Origin: Nitrosomonas sp. Nm33
Lineage (GTDB): Bacteria > Pseudomonadota > Gammaproteobacteria > Burkholderiales > Nitrosomonadaceae
Direction: 5' to 3'
Length of the DNA stretch: 64,000 nucleotides
Assembly: GCF_900107265.1 (NCBI RefSeq)
Contig: NZ_FNPJ01000009.1
Coordinates: 1 to 64,000 of the forward strand
Part shown: positions 1 to 64,000 of the stretch, piece after piece
Position numbering within the stretch: the stretch's first letter is position 1
Layout: each line of letters starts with the position of its first letter
Position numbers and translations under genes: made by a program
The notes under the pieces: model-generated
The model's input: only the letters and a program-made list of their open reading frames with translations
Told to the model about the DNA's origin: nothing
The model's database searches: none

Positions 1-70
1 CCAGGCCAAAACAATCAGAAAAAAGGAAGGATGCTCCATCGAGCAGCTCTTTACCGCTTATGCACTTTAA

Positions 71-322
71 ATCATTTTATATGGGATCAGCTATACCGAA
101 TCGGTCGGGTTGCACGGTGATGCGCTTAAAATAAAACTTTCCGCCCCAGCTGTTGAAGGTAAGGCAAATAAAGCGTTATTAAAATTTCTTGCTGAACGTT
201 TCCAGGTACCATTGCGGCAGGTGTCCCTCAAGCAGGGAGCGCAATCTCGCTACAAGATAGTTGAAATCTATCAACCTTCTATGGGGATACAAGTACTTTT
301 AGCAGATGATTGTTTAAAATAG
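71..322 (+). pseudogene. DUF167 (YggU-like) protein, 5' end missing or frameshifted
   Basis: The reading frame is open from 71 (after a TAA at 68-70) to the stop at 322. It encodes the conserved C-terminal two thirds of a DUF167 protein, with the family pattern GLHGDALKI...APAVEGKANKALLKFLA...V.L..GA.SR.K. Intact family members are about 95 residues and carry an N-terminal strand ending in QPGA or similar. Here that part is not in frame. A TTG at 110 is the only plausible initiator and would remove it. A QPGSA-like stretch (MGSA) appears in another frame near 81-92, which suggests a single-base indel around 90. The family has no settled function. I read it as a decaying gene or one with a frameshift; confidence in the family is good, in the broken state moderate. 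Confidence 0.6.
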
Positions 323-349
323 GTTGTATCGATATCCGCTTATTGCTAT

Positions 350-959
350 TTGCCGAATGACGTAGGACGTGGTCGGCGTGACCATGTGGTTCGTGATCAC
401 CATATTGCCCGTCTGATTCAAGGCAAATGGACATCCCCTTCAGCACTTAGCCAGGAAGGTTGGTCGATTGATGGATGCCCGGTTAATGGTCCGGCATTAG
501 CAGCCCGTAGAGATCATATTGTAGCAAGCTGGTTTACTGCGGAGGGAAGTCGTCCACGAGTGCGTGCTGCATTTTCCAGCGGCAACACATTGCAGTTTGA
601 TCAATAACTTTGAGGTGGACGATATCAAGCCTTCCGGCAGAATAAAGGTTGAGTGGTTAAATAATCACACGGCACTGGTCATGTGGTTAGCTGCAATGAA
701 TAGCGTGACCAGAAAAGCAAGTCTTGTTGCACGTAAAATATTTACAGATGGAATGATGGGACCGATAAAACAGTTGATTGACATCAGCCCAGGGCGGGAT
801 AGCGGTATTCCACAGCTGGTTAAAAATGATTCTGGATTTTTGCTAGCCTGGACGAGCGCAGCACCTAGTTATAGTGTGCAAACTGTGCAGTTCGAACTGG
901 AATGCTGGAATAGTAAAAGATTGGAAGGCTCTTTCCTGCAAGGAGTCAGTATCATATAG
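350..959 (+). pseudogene. Sialidase/BNR-repeat-like protein, frameshifted remnant
   Basis: Two overlapping plus-strand frames (350-607 and 564-959) together read like one beta-propeller protein of the exo-sialidase-like type. The first holds GWSIDGCPVNGPALAARRDH and VASWFTAEGSRPRVRAAFSS. The second continues with NFEVDDIKPSGRIKVEWL and LVMWLAAMNS. This pattern of CPVNGPA, W-F-T and R-V-R-A-F followed by a D-x-x-P-x-G-R segment is typical of secreted BNR-like proteins. The join requires a one-base indel near 600-612, where the first frame meets TAA. No signal peptide and no convincing start are present, so the 5' end is lost too. It lies in debris upstream of gdhA and is most likely non-functional. 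Confidence 0.6.
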
Positions 960-1230
960 CCATACATTATCATCCTGCGCTTTTTTCTACAAAAAATTCC
1001 TACCAATCCGTTTTTTTGCTTAGTATTTTATGTTTGAGTAAAGGTTAAGTAAAAAAGCTTATTCGTATGCCATTTATATCATTGAATGGTTTAATTTGCA
1101 CTTTGTCGGCAAGCAAACAAAGTATCGTTTTCTTCATATATAAAAGATTTGCAATCGAATAAAAAATCAGTGGAATATTTGGATTGATGGCAGAATGCGT
1201 ATAAATGGAATGGTTATTTATTTAATTTTA

Positions 1231-1245
1231 GAGGAGAAAATGTAG
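1231..1245 (+). promoter_or_regulatory. gdhA ribosome-binding region with a start-stop (ATG TAG) pair
   Basis: A purine-rich GAGGAG at 1231-1236 precedes two ATGs. The first (1240) is followed directly by TAG (1243-1245). The second, at 1247, starts gdhA. GAGGAG is 10 bases from the gdhA ATG and only 3 from the first ATG, so it favours gdhA. A minimal start-stop reading frame overlapping a leader can lower initiation at the next start, but no regulation is shown here. Confidence 0.45.
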
Positions 1246-1246
1246 G

Positions 1247-2590
1247 ATGAAGTATAAGAGTATTGAGGAATTCAGGAATTATGTTTCTGAACGTAACCCT
1301 GGTCAACCGGAGTACATGCAAGCTGTTACTGAGGTTATTGAGAGTTTATGGCCTTTTATTACCCGCAATCCCCGTTATGCTGAACATGGCTTACTGGATA
1401 GAATTGTTGAGCCAGAACGCATAATTATATTCCGTGTTTCCTGGGTCGATGATAGCGGTGAAGTAAGAGTTAATCGTGGTTACCGTATACAACATAACTC
1501 AGCGATTGGTCCATATAAAGGGGGTATTCGTTTCCATCCCTCAGTCAATCTATCCATTCTCAAGTTTTTAGCGTTTGAACAAACGTTTAAGAATGCTTTG
1601 ACGACTTTACCCATGGGAGGCGGTAAAGGGGGCTCAGATTTCGATCCTAAAGGGAGAAGTCCCGGTGAAATCATGCGTTTTTGTCAGGCTTTTGTGAGCG
1701 AATTATTTCGTCACATTGGTGCTGATACGGATGTTCCTGCAGGCGATATCGGTGTTGGTGGTCGAGAAGTTGGTTACATGGCAGGCATGGTTAAAAAATT
1801 GACTAATCATTCAGATTGTGTATTTACTGGTAAAGGAATCAGTTTTGGCGGCTCATTGGTTCGCCCAGAAGCTACAGGTTATGGTACAGTTTATTTTGTT
1901 GATGAAATGCTTAGATACGTCGGTCAATCATTAGATGGCCTTCGCGTTGCCGTGTCAGGGTCAGGTAATGTAGCGCAATATGCAGTAGAAAAGGCAATAA
2001 CCTTTGGTGCAAAAGTAGTGACTATTTCAGATTCGAGTGGAACGGTAGTTGATGAGGCAGGGTTCACACCTGAAAAGCTCGCTATCCTGTCAGAAGTAAA
2101 AAATGTTCTTTATGGCCGTGTGAACGAGTATGCTGAGAGAATAGGAGCTAAGTTTCTTCCAGGAGAAAAACCATGGCATGTGCCTGTAGATGTTGCCTTG
2201 CCGTGTGCGACACAGAATGAAATCAGTGAAGACGACGCGGCATTTTTGATTAAAAATGGTGTGATCTGTGTGGCAGAAGGTGCAAATATGCCTTGTACCG
2301 CTGGTGCTGTGAAGCGTTTCGAGCATGCTAAAGTTTTATTTGCACCAGGTAAAGCAAGTAATGCGGGAGGGGTGGCTACATCTGGCCTGGAAATGAGTCA
2401 ACAGGCAATGCGACTTTTCTGGTCACATGAGGAAGTCGATGCACGGTTACAGGAGATTATGAGAGCTATCCACCAAGCGTGTTTGCAATACGGCGAGCGG
2501 GATGATGGTCGTATCAATTATGTTGATGGTGCTAATGTAGCTGGTTTCGTTAAAGTAGCTGATGCAATGCTGGCTCAAGGGGTCATTTGA
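1247..2590 (+). CDS. gdhA: Glutamate dehydrogenase, NADP-type (hexameric, family I)
   Basis: Catalyses reductive amination of 2-oxoglutarate with ammonium to give glutamate in the cytoplasm, the ammonium-assimilation route used at high ammonium. The 447-residue length equals that of the E. coli enzyme. Visible hallmarks are the substrate pocket RGYRIQHNSAIGPYKGGIR and the catalytic lysine block LPMGGGKGGSDFDPKG at residues 122-137. The dinucleotide-binding turn is VSGSGNVAQYA near residue 236, and SNAGGVATSGLEMSQ lies near the C-terminus. The ATG at 1247 has GAGGAG upstream, although an ATG-TAG pair sits just before it. The gene is monocistronic: a long hairpin follows at 2655-2685 and the next gene is unrelated. 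A GdhA-based assimilation route suits an organism living on ammonia. Confidence 0.96.
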   Translation: MKYKSIEEFRNYVSERNPGQPEYMQAVTEVIESLWPFITRNPRYAEHGLLDRIVEPERIIIFRVSWVDDSGEVRVNRGYRIQHNSAIGPYKGGIRFHPSVNLSILKFLAFEQTFKNALTTLPMGGGKGGSDFDPKGRSPGEIMRFCQAFVSELFRHIGADTDVPAGDIGVGGREVGYMAGMVKKLTNHSDCVFTGKGISFGGSLVRPEATGYGTVYFVDEMLRYVGQSLDGLRVAVSGSGNVAQYAVEKAITFGAKVVTISDSSGTVVDEAGFTPEKLAILSEVKNVLYGRVNEYAERIGAKFLPGEKPWHVPVDVALPCATQNEISEDDAAFLIKNGVICVAEGANMPCTAGAVKRFEHAKVLFAPGKASNAGGVATSGLEMSQQAMRLFWSHEEVDARLQEIMRAIHQACLQYGERDDGRINYVDGANVAGFVKVADAMLAQGVI

Positions 2591-2654
2591 GGAATTGAGA
2601 TACTAGAAATTTGATTATTTTAGTAGCAATAAAGCTATGTTGTTTCTAGTCTAT

Positions 2655-2685
2655 GGATTATCGCAATAAGGTATTGCGATAATCC
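2655..2685. terminator. Perfect 13-bp hairpin after gdhA
   Basis: GGATTATCGCAAT (2655-2667) and ATTGCGATAATCC (2673-2685) are exact inverted copies around the 5-base loop AAGGT. No run of T follows, so this is not a textbook intrinsic terminator on the plus strand. It lies 65 bases after the gdhA stop and 78 before the next start, so transcript end or 3' stabilisation is the likely role. Confidence 0.6.
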
Positions 2686-2763
2686 AAATCTAACTGACAA
2701 GGCCTTGATTCTCAATGATTCGTGCTCTTTTGTATTTTGGATTCAAAAGCTAATAATTCTGGC

Positions 2764-4677
2764 ATGAGAAAATTTTTATTCAGTTTATTTCTGATCTGTT
2801 CCATGAAATCGCTTGTAGCTGGCCAAGGGGAAGATTTTTTGGCGATGCGAGAGGCTTTCAGGACAGGGGATGCCACACGTGTAACATTTTACGCAAGAAA
2901 CTTGCAGAATCATGTGCTTGCACCGTATGTGGAATACTATCAATTGCGTTTATATCTGGGAACAACTGATATTGGCACAATTAGAGCATTTCTTGCGCGT
3001 CACCACGATAGCCTTGTTGCAGATAGATTGCGTGGAGACTGGTTAAGAATTCTTGGAAAAAAGCAACACTGGGCATTGTTTGCGGAAGAATATCCAAAGT
3101 TGAACAATAAAGATGATGATCTCATCTGTTACTCTCTACAGCAGCGTTTAGCTGCGAGAGATAGAGAAGCATCGGATCAAGCTCGATTACTTTGGTTTAC
3201 TGAGCGTGATATGCCTGATAGCTGTACTTCCATATTCAATATATTGGTTACTACAGGGCAAATATCGTCGGAAGATATTTGGTCTCGAATCAGATTAGCA
3301 CTAGAGGCAGGGAGTACGGGAGTAGCAAGGCATATTAGCCGCTATTTACCAGTTAACCAAGTGCTAAATGAGCAGAGACTCAAGGAAGTAGCCAGAGATC
3401 CGCAACGTTATCTGGAGAAATACCAGCATGATTTTAGATCCCGGGTTGATCGTGAAATTGCATTGTTTGCTCTCTCCCAGCTACTGCGTAGCGGGACGAA
3501 TCAGGCTTATGCGCGCTGGCACAAAATACACAAGCAGTTTCCAGAATCCGATCAATCCTATTTTTTGAGCACTCTGGCATACCGGGCAGCCCTTAAGCAA
3601 GATCCACGAGCCCTGGGTTGGTTTCTGGATGCTGCAAACAGCAAGCAGGTTTATCCCCTTACAGAGGCTAAACTTGCCTGGAAAGCTCGGGTTGCACTTC
3701 GAGAGGGAAAATGGGATCTCGTTATGCAATGTATAGAGAGTATGCCTTCTGCTATGCAGCAAGCTGATGTATGGCGCTACTGGAAGGCGCGGTCGTTAAA
3801 AACTAAAGGCGAACTAGTCGCGGCTAATGAAATTCTTGCACCGCTTAGCCATGAGCATAGCTATTATGGGCAGATGGCAAAAGAAGAGTTGGGGGTTATG
3901 CTTAGTGAACCAGCTGCTAATTATCAATCCAGCATGCAAGAAATCAGTGATATGCAGCGGGTGCCTGGAATTCAGCGTGCACTTGCGCTGTACCAGCTCA
4001 ATCTGCGCGTGGAAGCAAATCGTGAGTGGGTTTGGACAATCCGTAATTTTAATGACGAGCAATTGCTGGCTGCTGCAGAGGTAGCCTATCGCCATGGTTT
4101 ATATGATCGTGCGATCAATACAGCTATCCAGACTGTATCGCAGCATAACTTCAATTTGCGTTACCTTGCACCCTACCGTGAGCAGATGAGGGAAGTATTG
4201 CGATATCAAGAGCTTGATGAAGCATTTGTGTATGGTCTGATCCGCCAGGAAAGCCGCTTTCTTTCTGATGTGAAATCAAGCGCTGGCGCCATGGGCTTAA
4301 TGCAGTTAATGCCGGCCACTGCAAAATGGGTTGCAGGAAAATTGGGTATGCAGAATTTTCACAATCATCTTGTTACTGATATCAATACCAATCTCCGGTT
4401 AGGGACTTATTATTTAAAGCATGTATTAACTTTATTTAATAATCAACCGCTATTGGCTGCGGCTGCTTACAACGCAGGACCGGGTAGGGCCAAGCAGTGG
4501 CGCGATGAAATAAGGCCATTGGAAGGAGCAATTTATGCTGAAACCATCCCTTTCAACGAAACGCGTGATTATGTCAAAGTAGTCTTAAATAATTCAATGT
4601 ATTATGCGAATAACTTTGGTCACCAGCCTGCACTCACATTAACACAACGATTAGGAACCGTTTCTCCTAAGCAATAA
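2764..4677 (+). CDS. slt: Soluble lytic murein transglycosylase (Slt70 type)
   Basis: Periplasmic enzyme that cleaves the glycan strand of peptidoglycan between MurNAc and GlcNAc with formation of 1,6-anhydro-MurNAc. From the ATG at 2764 the product is about 637 residues and starts with a signal peptide (MRKFLFSLFLICSMKSLVAG). A GTG at 2722 would add 14 poorly fitting residues, so ATG is preferred. A long alpha-helical superhelix covers most of the protein. The catalytic SLT domain follows, with the general acid Glu at about residue 496 in IRQESRF, then SSAGAMGLMQLMPATA and AAAAYNAGPGRAKQWR, the usual goose-lysozyme-like motifs. cca follows after 11 bases, so the two are probably co-transcribed. 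Confidence 0.93.
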   Translation: MRKFLFSLFLICSMKSLVAGQGEDFLAMREAFRTGDATRVTFYARNLQNHVLAPYVEYYQLRLYLGTTDIGTIRAFLARHHDSLVADRLRGDWLRILGKKQHWALFAEEYPKLNNKDDDLICYSLQQRLAARDREASDQARLLWFTERDMPDSCTSIFNILVTTGQISSEDIWSRIRLALEAGSTGVARHISRYLPVNQVLNEQRLKEVARDPQRYLEKYQHDFRSRVDREIALFALSQLLRSGTNQAYARWHKIHKQFPESDQSYFLSTLAYRAALKQDPRALGWFLDAANSKQVYPLTEAKLAWKARVALREGKWDLVMQCIESMPSAMQQADVWRYWKARSLKTKGELVAANEILAPLSHEHSYYGQMAKEELGVMLSEPAANYQSSMQEISDMQRVPGIQRALALYQLNLRVEANREWVWTIRNFNDEQLLAAAEVAYRHGLYDRAINTAIQTVSQHNFNLRYLAPYREQMREVLRYQELDEAFVYGLIRQESRFLSDVKSSAGAMGLMQLMPATAKWVAGKLGMQNFHNHLVTDINTNLRLGTYYLKHVLTLFNNQPLLAAAAYNAGPGRAKQWRDEIRPLEGAIYAETIPFNETRDYVKVVLNNSMYYANNFGHQPALTLTQRLGTVSPKQ

Positions 4678-4688
4678 TCATTCTTTTC

Positions 4689-5921
4689 ATGAAGATTTAT
4701 CGAGTAGGTGGTTCAGTACGTGATGAATTACTGGGGCTGCCGGTAAAAGATCATGATTATGTTGTTGTGGGTTCTAATCCGGAAGAAATGGTACGGCTTG
4801 GTTTCCGCCCTGTCGGTAAAGATTTTCCAGTTTTTCTTCATCCTCAAACTCAAGAGCAGTATGCATTAGCGCGTACAGAACGCAAGATTTCACGTGGCTA
4901 TAAGGGTTTCGAGGTCTTTGCTTCCCCAGAGGTGACATTGCAGGAAGATTTAGTCCGGCGTGACCTGACGATTAATGCAATTGCCAAGGATCAAAATGGA
5001 AATATTATCGATCCATTTAATGGAATTGCTGATCTTGAGGCGGGTGTGTTACGTCATATCAGTCCTGCTTTTGTGGAAGATCCGGTCCGGGTGCTGCGCG
5101 TTGCCCGTTTTGCTGCACGCTTTGGTTTTCATATTGCCCCTGAGACGCTGGATTTAATGAGAGAAATGGTGCATAACGGAGAAGCTGAAGCACTCGTGCC
5201 AGAGCGGGTATGGCAGGAAATCGCACGTGGACTGATGGAACATCACCCTTCCCGGATGTTTTATGTTCTGCGTGAATGCAGTGCGTTGTCACGTATCATT
5301 CCTGAGGTTGATGCGTTATTCGGTGTTCCTCAACCAGTGCAGTCTCATCCAGAGGTTGATACCGGTGTGCATGTCATGATGGCTATTGATTATGCAGCAT
5401 CACGTCAGTATTCATTAGCTGTTCGTTTTGCTGCGCTAACTCACGATCTTGGTAAGGGAACAACACCTCCAGATGAGTGGCCGCGGCATATTGGACATGA
5501 AATGCGTAGCGTAGCATTGGTGAAAGATCTGAGTGAACGTATTAGAATTCCTAAGGAAGAACGTGATTTAGCATTACTTGTTGCTCGCTTTCATGGGGAT
5601 GTGCACCGCGCTGAGGAGCTACGTTCTGCAACGATTGCCGATATGTTGCAGGCAATGGATGCGTATCGTAAACCAAATCGTTTTGTAGCATTTCTCGAGG
5701 CCTGTGCTTGTGATTTTCACGGCCGTCCAGGTTATGCTGATAAACCCTATCCGCAATTTGAACGATTAATCAAAGCATTTACCGTTGCTAGAAGTGTTGA
5801 CGCAGGTGCCATTGCTGCTGAACTCAAGCGCAGCGATGTGGATCCGGTTGATTTGCCTAAGTTGATCAATGCTAGGGTACGTGAGGCACGTATTGCCGAA
5901 ATAACGAACTGTTTTAGCTAA
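4689..5921 (+). CDS. cca: CCA-adding tRNA nucleotidyltransferase with HD domain
   Basis: Adds or repairs the 3' CCA end of tRNAs from CTP and ATP. At 410 residues it matches the long E. coli type. N-terminal polymerase motifs are visible: RVGGSVRDELLG (residues 5-16), the metal-binding D-x-D in KDHDYVVVG, RRDLTINAIA near residue 91, and the template-like E-D-P-V-R-V-L-R-x-A-R-F block near residue 137. The C-terminal HD phosphohydrolase region has TGVHVMMAIDYA and LTHDLGKGTTP, giving the multifunctional form with 2',3'-cyclic phosphodiesterase and phosphatase activity. It sits 11 bases after slt. Its stop codon touches the 103-bp repeat that starts at 5921. Confidence 0.95.
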   Translation: MKIYRVGGSVRDELLGLPVKDHDYVVVGSNPEEMVRLGFRPVGKDFPVFLHPQTQEQYALARTERKISRGYKGFEVFASPEVTLQEDLVRRDLTINAIAKDQNGNIIDPFNGIADLEAGVLRHISPAFVEDPVRVLRVARFAARFGFHIAPETLDLMREMVHNGEAEALVPERVWQEIARGLMEHHPSRMFYVLRECSALSRIIPEVDALFGVPQPVQSHPEVDTGVHVMMAIDYAASRQYSLAVRFAALTHDLGKGTTPPDEWPRHIGHEMRSVALVKDLSERIRIPKEERDLALLVARFHGDVHRAEELRSATIADMLQAMDAYRKPNRFVAFLEACACDFHGRPGYADKPYPQFERLIKAFTVARSVDAGAIAAELKRSDVDPVDLPKLINARVREARIAEITNCFS

Positions 5922-6023
5922 TTCCATTTCCAAGTCAAACATGACGCAAAGGCGAACCATAGACAGTATAAATAATACGGCAAGGGGAAACTGACAAAAT
6001 CAGGTTTGATTTAGAAGTGGAAT
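5921..6023 (+). repeat. 103-bp repeat with inverted ends, copy A
   Basis: The element begins on the last base of the cca stop codon with attccatttccaagtcaaac and ends with gtttgatttagaagtggaat. The ends are inverted copies of each other with three differences, all of which still allow G-U pairing in RNA. A second copy lies in opposite orientation at 24254-24355. By eye the two are about four fifths identical over the full length, and nearly all differences are transitions. It contains no reading frame. It resembles a MITE-like or palindromic intergenic repeat, here placed between convergent genes (cca and the ABC exporter). Confidence 0.75.
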
Positions 6024-6078
6024 AGCCTGGAAACCGCGATCAGATGAGATAAAAACTTCCTGTTTTAATCGTCCCACG

Positions 6079-7785
6079 CTAGTAAGTGTTTTTACTTTGT
6101 GTATGGGTTAATAGTTCTGCTTGACCATTGGAAAGAATAAAAACACGATCAGCAGCATTGATGACTGCAGGTTGATGGGATACTGCGACAATCGTGTAAT
6201 CTCGCGCTAATTTTTGCAGTGTTTCGCAAATTGTTTTTTCACTTTCGGGGTCAAGTGCACTGGTCGGTTCATCTAGCAGCAGCAAGAGGGGTTGATGAGC
6301 CAGTGCTCGAGCAATCGCAATGCGTTGACGCTGCCCACCAGAAAGCATACCCCCTCGCTCACCTACAATTGTTTGTAATCCTTCTGGAAAAGTACTGACA
6401 AAATCCCAAGCACCAGCCTGTTGTAGCGCCCGCTCCGCATCAGCAGAATTAAGTGCAGGTGCGCCCACAAGTACATTGTTGAGTATTGTGTCATGGAGTA
6501 GCACTGTATCCTGAGATACATATCCGATTAAATGTCGCCACAGTCGCAGATCAATATTATGTAATGCAACGCCATCTATGAGAATTTCGCCAGACCTAGC
6601 TTCTGCAAGTCCGCATAACAGGTCAAGTAAAGTACTTTTACCCACACCAGAAGAACCGATTACTGCAGTAAAGGTTTTAATCGGTATATCAATATTGAGG
6701 TCGTTGAAAATAGACTTCCGATCATAATCAAAGGCAATATGACGAAGGCTGATACCTTGTTGAAGGGTTGGCGCCAAAGTACCGGTTGTTCTTTCAGCAG
6801 CAGCCTGTGCCTCTTCAGACGCTGTGCGCAGCGCCCAATAAGCACTTTCTTGAACTGTCAACTGCTGGTAACGGCGTTGTATTTTATTGAGTAGACCAAG
6901 CATACGAGTTAACAAGAAAGCCATAACCATCACTTCTGGCAGAGAAAGATTCCAAACAACCAAAGCGAGATATAAGCCGCTTGCTGTCAGTGTTGCGAGT
7001 ATGGGTTCCTGTAACGCAAGTAATGCAGCCCTGCTGATAACTTCTTTGCGAGTGGCTTTTTCTAGTTTACACGATTGATCATGTAGAATTGCATCAGCCA
7101 CATTGTCTCGTGCCATTGCCTTTAAGGATTTCACCGAACTCAACACATCGGATAAATAGCTCAATAAATGGCGCAGTAAGTGAGTTTGCTTCGTTCCTGC
7201 CCGTCGAGTCGCACGTACCAACCGATGCAGTACGATAAACAGAATGATTCCAATAAGGAGAGAGCCGATGGTTGCCTGCCAGGAAATGAATAGTGCAACA
7301 ATGACATGTACGAGGGCCACAACGGATAACGCAAGTATATCGACGCTATGCTCAAAACCGTTTGCCGCACGATAAGCTTCTGTAGCAACCGAGTTGGCTA
7401 GTGCTCCAACCGGTTGACGTAGATAATATTGCCAGCGACTGGCAAGTAACGCTTCAATGAGATTTAAGCGCAGTGCAGTTGCGACATGTGCAACGGTATA
7501 ACCTACCTGTCGGTTCGTGAGAAGCAGGATCATTCCCTTGATAAGCATACCACTAACAATGATCAGCAAGATGATATCAATAGTAGGTTCAATACCGATA
7601 CGTTGTAGGGCTTGAACCATGAATCGCCCCATACTGGACTCATCTGCCTCGCCCACTGCGACGGAAAGAAGCGGGAGTAACGCTGTCAGACTAAGCGCTT
7701 CGGCGACCCCTGCTAATAATAGAGCAATCAGTACGAATGCGCTGCGTCGGGGGAAAACCATAATATAGGTAAGTAATGTGCGCAT
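6079..7785 (-). CDS. ABC exporter, fused permease and ATPase (MsbA-like)
   Basis: A 568-residue half-transporter that would work as a homodimer in the inner membrane. The N-terminal half (about residues 1-310) has six hydrophobic segments of the type I exporter fold. The C-terminal ATPase has Walker A GSSGVGKST, Q-loop YVSQD, signature LSGGQRQRIAIARAL, Walker B LLLLLDEPTSALD and the switch His in AVSHQ. The substrate cannot be told from sequence; lipid, polysaccharide or peptide export are all possible. The closest feel is to the single-gene exporters found near polysaccharide loci, and the XrtA/EPS genes start 1.4 kb away. Transcription is leftward and apparently monocistronic. Confidence 0.88.
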   Translation of the reverse strand: MRTLLTYIMVFPRRSAFVLIALLLAGVAEALSLTALLPLLSVAVGEADESSMGRFMVQALQRIGIEPTIDIILLIIVSGMLIKGMILLLTNRQVGYTVAHVATALRLNLIEALLASRWQYYLRQPVGALANSVATEAYRAANGFEHSVDILALSVVALVHVIVALFISWQATIGSLLIGIILFIVLHRLVRATRRAGTKQTHLLRHLLSYLSDVLSSVKSLKAMARDNVADAILHDQSCKLEKATRKEVISRAALLALQEPILATLTASGLYLALVVWNLSLPEVMVMAFLLTRMLGLLNKIQRRYQQLTVQESAYWALRTASEEAQAAAERTTGTLAPTLQQGISLRHIAFDYDRKSIFNDLNIDIPIKTFTAVIGSSGVGKSTLLDLLCGLAEARSGEILIDGVALHNIDLRLWRHLIGYVSQDTVLLHDTILNNVLVGAPALNSADAERALQQAGAWDFVSTFPEGLQTIVGERGGMLSGGQRQRIAIARALAHQPLLLLLDEPTSALDPESEKTICETLQKLARDYTIVAVSHQPAVINAADRVFILSNGQAELLTHTQSKNTY

Positions 7786-8025
7786 AGACTGATTTCTTTG
7801 TTTTACCTAATTTTTATTTGACTGAGAGTTTGATGGTGCTGATAAATGCAGCTGCAATAGATATCAGTAATCTTAAACGTACGATGCTTCTTTCTTTGTA
7901 ATAAAATGCTGATAAGAAATTATGATATTTCGTTTTAGAAATTTTATTATTTAGTTGAAATGTGACTCGGCTGATAGCAGACTCGAAAACTTATACATTT
8001 TACGTCATTATTTTATATTAGTAAT

Positions 8026-8880
8026 TCATTTCTCATTTCGATGCTCATTGGAGGGTAATTCGATCACTCCTTCAAATACTGTGGTTGCAGGACCAGTCAT
8101 AAACACGGGTTGATCTTTTCCTTCCCACTGTATCCATAAATCACCGCCATGCGTACTGACTTTGACTTTAGATGCCAGTAGACCACGTTCAATACCCGTG
8201 ACCACTGCAGCGCAGGCGCCTGTGCCGCAGGCCAGTGTTTCGCCCGCTCCGCGCTCATAGACTCGCAATTTAATGTGATGATGGTCGATGATTTGCATGA
8301 AACCTGCATTGACACGTTGAGGAAAGCGGGGATGTGATTCCATCAGTCTACCATCTGTCGATACCGCGGCATCTTCGATATCGGGTACAATCTGAACAGC
8401 ATGGGGGTTGCCCATGGAAACAGCACTAATTTCTATTTGTTTACCATTAACATTGAGTGTGTATGTCAAAGCACGTTTTTCGGCTAAAAAGGGAATATCT
8501 GCAGGTTCAAATCTAGGAATACCCATATTGACGGTCACTTCACCGTTTATTTCCAGTTTGGGGAAGATTAAGCCACTTGCTGTTTCAACACAAATTTCTC
8601 TCTTTTTGGTTAAGCTATGGTCATGCACAAAACGTACAAAACAGCGCGCACCATTCCCACATTGTTCTACCTCGCTACCATCCGCATTAAAAATCCGGTA
8701 ACAGAAATCTGCATTGCTGGTTGCTTTTTCCACAATCAACACTTGATCGCAGCCGATTCCAAAATGGCGATCAGCTAGCCAGCGAATGTTTTCAGGGGTA
8801 AGTGAGATCGTTTGATTGATGCCATCAATGACCACAAAATCATTACCTAACCCATGCATTTTGGTAAATTTTAGTTTCAT
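8026..8880 (-). CDS. dapF: Diaminopimelate epimerase
   Basis: Interconverts LL- and meso-diaminopimelate, the last step before peptidoglycan cross-link precursor and lysine. The 284 residues have the family length. Both active-site cysteines are visible, in [10 protein letters not shown] (near residue 73) and ACGTGACAA (near residue 219). The N-terminal [13 protein letters not shown] motif is also present. Cofactor-independent and cytoplasmic. The start is ATG at 8880. The upstream 340 bases separate it from the divergent EPS gene at 9223. No operon partner is visible on the minus strand. Confidence 0.96.
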
Positions 8881-9222
8881 ATAATTTTTTCCATTGATTG
8901 TGATTTTAATAATCCTAACGGGTTTAATCCTGCCTCATTTAGATCGAGAGGTTAGCACGGGACTATCGAGTTGATGTGCCATTACTTGCGGAAGGCAATT
9001 TCTTCTGTCAAATGGTAAAAAGTATCGTAGGCATGAAACTTTGATTCAAGGCTGCAGCCTAATTCTCCTCGAACAATGAAACAATAAAAATAAAGATACA
9101 AATAAATATACCCTTTGGAGAAATGATTAATTTTTTTTATTTAAAGTAGCATTGTGGAATTAGGAACAGTGAAAGCATATTGAGTTTATCTTACTTAAAC
9201 TATTTTAATTAGGAAGAGTATT
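8881..9222. other. 342-bp divergent intergenic region between dapF and the XrtA locus
   Basis: It must hold the promoters of both divergent genes. A ribosome-binding AGGAAG lies at 9211-9216, just before the TTG start at 9223. A short open stretch (8943-9044, plus) has no start and no family I can name with confidence. No sigma-54 type GG-N10-GC pair was found, and no RNA gene is seen. Confidence 0.5.
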
Positions 9223-10620
9223 TTGATTTGTGTTTATAACCATTACATTTCTAAATTTACGATATTACTTATTAGCATAGAGATGTGCTTGCTAATGATT
9301 GTTTTTTTTCTGGGGGTCGGTGTTTATTTTCATTATTTGGAGATCTTTTTTATTGATTTGCTACTTTCTCACTTACCGGGAGCCATTGTTTTTATTTTTG
9401 TAATGATTACCTGTATGGCTGCGATGGGTATGTACCAGCTAGATTCAAGGCTGGATATTGAATCTACATTATTGCGTTTGATGCCATCATTAGCCATGGG
9501 TTTTGCAATCATGACTCTGATTTTTTATCTATTTCCGGAGCTATATCTAGGTCGTGGGCTGTTGGCGATAGTGATATTACTCGCGTTATTATTAATTCTT
9601 ATAACACGTATGATCTTTTTCCGATGGCCTAATCTGGAAGTTCTTCGGTCACGTGCTCTAGTGCTTGGAACAGGAAGTGTGGCGGGAGAGCTTTTGAGTT
9701 TAGCAGAAGATAACTCAATTTTACGTAATATAGATATTGTTGGTTTTGTTCCGTTTTATGAGGAAGATCGTCATGTACCTGCTTCGGTAGTATTGTCGAA
9801 ACATAGCTCATTGCCATATCTGGTTAATCAGTACGATGTTAGCGAGATAATCATTGCAACACAGGAACGGCGAGGAGGAGGATTTCCTATTCAGGAGTTA
9901 TTGGAATGTAAGATGCATGGTATTGAGGTAACGGATATTGCTACCCTCTTTGAACGTGAGCGTGGTCAAATTCGTATGGATTCACTTTATCCAAGTTGGT
10001 TAGTGTTTGGTGGTGGTTTTGATCAAAGTTTTTTTAGAGCTACGATTAAGCGTATTTTTGATTTGCTTACAAGTCTACTACTTTTAATCGTAACACTACC
10101 AGTCATGTTACTGACGGTGATTTTTATTTTAATGGAAGATGGTAGACCTATTTTCTATCGGCAGGAAAAAGTGGGAAAAGGGGGGAAGACCTTCCTGGTA
10201 ATTAAGTTTCGCAGTATGCAAAACGATGCGGAAAAAAGTGGTCAGCCGCAATGGGGGGTAACAGACGATCTTCGTGTTACTAAAATTGGGCAGATTATTC
10301 GGAAATTAAGGATAGATGAACTCCCTCAGATTATTAATGTGCTCAAAGGAGAAATGAGTTTAGTGGGACCTCGCCCTGAAAAGCCTTATTTCGTCGATAT
10401 GCTTATTGGGGAGGTGCCCTATTACAATGTTAGGCATAGTATTAAACCTGGAATGACCGGATGGGCGCAAGTACGTTATCCGTATGCCTTTTCGGTCGAA
10501 GACGCAATCGAGAAGCTGCAATATGATCTCTACTACGTAAAGAATCACAGCTTATTTCTTGATCTCATCATACTTATAGACACTGTGGGTGTTGTTCTTT
10601 TGGGTAAAGGTGGTAGATGA
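9223..10620 (+). CDS. XrtA/PEP-CTERM system sugar transferase (EpsB-type, TIGR03013-like)
   Basis: Initiates exopolysaccharide repeat-unit synthesis by transferring a sugar-phosphate to undecaprenyl phosphate at the inner membrane. The 465 residues have four N-terminal membrane helices, a CoA-binding-like middle domain (RALVLGTGSVAGELL near residue 143), one more helix and a C-terminal bacterial sugar-transferase domain. That domain shows GRPIFYRQEKVGKGGK, FRSMQNDAE, LRIDELPQIINVLKGEMS, LVGPRPEKP and KPGMTGWAQV. The start is TTG at 9223 with AGGAAG upstream, and the opening MICVYNHYISK is the usual start of this XrtA-linked subfamily. It is followed 21 bases later by prsK, the standard order in exosortase A loci. 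Confidence 0.9.
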   Translation: MICVYNHYISKFTILLISIEMCLLMIVFFLGVGVYFHYLEIFFIDLLLSHLPGAIVFIFVMITCMAAMGMYQLDSRLDIESTLLRLMPSLAMGFAIMTLIFYLFPELYLGRGLLAIVILLALLLILITRMIFFRWPNLEVLRSRALVLGTGSVAGELLSLAEDNSILRNIDIVGFVPFYEEDRHVPASVVLSKHSSLPYLVNQYDVSEIIIATQERRGGGFPIQELLECKMHGIEVTDIATLFERERGQIRMDSLYPSWLVFGGGFDQSFFRATIKRIFDLLTSLLLLIVTLPVMLLTVIFILMEDGRPIFYRQEKVGKGGKTFLVIKFRSMQNDAEKSGQPQWGVTDDLRVTKIGQIIRKLRIDELPQIINVLKGEMSLVGPRPEKPYFVDMLIGEVPYYNVRHSIKPGMTGWAQVRYPYAFSVEDAIEKLQYDLYYVKNHSLFLDLIILIDTVGVVLLGKGGR

Positions 10621-10641
10621 CAATCAAGTACTATTTCTATA

Positions 10642-12720
10642 ATGTGGGCAACAATTACTGCGGTTAGCTATGCCACAACAGCTGTGGCTTATTTTTTCTT
10701 ATTTATCCTTTTGCTGGCGAACTGGCGTGGACACTTGTATGGGACGTTGCTGTCAATTGTTTGTATAGTTTCTGCTTTTTGGGCTGCAGCTATCGCAGGC
10801 CAATTATCCTGGGGCTTTTCATCAACTTTTCTTGTAAAAATTCTTGAAATTTTGCGCAATGCAAGTTGGTCTATATTCTTGATAGCTTTACTGAATCCTT
10901 TTCAGCAGAGGAAAGAAAATTCTGTTCCTCTGAGGATAAGGTCATCCGTAGCAGCCATAATGGTGCTTTATCTTATTTTTTTCATGCTGTCTATTTTTTT
11001 TGATAGAAATAATGGCGTCGGATTTGCTCCACTTGGTCAACCCACTTCTTACAGCACCTTTCTTACAGGTGTGATAATGGCCGTAATTGGCATAGTTCTC
11101 GTTGAGCAATATTACAGAAACATGTCATCTGAACAACGCTGGAGGATAAAATTTATCTGCCTGGGGATGGGGGGTATTTTTGTATATGATTTTTACTTAT
11201 TTAGCGATGCACTATTGTTTAGAAAAATAAATGTTGATATATGGGTTGCTCGAGGGTGGATAAACGCCTTGATTGTTCCTTTGATCGCACGCTCGGTTGC
11301 CCGTAATCCAAAGTGGTTTGTAGGAATTTCCATATCACGGCATATTTTGTTCTATACGTCTACCTTACTGGGCGCAGCCATATATTTGCTTATGATGGCA
11401 GCTGTCGGTTATTACCTCAGGCTTTCCGGTGGGGCTTGGGGAGGGATTCTACAGCTCACTTTTTTATTTGGCGCTGTTCTTCTTCTTATAATTTTACTAT
11501 TTTCTGATACCACTCGCTCTTGGCTTAAGGTATTCATTAGCAAGCATTTTTATAGCTCTAACTATGATTACCGTGAAGAATGGTTACGTTTTACACGAAC
11601 CCTTTCAGAGGGTGAATTGGAGCTAAGAGCGCGTGCAATCAAAGCGCTTGCTCAACTAGTGGAAAGTCCCGCAGGTGGATTATGGTTTAGACAGGAAAAT
11701 GGAAGATATCAATTGATTGGATGTTGGAACATTTTTCTAAAAAATGAAATTGTCGAAGCTGACAACAAATTTTGTGAATTTTTAAAAGAAAAGGCGTGGG
11801 TGATTGATTTACAAGAATTTTACTCCGACCCAAGGAAATATTCAGCCTTGGTGCTACCAAATTGGTTATCTGATATTCCAAAATCTCGATTGATTGTGCC
11901 ATTAATTTTGCATCAAGAATTGCTGGGATTCATTGTATTGATTGAACCTAGAAGTGCTATTAATTTAAATTGGGAAGTTAGGGATTTATTGAGGGTAGCG
12001 GGTACTCAGGCATCGAGTTACTTAGCGCAGTACGAAGCTACTAATGCACTCTCAATTGCACGTCAATTTGAATCTTTCAATCGTATGTCAACTTTTGTCG
12101 TGCATGATATCAAGAATCTAATTTTTCAATTATCTTTGTTACTTTCAAATGCTGAAAAGCATAAGGATAATCCTGAATTTCAGAAAGATATGGTTGAAAC
12201 GGTGAGTTTTTCGGTAAATAAAATGAAACGGATGCTTGAAAAATTAAGCACTGAAAATCAATCTGAAAAATCGGAAATTTTTTCACTTGATCAATTATTA
12301 CAGCAAATCGTGGAGAGAAAATCCTTCAATATGCCCAGGCCTACGCTTGAAATTACTCATTCAGGTTTGATGGTAAAAGCTGATTATTCTCGCCTTGAGA
12401 GAGTGATTAGTCATCTAATTCAGAATGCAATTGAAGCTACTCCTAAGAATGAGCAAGTTTGGGTTCGACTCTTAGAAAAAGATGATTCTGCTGTGATAGA
12501 AATCGAAGATACTGGGCATGGCATGAGCGAACAATTTATTCAGAAAAAGCTATTTAAACCTTTTGAGTCTACTAAAACAGCTGGTATGGGTATTGGTGTT
12601 TTTGAGAGTAAAGAATATATTAACGAACTCGGAGGGCAACTTGATGTTATTAGTCAAGAATCAGTAGGAACAACTTTCTCGATTATTTTGCCACTTTCTC
12701 AAAAAATATCAGGAAAATAA
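10642..12720 (+). CDS. prsK: XrtA/PEP-CTERM system sensor histidine kinase PrsK
   Basis: Membrane sensor kinase of the two-component pair that controls PEP-CTERM protein genes. The 692 residues show about eight membrane helices in the first 300, then a GAF-like domain (about 320-465). The phospho-acceptor region VVHDIKNLIFQL has its His at about residue 487. A C-terminal HATPase has an N-box (HLIQNAIEATP), EDTGHGM and TAGMGIGVFESKEYI. The many-helix N-terminus suggests sensing within or near the membrane. It lies between the sugar transferase and prsR on the same strand, and PrsR is its expected partner by family knowledge and neighbourhood. The signal is unknown. Confidence 0.9.
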   Translation: MWATITAVSYATTAVAYFFLFILLLANWRGHLYGTLLSIVCIVSAFWAAAIAGQLSWGFSSTFLVKILEILRNASWSIFLIALLNPFQQRKENSVPLRIRSSVAAIMVLYLIFFMLSIFFDRNNGVGFAPLGQPTSYSTFLTGVIMAVIGIVLVEQYYRNMSSEQRWRIKFICLGMGGIFVYDFYLFSDALLFRKINVDIWVARGWINALIVPLIARSVARNPKWFVGISISRHILFYTSTLLGAAIYLLMMAAVGYYLRLSGGAWGGILQLTFLFGAVLLLIILLFSDTTRSWLKVFISKHFYSSNYDYREEWLRFTRTLSEGELELRARAIKALAQLVESPAGGLWFRQENGRYQLIGCWNIFLKNEIVEADNKFCEFLKEKAWVIDLQEFYSDPRKYSALVLPNWLSDIPKSRLIVPLILHQELLGFIVLIEPRSAINLNWEVRDLLRVAGTQASSYLAQYEATNALSIARQFESFNRMSTFVVHDIKNLIFQLSLLLSNAEKHKDNPEFQKDMVETVSFSVNKMKRMLEKLSTENQSEKSEIFSLDQLLQQIVERKSFNMPRPTLEITHSGLMVKADYSRLERVISHLIQNAIEATPKNEQVWVRLLEKDDSAVIEIEDTGHGMSEQFIQKKLFKPFESTKTAGMGIGVFESKEYINELGGQLDVISQESVGTTFSIILPLSQKISGK

Positions 12721-12872
12721 GATTATTATTTTCTAAGATTAATTGTGCTCTTTTTCTTATAGAATCTAGTTCAGTGTTTCGTTCTTTTTGATGAGTGCTA
12801 ATAAACTTCATTTGATATCACGCATATTGCTCTTTGGGTGGTAATGAACATGTTGAAACGTTATACAAAAAG

Positions 12873-14231
12873 ATGAAAGCAAGTAGTAGCCAGAAAAAAT
12901 TACTCATAATTGAAGATGATCTTGGATTGCAGAAACAATTGCGCTGGAGTTTCGATAATTATGATATTTCCGTAGCTGCAGACCGAGAAAGCGCACTTGC
13001 ACAAGTTCGTCGACATGAGCCTGCGGTCGTTACCATGGATCTCGGTTTGCCGCCAGATCCTGACGGTGCTTCTGAAGGATTAGCTACCTTACAACAGATA
13101 CTTGCACTTGCGCCAGATACCAAAATAATCGTTTTGACAGGTAATCAGGATCATAGGAATGCCTTAAAAGCAATTGAATTGGGTGCGTATGACTTTCATC
13201 AAAAGCCTTATGATCCCAAGATGCTGAGTTTAATTGTTGATAGAGCCTTTTATTTGTATGGCTTGCAACGTGAAAATCGCAATCTGCTACTTTCTCAGTT
13301 GGATTCTCCAGTTTCTGGAATTATTACGCGTGATCCGGACATGATTAAAATGTGTCGTAACATTGAAAAAGTTGCGATCTCAGATGCTACAGTTATGTTA
13401 CTAGGTGAAAGCGGCACAGGTAAAGAAGTCCTGGCTAGAGCACTTCATCAGCATAGTGCTCGCAAAGAAGGACGTTTCATAGCAATAAATTGCGCTGCTA
13501 TCCCTGAGTCTCTGCTTGAGAGCGAGTTGTTTGGTTATGAGAAAGGGGCTTTCACTGGGGCAGTTAAGCAAGCACCAGGTAAAATTGAGTTAGCTCAAGG
13601 AGGCACTTTCTTTCTTGATGAAGTAGGAGATTTACCGATATCGTTGCAGGCAAAATTACTGCGTTTTCTTCAGGAGCGAGTGATTGAGCGTATTGGAGGG
13701 CGAGAAGAAATTTCCGTAGATGTACGTGTTGTCTGTGCAACTCATCAAAATCTTAAGAAGCTGATTGAAGAAGGTCGTTTTCGTGAAGATTTATTTTATC
13801 GGTTGGGTGAGATTCCCATTAAAATTCCTCCTCTTCGCAAGCGAGTAGGGGATGCAGTACTGCTGGCGCATCATTTCAAGAATAAGTTTTGCGAAAAAGA
13901 GGGACGTAATTCACTGAGCTTTAGTCAGGAAGCGTTGACTGCAATTGAGACTTACCATTGGCCAGGTAATGTTCGTGAAATGGAGAATTATATGAAGCGC
14001 ATCGTTATTATGGCAGAAGGACCGCAGATTACTCCGGCTGATTTAGGATTTCAGGAGTCAGAAATTCTATCGGAACCAATGAACTTACGTGAGGTTCGTG
14101 AAAGAGAAGAATGTAAAGCCGTGGTTAGAGCGCTAGCGAAGGTAGACGGTAATATTGCAAAGGCAGCCGAGTTGCTCGGTATTAGCCGTCCAACTTTATA
14201 TGATCTAATGAATCGACATGGCCTCAAATGA
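12873..14231 (+). CDS. prsR: XrtA/PEP-CTERM response regulator PrsR (sigma-54 activator)
   Basis: NtrC-type transcription factor with three modules. The receiver domain has the phospho-acceptor Asp at about residue 56 in VVTMDLGLP, with DD at 16-17. The AAA+ domain has Walker A GESGTGKEV, the sigma-54 contact loop GAFTGA and FLDEVGDLP. A Fis-type helix-turn-helix ends the protein (NIAKAAELLGISRPTLYDLM). Family knowledge says PrsR drives sigma-54 promoters of PEP-CTERM genes. The ATG at 12873 is chosen because homologues start just before KLLIIEDD. A TTG at 12834 would add 13 unrelated residues. No PEP-CTERM target gene lies in this window. Confidence 0.9.
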   Translation: MKASSSQKKLLIIEDDLGLQKQLRWSFDNYDISVAADRESALAQVRRHEPAVVTMDLGLPPDPDGASEGLATLQQILALAPDTKIIVLTGNQDHRNALKAIELGAYDFHQKPYDPKMLSLIVDRAFYLYGLQRENRNLLLSQLDSPVSGIITRDPDMIKMCRNIEKVAISDATVMLLGESGTGKEVLARALHQHSARKEGRFIAINCAAIPESLLESELFGYEKGAFTGAVKQAPGKIELAQGGTFFLDEVGDLPISLQAKLLRFLQERVIERIGGREEISVDVRVVCATHQNLKKLIEEGRFREDLFYRLGEIPIKIPPLRKRVGDAVLLAHHFKNKFCEKEGRNSLSFSQEALTAIETYHWPGNVREMENYMKRIVIMAEGPQITPADLGFQESEILSEPMNLREVREREECKAVVRALAKVDGNIAKAAELLGISRPTLYDLMNRHGLK

Positions 14232-14485
14232 GTAAGCTAGAGTTATTTTAAGATAATGGATAAATTGTTTATTACTCCTTAAATTTTAAAATCCTTGCTA
14301 GGGGCTCAGTAAATCTCTTCCCTTTAGTCGAAAGATGGTATCTTGTCTGAATGAAAGATTTTTATAAGTATGGAAGCCATGTAGGGTAGGTAATACACTT
14401 CATTATATGTATTGGGGTATGGCATTTACGCGAGCTTTACTACGGTAGCATTTGTGAGCAAGAGAGTGTCAGTAGAGTATTCACA

Positions 14486-16072
14486 ATGACGCATCTATTT
14501 CATGAATTGGTTTTTAATACTGCAAATCGCGGTGTTATTACTGAGGCGCTTGTGTATCAGCAGCAGAGATTGGATTATGCCACCCTGGCCCAAGAAATTG
14601 AACTTGCAGCAAATGCTTTGCTGGCTTTGAGATTGGGGCGAGGGGAGCGTCTTGCTATTTATCTTGAGAAAAGATTTGAAACAGTAATTGCCATGTTTGG
14701 TGCTTCCGCAGCGGGGGGTGTTTTTGTGCCAATCAACCCGTTGCTTAAAGCAGCCCAAGTAGCTTATATCCTTAAAGACTGTAATGTGAGGATATTAGTC
14801 ACATCAGTTGATCGATTCAATTTACTAATATCTGTTTTATCCGAATGCCATGATCTTCATGCAGTAATCGTTGTGGGATCAGCAGAAAATTTACCAGTCA
14901 TTCCAGGTATGCATGTGATTTGCTGGCAAGAAGCCATGGCCATGCCAAGATCAATCCATCCGTATCGGTGTATTGATAGTGACATGGCTGCAATCTTGTA
15001 TACTTCGGGGAGTACAGGTAAGCCCAAAGGGGTAGTACTTTCCCATCGTAATCTGGTCACTGGGGCAAAAAGTGTTTCCCAATACCTAAAAAATAATCAG
15101 GATGATCGAATTCTATCAATACTACCGCTCAGTTTTGATTACGGCTTGAGTCAATTGACGACTGCTTTTTATGTTGGGGCAACCAATGTGTTGATGAATT
15201 ATTTGTTGCCGCGCGATATTATCGATGAAGCAATCAACGAAAGCATCACTGGTCTTGCGGCTGTTCCTCCACTGTGGATTCAACTTGCTCAGTTAAAATG
15301 GGAAAAGGTTACATCACTGCGCTATATAACTAACTCGGGGGGAGCAATGCCCCGAGCAACGCTTGATAAACTTCGCTGTGCCCTCCCCAATACTAGTATA
15401 TTTCTGATGTATGGTTTGACAGAAGCATTTCGTTCGACATTTTTGCCGCCGGAGGAGGTAGGCAAACGTCCCGACTCTATTGGCAAGGCGATACCCAACG
15501 TTGAAGTATTGGTGCTGCGCGAGGATGGTTCGCAATGTGCGCCAGGTGAGCCTGGAGAATTAGTGCATCGCGGACCATTAGTATCCATGGGCTACTGGAA
15601 TGATGCTGAGAAGACAGCAAAATATTTTAGACCGCTTCTTCTATGCCAATCTGGTTTGACCATTCCAGAAATAGCTGTATGGTCGGGTGACACGGTACGT
15701 ATGGATGAGGAAGGCTTTTTATATTTTATAGGTCGTTGCGATGACATGATCAAAACTTCGGGCTACCGAGTAGGCCCTGCTGAAATTGAAGAAATTATCT
15801 ACTCAACGGAGTGTATTGCCGAAGCAGTGGCAATCGGTGTGCCGCACCCCACTTTGGGTCAGGCAATTATTGTGGTGGCGATACCGCTTGACGGGGTTCA
15901 TTTGGATCCTGAGACATTGCTATCAGCCTGCAAACGACATCTTCCCACTTTTATGGTGCCGAGTTTAATAGAGCTACGGCAAGGGCATCTACTACGTAAT
16001 CCAAATGGCAAAATTGATCGTAAAAGTATAGCTCAGGAATTTCTACATACCTTTATGCCAGTAGAAATATGA
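14486..16072 (+). CDS. Acyl-CoA ligase (AMP-forming), exosortase A system-associated
   Basis: A 528-residue adenylate-forming enzyme of the TIGR03098-like group. Motifs are the P-loop YTSGSTGKPKGVVLSH (near residue 172), LMYGLTEAFRST, and the hinge region SGDTVRMDEEGFLYFIGRCDDMIKTSGYR cut by R and D residues typical of the fold. The catalytic lysine lies in NPNGKIDRKS near the C-terminus. It would activate a carboxylic acid (fatty, aryl or amino) as acyl-AMP and then thioester; the substrate is unknown. The stop overlaps the next start by four bases (ATGA at 16069), so it is translationally coupled to the PLP decarboxylase, the standard pair in XrtA loci. Their joint product has not been defined as far as I know. 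Confidence 0.9.
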   Translation: MTHLFHELVFNTANRGVITEALVYQQQRLDYATLAQEIELAANALLALRLGRGERLAIYLEKRFETVIAMFGASAAGGVFVPINPLLKAAQVAYILKDCNVRILVTSVDRFNLLISVLSECHDLHAVIVVGSAENLPVIPGMHVICWQEAMAMPRSIHPYRCIDSDMAAILYTSGSTGKPKGVVLSHRNLVTGAKSVSQYLKNNQDDRILSILPLSFDYGLSQLTTAFYVGATNVLMNYLLPRDIIDEAINESITGLAAVPPLWIQLAQLKWEKVTSLRYITNSGGAMPRATLDKLRCALPNTSIFLMYGLTEAFRSTFLPPEEVGKRPDSIGKAIPNVEVLVLREDGSQCAPGEPGELVHRGPLVSMGYWNDAEKTAKYFRPLLLCQSGLTIPEIAVWSGDTVRMDEEGFLYFIGRCDDMIKTSGYRVGPAEIEEIIYSTECIAEAVAIGVPHPTLGQAIIVVAIPLDGVHLDPETLLSACKRHLPTFMVPSLIELRQGHLLRNPNGKIDRKSIAQEFLHTFMPVEI

Positions 16073-17304
16073 CGGCTATGCGTCCAAAACATGTTCCTAT
16101 GACGCAATATCCTGTGCGGGATAATTGTCTTCATATTGGGGGTATTTCTCTTATACGACTCACCCAACGAGTAGGTAAGACCCCTTTTTACGCTTATGAT
16201 AGACGACTGATTACTGAACGTGTCAGTTTGTTGCGTCACTGTCTGCCCCAAGAGATTCATCTTCACTATGCGATGAAAGCCAATCCTATGCCTGCTGTTG
16301 TTCAGCATTTGGCTGGGTTAGTGGATGGCATTGACGTGGCTTCTTTCGGGGAAATGAAAGTTGCATTAGACACGATAATACCTCCCGACAGGATTAGTTT
16401 TGCAGGTCCCGGAAAAAGTGAACATGAGCTTGCTTGCGCCATTGCCGCAGGTATTGTTATTAACATGGAATCTGAGCGGGAATTGGAGCGTATCGCGACG
16501 CTAGCTGAACAAATGAGTATTTGTCCTAAGGTAGCTGTTCGAATTAATCCAGATTTTGAGCTTAAATCTTCTGGAATGAAAATGGGCGGGGGAGCAAAAC
16601 AGTTTGGTATTGATGTAGAACGCGTTCCTGCTATGCTTGCTCGTATAAGCAAACTAGGATTAGATTTAGAAGGATTGCATATTTTCTGTGGATCACAGAA
16701 TCTTAAAGTAGAAGCTATTCAGGATACCCATGAGAAAACGTTGCAGTTAGGTTTGCAACTTGCACAAGTCTCGCCTGTTCCGATTCGCACATTGAATATC
16801 GGAGGAGGTTTTGGGGTACCTTATTTTCCTGGTGAAAAGCCGCTCGATCTTGTTGCGGTGGGAAAGAATTTACAACATCTATTATCTGAAGTGAAACAGG
16901 AGTTGCCCGGAACTCGCTTTGTGATTGAACTGGGACGCTACATTGTAGCAGAAGCGGGTATTTATGTATGTCGTGTATTAGACAAAAAATTATCAAAAGG
17001 ACAGGTGTTCCTAGTGACAGACGGAGGGTTGCATCATCATCTCGCTGCTTCAGGAAACTTTGGTCAAGTCATACGTAAAAATTATCCTGTGATTGTTGGC
17101 AACAAAGTGGAAACTTCTGAAACAGAAATTGCATCCGTAGTGGGTCCATTATGTACACCACTTGATTTGTTGGCAGACCAGATGGAATTGTCCAGGGCAG
17201 ATATTGGAGACTTAATTGTCATATTCCAATCTGGTGCATATGGTCTGACAGCAAGCCCAACAGCCTTTCTAAGCCATCCTGAGCCGCTAGAAGTGTTAGT
17301 TTAA
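16069..17304 (+). CDS. PLP-dependent decarboxylase, exosortase A system-associated
   Basis: A fold type III (alanine racemase-like barrel) decarboxylase of the diaminopimelate/ornithine decarboxylase family, TIGR03099-like. Its 411 residues include the PLP lysine in HYAMKANPMP (near residue 69) and the phosphate-binding GGGFGVPY. SGMKMGGGAKQFG and IELGRYIVAEAG are also seen, as is the dimer-interface substrate loop containing VVGPLCTPLD. A cysteine in GPLCTPLD matches the catalytic Cys of DapDC/ODC enzymes. It would remove CO2 from an amino acid or related acid. It overlaps the acyl-CoA ligase by four bases, which implies shared use of one pathway. The true lysA function is less likely given this coupling. 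Confidence 0.9.
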   Translation: MTAMRPKHVPMTQYPVRDNCLHIGGISLIRLTQRVGKTPFYAYDRRLITERVSLLRHCLPQEIHLHYAMKANPMPAVVQHLAGLVDGIDVASFGEMKVALDTIIPPDRISFAGPGKSEHELACAIAAGIVINMESERELERIATLAEQMSICPKVAVRINPDFELKSSGMKMGGGAKQFGIDVERVPAMLARISKLGLDLEGLHIFCGSQNLKVEAIQDTHEKTLQLGLQLAQVSPVPIRTLNIGGGFGVPYFPGEKPLDLVAVGKNLQHLLSEVKQELPGTRFVIELGRYIVAEAGIYVCRVLDKKLSKGQVFLVTDGGLHHHLAASGNFGQVIRKNYPVIVGNKVETSETEIASVVGPLCTPLDLLADQMELSRADIGDLIVIFQSGAYGLTASPTAFLSHPEPLEVLV

Positions 17305-17784
17305 TCCAGATTTTCCATACAGAGCTTTTACGCTGACGAAATGGACGCGGACCTTGACTGGTAAATCGAAAATTTTTGTCCTTTCATAATCCTTACATCC
17401 AAATCGGATACTGCACATTGTCATAGCTAAATTTAGAATGTGTTTTCGACTTTTGGCAGTGTTATAACCGATTCATGCAAAAACAAATAAACAAACGCTC
17501 TGGATAAATTTATGCAAATTCAATTTGTGTCGTTGGTCTTTGCAGGTGCTGAGGAAGATTTATGGCTCTTTCTACCTTCATTTTGTGTCAATAGTTTCAG
17601 ATACTGGCTTGGTACAGGGTTTGTAATTTGCTCGCAAATTGCCTCACCATCACCTTGCATCCTGATCAAATATTCAGTTAATAATGTTGGAATATTGGTA
17701 TAAATAAAAATATAAATTAGCGTGCCAATCCGCCTTTATGTTAATTAATTACTATTACCTTATATTTTATATATATTTTTTTTA
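17305..17784. other. 480-bp non-coding region with a possible truncated minus-strand ORF
   Basis: No recognised gene. On the minus strand, a frame open from about 17720 down to a TGA at 17520-17522 has a protein-like composition (GEAICEQITNPVPSQYLKLL, then a Lys/Ser-rich tail). It has only an internal ATG and no recognisable family. It could be the 3' end of a gene cut away during rearrangement, or chance. A plus-strand ORF at 17512-17703 over the same bases looks random. The end becomes T-rich up to the IS1595 target site. Confidence 0.3.
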
Positions 17785-18496
17785 GGGCTGTAGTAGATTA
17801 GCTTAGTTGATAAGCTAATTGAATAAAGATAAGTCATTGTAGATTATTAAAGAAAACACAATTCAGGTTACTGGAATATTTTGTGTTGGAAGTTACAGCG
17901 AGATCAGCAGCAGATATACTCGGAATTCAACCTAATAGTGCAGCACTATTCTATCGCAAAATACGCGAAGTAATTGTTTATCATTTGGAGCAAGAATCCC
18001 ACGAAATCTTTGATGGTGTAGTGGAATTAGATGAAAGCTACTTTGGTGGTATTCGCAAGGGCAATACGTGGTCGCGGGGCTTCTGGCAAGGTTGCGGTGT
18101 TTGGTATATTGAAGCGCGGTGGCAAGGTATATACGAAGGTTGTTGGAGATACCAGGACAGAAACACTGATGCCACTGATTATTAGAAAAATAGCACCTGA
18201 CAGCGTGGTTTATACAGACTGTTACCGTAGTTACAGTGCACTTGATGTGAATCATTTTTACCATGAACGGATTAACCACTCCACATTATTTTCCCAAGGT
18301 AAGAATCACATCAACGGCATCGAAAACTTTTGGAATCAGGCTAAACGCGTTTTAAGAAAATACAATCACATTCCTAAAAGATCATTTCCATTATTTCTTA
18401 AGGAATGTGAATTTAGGTTTAATTATGGAACACCTAAACAACAACTAAAAATACTGAAATATTGGACTCAAATTTAAGCTGATCTACTACAGCCCC
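17785..18496 (+). mobile_element. IS1595-family insertion sequence, about 712 bp, decayed
   Basis: Left end gggctgtagtagattagctt (from 17785) and right end aagctgatctactacagccc (to 18495/18496) are inverted copies differing at one position. Outside them lie ttttttta (17777-17784) on the left and tttttta (18497-18503) on the right, consistent with an 8-bp target duplication in a T-run, the size known for IS1595. The single transposase gene inside is broken. The element sits inside the XrtA locus, between the decarboxylase and the acyltransferase. Confidence 0.85.
17823..18477 (+). pseudogene. IS1595-family transposase, frameshifted and without a start codon
   Basis: The first frame reads KISHC..LLKKTQFRLLEYF, VTARSAADILGIQPNSAALF and VELDESYFGGIRKG up to about 18063. 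The second frame continues with GRGASGKVAVFGILKRGGKV, VYTDCYRSYSALDV, NHINGIENFWNQAKRVL and CEFRFNYGTPKQQL to the stop at 18477. This is the ISXO2-like DDE transposase. The join needs one base removed near 18063-18066. ATA stands at 17823 where an ATG is expected, so both start and frame are lost. The family normally uses one uninterrupted frame, so programmed frameshifting is not a good explanation. Confidence 0.85.
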
Positions 18497-18503
18497 TTTT
18501 TTA

Positions 18504-18838
18504 TCATTCCATTTTATTTTAAATAAATATATTATTTCGTCGTATTTTTGCGACAAATTAATTTATTGTAAATAATATTAAGTATAAAGTTTCATCAACG
18601 TGTATATAAATCTAACTAAAATTATCGCCTTTATTTTTTATTTCTCTTAATCCTGAAAAATATAACTAGATTGAAGCTTTTTATTGATAATGCTTAGGCT
18701 TTTTAATAAATATTGATTATATTGAAAACAAAGTAAATTCAGAATTAATTCATTGATTTGAATCTGATGTTAACTATTAAAATAAATTTAGCTAATTATT
18801 TATCAAATATTTGATTAACTTGCTTGATAAGAATTGTC
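18504..18838. other. 335-bp AT-rich upstream region of the XrtA acyltransferase gene
   Basis: Very AT-rich and without a credible reading frame. It separates the IS element from the acyltransferase gene and probably contains its promoter. I found no sigma-54 GG-N10-GC pair, which might have been expected for a PrsR target, and no clear sigma-70 pair. Confidence 0.4.
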
Positions 18839-19615
18839 ATGAATGATATTGCTGCAGCGTTTCATGAGTATTTTCAAATTGTGATTGCCGATGATCCAGT
18901 ATTATTAAAGCAGGTATTTAATTTAAGATATCGGATTTTATGTATTGATAATAAATACCCAGATATCGATGCATCAAGTTATCCTGACGAATTGGAAATT
19001 GATGAATATGACAATCGTTCTTTGCATTTATTATTAAAGCATAAACCTTCCAACACCTTTGTGGGGACTTTACGTTTGATTTTCTCTATAGATGCTGATC
19101 AAAAGTTTCCTCTCGAATTGCATACGCAATTCTACCCAATAGATGCAAACATGAATGTGCCAAGAAAGCAAACAGTCGAGATTTCTAGATTTGCTATTCT
19201 GAGTAACTTTTTCAGGCGAAAAGATGATTCCTATTCTTTAACTGACCAGATTGCAATGGAAAACTTTGAAAAAGAACGCAGGCGTTTTCCTCATCCTATG
19301 TTAGGGCTGGCTGTTGGTGTTATTCAGATGTGTGCCAGATACAATATTTACCACTGGTTTTCTGCAATGAATCCCGCCTTAAATAGGTTATTGGGCTTTT
19401 ATGGCATGCAGCTTGAACCTATCGGTCCATTTGTGAGTTACCATGGTTTGCGCCGTCCATACTATGTTTGTTTGCTAGATGTGCTGGAAAGGATGTACGC
19501 AAATCATCGAGATGTTTGGGAGTTAGTGACTGATAATGGCAGAATCTGGCCAGCAAATCTTGAACATTTCAAGTCAATATGCGGGCACCAGCAGAGTGTC
19601 CAAATACTGATATAA
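18839..19615 (+). CDS. PEP-CTERM/exosortase system-associated acyltransferase (LuxI-like fold)
   Basis: A 258-residue protein of the TIGR03694-like group. The first 90 residues follow the plan of N-acyl-homoserine-lactone synthases: LLKQVFNLRYRILCID, then EIDEYDNRSLHLLL, then TFVGTLRLI. This suggests transfer of an acyl chain from acyl-ACP or acyl-CoA to an amine. The C-terminal half has MNPALNRLLGFYGMQLEPIGP, a common acyltransferase element. The ATG at 18839 is chosen; a TTG at 18824 adds only four residues. Family knowledge places this gene in XrtA loci with the acyl-CoA ligase and PLP decarboxylase found 1.5-4.4 kb upstream. Its substrate and product are unknown; a LuxI-like role is inference. 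Confidence 0.82.
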   Translation: MNDIAAAFHEYFQIVIADDPVLLKQVFNLRYRILCIDNKYPDIDASSYPDELEIDEYDNRSLHLLLKHKPSNTFVGTLRLIFSIDADQKFPLELHTQFYPIDANMNVPRKQTVEISRFAILSNFFRRKDDSYSLTDQIAMENFEKERRRFPHPMLGLAVGVIQMCARYNIYHWFSAMNPALNRLLGFYGMQLEPIGPFVSYHGLRRPYYVCLLDVLERMYANHRDVWELVTDNGRIWPANLEHFKSICGHQQSVQILI

Positions 19616-19644
19616 GCATAGAGACCTGCTAGAACGTTTTCAGC

Positions 19645-20097
19645 ATGGTGGTACGCCTCACTGATTATTTGTGTTGTTTGCTTTCGCTACTTTTGTTAAT
19701 CAGTGTGTTAGCCGTTGCAAATACTTCACAAGCCAGTGATTCTGTTGAAGTAATTGTTCATCCCAGTGTGCTTGTACGGAATCTTTCCAGAAACTCATTA
19801 CGTGCTATTTTTGGCATGCGTCTTAGAGCATGGCAGGATGGTTCCCCTATCAGAGTATTCGTGCTGCCCGACGATGCGCCGTTGCATCAATTTTTTGCCA
19901 AAGAAAAACTCAATATCTTTCCATATCAATTACGTTCAGCTTGGGATCGTCTTATCTTTTCAGGGACAGGTCAAGCGCCCTTTCTAGTAAATTCTGAAGA
20001 AGAAATGCGCGCGCGGATTGCCAATACATCGGGCGCTATCGGTTATTTAAAGAGAGTAGATATAGATGACAGCGTCCAGATTCTTCATGTTAAATAG
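19645..20097 (+). CDS. Small periplasmic phosphate-binding-protein-like (PstS-like) domain protein
   Basis: 150 residues with a signal peptide (cleavage likely after SQASD, near residue 33), then a single short lobe. The pattern is VEVIVHPSVLVRNLSRNSLR, FGMRLRAWQDGSPIRVFVLP and a C-terminal GAIGYLK, as in short PstS-like periplasmic proteins. Full PstS proteins are about 320 residues, so only one domain is present and true phosphate uptake is unlikely. No pstCAB genes are nearby. Its end overlaps the next gene by about 32 bases, and that gene is followed by a GGDEF/EAL receptor, so a sensory or accessory role is plausible (inference). Confidence 0.7.
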   Translation: MVVRLTDYLCCLLSLLLLISVLAVANTSQASDSVEVIVHPSVLVRNLSRNSLRAIFGMRLRAWQDGSPIRVFVLPDDAPLHQFFAKEKLNIFPYQLRSAWDRLIFSGTGQAPFLVNSEEEMRARIANTSGAIGYLKRVDIDDSVQILHVK

Positions 20098-21307
20098 ACC
20101 AGGTATTTTGAAAGGTTACTTAATACGAGCTGGGATGCTATTAATGGTACTGCATTCCTCCTGGATTAATGCGTCAGATCAAAAAAATTTGAATGGCCTT
20201 CAGGTTCATGGCTTCCTGAGTCAAGGTTACATTAAGACAACAGACACAAAAAATAATGTGTTTGGCAATAGTAGCAGTGATAAAGGTAGCTTCGATTTTA
20301 GAGAGATTGGGGTAAATGCATCGCACAGACCATTAACAAATCTCCAATTCTCAATGCAACTGCTATCTCGCCAAACAGGCCAAGCTAGTAAGGGTGGAAT
20401 TCGCATTGATTATGGCTTTCTAGATTATGCTGTCATAACGAGCGAGACTAAGGATCTTGGGGTACGTTTAGGGCGGACCAAGAATCCGTTTGGTTTTTAT
20501 AATGATACCCGTGATGTCCCTTTTACCCGGCCAAGTATTTTATTGCCACAATCGATCTACTTTGATCGTGCGCGGAATTTAGCATTGGCTTCAGATGGTG
20601 TGCAATTATATGGTGAATCACGTAATGATTGGGGAGATATAACTGCTCAATTCGGTGTGGTTTTTCCACAAGTCGACGATAAAAGTACTGAAGCAGCTAT
20701 CTTAATGAGAAATCAGCCGGGAAAACTCACGCCGAAATTATCATATATAGGGCGTATAATTTATGAGCGAGATGGAGGGCGATTGCGTTTCGGAGTAAGT
20801 GGTGCGCAGGTCAACGTGGGATATCATCCAGGAGTAAATGATCGATTGAGTGCAGGTTCAATAGAATTTTTGCCCCTGATTTTTTCTGCACAATACAATG
20901 CTGAGCATTGGAGCCTCACCTCGGAATATGCATTACGGCATATCGAATTGAGAAATTTTCATGTTCTTCCCAATACGAATTTTACCGGCGAAAGCTATTA
21001 TTTCCAGGGTATTTATCGGTTTAATTCAGCGTGGGAGGCTGTATTGCGCTATGATGTTTATTATGCAGATAGAAAAGATCGTGATGGTAATGACTTTCAT
21101 GCTGAAACCGGACGCCCTGCTCGTAGCCGGTTTGCCAAGGATTGGACCGTAGGTCTACGCTGGAGTATTACTCCCTCGATTATGTTACGTGCAGAGTATC
21201 ATCGCGTAAATGGCACAGGCTGGCTTTCTACGTTGGATAATCCAAATCCTGCTTTTACGGACCAACATTGGAATCTTTTTGCAGTTCAAGCTTCTTACCG
21301 TTTTTAA
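20066..21307 (+). CDS. Outer-membrane beta-barrel protein (porin-like)
   Basis: 413 residues. A hydrophobic signal segment (GMLLMVLHSSWINAS) ends near residue 40, followed by alternating amphipathic strands and a C-terminal aromatic residue (QASYRF), the usual outer-membrane sorting signal. Blocks such as LQVHGFLSQGYIKT, LGVRLGRTKNPFGFYND and VGLRWSITPSIMLRAEYH resemble OprP/OprO-like or DcaP-like porins, but I cannot assign a substrate. The start could be 20066, 20087 or 20135, all ATG; the first gives a long n-region. It overlaps the PstS-like gene and is followed after 12 bases by the GGDEF/EAL gene, so the three form one transcription unit. Confidence 0.75.
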   Translation: MTASRFFMLNRPGILKGYLIRAGMLLMVLHSSWINASDQKNLNGLQVHGFLSQGYIKTTDTKNNVFGNSSSDKGSFDFREIGVNASHRPLTNLQFSMQLLSRQTGQASKGGIRIDYGFLDYAVITSETKDLGVRLGRTKNPFGFYNDTRDVPFTRPSILLPQSIYFDRARNLALASDGVQLYGESRNDWGDITAQFGVVFPQVDDKSTEAAILMRNQPGKLTPKLSYIGRIIYERDGGRLRFGVSGAQVNVGYHPGVNDRLSAGSIEFLPLIFSAQYNAEHWSLTSEYALRHIELRNFHVLPNTNFTGESYYFQGIYRFNSAWEAVLRYDVYYADRKDRDGNDFHAETGRPARSRFAKDWTVGLRWSITPSIMLRAEYHRVNGTGWLSTLDNPNPAFTDQHWNLFAVQASYRF

Positions 21308-21319
21308 GCAGAAATCTGA

Positions 21320-24250
21320 ATGAAACAAAGTATCTTTGGAAAAACGACTCAGCTTGCTAGATTCGCTGATCGTGCATCATCCAAATTTGTTAGTTTGAAA
21401 TGGAAAATTTTGTTATTCAGCAGCGTGATATTGCTGATAGTGGTAACGATATTCAGCATCATGAACTATAAGAGCCTTATCGATAATATTGATCAACAAA
21501 GTGATCTGCAATATCAGCGTTATGTCCGCGAAGTCGGAAAGTTAATTGAGCAAACCTCACATAGCTCGCATCAACTGATCGGGATGATTCCTTTTCTGAA
21601 AGGCATGGATGTAGCCTTATCTACACAAAATATTCAGCAAATTGTAGATGCATTCGAACATCACTGGTTATTATTACAGCTTCAGAGTGGAATTGAAGCG
21701 GTAAGATTTTATGATCAATCTGATCGCCTCTTGGTAGGCTGGGACAGTTTCGAGGCGGATATGTATCGAGATACGCTTATTTTGGAGCATGTTCGTAAAG
21801 TCAATTTGTATGAACAACCGGCTAATCCATTAATATGCACAGAAACTTGTATTCAGTATACGATCGAGCCACTTCTGGTAGAAGGTGTTCGTGCGGGAAC
21901 AATCGTTATCGGTGCTTCACTGACTGATGTTTTTTTGGGTTTTAGGCGAACATTTGGGTCTGATATTGGTTTATTTTTGAAAGAAAAAAAATACAAGATC
22001 ACTCATAATGATGTATGGTTTCCTGAGTGGGAGATACACTTGGCAGCATTGACCAATAGAGATAATAATCTTCACATTCTTTATCAAACGGTAAAAGAGT
22101 ATCCGGATCTTGTAACCCTCAAGCAAGGAATCCAAATTGAATGGAATAAACGCTATCAGCGCATAAAGCTCCTCCCATTACAAGGGATAGGCGTGATGGA
22201 TCAGGCCCATTTGGTCGTCATTACTGATATCACAGCCACCATTGAAGCAATTCGTGATTCTATTTGGCGTATCGTCATCATTGGTTTAATTGGTTTAATA
22301 TTTTCAGGAATGTTATTATTTGCCATTCTTTCTAAGCCACTTTCACAGCTTAAGCATATTGTATTTTCCTTGCCGCTTTTAGCAGGGGGAAGCTTTGGAA
22401 TTTTCCGCGCCACGCTTTCCTCCGTTGGTAGGAAGCAATGGCTAAAGGATGAAATTGATCTTCTTTATGAAGCGACAGTAACACTATCTCATAAGCTTGA
22501 AAAGCTGGAGGATAAAGTCGTTTATCGTACCAAGCTACTGGTACAGCAACGGGATGAATTAAGTAAAGAGAAAGATTTTATTGCAAATTTGCTTGATACA
22601 GCGCAGGTCATCGTGCTGACCCAGAATGTTAAAGGCAGGATAATGATGTTGAACGCATATGGTGAAATGCTGATGCGTTATACTGAAGAAGAGATTCGAG
22701 GTAAAACTTTTCTTGAGTTACTGTTGCCTGACGAAGAGCAATATAATCTTAACGAGTATTTAGAACAGGTATGTCACGGTCAACGTGAACAATTGAGGCA
22801 TGAGACTATTACTTTATGTAATGATGATTCCAAAAGACATATTGTTTGGTTGCATTCCCGATTGTCGTGGAAATCTGAAGAAGATTCATCAGTACTCTCG
22901 GTTGGCCTGGATATTACAGAATACAAGCGTGTTGAGGGTCATTTGGCATGGCTGGCCAATCATGATCCATTGACAAACCTATACAATCGGCGCCGTTTCA
23001 GTGAAGAGCTCGAGCGGATGATCATTTGGGCGGAGAGATACCAACATTCGGGTGCATTGTTATTTTTTGATCTCGATCGGTTTAAGTATATTAACGATAC
23101 CAGCGGGCATCAAGCAGGTGATTCGTTACTCAAGAAAGTTGCCGATATGCTGTCTCATACAATCCGGGCAGCAGATGTTACGGGGCGTTTGGGAGGAGAC
23201 GAGTTTGCAGTTATCCTGCCAGAAATTACGGCAAGTGGAGCTATTGAAGTCGCAAAGAAAATTCTATTTCGCTTAAGTGAAACTCAGTTGACCGTAAATG
23301 GTAGAACACACAAAATTGCAGCAAGTATCGGGATAGCCCTTTTCCCAGAGCATGGTAATTCTGTGCATGATTTATTGGCCGCAGCCGATCTTGCTATGTA
23401 TCAGGCCAAGGAAAAAGGACGGGGAACTTGGCATCTTTTTTCCAATGACGATCAAACAAGGGAACGAATGTACACCCTCGTACATTGGAAAGAAAAAATC
23501 GAGTATGCCAATTTATATGATAAGTATTTGCTCTATTTCCAGCCGATTATGTCGCTACGTGATAGAACAATCACCCATTATGAAGTATTGTTGCGTATGC
23601 GCGATAAGGACGGCACAATTCATTCGCCTGCGGCTTTCATTGCTGCTGCGGAACATACCGGTCTAATCCATGAGATTGATCATATGGTATTGCGCAAGGC
23701 CATTGCACAAGCAGCCAAGATCAATAAATCGGGTAATCGAATTCGCTTGTCAATCAACTTGTCCGCCCATGCTTTCAACGATCCGGAATTACTCCCAGTG
23801 ATCAGAAAGGAACTCATGTTTCATGGTGTCGACCCCACTCTTTTGATGTTTGAAATAACAGAGACCGCAGCCTTGGATAATTTGCCTGGAACGCGAAATC
23901 TACTTCGAGAAATTAAGGAACTTGGCTGCGGCTTTGTACTGGATGATTTTGGTGTTGGTTTTTCATCTTTTTACTATTTGAGAGAGTTGCCTGTAGATGC
24001 TGTGAAGATAGATGGTTCATTTGTTCGGAATCTAGCAAGTAGTCCTGCTGATCAAATACTGGTTAGAGCCTTATGTAGCGTGGCAAGGGGGTTTGGTAAG
24101 AAAATTACTGCTGAATTTGTTGAGAATGAGGAGGTACTTATACTGCTGGAAAAAATGGACGTTGATTTTGTGCAAGGCTATCATATTGGCAAGCCATCTG
24201 CTGAGGATGAAATCTTCAGTCACTTGAAGTTTGATAGTAGTCGTCAATAA
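21320..24250 (+). CDS. Membrane receptor with PAS, GGDEF and EAL domains (cyclic di-GMP turnover)
   Basis: 976 residues. TM1 (about 29-47) and TM2 (about 314-336) flank a periplasmic sensor of about 265 residues. A PAS domain follows (about 415-530). GGDEF lies near residue 624 in RLGGDEFAVIL, with an inhibitory RxxD (RAAD) five residues upstream. EAL lies near 755, where the motif reads EVL. The remaining phosphodiesterase residues are seen in INLSAHAF, FEITETAAL, DDFGVGFSS, VKIDGSFV and AEFVE, so the EAL domain is probably active despite EVL. Both synthesis and breakdown of cyclic di-GMP are possible. It is the last gene of a unit with a PstS-like protein and a porin, which suggests periplasmic sensing of a solute. 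Confidence 0.92.
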   Translation: MKQSIFGKTTQLARFADRASSKFVSLKWKILLFSSVILLIVVTIFSIMNYKSLIDNIDQQSDLQYQRYVREVGKLIEQTSHSSHQLIGMIPFLKGMDVALSTQNIQQIVDAFEHHWLLLQLQSGIEAVRFYDQSDRLLVGWDSFEADMYRDTLILEHVRKVNLYEQPANPLICTETCIQYTIEPLLVEGVRAGTIVIGASLTDVFLGFRRTFGSDIGLFLKEKKYKITHNDVWFPEWEIHLAALTNRDNNLHILYQTVKEYPDLVTLKQGIQIEWNKRYQRIKLLPLQGIGVMDQAHLVVITDITATIEAIRDSIWRIVIIGLIGLIFSGMLLFAILSKPLSQLKHIVFSLPLLAGGSFGIFRATLSSVGRKQWLKDEIDLLYEATVTLSHKLEKLEDKVVYRTKLLVQQRDELSKEKDFIANLLDTAQVIVLTQNVKGRIMMLNAYGEMLMRYTEEEIRGKTFLELLLPDEEQYNLNEYLEQVCHGQREQLRHETITLCNDDSKRHIVWLHSRLSWKSEEDSSVLSVGLDITEYKRVEGHLAWLANHDPLTNLYNRRRFSEELERMIIWAERYQHSGALLFFDLDRFKYINDTSGHQAGDSLLKKVADMLSHTIRAADVTGRLGGDEFAVILPEITASGAIEVAKKILFRLSETQLTVNGRTHKIAASIGIALFPEHGNSVHDLLAAADLAMYQAKEKGRGTWHLFSNDDQTRERMYTLVHWKEKIEYANLYDKYLLYFQPIMSLRDRTITHYEVLLRMRDKDGTIHSPAAFIAAAEHTGLIHEIDHMVLRKAIAQAAKINKSGNRIRLSINLSAHAFNDPELLPVIRKELMFHGVDPTLLMFEITETAALDNLPGTRNLLREIKELGCGFVLDDFGVGFSSFYYLRELPVDAVKIDGSFVRNLASSPADQILVRALCSVARGFGKKITAEFVENEEVLILLEKMDVDFVQGYHIGKPSAEDEIFSHLKFDSSRQ

Positions 24251-24253
24251 ATT

Positions 24254-24355
24254 ATTCCATTTCTAAATCAAACCTAACTTTATCGCTTCTCCTTACCGCA
24301 TTATTTATGCTGTCTGCGACTCGCCTTAGCATCGTGTTTGATTTAGAAATGGAAT
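24254..24355 (-). repeat. 102-bp repeat with perfect 20-bp inverted ends, copy B
   Basis: attccatttctaaatcaaac (24254-24273) and gtttgatttagaaatggaat (24336-24355) are perfect inverted copies. The whole element in reverse complement matches 5921-6023, with a shared core including taaataat and aaggcga. It starts three bases after the stop of the GGDEF/EAL gene and lies between convergent genes, exactly as copy A does. The long stem could act as a transcript end for both strands. No coding capacity. Confidence 0.78.
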
Positions 24356-24396
24356 TAGATATCTCCTTATTCTGACAAAGAAGTAAGTAAATCAGG

Positions 24397-25653
24397 TTAA
24401 TTTTTTCGCTCCAGAACTGCAGCAAAGAAGCCATCAGTTTGGTGAAGTGCGGGTGATAGTTGCAAATATTCCCCTGTATCAAGCGGTATTTTTTGTTGCG
24501 CCAGTAGATCCGCACAATTTAATCGAGCGAAATGAGGATTGTCAGAAAGAAAGCGTTCTACAATTTCTTGATTCTCTTCGGGCAGAAGGCTGCAGGTAGC
24601 GTAAACCAGTCTACCACCTGGTTTAAGTAAATTGGCAGCAGAAGAAAGAATGGCCGCTTGTTTGTGTTTTAATTCTTCGATACTCTGTGGTGTTTGTCGC
24701 CATTTCAAATCCGGGTTGCGGCGTAAAGTTCCTAACCCACTGCAGGGTACATCAACAAGTACTCGATCTATTTTTCCGTGCAGACGTTTTATCCTGACGT
24801 CATTTTCACTGTTAATACGTTGAGGATGCAAATTGGACAAACAAGAGCGCTTAAGTCGTGGCTTCAGATTATTGAGCCGCTTCTCAGAGACATCGAAAGC
24901 ATAAATACGGCCCTGGGAATGCATGAGCGCTCCCAGCATCAGTGCTTTTCCACCAGCACCTGCACAAAAATCAACAACCATTTCACCGCGTCGAGGTGCC
25001 AGCAGGTAGCCTAGAATCTGACTGCTTTCATCCTGTACTTCTATTTTGCCAGAGAGAAACAGTGGATCTCGATTAATGGCAGGTTTACCCGTTAGACGAA
25101 TACCGATAGGTGAGTAGGGTGTAGCGTGTGCCTTAATACCTTCCTGATTTAATATATTAAGTACCTCGTGACGTTTTGCAAGCAGTGTATTAACGCGCAA
25201 ATCTAAAGGAGCTGGATGCTGAAGTGCCTGACCTAGGCTAAGAATCTCAGTATCAGATAAAAATTTTTGTAACTTTTCCATTAACCATTCAGGAAATTCT
25301 GCTTGAATAGCAAGAGGCTGTGAGACTAACTTAACTGCTTTAATGTGCGTGAGCCATTTAGCTTCAGCTTCATTGATGAAGGTGGCTAGTTCGCGCAAAT
25401 TCATGCCTTCAAATTTGACGAGGTAAGCTAGAAGCAGGGCGCGGGGGGTTGCTTTCTCCGCCAGGTATTCCAGGAAAAATCTATGACGTAAAATACCGTA
25501 CACAATCTCTGCAACTACGGCTCGATCATTCTGACCTAATATTGGATGATCACGGAAAAACAGGCGCAGCAGGGTATCAGCGGGAGATTCCAGCGGTAAT
25601 ATAGTACGTATGGCTGCTATCGCCATATCAAGTTGAGCAAGCGTTGGGCGCAT
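24397..25653 (-). CDS. rsmB: 16S rRNA (cytosine-967-C5)-methyltransferase
   Basis: 418 residues. An N-terminal NusB-like RNA-binding domain (residues 1-140, with LRLFFRDHPILGQNDRAVVAEIVYGILRH split over the usual helix) is followed by the Rossmann methyltransferase. SAM-binding motif I is DFCAGAGGKALMLG. The catalytic motifs are VDVPCSGLGTLRRNPDLKWR in order and YATCSLLPEENQEIV, which hold the two cysteines used by m5C enzymes. It methylates C967 of 16S rRNA. Leftward gene, start ATG at 25653. In many betaproteobacteria it lies near fmt, but here purN follows upstream instead. Confidence 0.94.
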   Translation of the reverse strand: MRPTLAQLDMAIAAIRTILPLESPADTLLRLFFRDHPILGQNDRAVVAEIVYGILRHRFFLEYLAEKATPRALLLAYLVKFEGMNLRELATFINEAEAKWLTHIKAVKLVSQPLAIQAEFPEWLMEKLQKFLSDTEILSLGQALQHPAPLDLRVNTLLAKRHEVLNILNQEGIKAHATPYSPIGIRLTGKPAINRDPLFLSGKIEVQDESSQILGYLLAPRRGEMVVDFCAGAGGKALMLGALMHSQGRIYAFDVSEKRLNNLKPRLKRSCLSNLHPQRINSENDVRIKRLHGKIDRVLVDVPCSGLGTLRRNPDLKWRQTPQSIEELKHKQAAILSSAANLLKPGGRLVYATCSLLPEENQEIVERFLSDNPHFARLNCADLLAQQKIPLDTGEYLQLSPALHQTDGFFAAVLERKN

Positions 25654-25812
25654 GATTAATTATTAAAGAGAAAAGATTCGTCGGCGCTTCTGATTGACCT
25701 ATGAGAGTATTGAGTTTTTTTACAATTGGTGTAACACACTGATTAAAGATTCACCAAGATTTTATTTCGGAACTATCAATGCGTTTGAAGCAAATTTTCA
25801 TTGATCTAATTT

Positions 25813-26451
25813 TCATTGATCTAAATGGGGTGAATATAAAACACGTTGTTTTATAGTTGCTGCCCGAATTTTTACACAATCATTTGTGAGCATAAGTCGA
25901 TCTTCCAAAAACCAGCGCACAGCTTGCGGGTAAATCAAATGCTCCTGTTGGAGAACCCGCGCAGCCAAGGTTTCAGTGGTATCTTCTGGCAGCACGGGTA
26001 CCGCAGCTTGAATAATAATGGGGCCATGATCGAGTTGAGAGGTAACAAAGTGTACCGTACACCCATGGATTTTTACACCTTCTTTTAGTGCGCGTGCGTG
26101 TGTATTCAAACCGGAGAAAGCAGGTAATAAAGAGGGGTGAACATTGATTAATCGATTCTGATAACGACTAACAAAACTGTCACCAAGAATGCGCATGAAG
26201 CCAGCAAGTGCCACTAAATCGGGTTGGCAGGTATCAATTTTTTCTGCGAGTGCAGCATCAAATGTTTCACGATTGGGATAAGCGCGATGATCTACCACAT
26301 GTGTTTCGATATGGCGCGATCTAGCAATTCCTAATCCTGCTGCAGCCGGATTATTACTGATTACGGTAATGGCTTTAGTCGGGAGTTTTGCATCGAGTAG
26401 CACCTGCATGTTGCTACCCCTGCCAGAAATAAGAATAACCAGGGATTTCAT
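25813..26451 (-). CDS. purN: Phosphoribosylglycinamide formyltransferase
   Basis: Transfers formyl from 10-formyltetrahydrofolate to GAR in step three of purine synthesis. The 212 residues carry the nucleotide loop SGRGSNMQVLL (residues 9-19) and AGFMRILG. The catalytic Asn/His block NVHPSLLPAFSGLNTH and the Asp-containing SQLDHGPIIIQ also appear. It lies 13 bases downstream of purM on the minus strand, the conserved purMN operon. Confidence 0.96.
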   Translation of the reverse strand: MKSLVILISGRGSNMQVLLDAKLPTKAITVISNNPAAAGLGIARSRHIETHVVDHRAYPNRETFDAALAEKIDTCQPDLVALAGFMRILGDSFVSRYQNRLINVHPSLLPAFSGLNTHARALKEGVKIHGCTVHFVTSQLDHGPIIIQAAVPVLPEDTTETLAARVLQQEHLIYPQAVRWFLEDRLMLTNDCVKIRAATIKQRVLYSPHLDQ

Positions 26452-26464
26452 GAGGTATTACTGA

Positions 26465-27523
26465 TCAAGCAATTACAATAGCTGGTTCATTAGCATAACG
26501 TTGCTTGATATGACCGATTTGCCAGACCGTTTCTCCGTGGGTATGTAAAATGGCTATTGCCTCATCAGCATACTCAGGCGCAACCACCAGAACCATTCCT
26601 ATGCCGCAATTGAAAACCCGGAACATTTCTTCATCGGCAACGTTGCCTTGCTGTTGTAGCAAATCAAATAAGGGAGGAATTTTCCAAGATTCTTTGTGAA
26701 CATAGGCCATTGTTCCCATAGGCAGAATGCGTGGAATATTTTCTAATAACCCCCCGCCGGTGATATGGGCTATACCTTTTACCGGCAATCGCCTGATGAG
26801 CTCTAGTACAGGTTTTACATAGATACGGGTTGGTGTCATGATGGCTTCTATCAGAGTGCCATCCCCAAACTTGGTGCTCAAATCAATAGAATGTTTTTCG
26901 ATAATTTTGCGGATCAATGAAAAGCCATTGGAATGCACACCATTGGAAGTGATTCCGAGAATGACATCGTTTTCCGTAATGGAAGATCCATTAATAATGT
27001 TATCTTTCTCTACGATCCCCACAGCAAAACCGGCCAGATCGTATTCGCCTTCTGGGTACATGCCGGGCATTTCAGCTGTCTCACCACCAATTAAAGCACA
27101 TCCAGCTTGCTCGCAACCTGCTGCAATACTTTGAACAACCCGGGCGGCAGTATCCACGTCTAGTCTGCCACAAGCAAAATAATCCAAAAAGAACAGAGGT
27201 TCTGCACCTTGCACGAGAATATCGTTGACACTCATGGCAACCAAATCAATTCCAATGCCGTCGTGCTGGTTAAACTGAAAAGCAAGTTTTAATTTGGTGC
27301 CCACACCATCAGTTCCCGATACTAATACAGGATTACGGTATTTCCGGGGGATTTCAAAGAGTGCACCGAAACCTCCGATTCCGGCGAGTATTTCCGGACG
27401 CCATGTGCGTTGAGCAAAAGGTTTGATCTTCTCAACCAGAAGATTGCCTGCATCAATGTTTACACCGGCGTCGCGATAGGATAGCTGATCTAATTTAGGA
27501 TCTTGGGAATTAAATGAAGTCAA
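26465..27523 (-). CDS. purM: Phosphoribosylformylglycinamidine cyclo-ligase (AIR synthetase)
   Basis: Closes the imidazole ring in step five of purine synthesis using ATP. The 352 residues show [13 protein letters not shown] at the start, [31 protein letters not shown] and [11 protein letters not shown], the ATP and substrate loops of the PurM fold. First gene of the purMN operon. Its start is 63 bases from the divergent perM-type gene, so one short region holds both promoters. E. coli also keeps purM, purN, perM and hda in one neighbourhood. Confidence 0.97.
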
Positions 27524-27586
27524 GTTGAGTTCTCACTTGGTTGCAGATAGAGTGACACATTTTAGTAAAATGTAATTTTACCGCAA

Positions 27587-28645
27587 ATGAACACTAAACA
27601 CTCTGAAGATCAACATTCTCTTTGGTGGATTATTTTGATCGGAGTGCTTGGAGCGTTGATTTATCTCCTAAGCCCAATACTAACGCCTTTTATATTGGCT
27701 GCAGTTATTGCCTATATCTGTAATCCTTTCGTTTCCTGGTTATTAATCAGAAGAATTTCCCGAACTTTGGGAACGGTACTGGTTATGCTCCTATCACTAG
27801 GTGCATTTATTGCCTTGATTTTGGTTATGGTGCCATTGTTTGAGAAGGAGATCATGCGGTTGGTTGATCGTGCCCCAGATTACCTTGAAATCGTTAAGGA
27901 GCAATGGATCCCGTGGTTGAAGACAACGTTGGGAATCAATCTGCAACTAGATGTGGCCATGCTCAGACAAGCCTTGGCAGAGCACTGGAAGAGTGCTGGG
28001 GGTGTTGCTGCTAAGATGTTGCCTTCACTAACGAGTGGTGGCATGGCAGTGTTGGATTTTTTAATGAGCTTACTGCTTACGCCGGTTGTGTTGTTTTACC
28101 TGCTCCGTGATTGGAATTCCTTAATTTCCCAGGTCAATGAATGGATCCCACCAGCCTGGCGAAAACAGCTGTATCCGCTTGTGTATGAAACTGATCGTGT
28201 GCTGGCAGAGTTCTTGCGTGGTCAGATTGCAGTCATTATCCTGATGAGCGGTTTTTACGTGACGGGTTTATGGATGGTTGGGCTAGAATTTGCTATACCA
28301 ATTGGACTCTTGGCGGGAATTTTGGTATTTGTACCTTATCTGGGTGCAATCGTAGGTTTAGCACTTGCGACATTCGCCGCAGTGATGCAATTTCAGGAAT
28401 GGAGCGGTGTAGTTACAGTTTGGTTCGTATTCGGTATAGGTCAATTACTTGAAAGTTTGTTAATTACACCTTGGTTAGTGGGTGAGCGCATTGGTCTGCA
28501 TCCAATCATGGTGATTTTTGCATTACTTGCCTTTGGTCAGTTATTCGGATTCATCGGTATTTTGTTAGCGCTGCCGATCAGTGCTGTATTACTGGTATGG
28601 CTCAGGCATTTGCATAAGCAATATTTGGATACGATGCAATCTTGA
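27587..28645 (+). CDS. AI-2E family transporter (PerM-like permease)
   Basis: 352 residues with about eight membrane helices in the 3 + loop + 5 arrangement of the AI-2E exporter family (PF01594). The cytoplasmic or periplasmic loop between about 70 and 150 carries LVDRAPDYLEIVKEQWIPWL. The C-terminal half has GLLAGILVFVPYLGAIVGLALA and PWLVGERIGLHPIMVIFALL, which are strong family marks. The substrate is not known; the family name reflects one member that exports autoinducer-2. Divergent from purM, as in many beta- and gammaproteobacteria. Confidence 0.9.
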   Translation: MNTKHSEDQHSLWWIILIGVLGALIYLLSPILTPFILAAVIAYICNPFVSWLLIRRISRTLGTVLVMLLSLGAFIALILVMVPLFEKEIMRLVDRAPDYLEIVKEQWIPWLKTTLGINLQLDVAMLRQALAEHWKSAGGVAAKMLPSLTSGGMAVLDFLMSLLLTPVVLFYLLRDWNSLISQVNEWIPPAWRKQLYPLVYETDRVLAEFLRGQIAVIILMSGFYVTGLWMVGLEFAIPIGLLAGILVFVPYLGAIVGLALATFAAVMQFQEWSGVVTVWFVFGIGQLLESLLITPWLVGERIGLHPIMVIFALLAFGQLFGFIGILLALPISAVLLVWLRHLHKQYLDTMQS

Positions 28646-28754
28646 TTGGTTTTATTATTTTTATCCCGCAATGACTTGGTTCTAATTAATATCTCCTTGA
28701 TTTTACAGAGATTACCGCTTATGTTGGTGGTTATCTAATTTAGAGAAATTTTCC

Positions 28755-29576
28755 ATGGTTACCGTCCGTTCCCCTGCTGTGGCAGGGCTATTTTATCCAG
28801 CCGATTCGCAGAGACTGGCTAAGAATATCGAGCAATTGTTGAGTACTGTCCAGACGCATAAATCAATAGTCAAAGCATTGATTGTGCCGCATGCAGGCTA
28901 TATCTATTCGGGTGCGATTGCAGCGTCAGCGTATGGAACACTTTGCTCCTTTGCTGAGTGCATTCGGCGTGTCATCTTGCTAGGTCCCGCGCATCGTGTT
29001 GCGGTACGTGGTTTGGCATTGCCTAATGTAGATGCTTTTACCACACCTCTGGGTCGGATGATGATCGATACAGCCGCCATCACTGACATCATACATTTAC
29101 CCCAGGTAACGGTTAGTCCGCAAGCGCACGCGCTGGAGCATTCATTGGAAGTGCAATTGCCATTTTTGCAAAGTACTTTAACGGATTTTTCGATTTTGCC
29201 TTTGGTGGTGGGAATGGCCTCGGCTGAGGAAGTGGCTGAAGTGTTGGATGATTTGTGGGGGAGTGAGGAAACCTTGATTATTGTCAGCTCTGATCTTTCG
29301 CACTATCTGCCATATGCTGTCGCACAACGTGAAGATCGCAAGACCGTCTCGTCCATTCTTGAATTACACCAATTCATCGATCATGAACATGCCTGCGGTG
29401 CGACACCCATTAATGGTTTAATGCTGGCTGCACGCAAATATCACTTGACTCCGCATTTGCTGGATTTACGCAACTCGGGTGATACCGCTGGTCAACGCGG
29501 GCAGGTAGTGGGTTATGGTGCATTCGCTTTTACATTGCCCCATTCAACTTCAGGGAGCATTGAGTATGCTACCTAA
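28755..29576 (+). CDS. amrB: AmmeMemoRadiSam system protein B (MEMO1 family)
   Basis: 273 residues of the MEMO/LigB-like fold. Conserved blocks are VRSPAVAGLFYPAD, IVPHAGYIYSGAIAASAYG, VILLGPAHRVAVRGLALP, EHSLEVQLPFLQ and SSDLSHYLPY. Their histidines and aspartates correspond to a dioxygenase-like metal site. The gene overlaps the AMMECR1 gene by 11 bases, and a radical SAM gene follows, forming the three-gene AmmeMemoRadiSam set. The set is widespread in bacteria and archaea; I know of no agreed reaction for it. Strong start: ATG at 28755. Confidence 0.92.
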   Translation: MVTVRSPAVAGLFYPADSQRLAKNIEQLLSTVQTHKSIVKALIVPHAGYIYSGAIAASAYGTLCSFAECIRRVILLGPAHRVAVRGLALPNVDAFTTPLGRMMIDTAAITDIIHLPQVTVSPQAHALEHSLEVQLPFLQSTLTDFSILPLVVGMASAEEVAEVLDDLWGSEETLIIVSSDLSHYLPYAVAQREDRKTVSSILELHQFIDHEHACGATPINGLMLAARKYHLTPHLLDLRNSGDTAGQRGQVVGYGAFAFTLPHSTSGSIEYAT

Positions 29577-30144
29577 TCAAGGAAAAGAATTGTTATCGAT
29601 TGGACGGTCTGCGATTGCGCGCGCTTTGAATATTCCTTATCGGTCTAAGAGCGATGAGCATGCACCTTGGTTGCAAGAGTTGAGCGCGTGTTTTGTTACG
29701 TTAATGCAGGATGGGGGGTTGCGTGGTTGTATCGGCTCACTTGAGGCGCAACGATCATTATTAATGGATGTCAAAAGTAATGCGGTGTCTGCTGCTTTAC
29801 ATGATCCGCGTTTTGTACCTTTGCGTGCTGCTGAGTTTGAGGATATTCATATCGAAATTTCATTGCTATCACCGAGGCTGGCGATGGCAGTCCAGGATGA
29901 AGCGGATGCGCTGGCGCAGCTGCGGCCAGGAATAGATGGCATCGTGTTTGAATATGGTTACTATCGCAGTACTTTTTTACCCCAAGTATGGGAGGAGCTT
30001 TCGCAACCTCTTCAATTTCTGGCTTTGTTGAAGCGGAAAGCAGGGCTACCTGCAGATTTTTGGGCAGAAGGGGTCAAGCTGTCTCGTTACACTGTAATCA
30101 AATGGCGTGAAATTGATAATGTAGAGGAATACCCAAATGGATGA
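29566..30144 (+). CDS. amrA: AmmeMemoRadiSam system protein A (AMMECR1 family)
   Basis: About 192 residues from the ATG at 29566; frame extension back to 29515 would lie fully inside the MEMO gene. The signature GGLRGCIGSLEA is visible near residue 47, followed by SAALHDPRFVPLRAAEFEDI and IEISLLSPR, and near the end TFLPQVWEEL. These match the AMMECR1 domain, including the invariant Cys in the LRGCIG loop. The biochemical role is unknown. It overlaps the upstream gene by 11 bases and the downstream radical SAM gene by 8, which argues for coupled translation and a shared complex or pathway. Confidence 0.92.
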   Translation: MLPNQGKELLSIGRSAIARALNIPYRSKSDEHAPWLQELSACFVTLMQDGGLRGCIGSLEAQRSLLMDVKSNAVSAALHDPRFVPLRAAEFEDIHIEISLLSPRLAMAVQDEADALAQLRPGIDGIVFEYGYYRSTFLPQVWEELSQPLQFLALLKRKAGLPADFWAEGVKLSRYTVIKWREIDNVEEYPNG

Positions 30145-31228
30145 ACCGATTAGTAGTGCAGAACGATATCCTGCTAAATATTGGCATTGGTTGAGTGATG
30201 GACGTATCCAATGTGACTTGTGTCCACGTGATTGTAAATTGCATGAAGGGCAGCGTGGCGCGTGCTTTGTACGTGGCCGGCTAGGCGATGAGATGGTGCT
30301 GACGACCTATGGTCGTTCTTCGGGTTTCTGTGTAGATCCCATCGAGAAAAAACCGCTGAATCACTTTTATCCAGGCAGCAGCATATTGTCGTTTGGTACT
30401 GCAGGTTGCAATCTTGCCTGTAAATTTTGTCAGAACTGGGATATTTCCAAATCACGTAGCTTCGATAAACTTGCTGATCAGGCAAGCCCAGAAGCCATTG
30501 CGCGAACAGCCGAGCATTTGGGCTGTAAAAGTGTTGCGTTTACCTATAACGACCCAGTCATTTTTGCAGAATATGCCATGGATGTGGCCGATGCGTGTCA
30601 TGAGCGAAATATTAAGACCGTGGCAGTCACTGCTGGTTATATCCATGCTGAACCTCGACGCAATTTCTTCACTAAAATAGATGCCGCCAATGTCGATCTA
30701 AAAGCATTTACCGAGGAATTTTATGTCAAGCAAACCGGTTCGCACTTGCAGCCGGTGCTCCAGACCCTGAAATATCTCAAGCACGAAACTCAGGTATGGC
30801 TTGAGCTAACAACATTATTAATCCCTGGGCTCAATGATTCTACAGAAGAATTGCAGGCCCTTAGTGAATGGGTGGCTAGAGAACTTGGTGTGGAGGTGCC
30901 GATACACTTCACGGCATTTCATCCCGACTACAAAATGATTAATATACCAAGTACTCCAACCAGTACTCTTATTCGGGCGCGTAAAATTGCCCACACGGCA
31001 GGACTCAAGTACGTTTATACGGGAAATGTGCATAATGAAGAGGGAGATACCACCTTTTGCCCATCATGTGGTGTGACCTTGATTGAGCGTGGCTGGTATG
31101 AAATTGCTCACTATCGTCTCACTCCCAACGGACATTGTCCTGATTGCAGTGCCGCTATTGCCGGGCGTTTTGGTGAATATGCCGAGACATTCGGCAGGCG
31201 GCGTATTCCAGTTGCTATAGGAGGTTAG
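30137..31228 (+). CDS. amrS: AmmeMemoRadiSam system radical SAM enzyme
   Basis: 363 residues. The 4Fe-4S SAM-binding motif C-x3-C-x2-C is seen in GCNLACKFCQNWDIS (near residue 94). An N-terminal cysteine group (CDLCPRDCKLHEGQRGACFVR cut after CDLC) and a C-terminal pair of CxxC groups (FCPSCG and HCPDCS) suggest additional metal or zinc sites. This resembles pyruvate-formate-lyase-activating-enzyme-like proteins found with AMMECR1 and MEMO. Target unknown. It lies one base before the alpha/beta hydrolase gene. Confidence 0.93.
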   Translation: MDEPISSAERYPAKYWHWLSDGRIQCDLCPRDCKLHEGQRGACFVRGRLGDEMVLTTYGRSSGFCVDPIEKKPLNHFYPGSSILSFGTAGCNLACKFCQNWDISKSRSFDKLADQASPEAIARTAEHLGCKSVAFTYNDPVIFAEYAMDVADACHERNIKTVAVTAGYIHAEPRRNFFTKIDAANVDLKAFTEEFYVKQTGSHLQPVLQTLKYLKHETQVWLELTTLLIPGLNDSTEELQALSEWVARELGVEVPIHFTAFHPDYKMINIPSTPTSTLIRARKIAHTAGLKYVYTGNVHNEEGDTTFCPSCGVTLIERGWYEIAHYRLTPNGHCPDCSAAIAGRFGEYAETFGRRRIPVAIGG

Positions 31229-31229
31229 T

Positions 31230-31868
31230 ATGAGTGCAGTGTTTATTCAGGATGGCGCTGCCCAACTAGGTGGCGAATTGGTGTTACCGCCTTCTGCAGC
31301 GGGTGTAGTGTTATTTGCGCATGGCAGTGGCAGTAGTCGCTTTAGTCCACGTAATACCTATGTAGCCAAAGTGCTGCAGGATCATGGTGTGGGCACGCTA
31401 TTATTTGATCTGCTGACCCAAGAAGAAGATCGGGATTATGCAACACGCTTTGATATCGAATTACTTACACGACGTTTGCTTGCCGCAACATCATGGTTGA
31501 AAAGTGAACCGAAGACGCAATCATTGCGAGTAGGATATTTTGGTGCCAGCACAGGCGCTGCCGCTGCACTGCAGGCAGCCGCAAAATTGGGGAATAAAAT
31601 TACTGCTGTCGTGTCGCGCGGTGGGCGCCCTGATCTCGCTGGTGAGCAAGCCCTAAGAGAAGTTAATGCTCCTACTTTGCTACTTGTTGGTGGAGCAGAT
31701 TACGGCGTGATTGAATTAAATCAACAAGCCTATTCACTATTGAATTGCGAAAAGCAGTTTACCTTGATTCCAGGAGCAACCCATTTATTTGAGGAACCTG
31801 GCACGCTGGAACAGGTTGCGCGCCATGCAGCAGACTGGTTTATTCGGTATTTTAGTATTTCGAAATAA
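31230..31868 (+). CDS. Dienelactone-hydrolase-like alpha/beta hydrolase
   Basis: 212 residues. Triad candidates are the nucleophile Ser in YFGASTGAAAAL (near residue 109), the Asp in LLVGGADYGVIELN and the His in IPGATHLFEEPG. The oxyanion region is VVLFAHGSGSSRFSPRN. Length and motifs match small cytoplasmic DLH-like hydrolases. It follows the radical SAM gene by one base and ends back to back with the phosphoribosyltransferase gene (31868/31869). Mycobacteria carry a single protein that fuses a phosphoribosyltransferase to a hydrolase of this kind, so the two probably act together. Substrate unknown. Confidence 0.86.
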   Translation: MSAVFIQDGAAQLGGELVLPPSAAGVVLFAHGSGSSRFSPRNTYVAKVLQDHGVGTLLFDLLTQEEDRDYATRFDIELLTRRLLAATSWLKSEPKTQSLRVGYFGASTGAAAALQAAAKLGNKITAVVSRGGRPDLAGEQALREVNAPTLLLVGGADYGVIELNQQAYSLLNCEKQFTLIPGATHLFEEPGTLEQVARHAADWFIRYFSISK

Positions 31869-32498
31869 TTACTCGTCGTTTTTTCTCAATAGCGCAACCA
31901 CTTCCTCATCACTAACTTGGGGAAAGGACTGGTAAAATTGCCCTACTGAGTAAAATAGTTCTGGCACCTGAAGGCAAACCATCTCATCAGCATAAGGTGT
32001 AACTTTAGCCAAAGTTTCGGGTGGTGCAACAGGTACGGCACATATCAATTTTTGTGGATGTTTAGCGCGCAAGGCATGCAGGGCAGCAATCATAGTGGAT
32101 CCGGTTGCTAAACCATCATCTACCACGATGACGATGCGTCCTTTGGGATCAAGAGGTGGGCGAATCGGTGTGTAGCTATTACGCCGTTCACGCATGACTT
32201 CGAGTTGGATGGCTTTCTCTTGTTCAATATAAGTTGAATCGCCTACCACTTGATGGGCATATTCAGCAAGATATGTCCAACCTGTTTCATCTATTGCGCC
32301 AATTGCAAATTCTGGGTTGTCAGGGGCGCGTAATTTACGTACAAGCACGATATCCATATCGCCATCTAGCATATCGGCAATAATTTTTGCCATTGGCACT
32401 GCACCACGTGGAATCGCAAGCACTAATGGGCGTTGACCATGATACGGATTCAATTTCTTTGCCAATAAGACGGCTGCTTCATTACGATCACGAAACAT
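31869..32498 (-). CDS. Phosphoribosyltransferase-fold protein
   Basis: 209 residues with the type I PRPP-binding loop VIVVDDGLATGSTMIAAL (near residue 110), preceded by LAIPRGAVPMAKIIAD, which provides the second loop. The pattern matches the stand-alone PRTases often seen beside, or fused with, dienelactone-hydrolase-like enzymes. The nucleobase or other acceptor is unknown, and a salvage role is not supported by the neighbours. A strong ribosome-binding site (AGGAGGAGAG on the minus strand) precedes the ATG at 32498. It converges on the hydrolase gene with no gap. Confidence 0.87.
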   Translation of the reverse strand: MFRDRNEAAVLLAKKLNPYHGQRPLVLAIPRGAVPMAKIIADMLDGDMDIVLVRKLRAPDNPEFAIGAIDETGWTYLAEYAHQVVGDSTYIEQEKAIQLEVMRERRNSYTPIRPPLDPKGRIVIVVDDGLATGSTMIAALHALRAKHPQKLICAVPVAPPETLAKVTPYADEMVCLQVPELFYSVGQFYQSFPQVSDEEVVALLRKNDE

Positions 32499-32749
32499 TT
32501 TCCTCTCCTCCTTTTTGGTCTGTTACTCAAATCATACGCTTAAATAAATAGCGGCAGTCAGTTTTATAACAACAATCTGGTTAATCATTTAAAAGAGAGG
32601 TAGGATATGAGACTTGAGAATGCGGGATTCGTAGTTTTGATCACTTAATAAGCAATTATGATCTATATTGAACCTTGTGCCTTACCTTATGCCTTATTAA
32701 ATCAAGTCATGACACTTATATTTCATATTTATTAAAGGAGGCATGTGCT

Positions 32750-33265
32750 ATGAGTCATTCTAAAGGGTATTCTAAAATTCCTCTGGGTTATCATATAATT
32801 ACTCGTCACGATGGTATTCTTCAGGAGAAAGTGCACGATGCTTATAAGGCCAGAGGTAAGTTACATGAACCGACCTTGTGCCCGGAATGTAATGCGGTCT
32901 TCCATCAGGGACGCTGGCAGTGGTTGCCCGCACCAGCTAATGCACATCAACAAATTTGCCCAGCTTGTCATCGTATCCATGATCACTATCCTGCGGGTTT
33001 TTTGACTCTGGAAGGACCGTTTTTTTTAGCGCATCGCGATGAAATCATGCATCTAGTGCACAATGAGGAAAAGCACGAGCGCGCAGAACACCCTCTTAAG
33101 CGTATCATGGAGATTGAAGAAGAACCTGATTCCACGTTAATTACTACCACAGATATCCATCTTGTTCGTGGGATGGGTGAAGCGATTCATCATTCTTTCC
33201 AGGGCGAGCTTGAGTTTCACTATAATCCGGAAGAGAACTTGCTGCGAGTGCATTGGTCACGCTGA
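32750..33265 (+). CDS. BCAM0308-type zinc-ribbon protein of unknown function
   Basis: 171 residues from the ATG at 32750, which has AAAGGAGG upstream; a longer frame from 32675 lacks such a site. Two CxxC pairs, LCPECNAVF and ICPACHRIH, form a zinc ribbon, followed by HDHYPAGFLTLEGPFF and a mixed alpha/beta C-terminal half. I recognise the family as BCAM0308-like, which has no assigned role; the ribbon resembles archaeal NMD3-like domains. It sits 63 bases before an Hsp20 gene, so a stress-related or proteostasis role is possible but unproven. Confidence 0.75.
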   Translation: MSHSKGYSKIPLGYHIITRHDGILQEKVHDAYKARGKLHEPTLCPECNAVFHQGRWQWLPAPANAHQQICPACHRIHDHYPAGFLTLEGPFFLAHRDEIMHLVHNEEKHERAEHPLKRIMEIEEEPDSTLITTTDIHLVRGMGEAIHHSFQGELEFHYNPEENLLRVHWSR

Positions 33266-33328
33266 TGGTATCATTGTTTATAACATAATGATTAATGTAT
33301 TTTTTAATGATGAAATAGGAGAGCAATT

Positions 33329-33835
33329 ATGTTGGAGTCATTAAAAGAGGCAGGGAAAAACATTGGTCGTGAATTGGGTCGCGCATGGGAGAATCTCTCT
33401 GAAGGTTGGCGCGAATTGCTTAGCCGGGGTGGAGAAGCGTTAACCCATTTTGGCCGCGGTAAAGATGAGGTGGCCGCAGAAGGTGAAAGTCAACTGCCCG
33501 TTCTTCCGCGATGGAGTTTACTAGCAGGAGAGGTAGAGGAAACAGATAAGGAAATCATTGTGCGCATGGAGGCGCCTGGTATTGAGAAAGAAGATTGGCA
33601 AATTACCATTGATGGAAATAGACTCTATTTAAGCGGAGAAAAACGCTTCGAAAGGGTTACCCATGATAGTACTTACCATATCATGGAACGTGCTTATGGA
33701 GCTTTTCAACGATCGATTCCGTTGCCACGCGATGTGGATATTGACAGAGCAGAGGCTAATTACAAGAATGGTGTATTGACTGTACGTTTACCAAAAGTTG
33801 GGAACAGCAAGCCTAGAACGGTTAGTTTGCCCTGA
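33329..33835 (+). CDS. Hsp20/alpha-crystallin small heat-shock protein
   Basis: 168 residues. An N-terminal helix-rich arm (1-65) precedes the alpha-crystallin domain (about 70-160). Core strands are ETDKEIIVRMEAPGIEKEDW, ITIDGNRLYLSGEKR, and AYGAFQRSIPLPRDVD. The conserved ANYKNGVLTVRLPK ends the domain. It lacks the C-terminal I-x-I/V anchor, ending TVSLP instead. ATP-independent holdase for unfolding proteins. Ribosome-binding site AGGAGAG precedes the ATG at 33329. It follows the BCAM0308-type gene. Confidence 0.93.
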   Translation: MLESLKEAGKNIGRELGRAWENLSEGWRELLSRGGEALTHFGRGKDEVAAEGESQLPVLPRWSLLAGEVEETDKEIIVRMEAPGIEKEDWQITIDGNRLYLSGEKRFERVTHDSTYHIMERAYGAFQRSIPLPRDVDIDRAEANYKNGVLTVRLPKVGNSKPRTVSLP

Positions 33836-33907
33836 AATAGATATTGATGATTGTGTCGATAAGTAAATGATGCAGGATTGTTCCTGAAATGATTCCGGCA
33901 TGAGTCC

Positions 33908-34588
33908 ATGAAGCAGCTATTACTTGATATTTCGTCACCACAGCCTCCCACACTGGAGAACTTTATTCCAGGACGTAATCTTGAATTGCTGCAAGTACTT
34001 AAAAATACTTTAACAAATCAGAATCCAGAGCGTTTTATTTACGTATGGGGTAATTCTGGATGTGGTAAAAGCCATTTGTTGCAGGCGGTGGTTGAGGCGT
34101 TTGTTCAACAGCGACTCAAAGCAATTTATGTTTCATGCGAAATTAATAGTGAATTTGCATTTGATGCGGTTTCTATTCGCTGCATGGCGATTGATAATGT
34201 AGAGCGATTGGGATCAGCTGCACAAATCAGATTATTTAATTTTTATAACCAAGTACGAGAGGAAGGAGATGCATTGTTTTTGGTAAGTGGTGAAGTATCC
34301 CCTGCGCGACTGACTTTACGGCAAGATTTAGTTACGCGTCTTGCCTGGGGATTGGTTTATCAGATACATGAATTAAACGATGAGGAAAAAAGAGAAGCTA
34401 TGAAAAGTCATGCAATCAGCTGCGGATTTGAGCTGCCTCATGAGATTTGCGATTATTTGCTGCAGCATGAGCAGCGCAATTTACCTGCTCTGATCAGAGT
34501 AATTGATGCATTGGATCGTTATTCTCTTGCCAAGCAACGGCAAATAACACTTCCTTTATTGCGCGAATTATTACAGGTTGCCTCATGA
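33908..34588 (+). CDS. hda: DnaA regulatory inactivator Hda
   Basis: 226 residues of the short AAA+ DnaA-like family. N-terminal clamp-binding motif QLLLDI (residues 3-8) fits the QxxLxL type used to bind the beta sliding clamp. ATPase motifs are VWGNSGCGKSHLLQA (Walker A, near residue 46), the short sensor block VDNVERLG-like AIDNVERLG, and DLVTRLAWGLVYQIHELNDE as sensor and arginine region. Promotes hydrolysis of DnaA-bound ATP after initiation. The end overlaps the HAD gene by four bases (ATGA). In relatives, perM and hda are neighbours; here about 5 kb of other genes separate them. Confidence 0.92.
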   Translation: MKQLLLDISSPQPPTLENFIPGRNLELLQVLKNTLTNQNPERFIYVWGNSGCGKSHLLQAVVEAFVQQRLKAIYVSCEINSEFAFDAVSIRCMAIDNVERLGSAAQIRLFNFYNQVREEGDALFLVSGEVSPARLTLRQDLVTRLAWGLVYQIHELNDEEKREAMKSHAISCGFELPHEICDYLLQHEQRNLPALIRVIDALDRYSLAKQRQITLPLLRELLQVAS

Positions 34589-35247
34589 AGTTGGCTTTAT
34601 TTGATCTAGATAATACTCTTCTTGCTGGGGATAGTGATTTTCAATGGGCACAATTTCTAATTGAACAGAAAGTGCTCGATCGTGAAGTGTATGAAGCGCG
34701 CAACATCGAGTTTTATGAGCAATACAAAGCGGGCACACTCGATATTCATGAATTTCTCGATTTTCAGCTAAAGCCATTAGCACGTCACCCACGAGAGCAG
34801 CTTGATGCATGGCGCGGTGAATTCATTCAAAAAAGAATCGTACCACTAATTGCGCCTGGTACGCATGATTTGATTGCCAAGCACAAACTTGAACGTAATT
34901 TATGCATCATCATCACAGCAACCAACAGTTTTGTAACTGCCCCAATTGCGCGGATATTAGGTATTGATCATCTAATTGCAACCGAGCCGGAACAGAAAGA
35001 CGGTCAATTCACAGGCCGAATATCAGGAATACCCAGCTTCAGGGAAGGGAAAATCACGCGATTGGAGCAATGGTTGGATAAGCATAATCTCACTTGGCTC
35101 TCTTTTCTGGAAAGCTGGTTTTACAGTGATTCACTGAATGATTTGCCGCTTCTGAAGAAAGTGACGCATCCTGTTGCTGTTGATCCTGATGCCACACTTG
35201 AAGGGTATGCACAACGAAATGGATGGCCAATTATTAGCTTGCGATAG
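34585..35247 (+). CDS. HAD-IB family phosphatase (SerB-like)
   Basis: 220 residues. HAD motif I is LFDLDNTLLAGDSD (nucleophile Asp7, acid Asp9), motif II is ITATNSFVTAPIA, and motif IV is YSDSLNDLPLL. A four-helix cap lies between residues 20 and 90. This is the TIGR01490-like group of the HAD-IB subfamily, related to phosphoserine phosphatase, with unknown substrate. The start overlaps the hda stop (ATGA), a pairing that is common in betaproteobacteria. Confidence 0.9.
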   Translation: MKLALFDLDNTLLAGDSDFQWAQFLIEQKVLDREVYEARNIEFYEQYKAGTLDIHEFLDFQLKPLARHPREQLDAWRGEFIQKRIVPLIAPGTHDLIAKHKLERNLCIIITATNSFVTAPIARILGIDHLIATEPEQKDGQFTGRISGIPSFREGKITRLEQWLDKHNLTWLSFLESWFYSDSLNDLPLLKKVTHPVAVDPDATLEGYAQRNGWPIISLR

Positions 35248-35347
35248 TTTTTGTGGGAAGGAAAAATTTTCTTGATTTGCTTATGCAGTGAAATGCAAGC
35301 CTTGATTGAAATAAATAAAGAATTTCGATAGATATTAGGTATACCTA

Positions 35348-36205
35348 GGGTCTGTTGACGTTTTGAGATAAGTATTTCATAAATAGAAGCAAACTCGTAA
35401 TATTGAGGTGTTCTCACGCCACCAATAAAACGAGTTTGCGATGCCCCGATTGATGCTCAACGATGAGTTCTGGTCGAAGCTGGAGAAAATTCTGCTTCAA
35501 GAAGCGATTTATAACAAGCGCAATTTGCGCATGACAGTAGAAGGTATGCTATACCGAATGCGGGTTGGTTGTCCGTGGCGAGACTTACCCGAGATGTTTG
35601 GATGCTGGAATTCCATCTATAAGAGATTCAATGCTTGGTCATCCAGTAACAAGTGGAGCAGAGTTTTCAAGGCACTGATCGATGATGCGGATTGGAAGTG
35701 GGAATTCATTGACGGCAGTTATATTAAAGCGCATCAGCATAGTGCGGGTGCAGGAGGTCAAGAACCGCAGGCCATCGGGAAAAGCCGTGCGGGTAACACC
35801 ACAAAGATTCATTTGGCGGTTGATGGTTGTGGTTTACCAGTTGAGTTTGAGATTACTGGTGGAGAAGTGAATGACTGTTCTGTAGCACCGCAGCTGATTG
35901 CCAGATTACCTGATGCGCAAGCGATTGTAGCGGATAAGGGATATGACAGTGAGTGTATACGTGAGCAGATAGTAAAGAAGGGAGCCATGGCTGTGATTCC
36001 AGGAAAGCGCAATTCGTTGAAGGGTAACGCAGATATGGATTGGGGCTTGTATAGATATCGACATTTGGTGGAAAATGCTTTTGCCCGACTAAAACAGTAT
36101 CGGGCAGTGGCAACACGATACGACAAACTAAAGAGAAATTATGAAAGTATGGTTGCCATGGCATGCGGGTATCTGTGGCTACCTGTGTGAAATGTCAACA
36201 GACCC
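35348..36205 (+). mobile_element. IS5-family insertion sequence, 858 bp, apparently intact
   Basis: Left end gggtctgttgacgttt (from 35348) and right end aaatgtcaacagaccc (to 36205) are inverted copies with one mismatch. TA flanks both sides (35346-35347 and 36206-36207), the two-base duplication typical of the IS427 group of IS5. One full-length transposase frame fills the element. It lies between the HAD gene and a gene that carries an in-frame stop. Confidence 0.9.
35441..36190 (+). CDS. IS5-family transposase (IS427 group)
   Basis: 249 residues and uninterrupted. N-terminal insertion-element domain of the DUF4096 type is seen in MTVEGMLYRMRVGCPWRDLP and FGCWNSIYKRFNAWS. The DDE catalytic core is seen in FIDGSYIKAHQHSAGAGGQE (first Asp), AIVADKGYDSECIRE (second Asp) and HLVENAFARLKQYRAVATRY (Glu). 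It is placed in one frame here, whereas many IS427 elements split it. Likely an active copy; other copies elsewhere in the genome are expected. Confidence 0.93.
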   Translation: MPRLMLNDEFWSKLEKILLQEAIYNKRNLRMTVEGMLYRMRVGCPWRDLPEMFGCWNSIYKRFNAWSSSNKWSRVFKALIDDADWKWEFIDGSYIKAHQHSAGAGGQEPQAIGKSRAGNTTKIHLAVDGCGLPVEFEITGGEVNDCSVAPQLIARLPDAQAIVADKGYDSECIREQIVKKGAMAVIPGKRNSLKGNADMDWGLYRYRHLVENAFARLKQYRAVATRYDKLKRNYESMVAMACGYLWLPV

Positions 36206-36371
36206 TAATGGATAATGGACTTTATATGATTGGATTAGCTTAATATAAAATCAATGTATCATACGTATGCAAGGTTAAAGTAAAAATATAGGATATTTTT
36301 TATTGGGTGCGGTATTAAGTAAAAAATTATTTATTTACTCATTTAAACATCAAATAAGAAAGAGTCTGATC

Positions 36372-36776
36372 ATGAGAATAAATATAAAAGGTTTTCTGAT
36401 ATTTTTGCTGATTTCAAGTTTATATGGCAGTTTTATGCCTGAGTTAGGTGCAACGCATATCTCTAAACCTGTTCTCCAGGAATCAAAAGCTGAATATTCT
36501 TTAGGAGAAAAGGTGATTTTGAGTGGCTGGGCTGATTATAAAGATCAGCCCACTTCAGATGTTTCGTTGAATGTTAGGGTATTTCAGTCTGACGGCTCAG
36601 AAGTAATGGATAAATTGTTTATGAGTGATGAGTAAGGCTATTTTAAGTTTGAATTAGAGACGAAAGATCTGCTTCCAGGCCTATATCGAGTAATAGTTAC
36701 GTCTCAATGTCGTGAAGTTCATCGGCAAATATGCTCTTATCGAAGCGAAACTTTGTCTATTCATTTGAGGAAATGA
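36372..36776 (+). pseudogene. Secreted protein gene interrupted by in-frame TAA
   Basis: From the ATG at 36372 a signal peptide (MRINIKGFLIFLLISSLYGS) leads into an extracellular Ig-like or macroglobulin-like strand segment (AEYSLGEKVILSGWADYKDQ and VSLNVRVFQSDGSEV). A TAA at 36633-36635 stops it after 87 codons. The same frame then continues for 46 sense codons as GYFKFELETKDLLPGLYRVI and VHRQICSYRSETLSIHLRK, to TGA at 36774-36776. The continuation matches the expected next strands of such a domain (the D-L-x-P-G-x-Y motif). One C-to-T change of CAA would create the TAA. The function is unknown. The gene lies 166 bases from the IS5 copy. Confidence 0.7.
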
Positions 36777-38172
36777 TGGATTGAACGAAATCTTTCATCA
36801 GATTTTGAGATTGCCCATTTCACATAATTGACTGACAAACTTTACTGCTACCTCAAGATTGGCGTTTGCTTTGATACTTAACGCAGCGTCAAGTCCAAAA
36901 TGGTGGTCGCGAATCCGAAGCAAAAAGTTTGTGGTGTAGTCAGTCCATACACTTCCTGATACACGCGTAACAAAGTGGATGGGGTCATGGCGCATGTATT
37001 GAGTAACTACTGTCTTTTTCTACCACTACTTCGGAACAAATAAAAGGTTCTGTATGACAAGTCTGTATCGATAAACAATAACTGATCACATTTAGTCACA
37101 TCCGTTACATGCTCAATCTGAAGCTGCATATACTTTGGCATTCAGCGTGACTGAGTCTTAATAATGAAACATGATCGATAAGACTGGGACTAAGTGCGCG
37201 TTATCGCCACGACCTGGATTACCGTAGCCAAATAGCAGTTGTCTGTACATGAGTGATGTCAAGTATACTGCTTGGAGAAATACCGGAAAAGAAAATTCAG
37301 GACTCGCTAGCTTCTTATGGTTATTCGTCGTTAGCTATCTGATATGCTGTATCACAATCCGTGGCAGTGATTTTAACAGCTTGGAGGAATGTGAGAAAAT
37401 GAATCGTTTCCAGCAAAGGGAAAACGTGGCAGCTCAGGGTAATCGATTTTATTGCAGCTTTCAATAATTTTGCATCCATGATGTTGATTAAAATCACAAA
37501 TATCTCAAAATTATTGATAAACGCGATCCAGTTTCACATTACGTCATTCTGAACACCAAACTGATCTCCCTCCAGTTGCCTCTTGTGGCGGTTAAATCAA
37601 TTCGGCTACTTGCTGGTGAATACTGAATTGATTAATGCTGAGGTTCAGGTTTTACAGATATAAAGAATCAGAGAGCAGTATCGTGTTATACCCAATATTT
37701 ATCTAATCTATTTTTTCCTCTCAGAGCAATATTCCATTTTTGCATCCACGATATCCAACTCCGACACTCAGAACAATTCCTTTTCGAGTATTTAAGGGAT
37801 GGATTGTATTCCAATACATTATTGCCTACCTATTTGCTATTCTTTAGTATCGTCTTGCAAGCTAAACAGATTCAGTGTGAATTATTGCAGTGGACACTTT
37901 AAAATCCGACACTGCTGATTTGTAAAATTTCCTGTTTATTTGTTTTATCAAACTTTGTTTCTAGATCAAATTAAAGATTCTGCTTATTTTAATTTTCTTA
38001 AAGAAAGAATAACTTTTAATGTGGCAAAGTGAAGTCTAGTATAACTAATCATTGTAGCATTACTAATACATCAAATTTATGATTATAAAATTTAGATTAA
38101 AAGTTAAAATTTTATTGAAATGGAATCAATAATATGACTGTTGTTATAAAACAACACATAATTAATATAACC
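36777..38172. other. About 1.4 kb without a credible gene
   Basis: Stops are frequent in all frames and composition is AT-rich. A minus-strand frame at 36798-36995 (65 codons, with LLRIRDHHFGLDAALSIKAN) and a plus-strand frame at 37249-37467 (72 codons, cysteine-containing end GNRFYCSFQ) have some protein-like character. Neither has a clear ribosome-binding site or a family I recognise, so they may be remnants. No tRNA, integrase or CRISPR repeat is visible. The zone separates IS5 debris from the lipid operon. Confidence 0.45.
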
Positions 38173-38200
38173 TTGACAGGAAAATCACCCTTACTATAAG
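38173..38200 (+). promoter_or_regulatory. Sigma-70-type promoter upstream of the lipid operon
   Basis: TTGACA (38173-38178) and TATAAG (38195-38200) are separated by 16 bases and match the consensus at 6 of 6 and 4 of 6 positions. They lie about 160 bases upstream of the acyl-AMP ligase start at 38364, leaving a leader of about 155 bases. It is the best promoter-like pair in the gene-poor region. Confidence 0.55.
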
Positions 38201-38363
38201 CTCCTTCGTCAACGGATATGAGACAGTTGTATTTTATAAGCAACGAAAAATAGAAGCGTATGGATGATTATCTAACGCATTGATAAAGAATGTCTTTGGG
38301 GATTATTGCGTTAAAATGGTTTTAGAATAAGATGACCAGCACCATTACTTCGAGGGGAAGATC

Positions 38364-40193
38364 TTGAGTTCGACAATAATTACGCTGGGGGGTCCGCTAA
38401 TGCAAGAATCTGATACTCAGCCTTCAAACAAATTGTCAATGGCAGCGACGCCTACAGCTAATACGCTGCCTCAGCGATTAGCAGATTTTGATACGCTGAC
38501 TGACGCGTTGGAGTATGCAGCAAACGGAGCGACAGGATATAATTTTTATGATGCAAAAGGGGGGCTACGATCAGTACTTTCCTATAGTGCACTTAAACAA
38601 CGCGCGCGTACGGCTGCTCGTCGCTTATCTAGTTTGGGGTTGGTGCGCGGAGATCGTGTAGCACTAATTGCTGATACAACACCTGAGTTTATTGAGTTGT
38701 TTTTTGCATGTCGTTATGCAGGACTCGTTCCTTTTGCAATGCCAATACCAGTTAACCTTGGTAGTCATGCAATATATGTTCGACAATTGCGCAGTATGCT
38801 TGAAAGTAGTCAAGCAAGTATTGCAATAGCTAATCTTGATTTTGTTGGTTTTCTTGAAGAAGCTGCTGAAGGTTTAGGCACTGATCATTTGCAATGGGTC
38901 GGAACACCAAGTCAACTTGATTTGCTCCCAGAGATAGAAGTGACTTTTCAACCCAACTCTCCGGAAGAAACTGCTTATTTACAATTTACTTCAGGTAGTA
39001 CACGAATGCCCCGCGGAGTCGTTATAACAGAACGGGCTTTGATGTGTAATCTTCGTGGGATAGTACGCAACGGATTAGAAGTGGGCGCAAGTGATCGTTG
39101 TGCTTCTTGGCTTCCGTTTTATCATGATATGGGTTTGGTAGGTCTCGTATTGTCACCAATGGCTGCACAGTTATCAGTGGATTATCTGGCAACACGAGAT
39201 TTTGCAATTAGACCACTGCAATGGTTGAAATTGATTAGCCGTAATCGATGTACTATTGCTTTTAGCCAGCCGTTTGGCCTTAAACTTTGTGCATTAAGAG
39301 TTCGTGAGTCAGATTTGAAGGAGCTTGATCTAAGCTGTTGGCGTGCAGCGGGTATCGGGGCTGAAATGATTCGGCCAGATATTTTAAGAAACTTTGCAGA
39401 TAAATTTTCTGCAGCAGGTTTTGATGAGCGTGCCTTTTTACCTTGTTATGGTTTGGCGGAATCTACTCTTGCTGTATCTTTTTCGAAGATTAAGCAGGGT
39501 GTGATAAGCATACAAGTCGATACCAAAACATTGGTAGAAAAGAAAATGGCAGTTCGGGTACAAGCAAAAGGTAGAAAATTTAATGAGTTTGTCAATTGTG
39601 GCCAACCACTTCCTGAGCATACGGTTAAAATTGTTGATGATAATGGGGGAGAGTTACCTCAGATGATGGTTGGAAGTGTTTTAGTCCGGGGGGATAGCAT
39701 TATGACCGGGTACTTTAATAACCATGAAGAAACCAATAAAGCACTAAAGCCAGGAGGCTGGCTTGATACAGGTGATATTGGATTTATTCTGGAAGGCGAT
39801 TTGTATATTACGGGACGTCGCACTGATGTCATTATTGTTAACGGCCGAAATATTCGCGCTCAAGATATAGAAGAACTTGCTGAACAACAACCTGAAGTAA
39901 GATCACGCGAAGCATCAGCTTTTGGAATTAGTGGATCTGATGATACAACAATCGTCGTATTAGTTGTTGAATGCCGTTTAACCTCAGTGGAGGAAAGACA
40001 ATCACTCATGAGTCGACTACAACAAATGGTTTATATGGCTTTTGGTGTTAACTGCCTGGTTGAGTTAGTGCCGCCTCACACGCTGCCAAGAACATCATCT
40101 GGTAAACTGTCACGTTTTGCAGCACGTCAAGGGTTTCTTCAACGTGCAAATATAACTGATCAGATATCCGTAGTTCAGTCTAGAGACAGATAA
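38364..40193 (+). CDS. Fatty acyl-AMP ligase / acyl-ACP synthetase-like enzyme
   Basis: 609-residue adenylate-forming enzyme. Motifs: LQFTSGSTRMPRGVVITERA (P-loop), WLPFYHDMGLVGLVLSPM (typical of fatty acyl-AMP ligases), CYGLAESTLAVSFSK, LDTGDIGFILEGDLYITGR and the catalytic Lys in PRTSSGKLSRFA. The FAAL type usually passes the acyl chain to an acyl carrier protein rather than CoA, and an ACP gene lies two genes downstream. The start is TTG at 38364 with GAGGGGAAG upstream, or ATG at 38400. First gene of a tight four-gene operon. In Caulobacter a similar synthetase, ACP, reductase and serine palmitoyltransferase serve ceramide synthesis, so a role in loading a long acyl chain for that purpose is inferred. 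Confidence 0.87.
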   Translation: MSSTIITLGGPLMQESDTQPSNKLSMAATPTANTLPQRLADFDTLTDALEYAANGATGYNFYDAKGGLRSVLSYSALKQRARTAARRLSSLGLVRGDRVALIADTTPEFIELFFACRYAGLVPFAMPIPVNLGSHAIYVRQLRSMLESSQASIAIANLDFVGFLEEAAEGLGTDHLQWVGTPSQLDLLPEIEVTFQPNSPEETAYLQFTSGSTRMPRGVVITERALMCNLRGIVRNGLEVGASDRCASWLPFYHDMGLVGLVLSPMAAQLSVDYLATRDFAIRPLQWLKLISRNRCTIAFSQPFGLKLCALRVRESDLKELDLSCWRAAGIGAEMIRPDILRNFADKFSAAGFDERAFLPCYGLAESTLAVSFSKIKQGVISIQVDTKTLVEKKMAVRVQAKGRKFNEFVNCGQPLPEHTVKIVDDNGGELPQMMVGSVLVRGDSIMTGYFNNHEETNKALKPGGWLDTGDIGFILEGDLYITGRRTDVIIVNGRNIRAQDIEELAEQQPEVRSREASAFGISGSDDTTIVVLVVECRLTSVEERQSLMSRLQQMVYMAFGVNCLVELVPPHTLPRTSSGKLSRFAARQGFLQRANITDQISVVQSRDR

Positions 40194-40199
40194 TCTTAG

Positions 40200-41120
40200 A
40201 TGTCACAAGTAGTGGCAGTAACGGGCGCTACTGGGTTTATTGGTCGAGCATTGCTTGATGCTCTACTAGAAAATAAGTGGAAAATTCGCGCATTAACTCG
40301 GAAGTTCTCATCTGTAGAACGAGAAAATCTAGAGTGGGTACATGGAGACCTGGATAACTATAAGTCGTTACAACGACTTGTTACAGGGGCATATGCAGTT
40401 ATACATTGTGCTGGTGCGGTAAGAGGTAGCTCTTTAGAAAGTTTTTTACATAATAACGTAGTGGGTACAGATAATCTACTGCGTGCAGTCATTGAGCAAA
40501 ACTCAACTCCTCGTTTCCTTTTTATATCATCTCTGGCGGCAAGAGAATCAAAACTCTCATGGTATGCAGCTAGTAAATTTAAAGCTGAGCAACTAATTAA
40601 TAATTATTTAGACAATATACCTTGTACGATCTTCCGTCCTGCAGCTGTATATGGTCCCGGTGATAAAGAGCTTCGACCACTCTTTAAGGCAACTTACTAT
40701 GGAGTACTGCCATCAATCGGTGATTTGACTAATCGTTTCGGAATGTTGCATGTTAATGATTTAGTAGCAGCAATCCATTACTGGTTGAGCATTGATAAAC
40801 CTATTAGAGGAACCTTTGAGATTGATGATGGTACACCGGGTGGTTATAGCTATCGATTAGTGGCGGCTATTGCACAAGATATTTTAGGGAGACCTGTTAG
40901 ATGTATTAGGTTGCCTGAATCAATGCTCCAATTAATTGCTAATGCTAATTTGTGGATATCCCGATTATTAGGCTATTCACCGATGTTGACTCCTGGAAAA
41001 ATATGCGAATTACAGCATCCCGACTGGGTTTGCGATATAGCACCTCTGAAGCGAGCCCTAGTGGGCTGGTATCCTAATTATCGTCTCTGTGATACATTGC
41101 CACAATTGATTAAACTCTGA
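40200..41120 (+). CDS. NAD(P)-dependent epimerase/dehydratase-fold reductase (CerR-like candidate)
   Basis: 306 residues of the extended SDR family. The nucleotide-binding TGATGFIGRALLDAL is at residues 8-22, followed by VHGDLDNYKSLQ and VIHCAGAVRGSS. The catalytic Tyr and Lys are in WYAASKFKAEQL, and FRPAAVYGPGDKEL closes the substrate side. It starts 6 bases after the ligase and lies 16 bases before an ACP gene. Reduction of a 3-oxo lipid such as 3-ketosphinganine or 3-oxo-ceramide would fit the neighbourhood, as with CerR of Caulobacter. This specific role is inferred from context, not from a diagnostic motif. Confidence 0.83.
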   Translation: MSQVVAVTGATGFIGRALLDALLENKWKIRALTRKFSSVERENLEWVHGDLDNYKSLQRLVTGAYAVIHCAGAVRGSSLESFLHNNVVGTDNLLRAVIEQNSTPRFLFISSLAARESKLSWYAASKFKAEQLINNYLDNIPCTIFRPAAVYGPGDKELRPLFKATYYGVLPSIGDLTNRFGMLHVNDLVAAIHYWLSIDKPIRGTFEIDDGTPGGYSYRLVAAIAQDILGRPVRCIRLPESMLQLIANANLWISRLLGYSPMLTPGKICELQHPDWVCDIAPLKRALVGWYPNYRLCDTLPQLIKL

Positions 41121-41136
41121 GTTTTTTAATTAACCA

Positions 41137-41394
41137 ATGGTAGAAATGAGCCAAGAAGAGATTCTGCATTTATTATGTCAACGCTTAGCAAGCTTTACAA
41201 ATACGGAAGTGGAAATTACGCCAGAGACAAATCTTATTACGCAATTGGCAATCGATTCCATAAAATTATTGAATCTTATTATGGAATTAGAAGATAACTT
41301 TGATATTTCTATACCGCTAAATGCACTCACAGATGTGCTCACTGTGCGTGATCTTGCTAATTTGATTTACAAAATCAAGTCTGATTCAAAATGA
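41137..41394 (+). CDS. Dedicated acyl carrier protein
   Basis: 85 residues with the phosphopantetheine serine at about residue 41 in LAIDSIKLLNLIMELE and the usual four-helix pattern to NLIYKIKSD. It is distinct from the fatty-acid-synthesis AcpP at 49375-49620, whose serine region is [12 protein letters not shown]. The stop overlaps the start of the AOS-family gene (ATGA at 41391), which suggests that the carrier delivers an acyl chain to that enzyme. SpoT/AcpR-type carriers play this part in bacterial serine palmitoyltransferase clusters. Confidence 0.9.
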   Translation: MVEMSQEEILHLLCQRLASFTNTEVEITPETNLITQLAIDSIKLLNLIMELEDNFDISIPLNALTDVLTVRDLANLIYKIKSDSK

Positions 41395-42578
41395 ATTTAT
41401 TAGAAAAACTTGATACAGCTGCCGCAGCTAGAAAAGCACAATTACCAACTGGATTAAGTGCTTTTGGAATACCTATAGAAGAAATCTATTCTCCAACAGA
41501 AGCAAGAATAGGTGAGCGTCGGATTCTGCTTCTTGGCACCAATAATTATCTGGGGCTTAGCTTTGCCCCGGAATGTCGAGAAGCAGCGCATGAAGCCATA
41601 GATACTGAAGGGACAGGGACCACCGGTTCTCGAATGGCAAATGGAAATTATTCGGGACATCGTGCACTTGAAATGGAGTTTGCAGAATTTTACCAATGTC
41701 GATCATGTATCGTTTTTACAACAGGGTATCAAGCTAATCTTGGAACGATTTCAGGATTAATAGGTGCAGGTGATGTAGCACTTATTGACGGTGATTCTCA
41801 TGCAAGTATTTATGATGGATGTATTCTAAGTGGAGCCGACATCATTCGCTTCCGGCACAATGATATGGTAGATTTAGAAAAACGTCTTCGACGATTGGGC
41901 GATCGTAGCAAAAATACACTCATTATTGCTGAAGGTATCTACAGTATGCTCGGTGACCAAGCACCTTTAGCTGAAATTATAAACTTAAAAAAAACTTATA
42001 ATAGTACTTTGCTCCTTGATGAAGCACATTCACTTGGCGTTTTAGGTGAAACTGGGCAAGGTTTGGCTGAAAAGACCAAACTTAGCAGCGAAGTTGATTT
42101 TATTACAGGTACATTTAGTAAAAGTTTATGTGGCATAGGTGGTTATTGTGTCAGTAATCATCCACAACTTGATCAGTTGCGTTATGTGAGTCATCCTTAT
42201 ATTTTTACAGCTTCACCTTCGCCAGCTACCATCGCAGCAACACGTGCGGCTTTAAGATTGGTCCGTAATGGCAGTAAATTACGTGAACAGCTTTGGAGAA
42301 ACGCACAGCAACTCTATTCCCATCTAAAAATGGTCGGTTATCAAGTTGGTCCAGAACCTGGGCCTGTAGTAGCAACTATATTAGATAATCCACAGCAGGC
42401 ATTAGCCTTGTGGAACGGCTTGTTGGAGAATAATATTTACGTCAACCTGATTCTTCCTCCAGCTGCACCTGAAGGTAAATCATTAGTTCGGTGCAGTGTA
42501 AATGCAGCGCATACTACCGAGCAAATTAAGCATGTTTGTCAAACTTTTTCTATGTTGCATGCATCAATTATTCAGTGA
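41391..42578 (+). CDS. spt: Alpha-oxoamine synthase, serine-palmitoyltransferase-like
   Basis: 395-residue PLP enzyme of the KBL/AONS/ALAS/SPT family. The PLP lysine is K244 in TGTFSKSLCGIGGY. Other marks are GTNNYLGLSF, EGTGTTGSRMANGNYSGHR, LIDGDSHASIYDG, EGIYSMLGDQAPL and the cofactor-stacking LLDEAHSLGVLGETGQG. It would condense an amino acid with an acyl thioester while releasing CO2. No other biotin gene (bioA, bioB, bioC, bioD) is nearby, and the ACP, acyl ligase and reductase upstream favour SPT over biotin BioF. A CqsA-like autoinducer synthase is another option. Gene symbol is a proposal. Confidence 0.82.
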   Translation: MNLLEKLDTAAAARKAQLPTGLSAFGIPIEEIYSPTEARIGERRILLLGTNNYLGLSFAPECREAAHEAIDTEGTGTTGSRMANGNYSGHRALEMEFAEFYQCRSCIVFTTGYQANLGTISGLIGAGDVALIDGDSHASIYDGCILSGADIIRFRHNDMVDLEKRLRRLGDRSKNTLIIAEGIYSMLGDQAPLAEIINLKKTYNSTLLLDEAHSLGVLGETGQGLAEKTKLSSEVDFITGTFSKSLCGIGGYCVSNHPQLDQLRYVSHPYIFTASPSPATIAATRAALRLVRNGSKLREQLWRNAQQLYSHLKMVGYQVGPEPGPVVATILDNPQQALALWNGLLENNIYVNLILPPAAPEGKSLVRCSVNAAHTTEQIKHVCQTFSMLHASIIQ

Positions 42579-42658
42579 AGAATTTCTTAGAACTATTTAG
42601 CATGCTGCAGAACAATATGCTATCTTCCGATTGGCTATAAATTAGTCCTTCTCACTTT

Positions 42659-43405
42659 ATGCATGACTGGATTACTCCAAATTGGCCATCGCCCTCAAAT
42701 GTTAAAGCAATTTTTACTACCCGAAAGGGCGGCGTAAGTAGAAACAGAAATGGTACTTACGCAGAATTAAATTTAGGTGATCATGTACATGATGATCTTT
42801 TATCAGTACAACAGAATCGCGCATTGCTACGTCAATATTTGCCGAATAATCCATGCTGGTTGAAACAAGTTCATGGAGCAAGGCCAGTATGGGTGGACAA
42901 GAATGTAGTAGAACTTGAAGGTGACGCGGCATTGAGTCGTTGTAGCGGGAAGGTGTGTGCAATATTGGTGGCAGACTGTTTACCAATATTTCTATGTGAT
43001 ACAGCAGGCACTGTTGTAGGTGTTGCCCATGCCGGCTGGCGAGGGTTAGCTAGCGGAATAATCGAAAACTCTATTTCGGAAATGGCTTGTAAGAGTTCTA
43101 AAATTATTGCGTGGCTGGGTCCCGCAATTGGTCCTAAGCATTTTGAAATCGGAGAAGAAGTACGGGAAATATTTTTGAAGCAAGATAGCAAATCTAGTTT
43201 CGCTTTTACTCCTGGTCAAAGTGGTAAGAAATGGTTTGCTGATTTATTTATATTAGCGCGGCAACGATTAACAGATGTTGGTGTTACTAAAATTTATGGC
43301 GGTTATGAATGTACTTTTAGTAATCCATCAAGGTTTTATTCTTATCGCCGGGATGGCCAGACAGGTAGAATGGCAGCACTGATTTGGCTAACCAATATAG
43401 CTTGA
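42659..43405 (+). CDS. pgeF: Peptidoglycan editing factor PgeF / YfiH family (DUF152, multicopper-polyphenol oxidase-like)
   Basis: 248 residues with the metal-site motifs LKQVHGARPVWVD, ILVADCLPIFLCD and VGVAHAGWRGLASGI, whose His and Cys residues form the conserved zinc-binding centre. Members act on purine nucleosides or prevent L-Ser mis-incorporation into peptidoglycan stems. It is monocistronic, 80 bases after the AOS gene. It probably is not part of the lipid operon. Start ATG at 42659. Confidence 0.9.
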   Translation: MHDWITPNWPSPSNVKAIFTTRKGGVSRNRNGTYAELNLGDHVHDDLLSVQQNRALLRQYLPNNPCWLKQVHGARPVWVDKNVVELEGDAALSRCSGKVCAILVADCLPIFLCDTAGTVVGVAHAGWRGLASGIIENSISEMACKSSKIIAWLGPAIGPKHFEIGEEVREIFLKQDSKSSFAFTPGQSGKKWFADLFILARQRLTDVGVTKIYGGYECTFSNPSRFYSYRRDGQTGRMAALIWLTNIA

Positions 43406-43585
43406 ATGAGAAGAGGCCACTTGGGGTGTAGGTGTGGAAAAAGTGACTCAAACACTGAGTAGCTTATAAATAAATCCATAAATCAATATTCTTTAAGAAA
43501 AACTGTCTTATTCCTTGGATTGGAAAGCACTATAACACGAAGTGCCTCGCATTCATCTTCCATAATTTTCTGCAAAATAATTTAT

Positions 43586-44380
43586 ATGTCGATTCTCGCT
43601 TGGATCATTTTGGCCAGCCTACTTGGTGGTTTAATAAGTATACTTTTAGCGGCTATATTGACCTTGAATACCCGTAACTCTTGGGTATCTATGCTAGTTT
43701 CATACGCTATCGGGGCATTGCTAGGGGCAGCGTTTTTAAACACTCTCCCCGAGGCTCTCGAGCTTTCTGAAGATCCAAAACAAATAACGATTATCGTTCT
43801 GCTAGGCATACTGCTTTTTTTTATCCTGGAGAAACTCGTATTGTGGCGGCACTGCCATATGGATGAATGTGAAGTGCATGATCCAGAACATGGTCGTTCG
43901 ATTTATGAGATCCAAGGTGATCATGGTCGTAGTGGCATGATGATTACTTTAGGAGACACATTTCATAATTTTGTGGATGGCATACTAATTGCTGCAGCCT
44001 TTATGGTTGATATCCAGCTTGGCATTGTTACTGCTATTGCAATTCTTGCCCATGAAATTCCACAAGAGGCCGGTGATTTTATTATTTTGCTCAATTCTGG
44101 TTACAGTCGCACTCAAGCACTTTTACTTAATTTACTATCAAGTACTGCGACTCTAGTGGGGGGGGTATTAGCTTATTTTATGCTGCATCAACTCAATTAT
44201 CTCGTCTTGCCAATGCTCGCAATTGCAACAGCGTGTATGATTTATGTAGCAATGGCAGATCTGATTCCGGGTTTGCATAAACGGCCTGAAATAGGTGCCA
44301 CGGTTCAACAAGTAGTACTCATTAGCTTAGGAATTGGCTCTATTTGGCTAATTGAGAGTATGCTCAAGCACAGTCATTAA
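43586..44380 (+). CDS. ZIP-family divalent metal transporter
   Basis: About 264 residues from the ATG at 43586; a frame from 43520 would add 22 residues without merit. Eight membrane segments are apparent. The two metal-binding helices carry TFHNFVDGILIAAAF and AHEIPQEAGDFIILL, the HNxxD and HExPxE patterns of the ZIP family. A His/Cys-containing loop (CHMDECEVHDPEHG) between them may gather metal. Imports zinc or iron into the cytoplasm. The next gene is convergent. Confidence 0.92.
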   Translation: MSILAWIILASLLGGLISILLAAILTLNTRNSWVSMLVSYAIGALLGAAFLNTLPEALELSEDPKQITIIVLLGILLFFILEKLVLWRHCHMDECEVHDPEHGRSIYEIQGDHGRSGMMITLGDTFHNFVDGILIAAAFMVDIQLGIVTAIAILAHEIPQEAGDFIILLNSGYSRTQALLLNLLSSTATLVGGVLAYFMLHQLNYLVLPMLAIATACMIYVAMADLIPGLHKRPEIGATVQQVVLISLGIGSIWLIESMLKHSH

Positions 44381-44429
44381 AAGTGGTAAAGTGTAGTTTA
44401 GGATGGCTTACTTCCTTACTTTTGTATCT

Positions 44430-47018
44430 TTAGATAGATCTACCACGGTATCCTAGTGCAGTACGGTAGTATAAGCGACGTAAAGGCGTACCATCCCGGG
44501 TCACTGTTCTATATTGCACAGTGCTAGGTTGAATAAGCAAGCGGTCAATTTCGTTTCCTGCTCGATCTTGTTCGAGCGTATGGTGTTTCATTCCTATTAA
44601 AATAATAGGTCGGTCAGTAGCGGGGTGCGATGGATACCAGAAATCATACATGGCACTATTGTCCCCAAACATATTTCGCGAGCGAATATCCATTTTGTTA
44701 CTATCTTTAGTGTAAAAAGATAAAGCACTTGCAATTGACCATTTGTTCATTCCTACTACAATGGGAGTTTGTCCATTTTGAGACCGGATTTCTTCAGCTA
44801 TTTTCTCGACTTCAATAGCTGCTTCTTTCCAGAAATAATGCTCGGCAAGAAATTGATAGGGTATTCCAGGAATACCTAATACAGCATAATGGAGTATAAA
44901 TGCATAGGCAAGCAGCGAAACAATAATAGTTGGTTGCCATATCGCTCGTAAACGGTTAGAGACTGTATGTAGAGCACTATTTTGTCCTAACATCCAGGCG
45001 ATAGTCGGTAAAACTGCAAGCCACAGAGGACAAGTCCAATGAAATCGTGGTGTATCAAATGTACTAATACCCAAAAAAATTATCAGTGGAATGCCCGTAA
45101 ATACGCACACAAATAAATTGCGTCTACGCTCACATTTATCATGCTTGCCCTTAGTGCAAACATGCCATAGTGCATGCAAGGCGGCATACAAGCCTATCGG
45201 AGTTAGAATAATTGCGACATAAAAGATAAGGTAATGAACAGAGAATACATGACCACCTCCTCCAAGTCGTTCAGTTTGAAATAAGAAAGAAACCCAGTCG
45301 TTCTGAAAATTCCAAATAATAACGGGTAAAAACAACAAGAGAGCGAGGAATGCTGAGAAATAAGGATGAGGCCGAAGCAGCCAGCGGCGCGCAGTTGGAT
45401 CTAAGATAACAAAAGTTAGAGCGGCAATACCTAATAATCCAACCGTATATTTAGATAATAGGCCCAGGCCAAAAGCGATTCCCATGCCTAACCAAGCTAT
45501 CTTTCGATCAGCTATAAGTGCGCGCTCCATGTAGTATAAAGTAGCAGCCCACGAGGCAATCAAAGGTGCATCAGGTGTCATAATTAAGCCAGAAGCAAAG
45601 CCGAATGGCAGTACAGAGAACAGCATGATTGCACGCATACCTGTTGATTTATCATATAAATTACGTGCAAATGCATATAGGTAGCCCATTGTTATCAAAC
45701 CACAGATAAAGGCTCCAATTCTCACACCAAACTCATTTTGACCTGCTATTGCGGTACCCAGCCAGATTAACCAGGCAACCATTGGAGGATGATCGAAGAA
45801 ACTCAAGTCCATGTGCTGACTATATTGCCAATAATAAGCCTCATCAGGAATGAGTTGAGCAAGACCAAGGTATACAAGGCGCAATAAAATAACAAAAAGT
45901 ACAATTCCAACTGCGGCCACTTGCCAGCGTACATTTAACGGTGGGCAATTTTTATTTTCTGGAAAAACATAAAAAGCTGAACCAAGATAATTAATTATTG
46001 CCGTTGCTGCAATTGCTGGGAATATTGCTAACTCGGCCGATAAATGCCAAGTATAGACAAGCAATGCAAGCACGCCGCCACGTAAGAGCAGTGCTAACAA
46101 TCCTACAGTTAAGAAGCGGCCGAATTGATGCCAGTCGAGGCTGCCTTTAAAGTGCGGTTGAAACGACCACTTAGAATTAAGTATATAATTTATAGTAACT
46201 GCTGTTAAAAAGCTTGTGATATGAGCCAATGCGAGTCCAGAGCTCCAATTTATCAGCCATTGGAATACCAAGGCATCGACAAAAACACCCACAAATCCAA
46301 CAATTGCGAAACGGCTAGCAGTGCCGATAGATACTGTGCCTCCGGCCAGTGTAATCAGTCGTTGTAAATAAATTAGATTATGTGAAAGAGATAATTTCGA
46401 AGTGCCATGCGCTCGGTCATGAAAAGAGATAGGTATTTCTATGACCCTAAGTTTTTCGTGGCTTGACATTAACAGCTCAAGAAGAATTTTGTATCCACGA
46501 GCCTTTTCTGGAATATTAACAATAAGCTCGCGACGGAATGCAAAGAAACCAGAAGTGGCGTCGCTGACGTCACAAATGGGGCGAGCAAGTAAGCCGCCTG
46601 CACGTGATAGCCATTGCCGGTATAAAGGCCAACCATGAGTGCTTCCACCTGAAACATATCGACTACCTACCGCAACATCATATTTCCCAGACAATACTGG
46701 TGCAACAACAGCAGGAACTTGTTCTGGTAAATGGCTTAAATCTGCATCCATTACAAGGATAGTATCGCTTTTAGCAATAGATGCACCTGCCAGAATTGAT
46801 GCAGTCAGATCTGGTTTCTCTTGTCTCTCAATAAGATGAATATTCTTATTGTGTGTTTCCCATTCACGTATTTTATTTGGAGTTCCATCCTTTGATCCAT
46901 CATCAACAAAAATGATTTCAAAGCTTCCCGGTAACAAATCAAGAGCGAATAAACGTGATAACAGTAAATCTACATTTTCTGATTCATTAAGCGTGGGAAT
47001 GACAATAGAAAATTGCAT
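44430..47018 (-). CDS. Three-module glycosyltransferase: GT2 (DPM1-like), GtrA and ArnT/PMT-like
   Basis: 862 residues. Residues 1-225 form a polyprenyl-phosphate sugar synthase (FSIVIPTLNESENV, FVDDGSKDGT, VMDADLSHLPEQVP, SGFFAFRREL). Residues 235-355 form a GtrA-like four-helix flippase segment (RFAIVGFVGVFVDALVFQWL). Residues 365-862 form a multi-helix GT83/ArnT-like transferase (LIPDEAYYWQYSQHMD, FFDHPPMVAWLIWLG). One protein could thus make a lipid-linked sugar, flip it and transfer it. The acceptor is unknown: lipid A, a sphingolipid or protein are open. It follows mltG on the minus strand after 53 bases. Confidence 0.88.
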   Translation of the reverse strand: MQFSIVIPTLNESENVDLLLSRLFALDLLPGSFEIIFVDDGSKDGTPNKIREWETHNKNIHLIERQEKPDLTASILAGASIAKSDTILVMDADLSHLPEQVPAVVAPVLSGKYDVAVGSRYVSGGSTHGWPLYRQWLSRAGGLLARPICDVSDATSGFFAFRRELIVNIPEKARGYKILLELLMSSHEKLRVIEIPISFHDRAHGTSKLSLSHNLIYLQRLITLAGGTVSIGTASRFAIVGFVGVFVDALVFQWLINWSSGLALAHITSFLTAVTINYILNSKWSFQPHFKGSLDWHQFGRFLTVGLLALLLRGGVLALLVYTWHLSAELAIFPAIAATAIINYLGSAFYVFPENKNCPPLNVRWQVAAVGIVLFVILLRLVYLGLAQLIPDEAYYWQYSQHMDLSFFDHPPMVAWLIWLGTAIAGQNEFGVRIGAFICGLITMGYLYAFARNLYDKSTGMRAIMLFSVLPFGFASGLIMTPDAPLIASWAATLYYMERALIADRKIAWLGMGIAFGLGLLSKYTVGLLGIAALTFVILDPTARRWLLRPHPYFSAFLALLLFLPVIIWNFQNDWVSFLFQTERLGGGGHVFSVHYLIFYVAIILTPIGLYAALHALWHVCTKGKHDKCERRRNLFVCVFTGIPLIIFLGISTFDTPRFHWTCPLWLAVLPTIAWMLGQNSALHTVSNRLRAIWQPTIIVSLLAYAFILHYAVLGIPGIPYQFLAEHYFWKEAAIEVEKIAEEIRSQNGQTPIVVGMNKWSIASALSFYTKDSNKMDIRSRNMFGDNSAMYDFWYPSHPATDRPIILIGMKHHTLEQDRAGNEIDRLLIQPSTVQYRTVTRDGTPLRRLYYRTALGYRGRSI

Positions 47019-47071
47019 TATTTTACTTTATAGGAAATATGAATTCAGAAGTGTGAAGTGTTTATGATTAC

Positions 47072-48082
47072 CTACTGTTTCTGGTATTTATGCACTGCAC
47101 GGTTATGGTCTTTCAGATTAGTTGAGAAATGTGATTCTCCATTTCCCTTCGCAACGAAATAGAGGGCATCAGTTTCTGCTGGATTAAAAGCTGCCTGAAT
47201 TGAGGCTAATCCCGGTATGGCAATAGGTGAAGGAGGGAGTCCGGTCCGTGTATAAGTATTATATTCCTGGTCAGTAAGCAAGTCCTGTTTGCGTAAATTT
47301 CCATCAAAATCATGCCCTGCCCCGTATATAACAGTCGGATCAACTTGGAGTTTCATACCTAAACGTAGTCGATTAATTAGAACGCCTGCGATAATACTAC
47401 GGTCACTTTCCTTACCAGTTTCTTTTTCAATGATCGAAGCTAGGATCAATCCTTCATATTCTGACTTTAATGGAAGAGATTCTTTTCGAGAAGACCAAGC
47501 CACTTTTAGGCGATTTTGCATTGTTTGATAGGCACGTTTTAGGATACTGACATCACTGCTATTTCGTGGAAAAAAATAAGTATCCGGAAAAAATAAACCT
47601 TCTGCTTTTAATTCGGAAGCACCAATTAGCTGCAGAATCTCTTGTTCACTAAGATTAAGTGTATCGTGCCGAATCGCTGAATGTTCGTCTAATACTTTCC
47701 TAAGTTGAGAAAATGTCCAACCTTCGATAAACCGAATTTCATTTTGCCTTATATCCCCTTTAACAAGATATTCCAGTAATTGCAGAGGAGAGGTCTCTTC
47801 AACAAGTACATATTCACCTGCTTTTATCAATGACTCATAACCAAATGCCTTTGATAGCAAGATAAAAGACCAAGCATTTGGGAGTAGATGATCTGCAACT
47901 AATTCATTGGAAATACTCTTTAGATTACCACCTGATTTAATCGAGAATTCATATGGGGTAAATGGCAGCTTGGTTGCAGTATTAACAAAGTAATAAAACC
48001 AACTGATAAAGAGAATGATTCCAATGAGAGTGAATAAAAAAAGTACCTTCAGTTTCCGAGATAGGCGTTTTAGCACCCACAT
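47072..48082 (-). CDS. mltG: Endolytic transglycosylase MltG (YceG)
   Basis: 336 residues with one N-terminal membrane helix (residues 13-34) and a periplasmic YceG domain. Motifs are EGWTFSQLRKVL, LASIIEKETGKESDRSIIAG with the catalytic Glu, FINRLRLGMKLQVDPT-like VLINRLRLGMKLQVDPTVIY and GLPPSPIAIPGLASIQAAF. It cuts nascent glycan strands and sets their length. It follows fabF after 15 bases, a well-known neighbourhood (E. coli has pabC between). Cotranscribed with the fab genes. Confidence 0.93.
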   Translation of the reverse strand: MWVLKRLSRKLKVLFLFTLIGIILFISWFYYFVNTATKLPFTPYEFSIKSGGNLKSISNELVADHLLPNAWSFILLSKAFGYESLIKAGEYVLVEETSPLQLLEYLVKGDIRQNEIRFIEGWTFSQLRKVLDEHSAIRHDTLNLSEQEILQLIGASELKAEGLFFPDTYFFPRNSSDVSILKRAYQTMQNRLKVAWSSRKESLPLKSEYEGLILASIIEKETGKESDRSIIAGVLINRLRLGMKLQVDPTVIYGAGHDFDGNLRKQDLLTDQEYNTYTRTGLPPSPIAIPGLASIQAAFNPAETDALYFVAKGNGESHFSTNLKDHNRAVHKYQKQ

Positions 48083-48097
48083 ACGCCAGAGATGTAG

Positions 48098-49339
48098 CTA
48101 AATTTTACGAAATACCAAAGTTCCGTTAGTTCCCCCGAACCCAAAAGAATTTGATATTGCTAAATTTATTTTCATATCTCTGGCAGTATTGGGAACATAA
48201 TCCAAATCGCATTCTGGATCAGGCTCAAATAGATTAATAGTAGGGGGTACGGCTTGATGATAGAGCGTTAGCACAGAAAATATTGCCTCTACTCCCCCGG
48301 CAGCACCTAATAAATGTCCAGTCATTGATTTGGTAGAATTGATAACAAGTTTCTTCGCATGATCACCAAAACACCGTTTAACCGCAATTGTTTCTGCTAT
48401 ATCGCCTAAAGGAGTTGATGTACCATGAGCATTGATATAATCAACTTCATCAACGTTAACACCTGCGCTCTTAAGAGCGTTTGACATACAGCGAGCGGCT
48501 CCTTCGCCATCTTCGCATGGGGCGGTCATGTGATGTGCATCCGCACTCATACCAAACCCAACAAGTTCCGCATATATCTTTGCGCCCCGTCGCTTAGCAT
48601 GCTCCATTTCTTCCAAAACTAAAATGCCTGCCCCTTCGCTTAAAACAAAACCATCTCTACCTTTATCCCAAGGACGGCTGGCTGAAGCTGGGTCATCATT
48701 TCGCGATGACAGAGCCCGTGCTGAAGAAAATCCTCCTATCGCAAGTGGAGTTACACATGATTCTGCGCCACCGCAAACCATAATATCTGCATCACCATAT
48801 TCAATCATGCGCGCGGAGCTACCAATAGTATGAGTAGAAGTAGTACATGCAGTAACAATGGCTAAATTAGGACCTTTATACCCGAACATGATAGATAAAT
48901 TGCCAGATATCATGTTAATAATAGTACTGGGTATAAAAAATGGAGAGATTTTCCGTGGACCACCAGCATGATAAGCAGAATCAGTATCTTCAATCATTGG
49001 CAAGCCACCGATTCCAGAGCCAATATTAATGCCTATACGTTCTGGATCAAGCCCAGCTAAATCTTCTATAGACGCATCTTTTATTGCTTGGATTGCTGCT
49101 GCCATACCATAATGAATAAAAATATCCATTCGCCGTGCATCTTTGGCTGAGATATACTGCGTAATATCGAAGTTCTTAACTTCACCAGCAATTTGTGAAG
49201 AAAAAGGGGATGCATCAAAGCGAGTTATTTTAGTAATACCAGATTTTCCGGCAACAATGTTCTGCCAGGTATCAGAAACATTATTTCCTACGGGTGAAAC
49301 AATACCCAGCCCTGTAACCGCTATCCTACGTTTGGACAA
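48098..49339 (-). CDS. fabF: 3-oxoacyl-ACP synthase II
   Basis: 413 residues, the full length for KAS II. Active-site Cys lies in VTACTTSTHTIG (near residue 164), the two His in YINAHGTSTPLGD and TKSMTGHLLGAAG, and the end motif in SNSFGFGGTNGTL. Elongates acyl-ACP with malonyl-ACP, notably for unsaturated and longer chains. Lies 35 bases downstream of acpP and 15 before mltG. Confidence 0.96.
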   Translation of the reverse strand: MSKRRIAVTGLGIVSPVGNNVSDTWQNIVAGKSGITKITRFDASPFSSQIAGEVKNFDITQYISAKDARRMDIFIHYGMAAAIQAIKDASIEDLAGLDPERIGINIGSGIGGLPMIEDTDSAYHAGGPRKISPFFIPSTIINMISGNLSIMFGYKGPNLAIVTACTTSTHTIGSSARMIEYGDADIMVCGGAESCVTPLAIGGFSSARALSSRNDDPASASRPWDKGRDGFVLSEGAGILVLEEMEHAKRRGAKIYAELVGFGMSADAHHMTAPCEDGEGAARCMSNALKSAGVNVDEVDYINAHGTSTPLGDIAETIAVKRCFGDHAKKLVINSTKSMTGHLLGAAGGVEAIFSVLTLYHQAVPPTINLFEPDPECDLDYVPNTARDMKINLAISNSFGFGGTNGTLVFRKI

Positions 49340-49374
49340 AAAATACTCCAGTAGATAAAGATAAAAAAGAAAAG

Positions 49375-49620
49375 TTAGTGAGATGTATGTTGATTAACGT
49401 AGTCAATCGCTTCTTGAACAGTGTTGATTTTTTCAGCTTGCTCATCAGGAATTTCACATTCAAATTCTTCTTCCAATGCCATAACAAGTTCTACAGTATC
49501 AAGCGAATCAGCGCCTAAGTCATTCACAAAGGAGGATTCATTTTTGACATCTGCTTCATTTACACCCAATTGTTCAGCTACAATTTTTTTGATGCGTTGC
49601 TCTATATTAATATTTTCCAT
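49375..49620 (-). CDS. acpP: Acyl carrier protein (fatty acid synthesis)
   Basis: 81 residues. The phosphopantetheine Ser is in [18 protein letters not shown] (near residue 39). Acidic and helical, as expected for the universal carrier of type II fatty acid synthesis. It follows fabG after a gap of 182 bases, which may contain an extra promoter for acpP, since this carrier is needed in large amounts. Different from the dedicated ACP at 41137. Confidence 0.97.
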
Positions 49621-49802
49621 CTATGCACCTTTCCTTTCTACGTGAGAAGAACTAAACAATTTTAACAAATTTCCTATACTAACAAAACTAACACCTTTAC
49701 TGCATCCAGGTTATTTTAAAAGCTATTTATTAATAAAATCATTTGACATAAAGATTAATACCGTAATTTGAAAAGATTTTTTCCAAAAATTTCTAATTTC
49801 AA

Positions 49803-50543
49803 TTAATCCATATACATTCCACCATTCACGTGTAAAGTCGTGCCTGTAATGTAACTTGCTGCTGGAGAAGCTAGAAAGACTACTGCTGATGCTATGTCTA
49901 TCGGACGCCCCAATCTACCTAATGGGATATGCTGGATTAGATTTTGCTGCTGCTCAGCAGTAAGAGATCGTGTCATATCAGTATCAATAAACCCGGGGGC
50001 AATACAATTAATTGTGATATTTCGACTTCCTACCTCACGCGCTAGTGATTTACTGAAACCGATCATACCAGCTTTGGCTGCAGCATAATTTGTTTGCCCA
50101 GGATTGCCCGTTACTCCGACTACAGACGAAATATTAATAATACGTCCTGCACGTGCTTTCATCATGGAGCGCAGTACAGCGCGACTCAGGAAGAATACCG
50201 ATTTGAGGTTGGTCTCCATAATTTCATCCCATTCTTCATCTTTCATTCTAGCCAGTAAATTGTCGCGAGTGATTCCTGCATTATTGACCAATATACTAAT
50301 CTCACCAAATGTTTCTCGAATAGTTTCAATGGCGTTATTAATTTGGGCAATGCTGTTGACATTCATTGCCAAGCCCATTCCTTTTATTTGGGCTTCTTTT
50401 AGATACTGATTGATAATCTCTGCGCCATTCTGAGTGGTAGACGTGCCTATTACAATAGCGCCATGCTTGCCTAACTCAGAAGCTATAGCTTGTCCAATTC
50501 CTCGACTGGCGCCTGTAACTAAAGCTACTTGAGTGCTTAACAT
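49803..50543 (-). CDS. fabG: 3-oxoacyl-ACP reductase
   Basis: 246-residue classical SDR: TGASRGIGQAIASELG, NNAGITRDNLLARMKDE, the catalytic Ser in INISSVVG, and Tyr/Lys in NYAAAKAGMIGF. The C-terminal VFLASPAASYITGTTLHVNGG is typical. NADPH-dependent reduction of 3-oxoacyl-ACP. In the fab operon between fabD and acpP. Confidence 0.96.
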   Translation of the reverse strand: MLSTQVALVTGASRGIGQAIASELGKHGAIVIGTSTTQNGAEIINQYLKEAQIKGMGLAMNVNSIAQINNAIETIRETFGEISILVNNAGITRDNLLARMKDEEWDEIMETNLKSVFFLSRAVLRSMMKARAGRIINISSVVGVTGNPGQTNYAAAKAGMIGFSKSLAREVGSRNITINCIAPGFIDTDMTRSLTAEQQQNLIQHIPLGRLGRPIDIASAVVFLASPAASYITGTTLHVNGGMYMD

Positions 50544-50576
50544 TATTTCTCCGTTTGATAATATATTGGATGCAAT

Positions 50577-51515
50577 TTATTTCAATATATCTATTGTTTG
50601 TCTGAGAGCATTACTATCTGTCAATGATAAGCTTTTTAATTTTCCATCGATACGCTTGGTCAAGCCGGTTAGTACCTTGCCTGGTCCACATTCGATAACA
50701 TGATCTACGTCTGCTGATGCAAAAGCGCGAATGGTTTCTGTCCATTGCACTGGACTATATAGTTGCTTTGCCAATATTTCTCTGATAGACACAGCATCAT
50801 GATGCTGTTGAACATCCACATTATGCAAAATGGGAATTGTGGGTGATTCAAATGATATTTTCTCAAGCAATTGATGCATTTTCTCGGCCGCTGGTCTCAT
50901 AAGCGAGCAATGCGACGGAATACTCATTGGTAACAATATGGCTAATTTTGCTCCTTTTGCTTTGGATAGCTCCATAGCATGCTGGACCGCATTCTTGTGA
51001 CCTGCGATCACTATTTGGCCAGGCGAGTTGAAATTAGCAGGTTCTAATGATATTCCATCGTAACTACTCATAATTTCAGCACAAACTGCTCGCACCTCAT
51101 CATCGTCTAATCCCACTATCGCTGCCATGCCGCCCACTCCTTCTGGAACACACTCTTGCATGATTTTTGCGCGATAGCTAACCAGTTTTAGCGCATCAGG
51201 GAAAGTTAAAGCTCCTGATACTACGAGTGCTGTATATTCTGCTAAGCTGTGACCAGCCAAGTAATCCGGTTTCTTCCCTCCCAGATTTTCCCATGCACGA
51301 TAAACTGCAACCCCTGCTGTCAACATAATCGGTTGCGTATTGACTGTTAAGTTGAGATCTTCGGCTGGTCCTTGATTAGCTAATGACCACAAATCCTGTT
51401 TAAGAATATCAGCAGCTTCAGAAAATGTTTCGTGCATCAAGGGTAGATCCGCATAACCTTTCATCATGCCGACTGATTGCGAACCCTGTCCAGGAAAAAT
51501 AAATGCAGTTTTCAT
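50577..51515 (-). CDS. fabD: Malonyl-CoA:ACP transacylase
   Basis: 312 residues. FPGQGSQSVGM at the start, the nucleophile Ser in LAGHSLAEYTALV (near residue 92), the Arg in SYRAKIMQE and the His in PSHCSLM match FabD. Transfers malonyl from CoA to AcpP. Three bases separate it from fabH. Confidence 0.96.
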   Translation of the reverse strand: MKTAFIFPGQGSQSVGMMKGYADLPLMHETFSEAADILKQDLWSLANQGPAEDLNLTVNTQPIMLTAGVAVYRAWENLGGKKPDYLAGHSLAEYTALVVSGALTFPDALKLVSYRAKIMQECVPEGVGGMAAIVGLDDDEVRAVCAEIMSSYDGISLEPANFNSPGQIVIAGHKNAVQHAMELSKAKGAKLAILLPMSIPSHCSLMRPAAEKMHQLLEKISFESPTIPILHNVDVQQHHDAVSIREILAKQLYSPVQWTETIRAFASADVDHVIECGPGKVLTGLTKRIDGKLKSLSLTDSNALRQTIDILK

Positions 51516-51518
51516 ATA

Positions 51519-52478
51519 TCACCAGCGTAGTAGCACTGCACCCCAAGTGAAGCCGCCACCTACGCCTTCTAGCACGACGCATTGATCTGATTTAATGCGT
51601 CCATCACGCACAGCGATGTCCAAAGCTAACGGCACAGAAGCGGCCGATGTATTCCCGTGCTGATCGACGGTCGTAACCACTTTTTCCATCGGGATTCCAA
51701 GTTTCTTGGCAGTAGATTTTATAATACGAATGTTGGCTTGATGGGGAATTAGCCAGTCAATATCCGATGCTTGTAAATTATTAGCTGTGATAGCCTCAGA
51801 TACGGCTTCTTCTAGAACTTTAACTGCAAACTTGAATACAGTGTTTCCTTCCATAGTAATGAAGGGCGAACCTTGTATCTTACCACCACAGATATTCCCT
51901 GGTGCAGCAAGTACTTTGTTATAACTTCCACTGGCATGCAGGTGGCTTGAGAGTATTCCAGGTTGATTACTTTGCGTCAACACGACAGCGCCAGCGCCAT
52001 CGCCAAACAAAACACAAGTGGTACGGTCAGTCCAGTCAAGAATTCGTGAATAAACTTCGGTTCCTACAACCAGCGCATTCCGGCACTTACCAGAACTTAC
52101 AAACATATCAGCTGTAGCGAGAGCGTATATAAAACCGCTACATACTGCTTGTACATCAAATGCTGGGCCACCACCGCTAATACCCAGCTTATCTTGCAGG
52201 ATGCAAGCCGTGCTTGGAAAAATCATATCCGGGGTTGTCGTGGCTAGAATGATTAGATCAATGTCTTGAGCCTGGATGCCAGCAGCATCTATGGCTCTGC
52301 GACTTGCTTCAAGCGCGAGGTCACTGGCCATTTGACCATCAGCTGCAATATGGCGTTGAACGATACCTGTCCGCTCACGTATCCATTCATCACTGGTATC
52401 CACCATGCGTTCGAGGTCATGATTAGTCAAAATTTTTTCAGGTAAATAACTGCCTGTTCCAATGATCTTTGAATACAT
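51519..52478 (-). CDS. fabH: 3-oxoacyl-ACP synthase III
   Basis: 319 residues. Catalytic Cys in [15 protein letters not shown] (near residue 113), His in IPHQANIRI and Asn in [15 protein letters not shown]. Starts fatty acid synthesis from acetyl-CoA and malonyl-ACP. Three bases lie on each side to fabD and plsX, so translation is tightly linked. Confidence 0.96.
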
Positions 52479-52481
52479 GTT

Positions 52482-53528
52482 TTATTCCACAAGTGCTGAA
52501 TTAAATTTACTTTTTTTTGCGTTGTGTTGTAATTCTGCTATGTGTTCACTGATATGGCGTAACATTCCCCCGCGCACTTCCTCTGCACCTCGCTTGATAG
52601 CCGCACAAAATGCATGCTTATCAGCAGATCCATGACTTTTTATAACAATGCCACGTAATCCAAGCAAACTGGCACCATTATACTCGCGATGATCAACTCG
52701 TTGTTTGAATGCGTTGATAACGGGTAAAGCCACAAACCCTGCAAATCTCGTAAATATATTTCGCTTAAATTCCTGACGCAAAAAAGTAGCGAGCATTTGT
52801 GCCACACCTTCTGATGTTTTCAAGGCAACATTACCCACAAAGCCATCACAAACTACAACATCTGTTGTTCCTTTATAAATATCATCACCTTCGATATTTC
52901 CATAGAAATTTAATCCACTATCTCGTAGTAGTTCTGCAGCTTGCTTGACCACTTCATTACCTTTGATATCTTCTTCGCCTATATTGAGCAAACCAATGCT
53001 GGGATCTTTCTTATTTTCAACAGAAGATACTAGCGTGGCGCCCATCATACCAAATTGTAGTAAATGTTCAGCAGTGCAATTGACGTTTGCACCTAAATCC
53101 AATATGTAAGTGTGTCCTTTAATGGTAGGCAAAACAACTGCAAGTGCTGGTCTATCAATACCCTGGATAGTTTTTAGAACAAAACGCGAGGTCGCTAACA
53201 ATGCTCCAGTATTACCAGCGCTGATACATGCCTGAGCTTCACCATTTTTAACCAAATTAATCGCAACGCGCATGGAAGAGTCTTTTTTGTTTCGCAATGC
53301 AAGCGCCGGAGGTTCATCCATATTCACGACTTCACTTGCCGCATGTAACCTCATTCGTGGACTAAGAGGCATATCCAGTGAGCGTAATTCAGCTTCGATT
53401 ACATCAGGGATTCCGACTAAAATAATATCAACCTCGGGATCGCTATGTAGGTACTTAATTGCCGAAGGAACCGTAACATGTGGGCCATGATCACCGCCCA
53501 TACAATCAATTGCCACAGTAATGTTCAC
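52482..53528 (-). CDS. plsX: Phosphate acyltransferase PlsX
   Basis: 348 residues, with [11 protein letters not shown] at the start, [17 protein letters not shown] and [32 protein letters not shown] and [17 protein letters not shown] follow. Makes acyl-phosphate from acyl-ACP for phospholipid synthesis. It sits 83 bases after rpmF and before fabH, the conserved bacterial order. Confidence 0.96.
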
Positions 53529-53611
53529 TTTAGGTTACTCTTAATAGTGCGCTATGACAGTTCTAGGCGGTGTTTGATGAAATCAAAGATGTAGATATAG
53601 AGATAAGGGAT

Positions 53612-53794
53612 CTATTCGTCGTTTTTAGTTTTGATAACTTTCCTGCCGCGGTAGTATCCATTCGGACTGATATGGTGACGTAAGTGTACTTCCCCGGTAG
53701 TAGGCTCTATGGCTAAAGGTGGATTGGTCAAAAAATCGTGGGAACGATGCATTCCACGTTTGGATGGGGATTTTTTATTTTGCTGAACAGCCAT
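53612..53794 (-). CDS. rpmF: 50S ribosomal protein L32
   Basis: 60 residues: [19 protein letters not shown] at the start and [14 protein letters not shown] at the end, both standard for L32. The zinc-binding cysteines found in some L32 proteins are absent here, so it is the C-minus type. Lies between yceD and plsX, the near-universal order. Very basic, short and conserved. Confidence 0.95.
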
Positions 53795-53820
53795 GTTATG
53801 TTGACTCCAAAAATTAAACT

Positions 53821-54336
53821 TTAGTGTGCTTGTTTCTTCAATGACTTCAGTGCAACAAATGGATGTTTCTTGATCACTTTTGTTATTTCTGAAGTATTAA
53901 CAGTATTTTTACTGAATGAACATTGATCTTCCTCATGACGGGGAGAAATAGGCAAACTCAGAATGATCTCATCTTCAATGAGTGTTAGTGCATCAATATC
54001 AGGAGATGCTAGAATGGCATCGACCGAAATATCTTCATTATAATATGAGAATTCATCTTGATTTCTTGCTATCAGCAAGCTCGTTTCTATATTCAAGGTA
54101 TGTTCCAGTTTACCGAGGCAACGTTGGCAACAAAGACTAATCATTCCTGTGATCATTATTTTGAGTGTTGGCCTACCTTTTTCGTCAAAAATACCACTTA
54201 TCGAGTAAATGATCTCTCCAGAATGATCAGACAAATATTCGCGTAGACGTTCCAATTCAGCGGGCAGGATTTTACCATGATGTACATCGGTATTGCGTAC
54301 AAAATTGAGAGAATCTATGATAAAACGTTTACCCAT
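53821..54336 (-). CDS. yceD: DUF177 family protein YceD
   Basis: 171 residues. The central conserved patch [20 protein letters not shown] holds the family C-x2-C. An acidic region and the motif [30 protein letters not shown] (cut at the middle) follow, and a lysine-rich tail ends it. The family is linked to 23S rRNA maturation in bacteria and plants. It always precedes rpmF, here by 26 bases, and shares a 63-base divergent promoter region with maf. Confidence 0.9.
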
Positions 54337-54399
54337 AATTTTTGCATGCTATATTTTTTATAGTTAAGTGTCAAAAGCTATTACAAACATTATAACATT

Positions 54400-54996
54400 T
54401 TGAAAACACAGTACGTTCACCCACGAATTATTTTGGGATCCAGTTCATTATATCGCCGCGAACTTCTCCAGCGTCTAAAACTTCCTTTTGAAACAGCAAA
54501 TCCAGCCATTGATGAAACGCCCTTACAGGATGAAACACCTGAGGCCACCGCTCTTAGATTAGCTGAAAATAAAGCCTATGCTATTGCGGCAATTTATAAC
54601 GATGCACTTATCATAGCTGCGGATCAGGTAGCTGTTCTGGAAGGTATTCAATTGGGTAAACCGCTGAATTATGCTAATGCGGTCAAGCAATTGCGTTTAA
54701 TGCGAGGTAAAGAAATTGTTTTTTACACAGCACTATGTCTGTTAAATAGTCATACTAATCGACTGCAAACATGTGTTGTTCCATATTTTGTTAAATTTCG
54801 CGAGTTAAGTGATCAGCAAATCGAGCGTTATCTTTCCAAAGAACAGCCTTATCATTGTGCAGGAAGCGCTAAATCAGAGGGACTCGGGATTGCTTTGATC
54901 GAACGGATGAAGGGTGACGACCCTAATGCTTTGATCGGATTGCCGCTTATTGCATTGGTGAACATGCTGTTAGCAGAAGGGGTAGAAGTTATTTAA
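54400..54996 (+). CDS. Maf family nucleotide pyrophosphatase (YceF type)
   Basis: 198 residues with the Maf start [16 protein letters not shown], the [12 protein letters not shown] loop, [14 protein letters not shown] with the catalytic Asp and [42 protein letters not shown] ends it (cut after GLGIALI). Hydrolyses non-canonical or modified nucleoside triphosphates, m7GTP for the YceF branch. Start is TTG at 54400. Divergent from yceD as in E. coli. Confidence 0.93.
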
Positions 54997-55092
54997 TTTT
55001 TTCTTTACAGTTACCAGAAGATCAATTAGCCTAATTCTTTTACCTCCCATAAATTCCGTAAGCAGTGTAATGAGCAATGATTGATTTCTAAT

Positions 55093-55476
55093 ATGCATAA
55101 GCGATTAACCATTAATTTTGTCATCCTGATGTTTTTCGTGAGTATGCTCACAAATACATTAGTTTGGTCATTTAATGATAAGGTTTTTGCACATGAGCTG
55201 GATCATCACTATCATGCGACGCTGTTTTCCGTTGATCCACAAAAGCATCTCGATCTTCATCACGCTCTCGGTGATAACGGTGAGCTGGATGCAGAAACAC
55301 ATTTATGTCTTCATGCCGCGGGTCAATATCAGCCTTTTTTCTTAAATGCATCTTTTTTGATAATAGTACCGGTTTCTGAAGCAGAAGCTTTGACGGTATT
55401 TGTATCTAAAATTATTCCTGAATCTATTCCGGATTCTCTATTTCGCCCTCCGAAAAATTTCTGGCACGCTACCTAG
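55093..55476 (+). CDS. czcI: CzcI-like His-rich secreted protein
   Basis: About 127 residues from the ATG at 55093 (a TTG at 55081 is less likely). N-terminal membrane or signal segment INFVILMFFVSMLTNTLVW is followed by a His-rich stretch (HELDHHYHATLF and HKHLDLHHALGD) and HLCLHAAG. The end is PDSLFRPPKNFW, which resembles the end of CzcI proteins. Such genes precede czcCBA and are thought to assist or regulate metal efflux, but their exact job is unsettled. The gap to czcC is 197 bases. Weak similarity; the call depends on context and histidines. Confidence 0.6.
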   Translation: MHKRLTINFVILMFFVSMLTNTLVWSFNDKVFAHELDHHYHATLFSVDPQKHLDLHHALGDNGELDAETHLCLHAAGQYQPFFLNASFLIIVPVSEAEALTVFVSKIIPESIPDSLFRPPKNFWHAT

Positions 55477-55673
55477 CTAGCTGGATCTTTAAGCACTCGA
55501 GTAGTAGCTCATTATATTGTTTGGGTGTAATACGCTCATCATTATTTAAGTAAAAAGTAAGCTGTATTAAGCAGCATTCGCGCTACACATGCGGCTTAAT
55601 TCAACCATGCTAGCAATCTGCTCATCATTGTGAGCGCAAGCTATAAGTATTTAATGCTTTTGCAGAGGATGCT

Positions 55674-57071
55674 ATGAAATTTAAATTACAGTGCAAACTG
55701 TTACGATCTTGTTCGTTGTCTAATACACAAATCTTGATCCTGCTTCTGGTTTTTTTATATTGCCCATTCCAACTGATGGCAAGTTCTGATTCAGTAGATT
55801 TGAATGCTAATAACCCTCTGAATCATCTTACACAATCGCTGCCTCAAGAAAAAGCAGATTTGGCCTTGCGTGATGTGTTGGCGCTCATGTTACAAAACAA
55901 TCCTGAGCTTGCATCTTTTGCCAAGGAGGTGCTCGCCTTTGAAGGAACAAAACTTCAGGCGAGTAAATTCAAAAACCCGGATTTTGCGATCGAAGCAGAA
56001 GACATCAACGCTCTAACTGCTAATGTCCAGCGTTTTACTACTTTTCGCATCAGTCAGTTGTTTGAACTTGGAGGTAAGCGTCGTGCCAGGATGAACGTGG
56101 CATCATTGGGTCAGGAATTGGCCGATAAAAGCTATGAAGTCACACGGCTGGCGCTGATTGCAAGAACAGCTAATACCTTTATCGATGTATTAGCAGGGCA
56201 AGAGAGGGTGCGGGTAGCAGAGGAAACTTTGCAGCTGACACAGAAAGTTCTTGATTCAGCTTATAAAAGGGTTGAGTCAGGTAAAGCACCGCCGATTGAG
56301 GAAACGCGATCCAGGGTGGCGCTTTCAACAGCGAATATCGAGCTTGAGCAAGCGAGACGAGATCTCGCATCAGCGCGCGCGCAATTGGCGCTCTTGTGGG
56401 GCAGCACCATGCCAAAATTTGGCAAAGCTTTGGGTGATCTTGAGTCAACTGTTTTAATACCTCCATTTGAAGTGCTTGAGCAACACATTCTAAATAATCC
56501 CTTGGCACAGTTTAGTGTGAAAAATATCGAGCATCGTAATGCAATTATCGAACTTGAGAAATCACGGCAAATTCCTGATGTAACGCTGGGGGGGGCAGTA
56601 AGGCAATATATGCATACTGACAATACGACTGCTCTCTTGAATTTATCCATACCGATTCCAGTATTCGACCGGAATCAGGGCAATTTGCAGGAAGCTTATC
56701 AGCGTTTGAACAAGGCGAAGGATGAGCAGGCTGCAGCCGGGCTATTACTTAGAACGGAACTGACGCGAGCTTATCAGGCATTACAGGCGGCACAGAATGA
56801 GGTTAGGCTGTTGCATGATGAGGTATTGCCAGGTGCCAGAAATGCTTTTGAGGTAGCGAATAGGGGTTATGAATTGGGAAGATTCAGCTTCCTGGAAATG
56901 CTGGATGCGCAGCGCGCTTTGTTTCAGAACCGGGTTCTGTACGTGCGCGCACTTGCAAATTACCAACGGCTGGTCAATGAGATCGAACGGCTGATCGCGG
57001 GACCAATCGATGAACCTTCAGTCATGACCAGCACGCGTCATTCTGGCGATAACGAGGAATACAAGGAGTAA
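55674..57071 (+). CDS. czcC: Outer-membrane efflux channel of the Czc system (TolC family)
   Basis: 465 residues with a signal peptide (hydrophobic QILILLLVFLYCPFQLMAS) and two TolC repeats. Typical coiled-coil stretches include LRDVLALMLQNNPELASFAK, ISQLFELGGKRRARMNVASL, IPIPVFDRNQGNLQEAYQRL and YELGRFSFLEMLDAQRALFQ. Forms the outer-membrane trimer of the tripartite pump. Its stop is overlapped by the ribosome-binding region of czcB three bases on, so translation is coupled. Confidence 0.92.
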   Translation: MKFKLQCKLLRSCSLSNTQILILLLVFLYCPFQLMASSDSVDLNANNPLNHLTQSLPQEKADLALRDVLALMLQNNPELASFAKEVLAFEGTKLQASKFKNPDFAIEAEDINALTANVQRFTTFRISQLFELGGKRRARMNVASLGQELADKSYEVTRLALIARTANTFIDVLAGQERVRVAEETLQLTQKVLDSAYKRVESGKAPPIEETRSRVALSTANIELEQARRDLASARAQLALLWGSTMPKFGKALGDLESTVLIPPFEVLEQHILNNPLAQFSVKNIEHRNAIIELEKSRQIPDVTLGGAVRQYMHTDNTTALLNLSIPIPVFDRNQGNLQEAYQRLNKAKDEQAAAGLLLRTELTRAYQALQAAQNEVRLLHDEVLPGARNAFEVANRGYELGRFSFLEMLDAQRALFQNRVLYVRALANYQRLVNEIERLIAGPIDEPSVMTSTRHSGDNEEYKE

Positions 57072-57074
57072 GCA

Positions 57075-58610
57075 ATGGATAAAACACGATGGATGCCTAT
57101 TATGATCGTGATCATTATTGGTATTGTCCTGGGTGGACTCATTTTGACCTGGGGCAATAATTCAACTGGTTTGCGTCATGGGACAAGTGGTGAGGAAAAG
57201 GAAGGGGTTGCCATTGATTCTGCCTCTGCAGAAAAGGAAAGGAATAGTGAGCATGAACCACCTAAAGGTCCTAGAGGAGGAAAGCTTTTTACGACAGATG
57301 ATTTTAGTGTGGAGGTAACTATTTTTGAAAAAGGAGTGCCGCCTCAATTTCGACTTTATCTTTACAGTAAAGGCAGATTGATTTCGTCTACTGAAGCTAA
57401 GGTCAGTCTTACCTTGACAAGACTGGGTGCACCTGCCCAATTATTCCGATTTACGCCTGAAGGTGATTATCTGATTGGTGATCAAGAGGTAGAAGAGCCG
57501 CACTCTTTTGACGTGGCGATTATCGCTGATTGGAAGGGCAGAACTTATCGATGGGGATATAGCCAGGTTGAAGCCAGGGTAGAAATGTCGGATGAGACAA
57601 TGAAGAGTTCCGGCATTCAAATTGCTACGGCTATTCCCGCAATTATAAAACCAATACTCAAATTACCCGGCGAGATCATTTTTAATGAACATACTATCTT
57701 ACAAGTTGTGCCGCGCATTCCCGGTATGGTTACAGCTGTTATGGGTCATCATGGGCAACATGTTCAAAAAGGAGATGTTCTGGCGGTTATTGAAAGTCCT
57801 ATGTTGGCTGATTTGCGTAGTCAATACCTGGTTGCCAAGAGAAGACTGGTGCTAGCGCAAACTACCTATGAACGTGAAAAGCAATTATGGGAAGAAAAGA
57901 TTACGGCCAAGCAGGAGTATCTCACGGCCCGGCAGCAATGGGATGAAGCCAAAATTGCACTGCAGCTTGCGTCAGAGAGGCTGCATGCGCTTGGGGTAAG
58001 TCCGCAATCCGGTCTTTCTGAAAAAAATCTTTCCCGTTATGAAATTCGTACCCCCATACCAGGAATCATTACTGCTAAAGCCATCGTCCTCGGAGAGTCA
58101 GTTAAAGAAGACACAGCGGTTTATACCGTTGCTGATGTCTCGACGGTATGGGCAGCGATCACGGTTTATCCAAAGGATTTAAATGTGGTTAAAGTTGGAC
58201 AGGAAGCGACAATTAAAGCGACTGCGTTTGATTTGGAAGGGGAAGGAACTGTCACGTATATCACCACGTTGATTGGTGGGCCAACACGTGCTGCTACAGC
58301 GCGGGTTGAACTGGATAACCATGAGGAGAGATGGCGGCCTGGCATGTTTGTCACTGCCGAGCTAGTCGCAGAAGAAATACAGGTACCGGTCGCTGTATCT
58401 GTAGAAGCGATTCAGACATTGCGTGATTGGTCAGTCGTATTTGGTCGTTACGGCAATTATTTTGAAGCACGTCCACTGGAGCTTGGCCGCAGTGATGGCA
58501 CGATGGTTGAAGTGCTCAAGGGATTATCTGCCGGGGAACAATATGCGGTGGGTAACAGCTTTGCCATCAAATCTGAGCTGGGTAAAGCTGGTGCGACTCA
58601 CGATCACTAA
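57075..58610 (+). CDS. czcB: Periplasmic adaptor (membrane-fusion) protein of the Czc system
   Basis: 511 residues. An N-terminal anchor helix (residues 7-25) leads into a CzcB-specific N-terminal beta-domain with a His/Glu-rich linker (EHEPPKGPRGG), then a barrel-sandwich hybrid (RIPGMVTAVMGHHGQHVQKG), a hairpin helix (LVAKRRLVLAQTTYEREKQL) and beta-barrel domains. It ends in GATHDH, a possible metal ligand. Joins CzcA and CzcC. RBS AAGGAG overlaps the czcC stop. Confidence 0.92.
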   Translation: MDKTRWMPIMIVIIIGIVLGGLILTWGNNSTGLRHGTSGEEKEGVAIDSASAEKERNSEHEPPKGPRGGKLFTTDDFSVEVTIFEKGVPPQFRLYLYSKGRLISSTEAKVSLTLTRLGAPAQLFRFTPEGDYLIGDQEVEEPHSFDVAIIADWKGRTYRWGYSQVEARVEMSDETMKSSGIQIATAIPAIIKPILKLPGEIIFNEHTILQVVPRIPGMVTAVMGHHGQHVQKGDVLAVIESPMLADLRSQYLVAKRRLVLAQTTYEREKQLWEEKITAKQEYLTARQQWDEAKIALQLASERLHALGVSPQSGLSEKNLSRYEIRTPIPGIITAKAIVLGESVKEDTAVYTVADVSTVWAAITVYPKDLNVVKVGQEATIKATAFDLEGEGTVTYITTLIGGPTRAATARVELDNHEERWRPGMFVTAELVAEEIQVPVAVSVEAIQTLRDWSVVFGRYGNYFEARPLELGRSDGTMVEVLKGLSAGEQYAVGNSFAIKSELGKAGATHDH

Positions 58611-61823
<3,213 letters not shown>

Positions 61824-62113
61824 TTAGCGGATCTGGTTTAATATGTATATGTTTTACTGAGACTAAATACTAGATATAAAATACATCATTTGCATTATAT
61901 ACGCTTCCCAGTCTATTTTTTATAATTGTTACGCTGTTAAACATTAAAAATGAAATCAAAAATTGCAAAAGTATTTCATAAGACGATTTTGAATAAAGTC
62001 TCTGGGTTTACTTTTTATCTTCTTTTGCAACTAGAGAAATCATTTAAAGTAAGAGCAGCAAGCGATCAAATATTTTTTTGTAAAGATCAATTATCTTAAT
62101 TAGGAGGTGGGCC

Positions 62114-62521
62114 ATGAAATATAACATTTTATTTTTCATATTTGTACTTTTCAGCGGTAGTACATTGGCCGATTGGGCTTCGATTCGGGTTCCGGCTGAA
62201 TGGAAGCCCGTGAAAGGGGAAAAGGATTTTTATATCGAGCCAAGTAGTATTAAAAAAAGTGGTGACAGAGCAACAATGTGGTCTTTAATCAATTATGGCA
62301 CCCCCATGCAAGTAGAGAATATGAAACATTTATCATCAACAGAATTAGGTGAATATGATTGCAAAGATAAGAAATATAAAACACTTGCTTTCTATTGGTA
62401 TCCAGATCCTGATGCGAAAGGAAAAGTAACATATTCTGAAACTACTTCCTCCAATTGGGAGGCAATTATTTCAAATTCACCTACCGAAGTGGCATGGAAA
62501 ACTGCATGTGGCATACAATAG
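62114..62521 (+). CDS. Small secreted protein with a surface-adhesin E-like domain
   Basis: 135 residues. Signal peptide MKYNILFFIFVLFSGSTLA is followed by DFYIEPSSIKKSGDRATMWS, LGEYDCKDKKYKTLAFYWYP and a C-terminal Cys. The pattern of F-Y-x-D/E-x-x-S-I-x-K and E-x-D-C-x-x-x-x is typical of the small surface-adhesin protein E group, with two cysteines probably forming a disulfide. A strong RBS (AGGAGGTGGG) precedes the ATG at 62114. Function unknown. Single gene; not part of czc. Confidence 0.75.
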   Translation: MKYNILFFIFVLFSGSTLADWASIRVPAEWKPVKGEKDFYIEPSSIKKSGDRATMWSLINYGTPMQVENMKHLSSTELGEYDCKDKKYKTLAFYWYPDPDAKGKVTYSETTSSNWEAIISNSPTEVAWKTACGIQ

Positions 62522-63241
62522 TAAAGAATCAGAAGGGTCGGATTTTTGATGATAGCTGGAAATTTCATAGGAATTTAACTGAATCCACCCTTATCGATTT
62601 TTAATCGAAATTGAACACTGAATTAACTATCCTTTCCATTCTTTTGTTACTAACTGCAACAAAGTTGTTAGGTTTGTCAGGTTTGCTAACTAACTGTATA
62701 TCAGCCTATATGAACCGATATGAGACTTCTGCATAACTGGTTTTTGGGATAGTTTGGAATTTTTAAGTGATTGATTTTATGAGCTACATATATACGGAAA
62801 AAACTCTAAAAATACGGTTATGCAGAAATATCTTTAGTCTGTAGGCTATGTAACCGAATAGTGTGGAAATTTTTTATCTACTGAATTTATCATGGTATGG
62901 TGATGCCAATTGATAGGTATAGAAATTATATATTTCAAAAGGTTAAGAAATTTGATTATATTTTTCAACGCAGTTTGATGACATAACCTTTTATTTTGCT
63001 TAACACGCAGAATAGGGGGCAGGTCGCGAATCAAGAAAAACAAGTGCAAAAGGTATCAGTTATTGTATAGTGTTGACTACTTCTCTGATCGATTGTATTC
63101 AGAATTTTCTCAATCATAAATCATTCCCAGCTTATACCAGTGATAGGGTGTCAGCGTAGAGTCTTTTTAATGTCTACTGCCTACAATTACCATTTAATAG
63201 TTGTTTCGGGATTGCTCATAATAAAAAAAGCGTAGCGAGCC
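62522..63241. other. 720-bp gene-free region
   Basis: AT-rich with no supported gene. A minus-strand frame at 62846-63049 has no family or ribosome-binding site. One inverted repeat pair stands out at 62722-62832 (described separately). The region looks like debris between the czc side and the chromate side. Confidence 0.4.
62722..62832. repeat. Short inverted-end element, possible IS remnant or MITE
   Basis: TTCTGCATAAC (62727-62737) and GTTATGCAGAA (62817-62827) are exact inverted copies, and similarity extends a few bases outward and inward. The 79-base interior has no coding potential. Ends starting gagact-ttctgcataac resemble IS termini, but no transposase is present. Confidence 0.4.
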
Positions 63242-63534
63242 CTAAAAAATGAAGAAACCACCGCTATTGGTGACAGCGGTGATCATGACGCTGGAGCCAA
63301 TGGCTGGATCGCGACCCATTTTTATTTGAGCATGAGGTTTTTGGCTAATCGTGATTTTAGCGATCTCTTTTTGATCTTTTAGGTCAACAATTGATATTTT
63401 TTCCCCTCAAAGTTGGTCACATAGGCACAAAGTCGCAGCTCAGCAGCTTGAGCGCTGAAAGAGCTCGCTATGGAGTAGAGTAACGTAAGGCAGAAAATCC
63501 CGACACCAACTATCACCGAGTGTAGTTTGCTCAT
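63242..63534 (-). pseudogene. YVTN-repeat beta-propeller protein, frameshifted and truncated
   Basis: From the ATG at 63534 a signal peptide (HSVIVGVGIFCLTLLYSIAS, then AQAAELR) leads into CAYVTNFEGK, the start of a YVTN-family propeller repeat. The frame stops at 63379. In another frame the expected repeat continues as KISIVDLKDQKEIAKITISQ, KPHAQIKMGRDPAIGS, and ends at 63242. The join needs one extra base in the G4A6 run near 63395-63405. Even when joined, only about 97 residues remain, whereas such proteins have about 300 or more, so the 3' part is missing too. It is divergent from chrB. Confidence 0.7.
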
Positions 63535-63679
63535 GGATTGCCTCCTTGTGTACTGAAGTAAGCTGGTTAATAAACTTTTAGCTGAGCTCAATCTTTGCCA
63601 GACAAATATCATTCTTATTTCACTTATTTGTAAATTATTCTACAATATTTGTAATATCAGTAACTAAGTTATATTAGTT

Positions 63680-64000
63680 ATGAATTCTGCAACGAATCAA
63701 TGGCTTCTTTTGATCGTAAGTCTGCCTATGAACAGTGCAACGGCACGCATGCGTATCTGGCGTGCCCTGAGAGCCCTTGGTTGCGGCTTGTTGCGCGATG
63801 GTGCTTACCTGCTCCCCTACAGTCCGCTGCAACAACAGGCTTTGAAGGTCTTATCCGCTGACACTGTGCGCGAGGGTGGTAGCGCCTGGTTGCTGATCGT
63901 GCATGCACAGTCCGAAGATGAGAACGATGCCTACCGTGCACTATTCGACCGTACTGGCAACTATCTCGAGTTATTTAAAGCGTTGGCAACCGCTCGCAAA
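63680..64000 (+). CDS. chrB: Chromate resistance protein ChrB, N-terminal part (runs off the window)
   Basis: 107 codons from the ATG at 63680 to the window end, no stop. WLLLIVSLPMNSATARMRIW and RALGCGLLRDGAYLLPYSP, followed by GGSAWLLIVHAQ, match the N-terminal domain of ChrB. ChrB is a chromate-responsive regulator, usually next to chrA, the chromate exporter, which should lie to the right. The bases from about 63720 are visibly more GC-rich than the preceding 2 kb, which suggests arrival by transfer. Divergent from the broken YVTN gene. Confidence 0.85.
   Translation, partial: MNSATNQWLLLIVSLPMNSATARMRIWRALRALGCGLLRDGAYLLPYSPLQQQALKVLSADTVREGGSAWLLIVHAQSEDENDAYRALFDRTGNYLELFKALATARK

Follow-up and report, generated by a model that had tools for sequence, protein, structure and literature searches.

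Nitrosomonas sp. Nm33, a close relative of Nitrosomonas communis, carries four tightly packed forward-strand genes within the 64,000-nucleotide stretch of contig analysed here (the window), and the question that they raise is whether this organism is equipped to make ceramide, and if so, whether it came by that equipment recently. An earlier note, made from the letters of the window, had seen in the cluster a likeness to the core of a bacterial sphingolipid (ceramide) pathway, with a fatty acyl-AMP ligase, an extended SDR reductase, an acyl carrier protein (ACP) and an alpha-oxoamine synthase. The ORF list of the window agrees with this layout (four ORFs within 38364-42578, with intergenic gaps of 6, 16 and -4 bases), acpR immediately preceding spt with a 4-base overlap, and family profiles and motif positions, including Ser41 of the ACP and Lys244 of the synthase, agree with the four assignments listed in Table 1.

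Table 1. Features of the operon and its upstream region (window positions).
Feature	Positions	Strand	Description
Probable sigma-70 promoter	38173-38200	+	TTGACA 38173-38178, 16-base spacer, TATAAG 38195-38200
Putative leader frame	38332-38367	+	11 codons, MTSTITSRGRS; TGA overlaps aasR TTG start
aasR	38364-40193	+	Fatty acyl-AMP ligase type acyl-AcpR synthetase; 609 aa, TTG start
cerR	40200-41120	+	Extended SDR, predicted (keto)ceramide reductase; 306 aa, Epimerase PF01370
acpR	41137-41394	+	Dedicated acyl carrier protein; 85 aa, PP-binding PF00550, phosphopantetheine Ser41
spt	41391-42578	+	Serine palmitoyltransferase; 395 aa, PLP Lys244, NF047599

The product of aasR scores 872.5 bits in a profile search against NF006624 (cut-off 600) and matches the protein encoded by aasR in the E. 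coli BL21 cluster at 48% identity; 58 of 59 aligned segments, the window counted, retain the TTG start of the gene. The cerR product shares 45% identity with the BL21 protein in the corresponding position, and AcpR, whose Ser41 lies within QLAIDSIKLL, is 42% identical to BL21 AcpR over 65 residues. The grouping of these genes is not a matter of chance, since the same four, in the same order and on the same strand, recur in 57 of the 66 loci retrieved with the synthase. One further locus (L097) has three of the four genes on a contig that ends in spt, and the remaining eight of the 66 hold distant synthases.

Identity and predicted substrate of the synthase

By sequence, the window synthase is a serine palmitoyltransferase (SPT). 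It scores 578.9 bits against NF047599, the curated equivalog model for serine palmitoyltransferase of the beta-proteobacterial type (cut-off 500), and is 53% identical to the BL21 SPT, which scores 599.2 bits. In a tree of 57 rows, of which 15 were hand-picked from the 57 loci of close relatives (L004 and L015, which are the window's own gene, were omitted), 25 SPT rows of the beta/gamma type form a single clade with support of 100/100 that includes the biochemically tested BL21 enzyme. The labelled BioF (L003, L021, L036) and KBL (L022, L028) rows form a clade apart from the SPTs, family labels having been assigned to only ten proteins of the tree or the residue table.

The earlier note had held out a CqsA-like or other alpha-oxoamine product as the alternative. 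Were the synthase a CqsA-like autoinducer synthase or a BioF, the operon would lead to a signal or a biotin precursor, and the shared alpha-oxoamine synthase superfamily does make the protein detectable by both models, but at scores that lie below their own cut-offs (332.9 bits against 426.45 for the BioF model TIGR00858; 217.6 against 428 for the CqsA/LqsA model NF005526) and far below that for SPT. KBL was likewise rejected, the score being below the model cut-off, so that among the SPT, BioF, KBL and CqsA-type models only the SPT cut-off was passed. The tree separates both BioF and KBL from the synthase; it held no CqsA row, and CqsA is for that reason ruled out by score alone. Moreover, the genome has its own BioF encoded elsewhere (L003; 447.2 bits, above the TIGR00858 cut-off), and a dedicated ACP, AasR and a ceramide synthase go with the window synthase. 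The chance that it is a CqsA-like enzyme or a BioF is thus practically nil.

Aligned over residues 2-387 to structures 2jg2 (Sphingomonas paucimobilis-type) and 2x8u, the window SPT retains His137, Asp210, His213, Thr241, Lys244 (within GTFSKSL) and Arg367, as do all 57 of the close relatives tabulated (L097, with its cut spt, is absent from the residue table). Among these positions are the PLP lysine, the aspartate, and the stacking and pairing histidines, all of which are held in common with the Sphingomonas SPT. Lys244, Asp210, His137 and His213 are also present in the BioF and KBL rows and therefore do not discriminate between families. The window SPT differs from the Sphingomonas enzyme in the PPATP loop, which reads PPAAP and in which Leu355 takes the place of Arg378, the residue by which that enzyme binds the serine carboxylate (PMC3794620). 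This arginine is missing from the window protein and from 57 of 57 tabulated relatives, the window's SPT group having Leu, Val, Ile or Met instead, while a second arginine, R390 of the Sphingomonas enzyme, is retained as R367.

The replacement would suit a synthase that joins alanine or glycine, rather than serine, to acyl-AcpR and so yields 1-deoxy-type sphingoid bases or some other amino-ketone lipid, and bacterial (1-deoxy)ceramides are under discussion (PMC11334938). However, the Arg378 equivalent is also missing from the active BL21 enzyme (ILPP) and from all eight other class members that score above the cut-off. It is thus no defining mark of the window enzyme's SPT subgroup, and BL21 SPT, with the same replacement, took labelled serine to a 3-oxo-sphinganine-like product. 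With the six residues named above retained throughout as well, we see only a small chance that another amino acid is the substrate, and serine remains the predicted one.

The ceramide synthase and the distribution of the pathway

The earlier note had found no N-acylating ceramide synthase (bCerS) in the window and had proposed a genome-wide search. The window indeed lacks it, and the search resolves the open point: a CerS/YghO homologue (49% identity, E 3e-128 with YghO as query) sits on a separate contig of the same genome (G000:C55:7209-8315), and all five ceramide genes are present, aasR, cerR, acpR and spt in the window and cerS on contig C55. The Pfam families FemAB_like (PF04339) and Acetyltransf_6 (PF13480), used as ceramide synthase probes, had no match in the genome; such probes mislead because, at E 0.001, YghO itself has no match among the Pfam and NCBIfam models. 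Downstream of cerS lie lptF2 and lptG2, a second pair of LptF/LptG permease genes, along with genes typed by domain as a CDP-OH-P transferase, a DAGK-type kinase, a Tam41-type nucleotidyltransferase and a DUF2959 protein. A single 16-kb stretch holds the full set of eleven genes in one relative, L149. Searches with the BL21 cluster proteins ECD_RS14875 and ECD_RS14865, run without a positive control, gave no match in the Nm33 genome.

What is new here is that the operon's synthase is near-universal among the 125 Nitrosomonadaceae genomes examined: SPT above the cut-off is found in 119 and occurs together with CerS in 118, one or both being missing at the thresholds used from the other seven, one of which (G240) is 91% complete. 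Across the class, SPT above the cut-off is sporadic (9 of 185 genomes drawn, Nm33 included). CerS is present in all nine class genomes with a strong SPT match (eight above the cut-off and the near-miss G110), with matches of only 27-28% identity in G134 and G110, and in none of the ten whose best SPT match is 322 bits or less, in a comparison of 19 class genomes whose ten CerS-negative members were not randomly picked.

The operon is not a new system, since N. eutropha C91 has already been reported to carry an aasR-epi(cerR)-acpR-spt operon (Neut_0458-0461), a distant aca/CerS gene (Neut_1100) and further orthologues of the Caulobacter cluster (PMC9386255, PMC11324152). The same four consecutive genes stand in the same order in both organisms, the ceramide synthase is distant in both, and the window SPT is ~81-82% identical to those of N. 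eutropha strains Nm57 and Nm24; the window operon comes from another species, and its upstream flank differs and carries an insertion sequence (IS). With the ceramide/CPG2 cluster of Caulobacter crescentus (CC_1168-CC_1152) Nm33 shares the five ceramide genes, and the domain types after its cerS include candidates for LptF2/LptG2 and for the ceramide kinase, nucleotidyltransferase and CDP-alcohol transferase genes (CC_1161 and CC_1159 types) of the Caulobacter CPG/CPG2 pathway, but the Caulobacter genes occupy one 17-gene region whereas two separate regions were found in Nm33. The five ceramide proteins are also homologous, at 42-53% identity, to those of the E. coli BL21(DE3) cluster yghO-aasR-cerR-acpR-spt-lptG-lptF (ECD_RS14825-14855), where cerS is adjacent and divergent, with other genes further along the cluster, and not on a separate contig as in Nm33.

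Upstream region and origin of the operon

The suggestion that the operon has its own promoter gains support from the conservation of the TTGACA-N16-TATAAG site, with 52 of the 59 upstream segments aligned, the window counted, carrying both hexamers unchanged (spacer of 15 in 46 and 16 in 6). A generic promoter scan returned 9 sites, against 14.1 in shuffles, and missed the conserved one because its -10 hexamer lacks the terminal T. Rfam yielded nothing at the gathering threshold over 37600-42800. As for the frame terminating at the start of aasR, it consists of exactly 42 open codons from ATG in 21 loci of other Nitrosomonas; in the loci of the N. communis group, N. eutropha and named Nitrosospira it either has 11 codons or is lacking. 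Given this variation, and a pN/pS of 0.81 for the 42-codon frame (0.75 over its first 31 codons) as compared to 0.51 for the first 40 aasR codons, itself a weak selection test, we do not claim a leader peptide.

The earlier note had also thought that the operon may have been acquired, pointing to an eroded zone beside it. That zone proves to contain an IS element with many matches across the Nm33 genome. Recent horizontal transfer into the Nm33 lineage could be argued from this element, from the sporadic occurrence of SPT in the class and from plasmid-borne relatives of 53-54% identity in Pseudomonas, Rahnella, Klebsiella and E. coli. Against it stand the near-universality of the synthase in the family, the ordinary base composition of the operon (41.2% G+C versus 42.1 +/- 2.5% for 4.2-kb windows of the stretch), a downstream pgeF-ZIP-GT flank that recurs at the loci of N. 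eutropha and N. mobilis, and a single Nitrosomonadaceae SPT clade (100/99) inside which Nitrosospira/Nitrosovibrio split from Nitrosomonas. A recent gain is accordingly very improbable. The tree and the base composition, like the gene order and the downstream flank, agree with vertical inheritance of long standing, and an older acquisition, by the ancestor of the family, may have preceded it.

A proposed pathway and its meaning for the family

With a synthase that passes the SPT cut-off and groups with a tested SPT, and with CerS in the same genome, the reading of the operon as the core of a ceramide pathway stands. We put at about 0.92 the probability that it makes the sphingoid base of a ceramide, that CerS encoded elsewhere N-acylates this base and that the end product is probably an exported phosphosphingolipid. 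The identities of the genes, their order, their conservation and the presence of CerS are what the analysis shows; by analogy with work on Caulobacter and E. coli BL21 we infer the reactions, head group and export, and with them the production of a ceramide-type lipid by Nm33. AasR would convert a free fatty acid to acyl-AMP and load it onto AcpR; SPT would join acyl-AcpR and serine into 3-oxo-sphinganine; CerR would reduce the keto group; and the CerS/YghO homologue of contig C55 would carry out the N-acylation, the literature being divided on which of the last two steps comes first. Since a second LptF/LptG pair and CDP-alcohol phosphotransferase-like, ceramide kinase-like and nucleotidyltransferase-like genes lie after cerS, the pathway probably ends in a phosphosphingolipid that is exported to the outer membrane.

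Our literature searches returned no lipid data for Nm33 or its family. It is about an even bet that nearly all betaproteobacterial ammonia oxidisers of this family make a phosphosphingolipid and export it via the second LptF/LptG, with the DUF2959 lipoprotein as an undescribed partner and with SPTs that do without the Sphingomonas loop arginine; such lipids have seemingly not been sought. A published example from N. eutropha has become a near-universal trait of the genomes examined from a family of key nitrifiers, and should lipid analyses bear this out, nitrifying biomass would be expected to contain sphingolipids, which might serve as a marker.

The operon and the identity of its synthase

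The four genes aasR-cerR-acpR-spt belong to a system that is already known from N. eutropha and is found here in another Nitrosomonas. The operon genes have been named in N. eutropha C91, where the aca gene lies at a distance (PMC9386255), and good orthologues of at least 13 of the 17 genes in the Caulobacter cluster are listed for it, in three regions (PMC11324152). The open reading frames, their coordinates and strand and their spacings of 6, 16 and -4 bases are as the earlier note had them, as are the marked serine of the carrier protein and lysine of the synthase. Across 57 loci, cerR evolves much faster than its neighbours, with a median identity of 55% as compared to 76% for aasR, 67% for acpR and 79% for spt.

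Features of the operon and its upstream region
Feature	Position	Strand	Details
IS5-family element	35346-36207		transposase 35441-36190; 18-base inverted ends, 94% complementary
Promoter candidate TTGACA-N16-TATAAG	38173-38200	+	hexamers conserved
aasR, fatty acyl-AMP ligase	38364-40193	+	NF006624, 872.5 bits (cut-off 600)
cerR, extended SDR	40200-41120	+	PF01370
acpR, PP-binding protein	41137-41394	+	PF00550; Ser41
spt, serine palmitoyltransferase	41391-42578	+	NF047599, 578.9 bits (cut-off 500); Lys244

The note had left room for a different alpha-oxoamine synthase, and the family check settles on serine palmitoyltransferase (SPT), the only one of the SPT, BioF and CqsA-type models whose cut-off was passed. 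The BioF model gave 332.9 bits (cut-off 426.45) and the CqsA-type model 217.6 bits (cut-off 428). A tree built from 57 alpha-oxoamine synthases, with no CqsA row among them, places the window synthase and the SPT of E. coli BL21(DE3) in one 25-row clade with support of 100/100, and the rows labelled BioF (L021, L036 and L003, the BioF of the window's own genome) and KBL (L022, L028) in a separate clade, so that BioF and KBL identities are both rejected. The top solved structures are likewise SPTs, 2x8u and 2jg2. By alignment, from which the 2jg2 numbering is taken, the equivalents of His159, Asp231, His234, Lys265 and Arg390 are kept, the first four of them active-site residues. Leu355 stands at the equivalent of Arg378, and the arginine is absent from the window SPT, from each of the 57 close relatives in the residue table, from the eight other class members over the SPT cut-off and from the BL21 SPT. 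Roles for R378 and R390 are given in passages of PMC3794620 and PMC11906848. Because the BL21 SPT, also without this arginine, converted labelled serine to a 3-oxo-sphinganine-like product (assay described in PMC9386255), the loss does not disqualify the window enzyme.

Upstream region and flanks

Of 59 upstream segments in the alignment, 52 retain both promoter hexamers, mostly with a 15-base spacer; the TTG start of aasR is conserved in 58 of 59. A leader frame (38332-38367), whose TGA overlaps that TTG, has 11 codons in the window and exactly 42 codons from ATG in 21 other loci (L049, L051, L055 and others); its coding constraint is weak (pN/pS about 0.8). With 40 of 52 candidates scored, matches to the IS5-family element, full or partial, number at least 35 across the genome; they include the element itself and two further full-length copies, and many lie at contig ends. 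The zone between this element and the promoter is partly common to N. communis relatives and is therefore read as lineage-specific DNA rather than a transfer scar. Operon G+C is 41.2% as compared to 42.1 +/- 2.5%, and the pgeF-ZIP-GT flanks are common to N. eutropha and N. mobilis loci.

Distribution of the operon and of ceramide synthase

The ceramide synthase (CerS) missing from the window, for which a whole-genome search had been proposed, was found with BL21 YghO, a published CerS/aca homologue (as named in PMC9386255), as a single match on another contig (G000:C55:7209-8315; 49% identity, E 3e-128). The ORF points to an ATG at 7167 as its probable start codon; the query of later searches began at 7107. 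Downstream lie two LptF/LptG permeases, a CDP-alcohol phosphotransferase, a DAGK-type kinase, a Tam41-type nucleotidyltransferase and a DUF2959 lipoprotein. All except the last resemble, by gene types, the Caulobacter phosphosphingolipid cluster as listed in PMC11324152. A DUF2959 lipoprotein gene comes after phosphosphingolipid-type genes in both L108 (14184-14831) and L149 (9451-10065), and may be an undescribed partner of such genes. Two genomes of the genus carry a second CerS-type gene, 37% identical, in addition to the main one (G193:C18, G226:C10). The spt operon and the cerS locus are more than 0.4 Mb apart in all 12 single-contig family genomes (hand count). In L149 (genome G262), cerS, lptF2, lptG2, the other genes of this series and aasR-cerR-acpR-spt occur together within 1830-17693, and the two loci therefore belong to one pathway.

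The SPT search gave 66 loci, of which 57 keep the complete gene order on a single strand, L097 has three of the genes before its contig ends, and eight are distant synthases. Judged by title, the 58 operon loci come from Nitrosomonadaceae or from more loosely titled MAGs (L045, L066, L096, L099). Among 125 family genomes, SPT passes its cut-off in 119 and CerS is present in 120, with both in 118; G191 has SPT alone, G190 and G212 have CerS alone, and neither is present in G223, G240, G303 or G201, the last of which has an SPT fragment that scores below the cut-off. Only G240 of these seven exceeds 90% completeness. Of 185 genomes drawn from the class, 9 pass the SPT cut-off, counting the window's own. 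A CerS-type match was found in each of the other eight and in G110, a near-miss (two of these matches are only 27-28% identical), and in none of ten chosen class genomes with best SPT scores of at most 322 bits. Farther afield, in an Endomicrobium (Elusimicrobiota) MAG (L102, 604-2888) a CerS-type gene (34% identity) comes immediately after an SPT-type gene, and six plasmid records (H1-H6; Pseudomonas, Rahnella, Klebsiella, E. coli) carry SPT-type genes of 53-54% identity; in five of them the annotation under the match includes a carrier protein. In the open-licence PubMed Central literature we found no earlier account of family-wide presence, nor, by title or abstract start, a report of measured sphingolipids in ammonia oxidisers.

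Proposed pathway

AasR would load AcpR, and SPT would use the acyl-AcpR together with serine. CerR would provide the reduction and CerS the acylation, two steps whose order is disputed (PMC11087976). The C55 genes would add a phospho head group and export the product.
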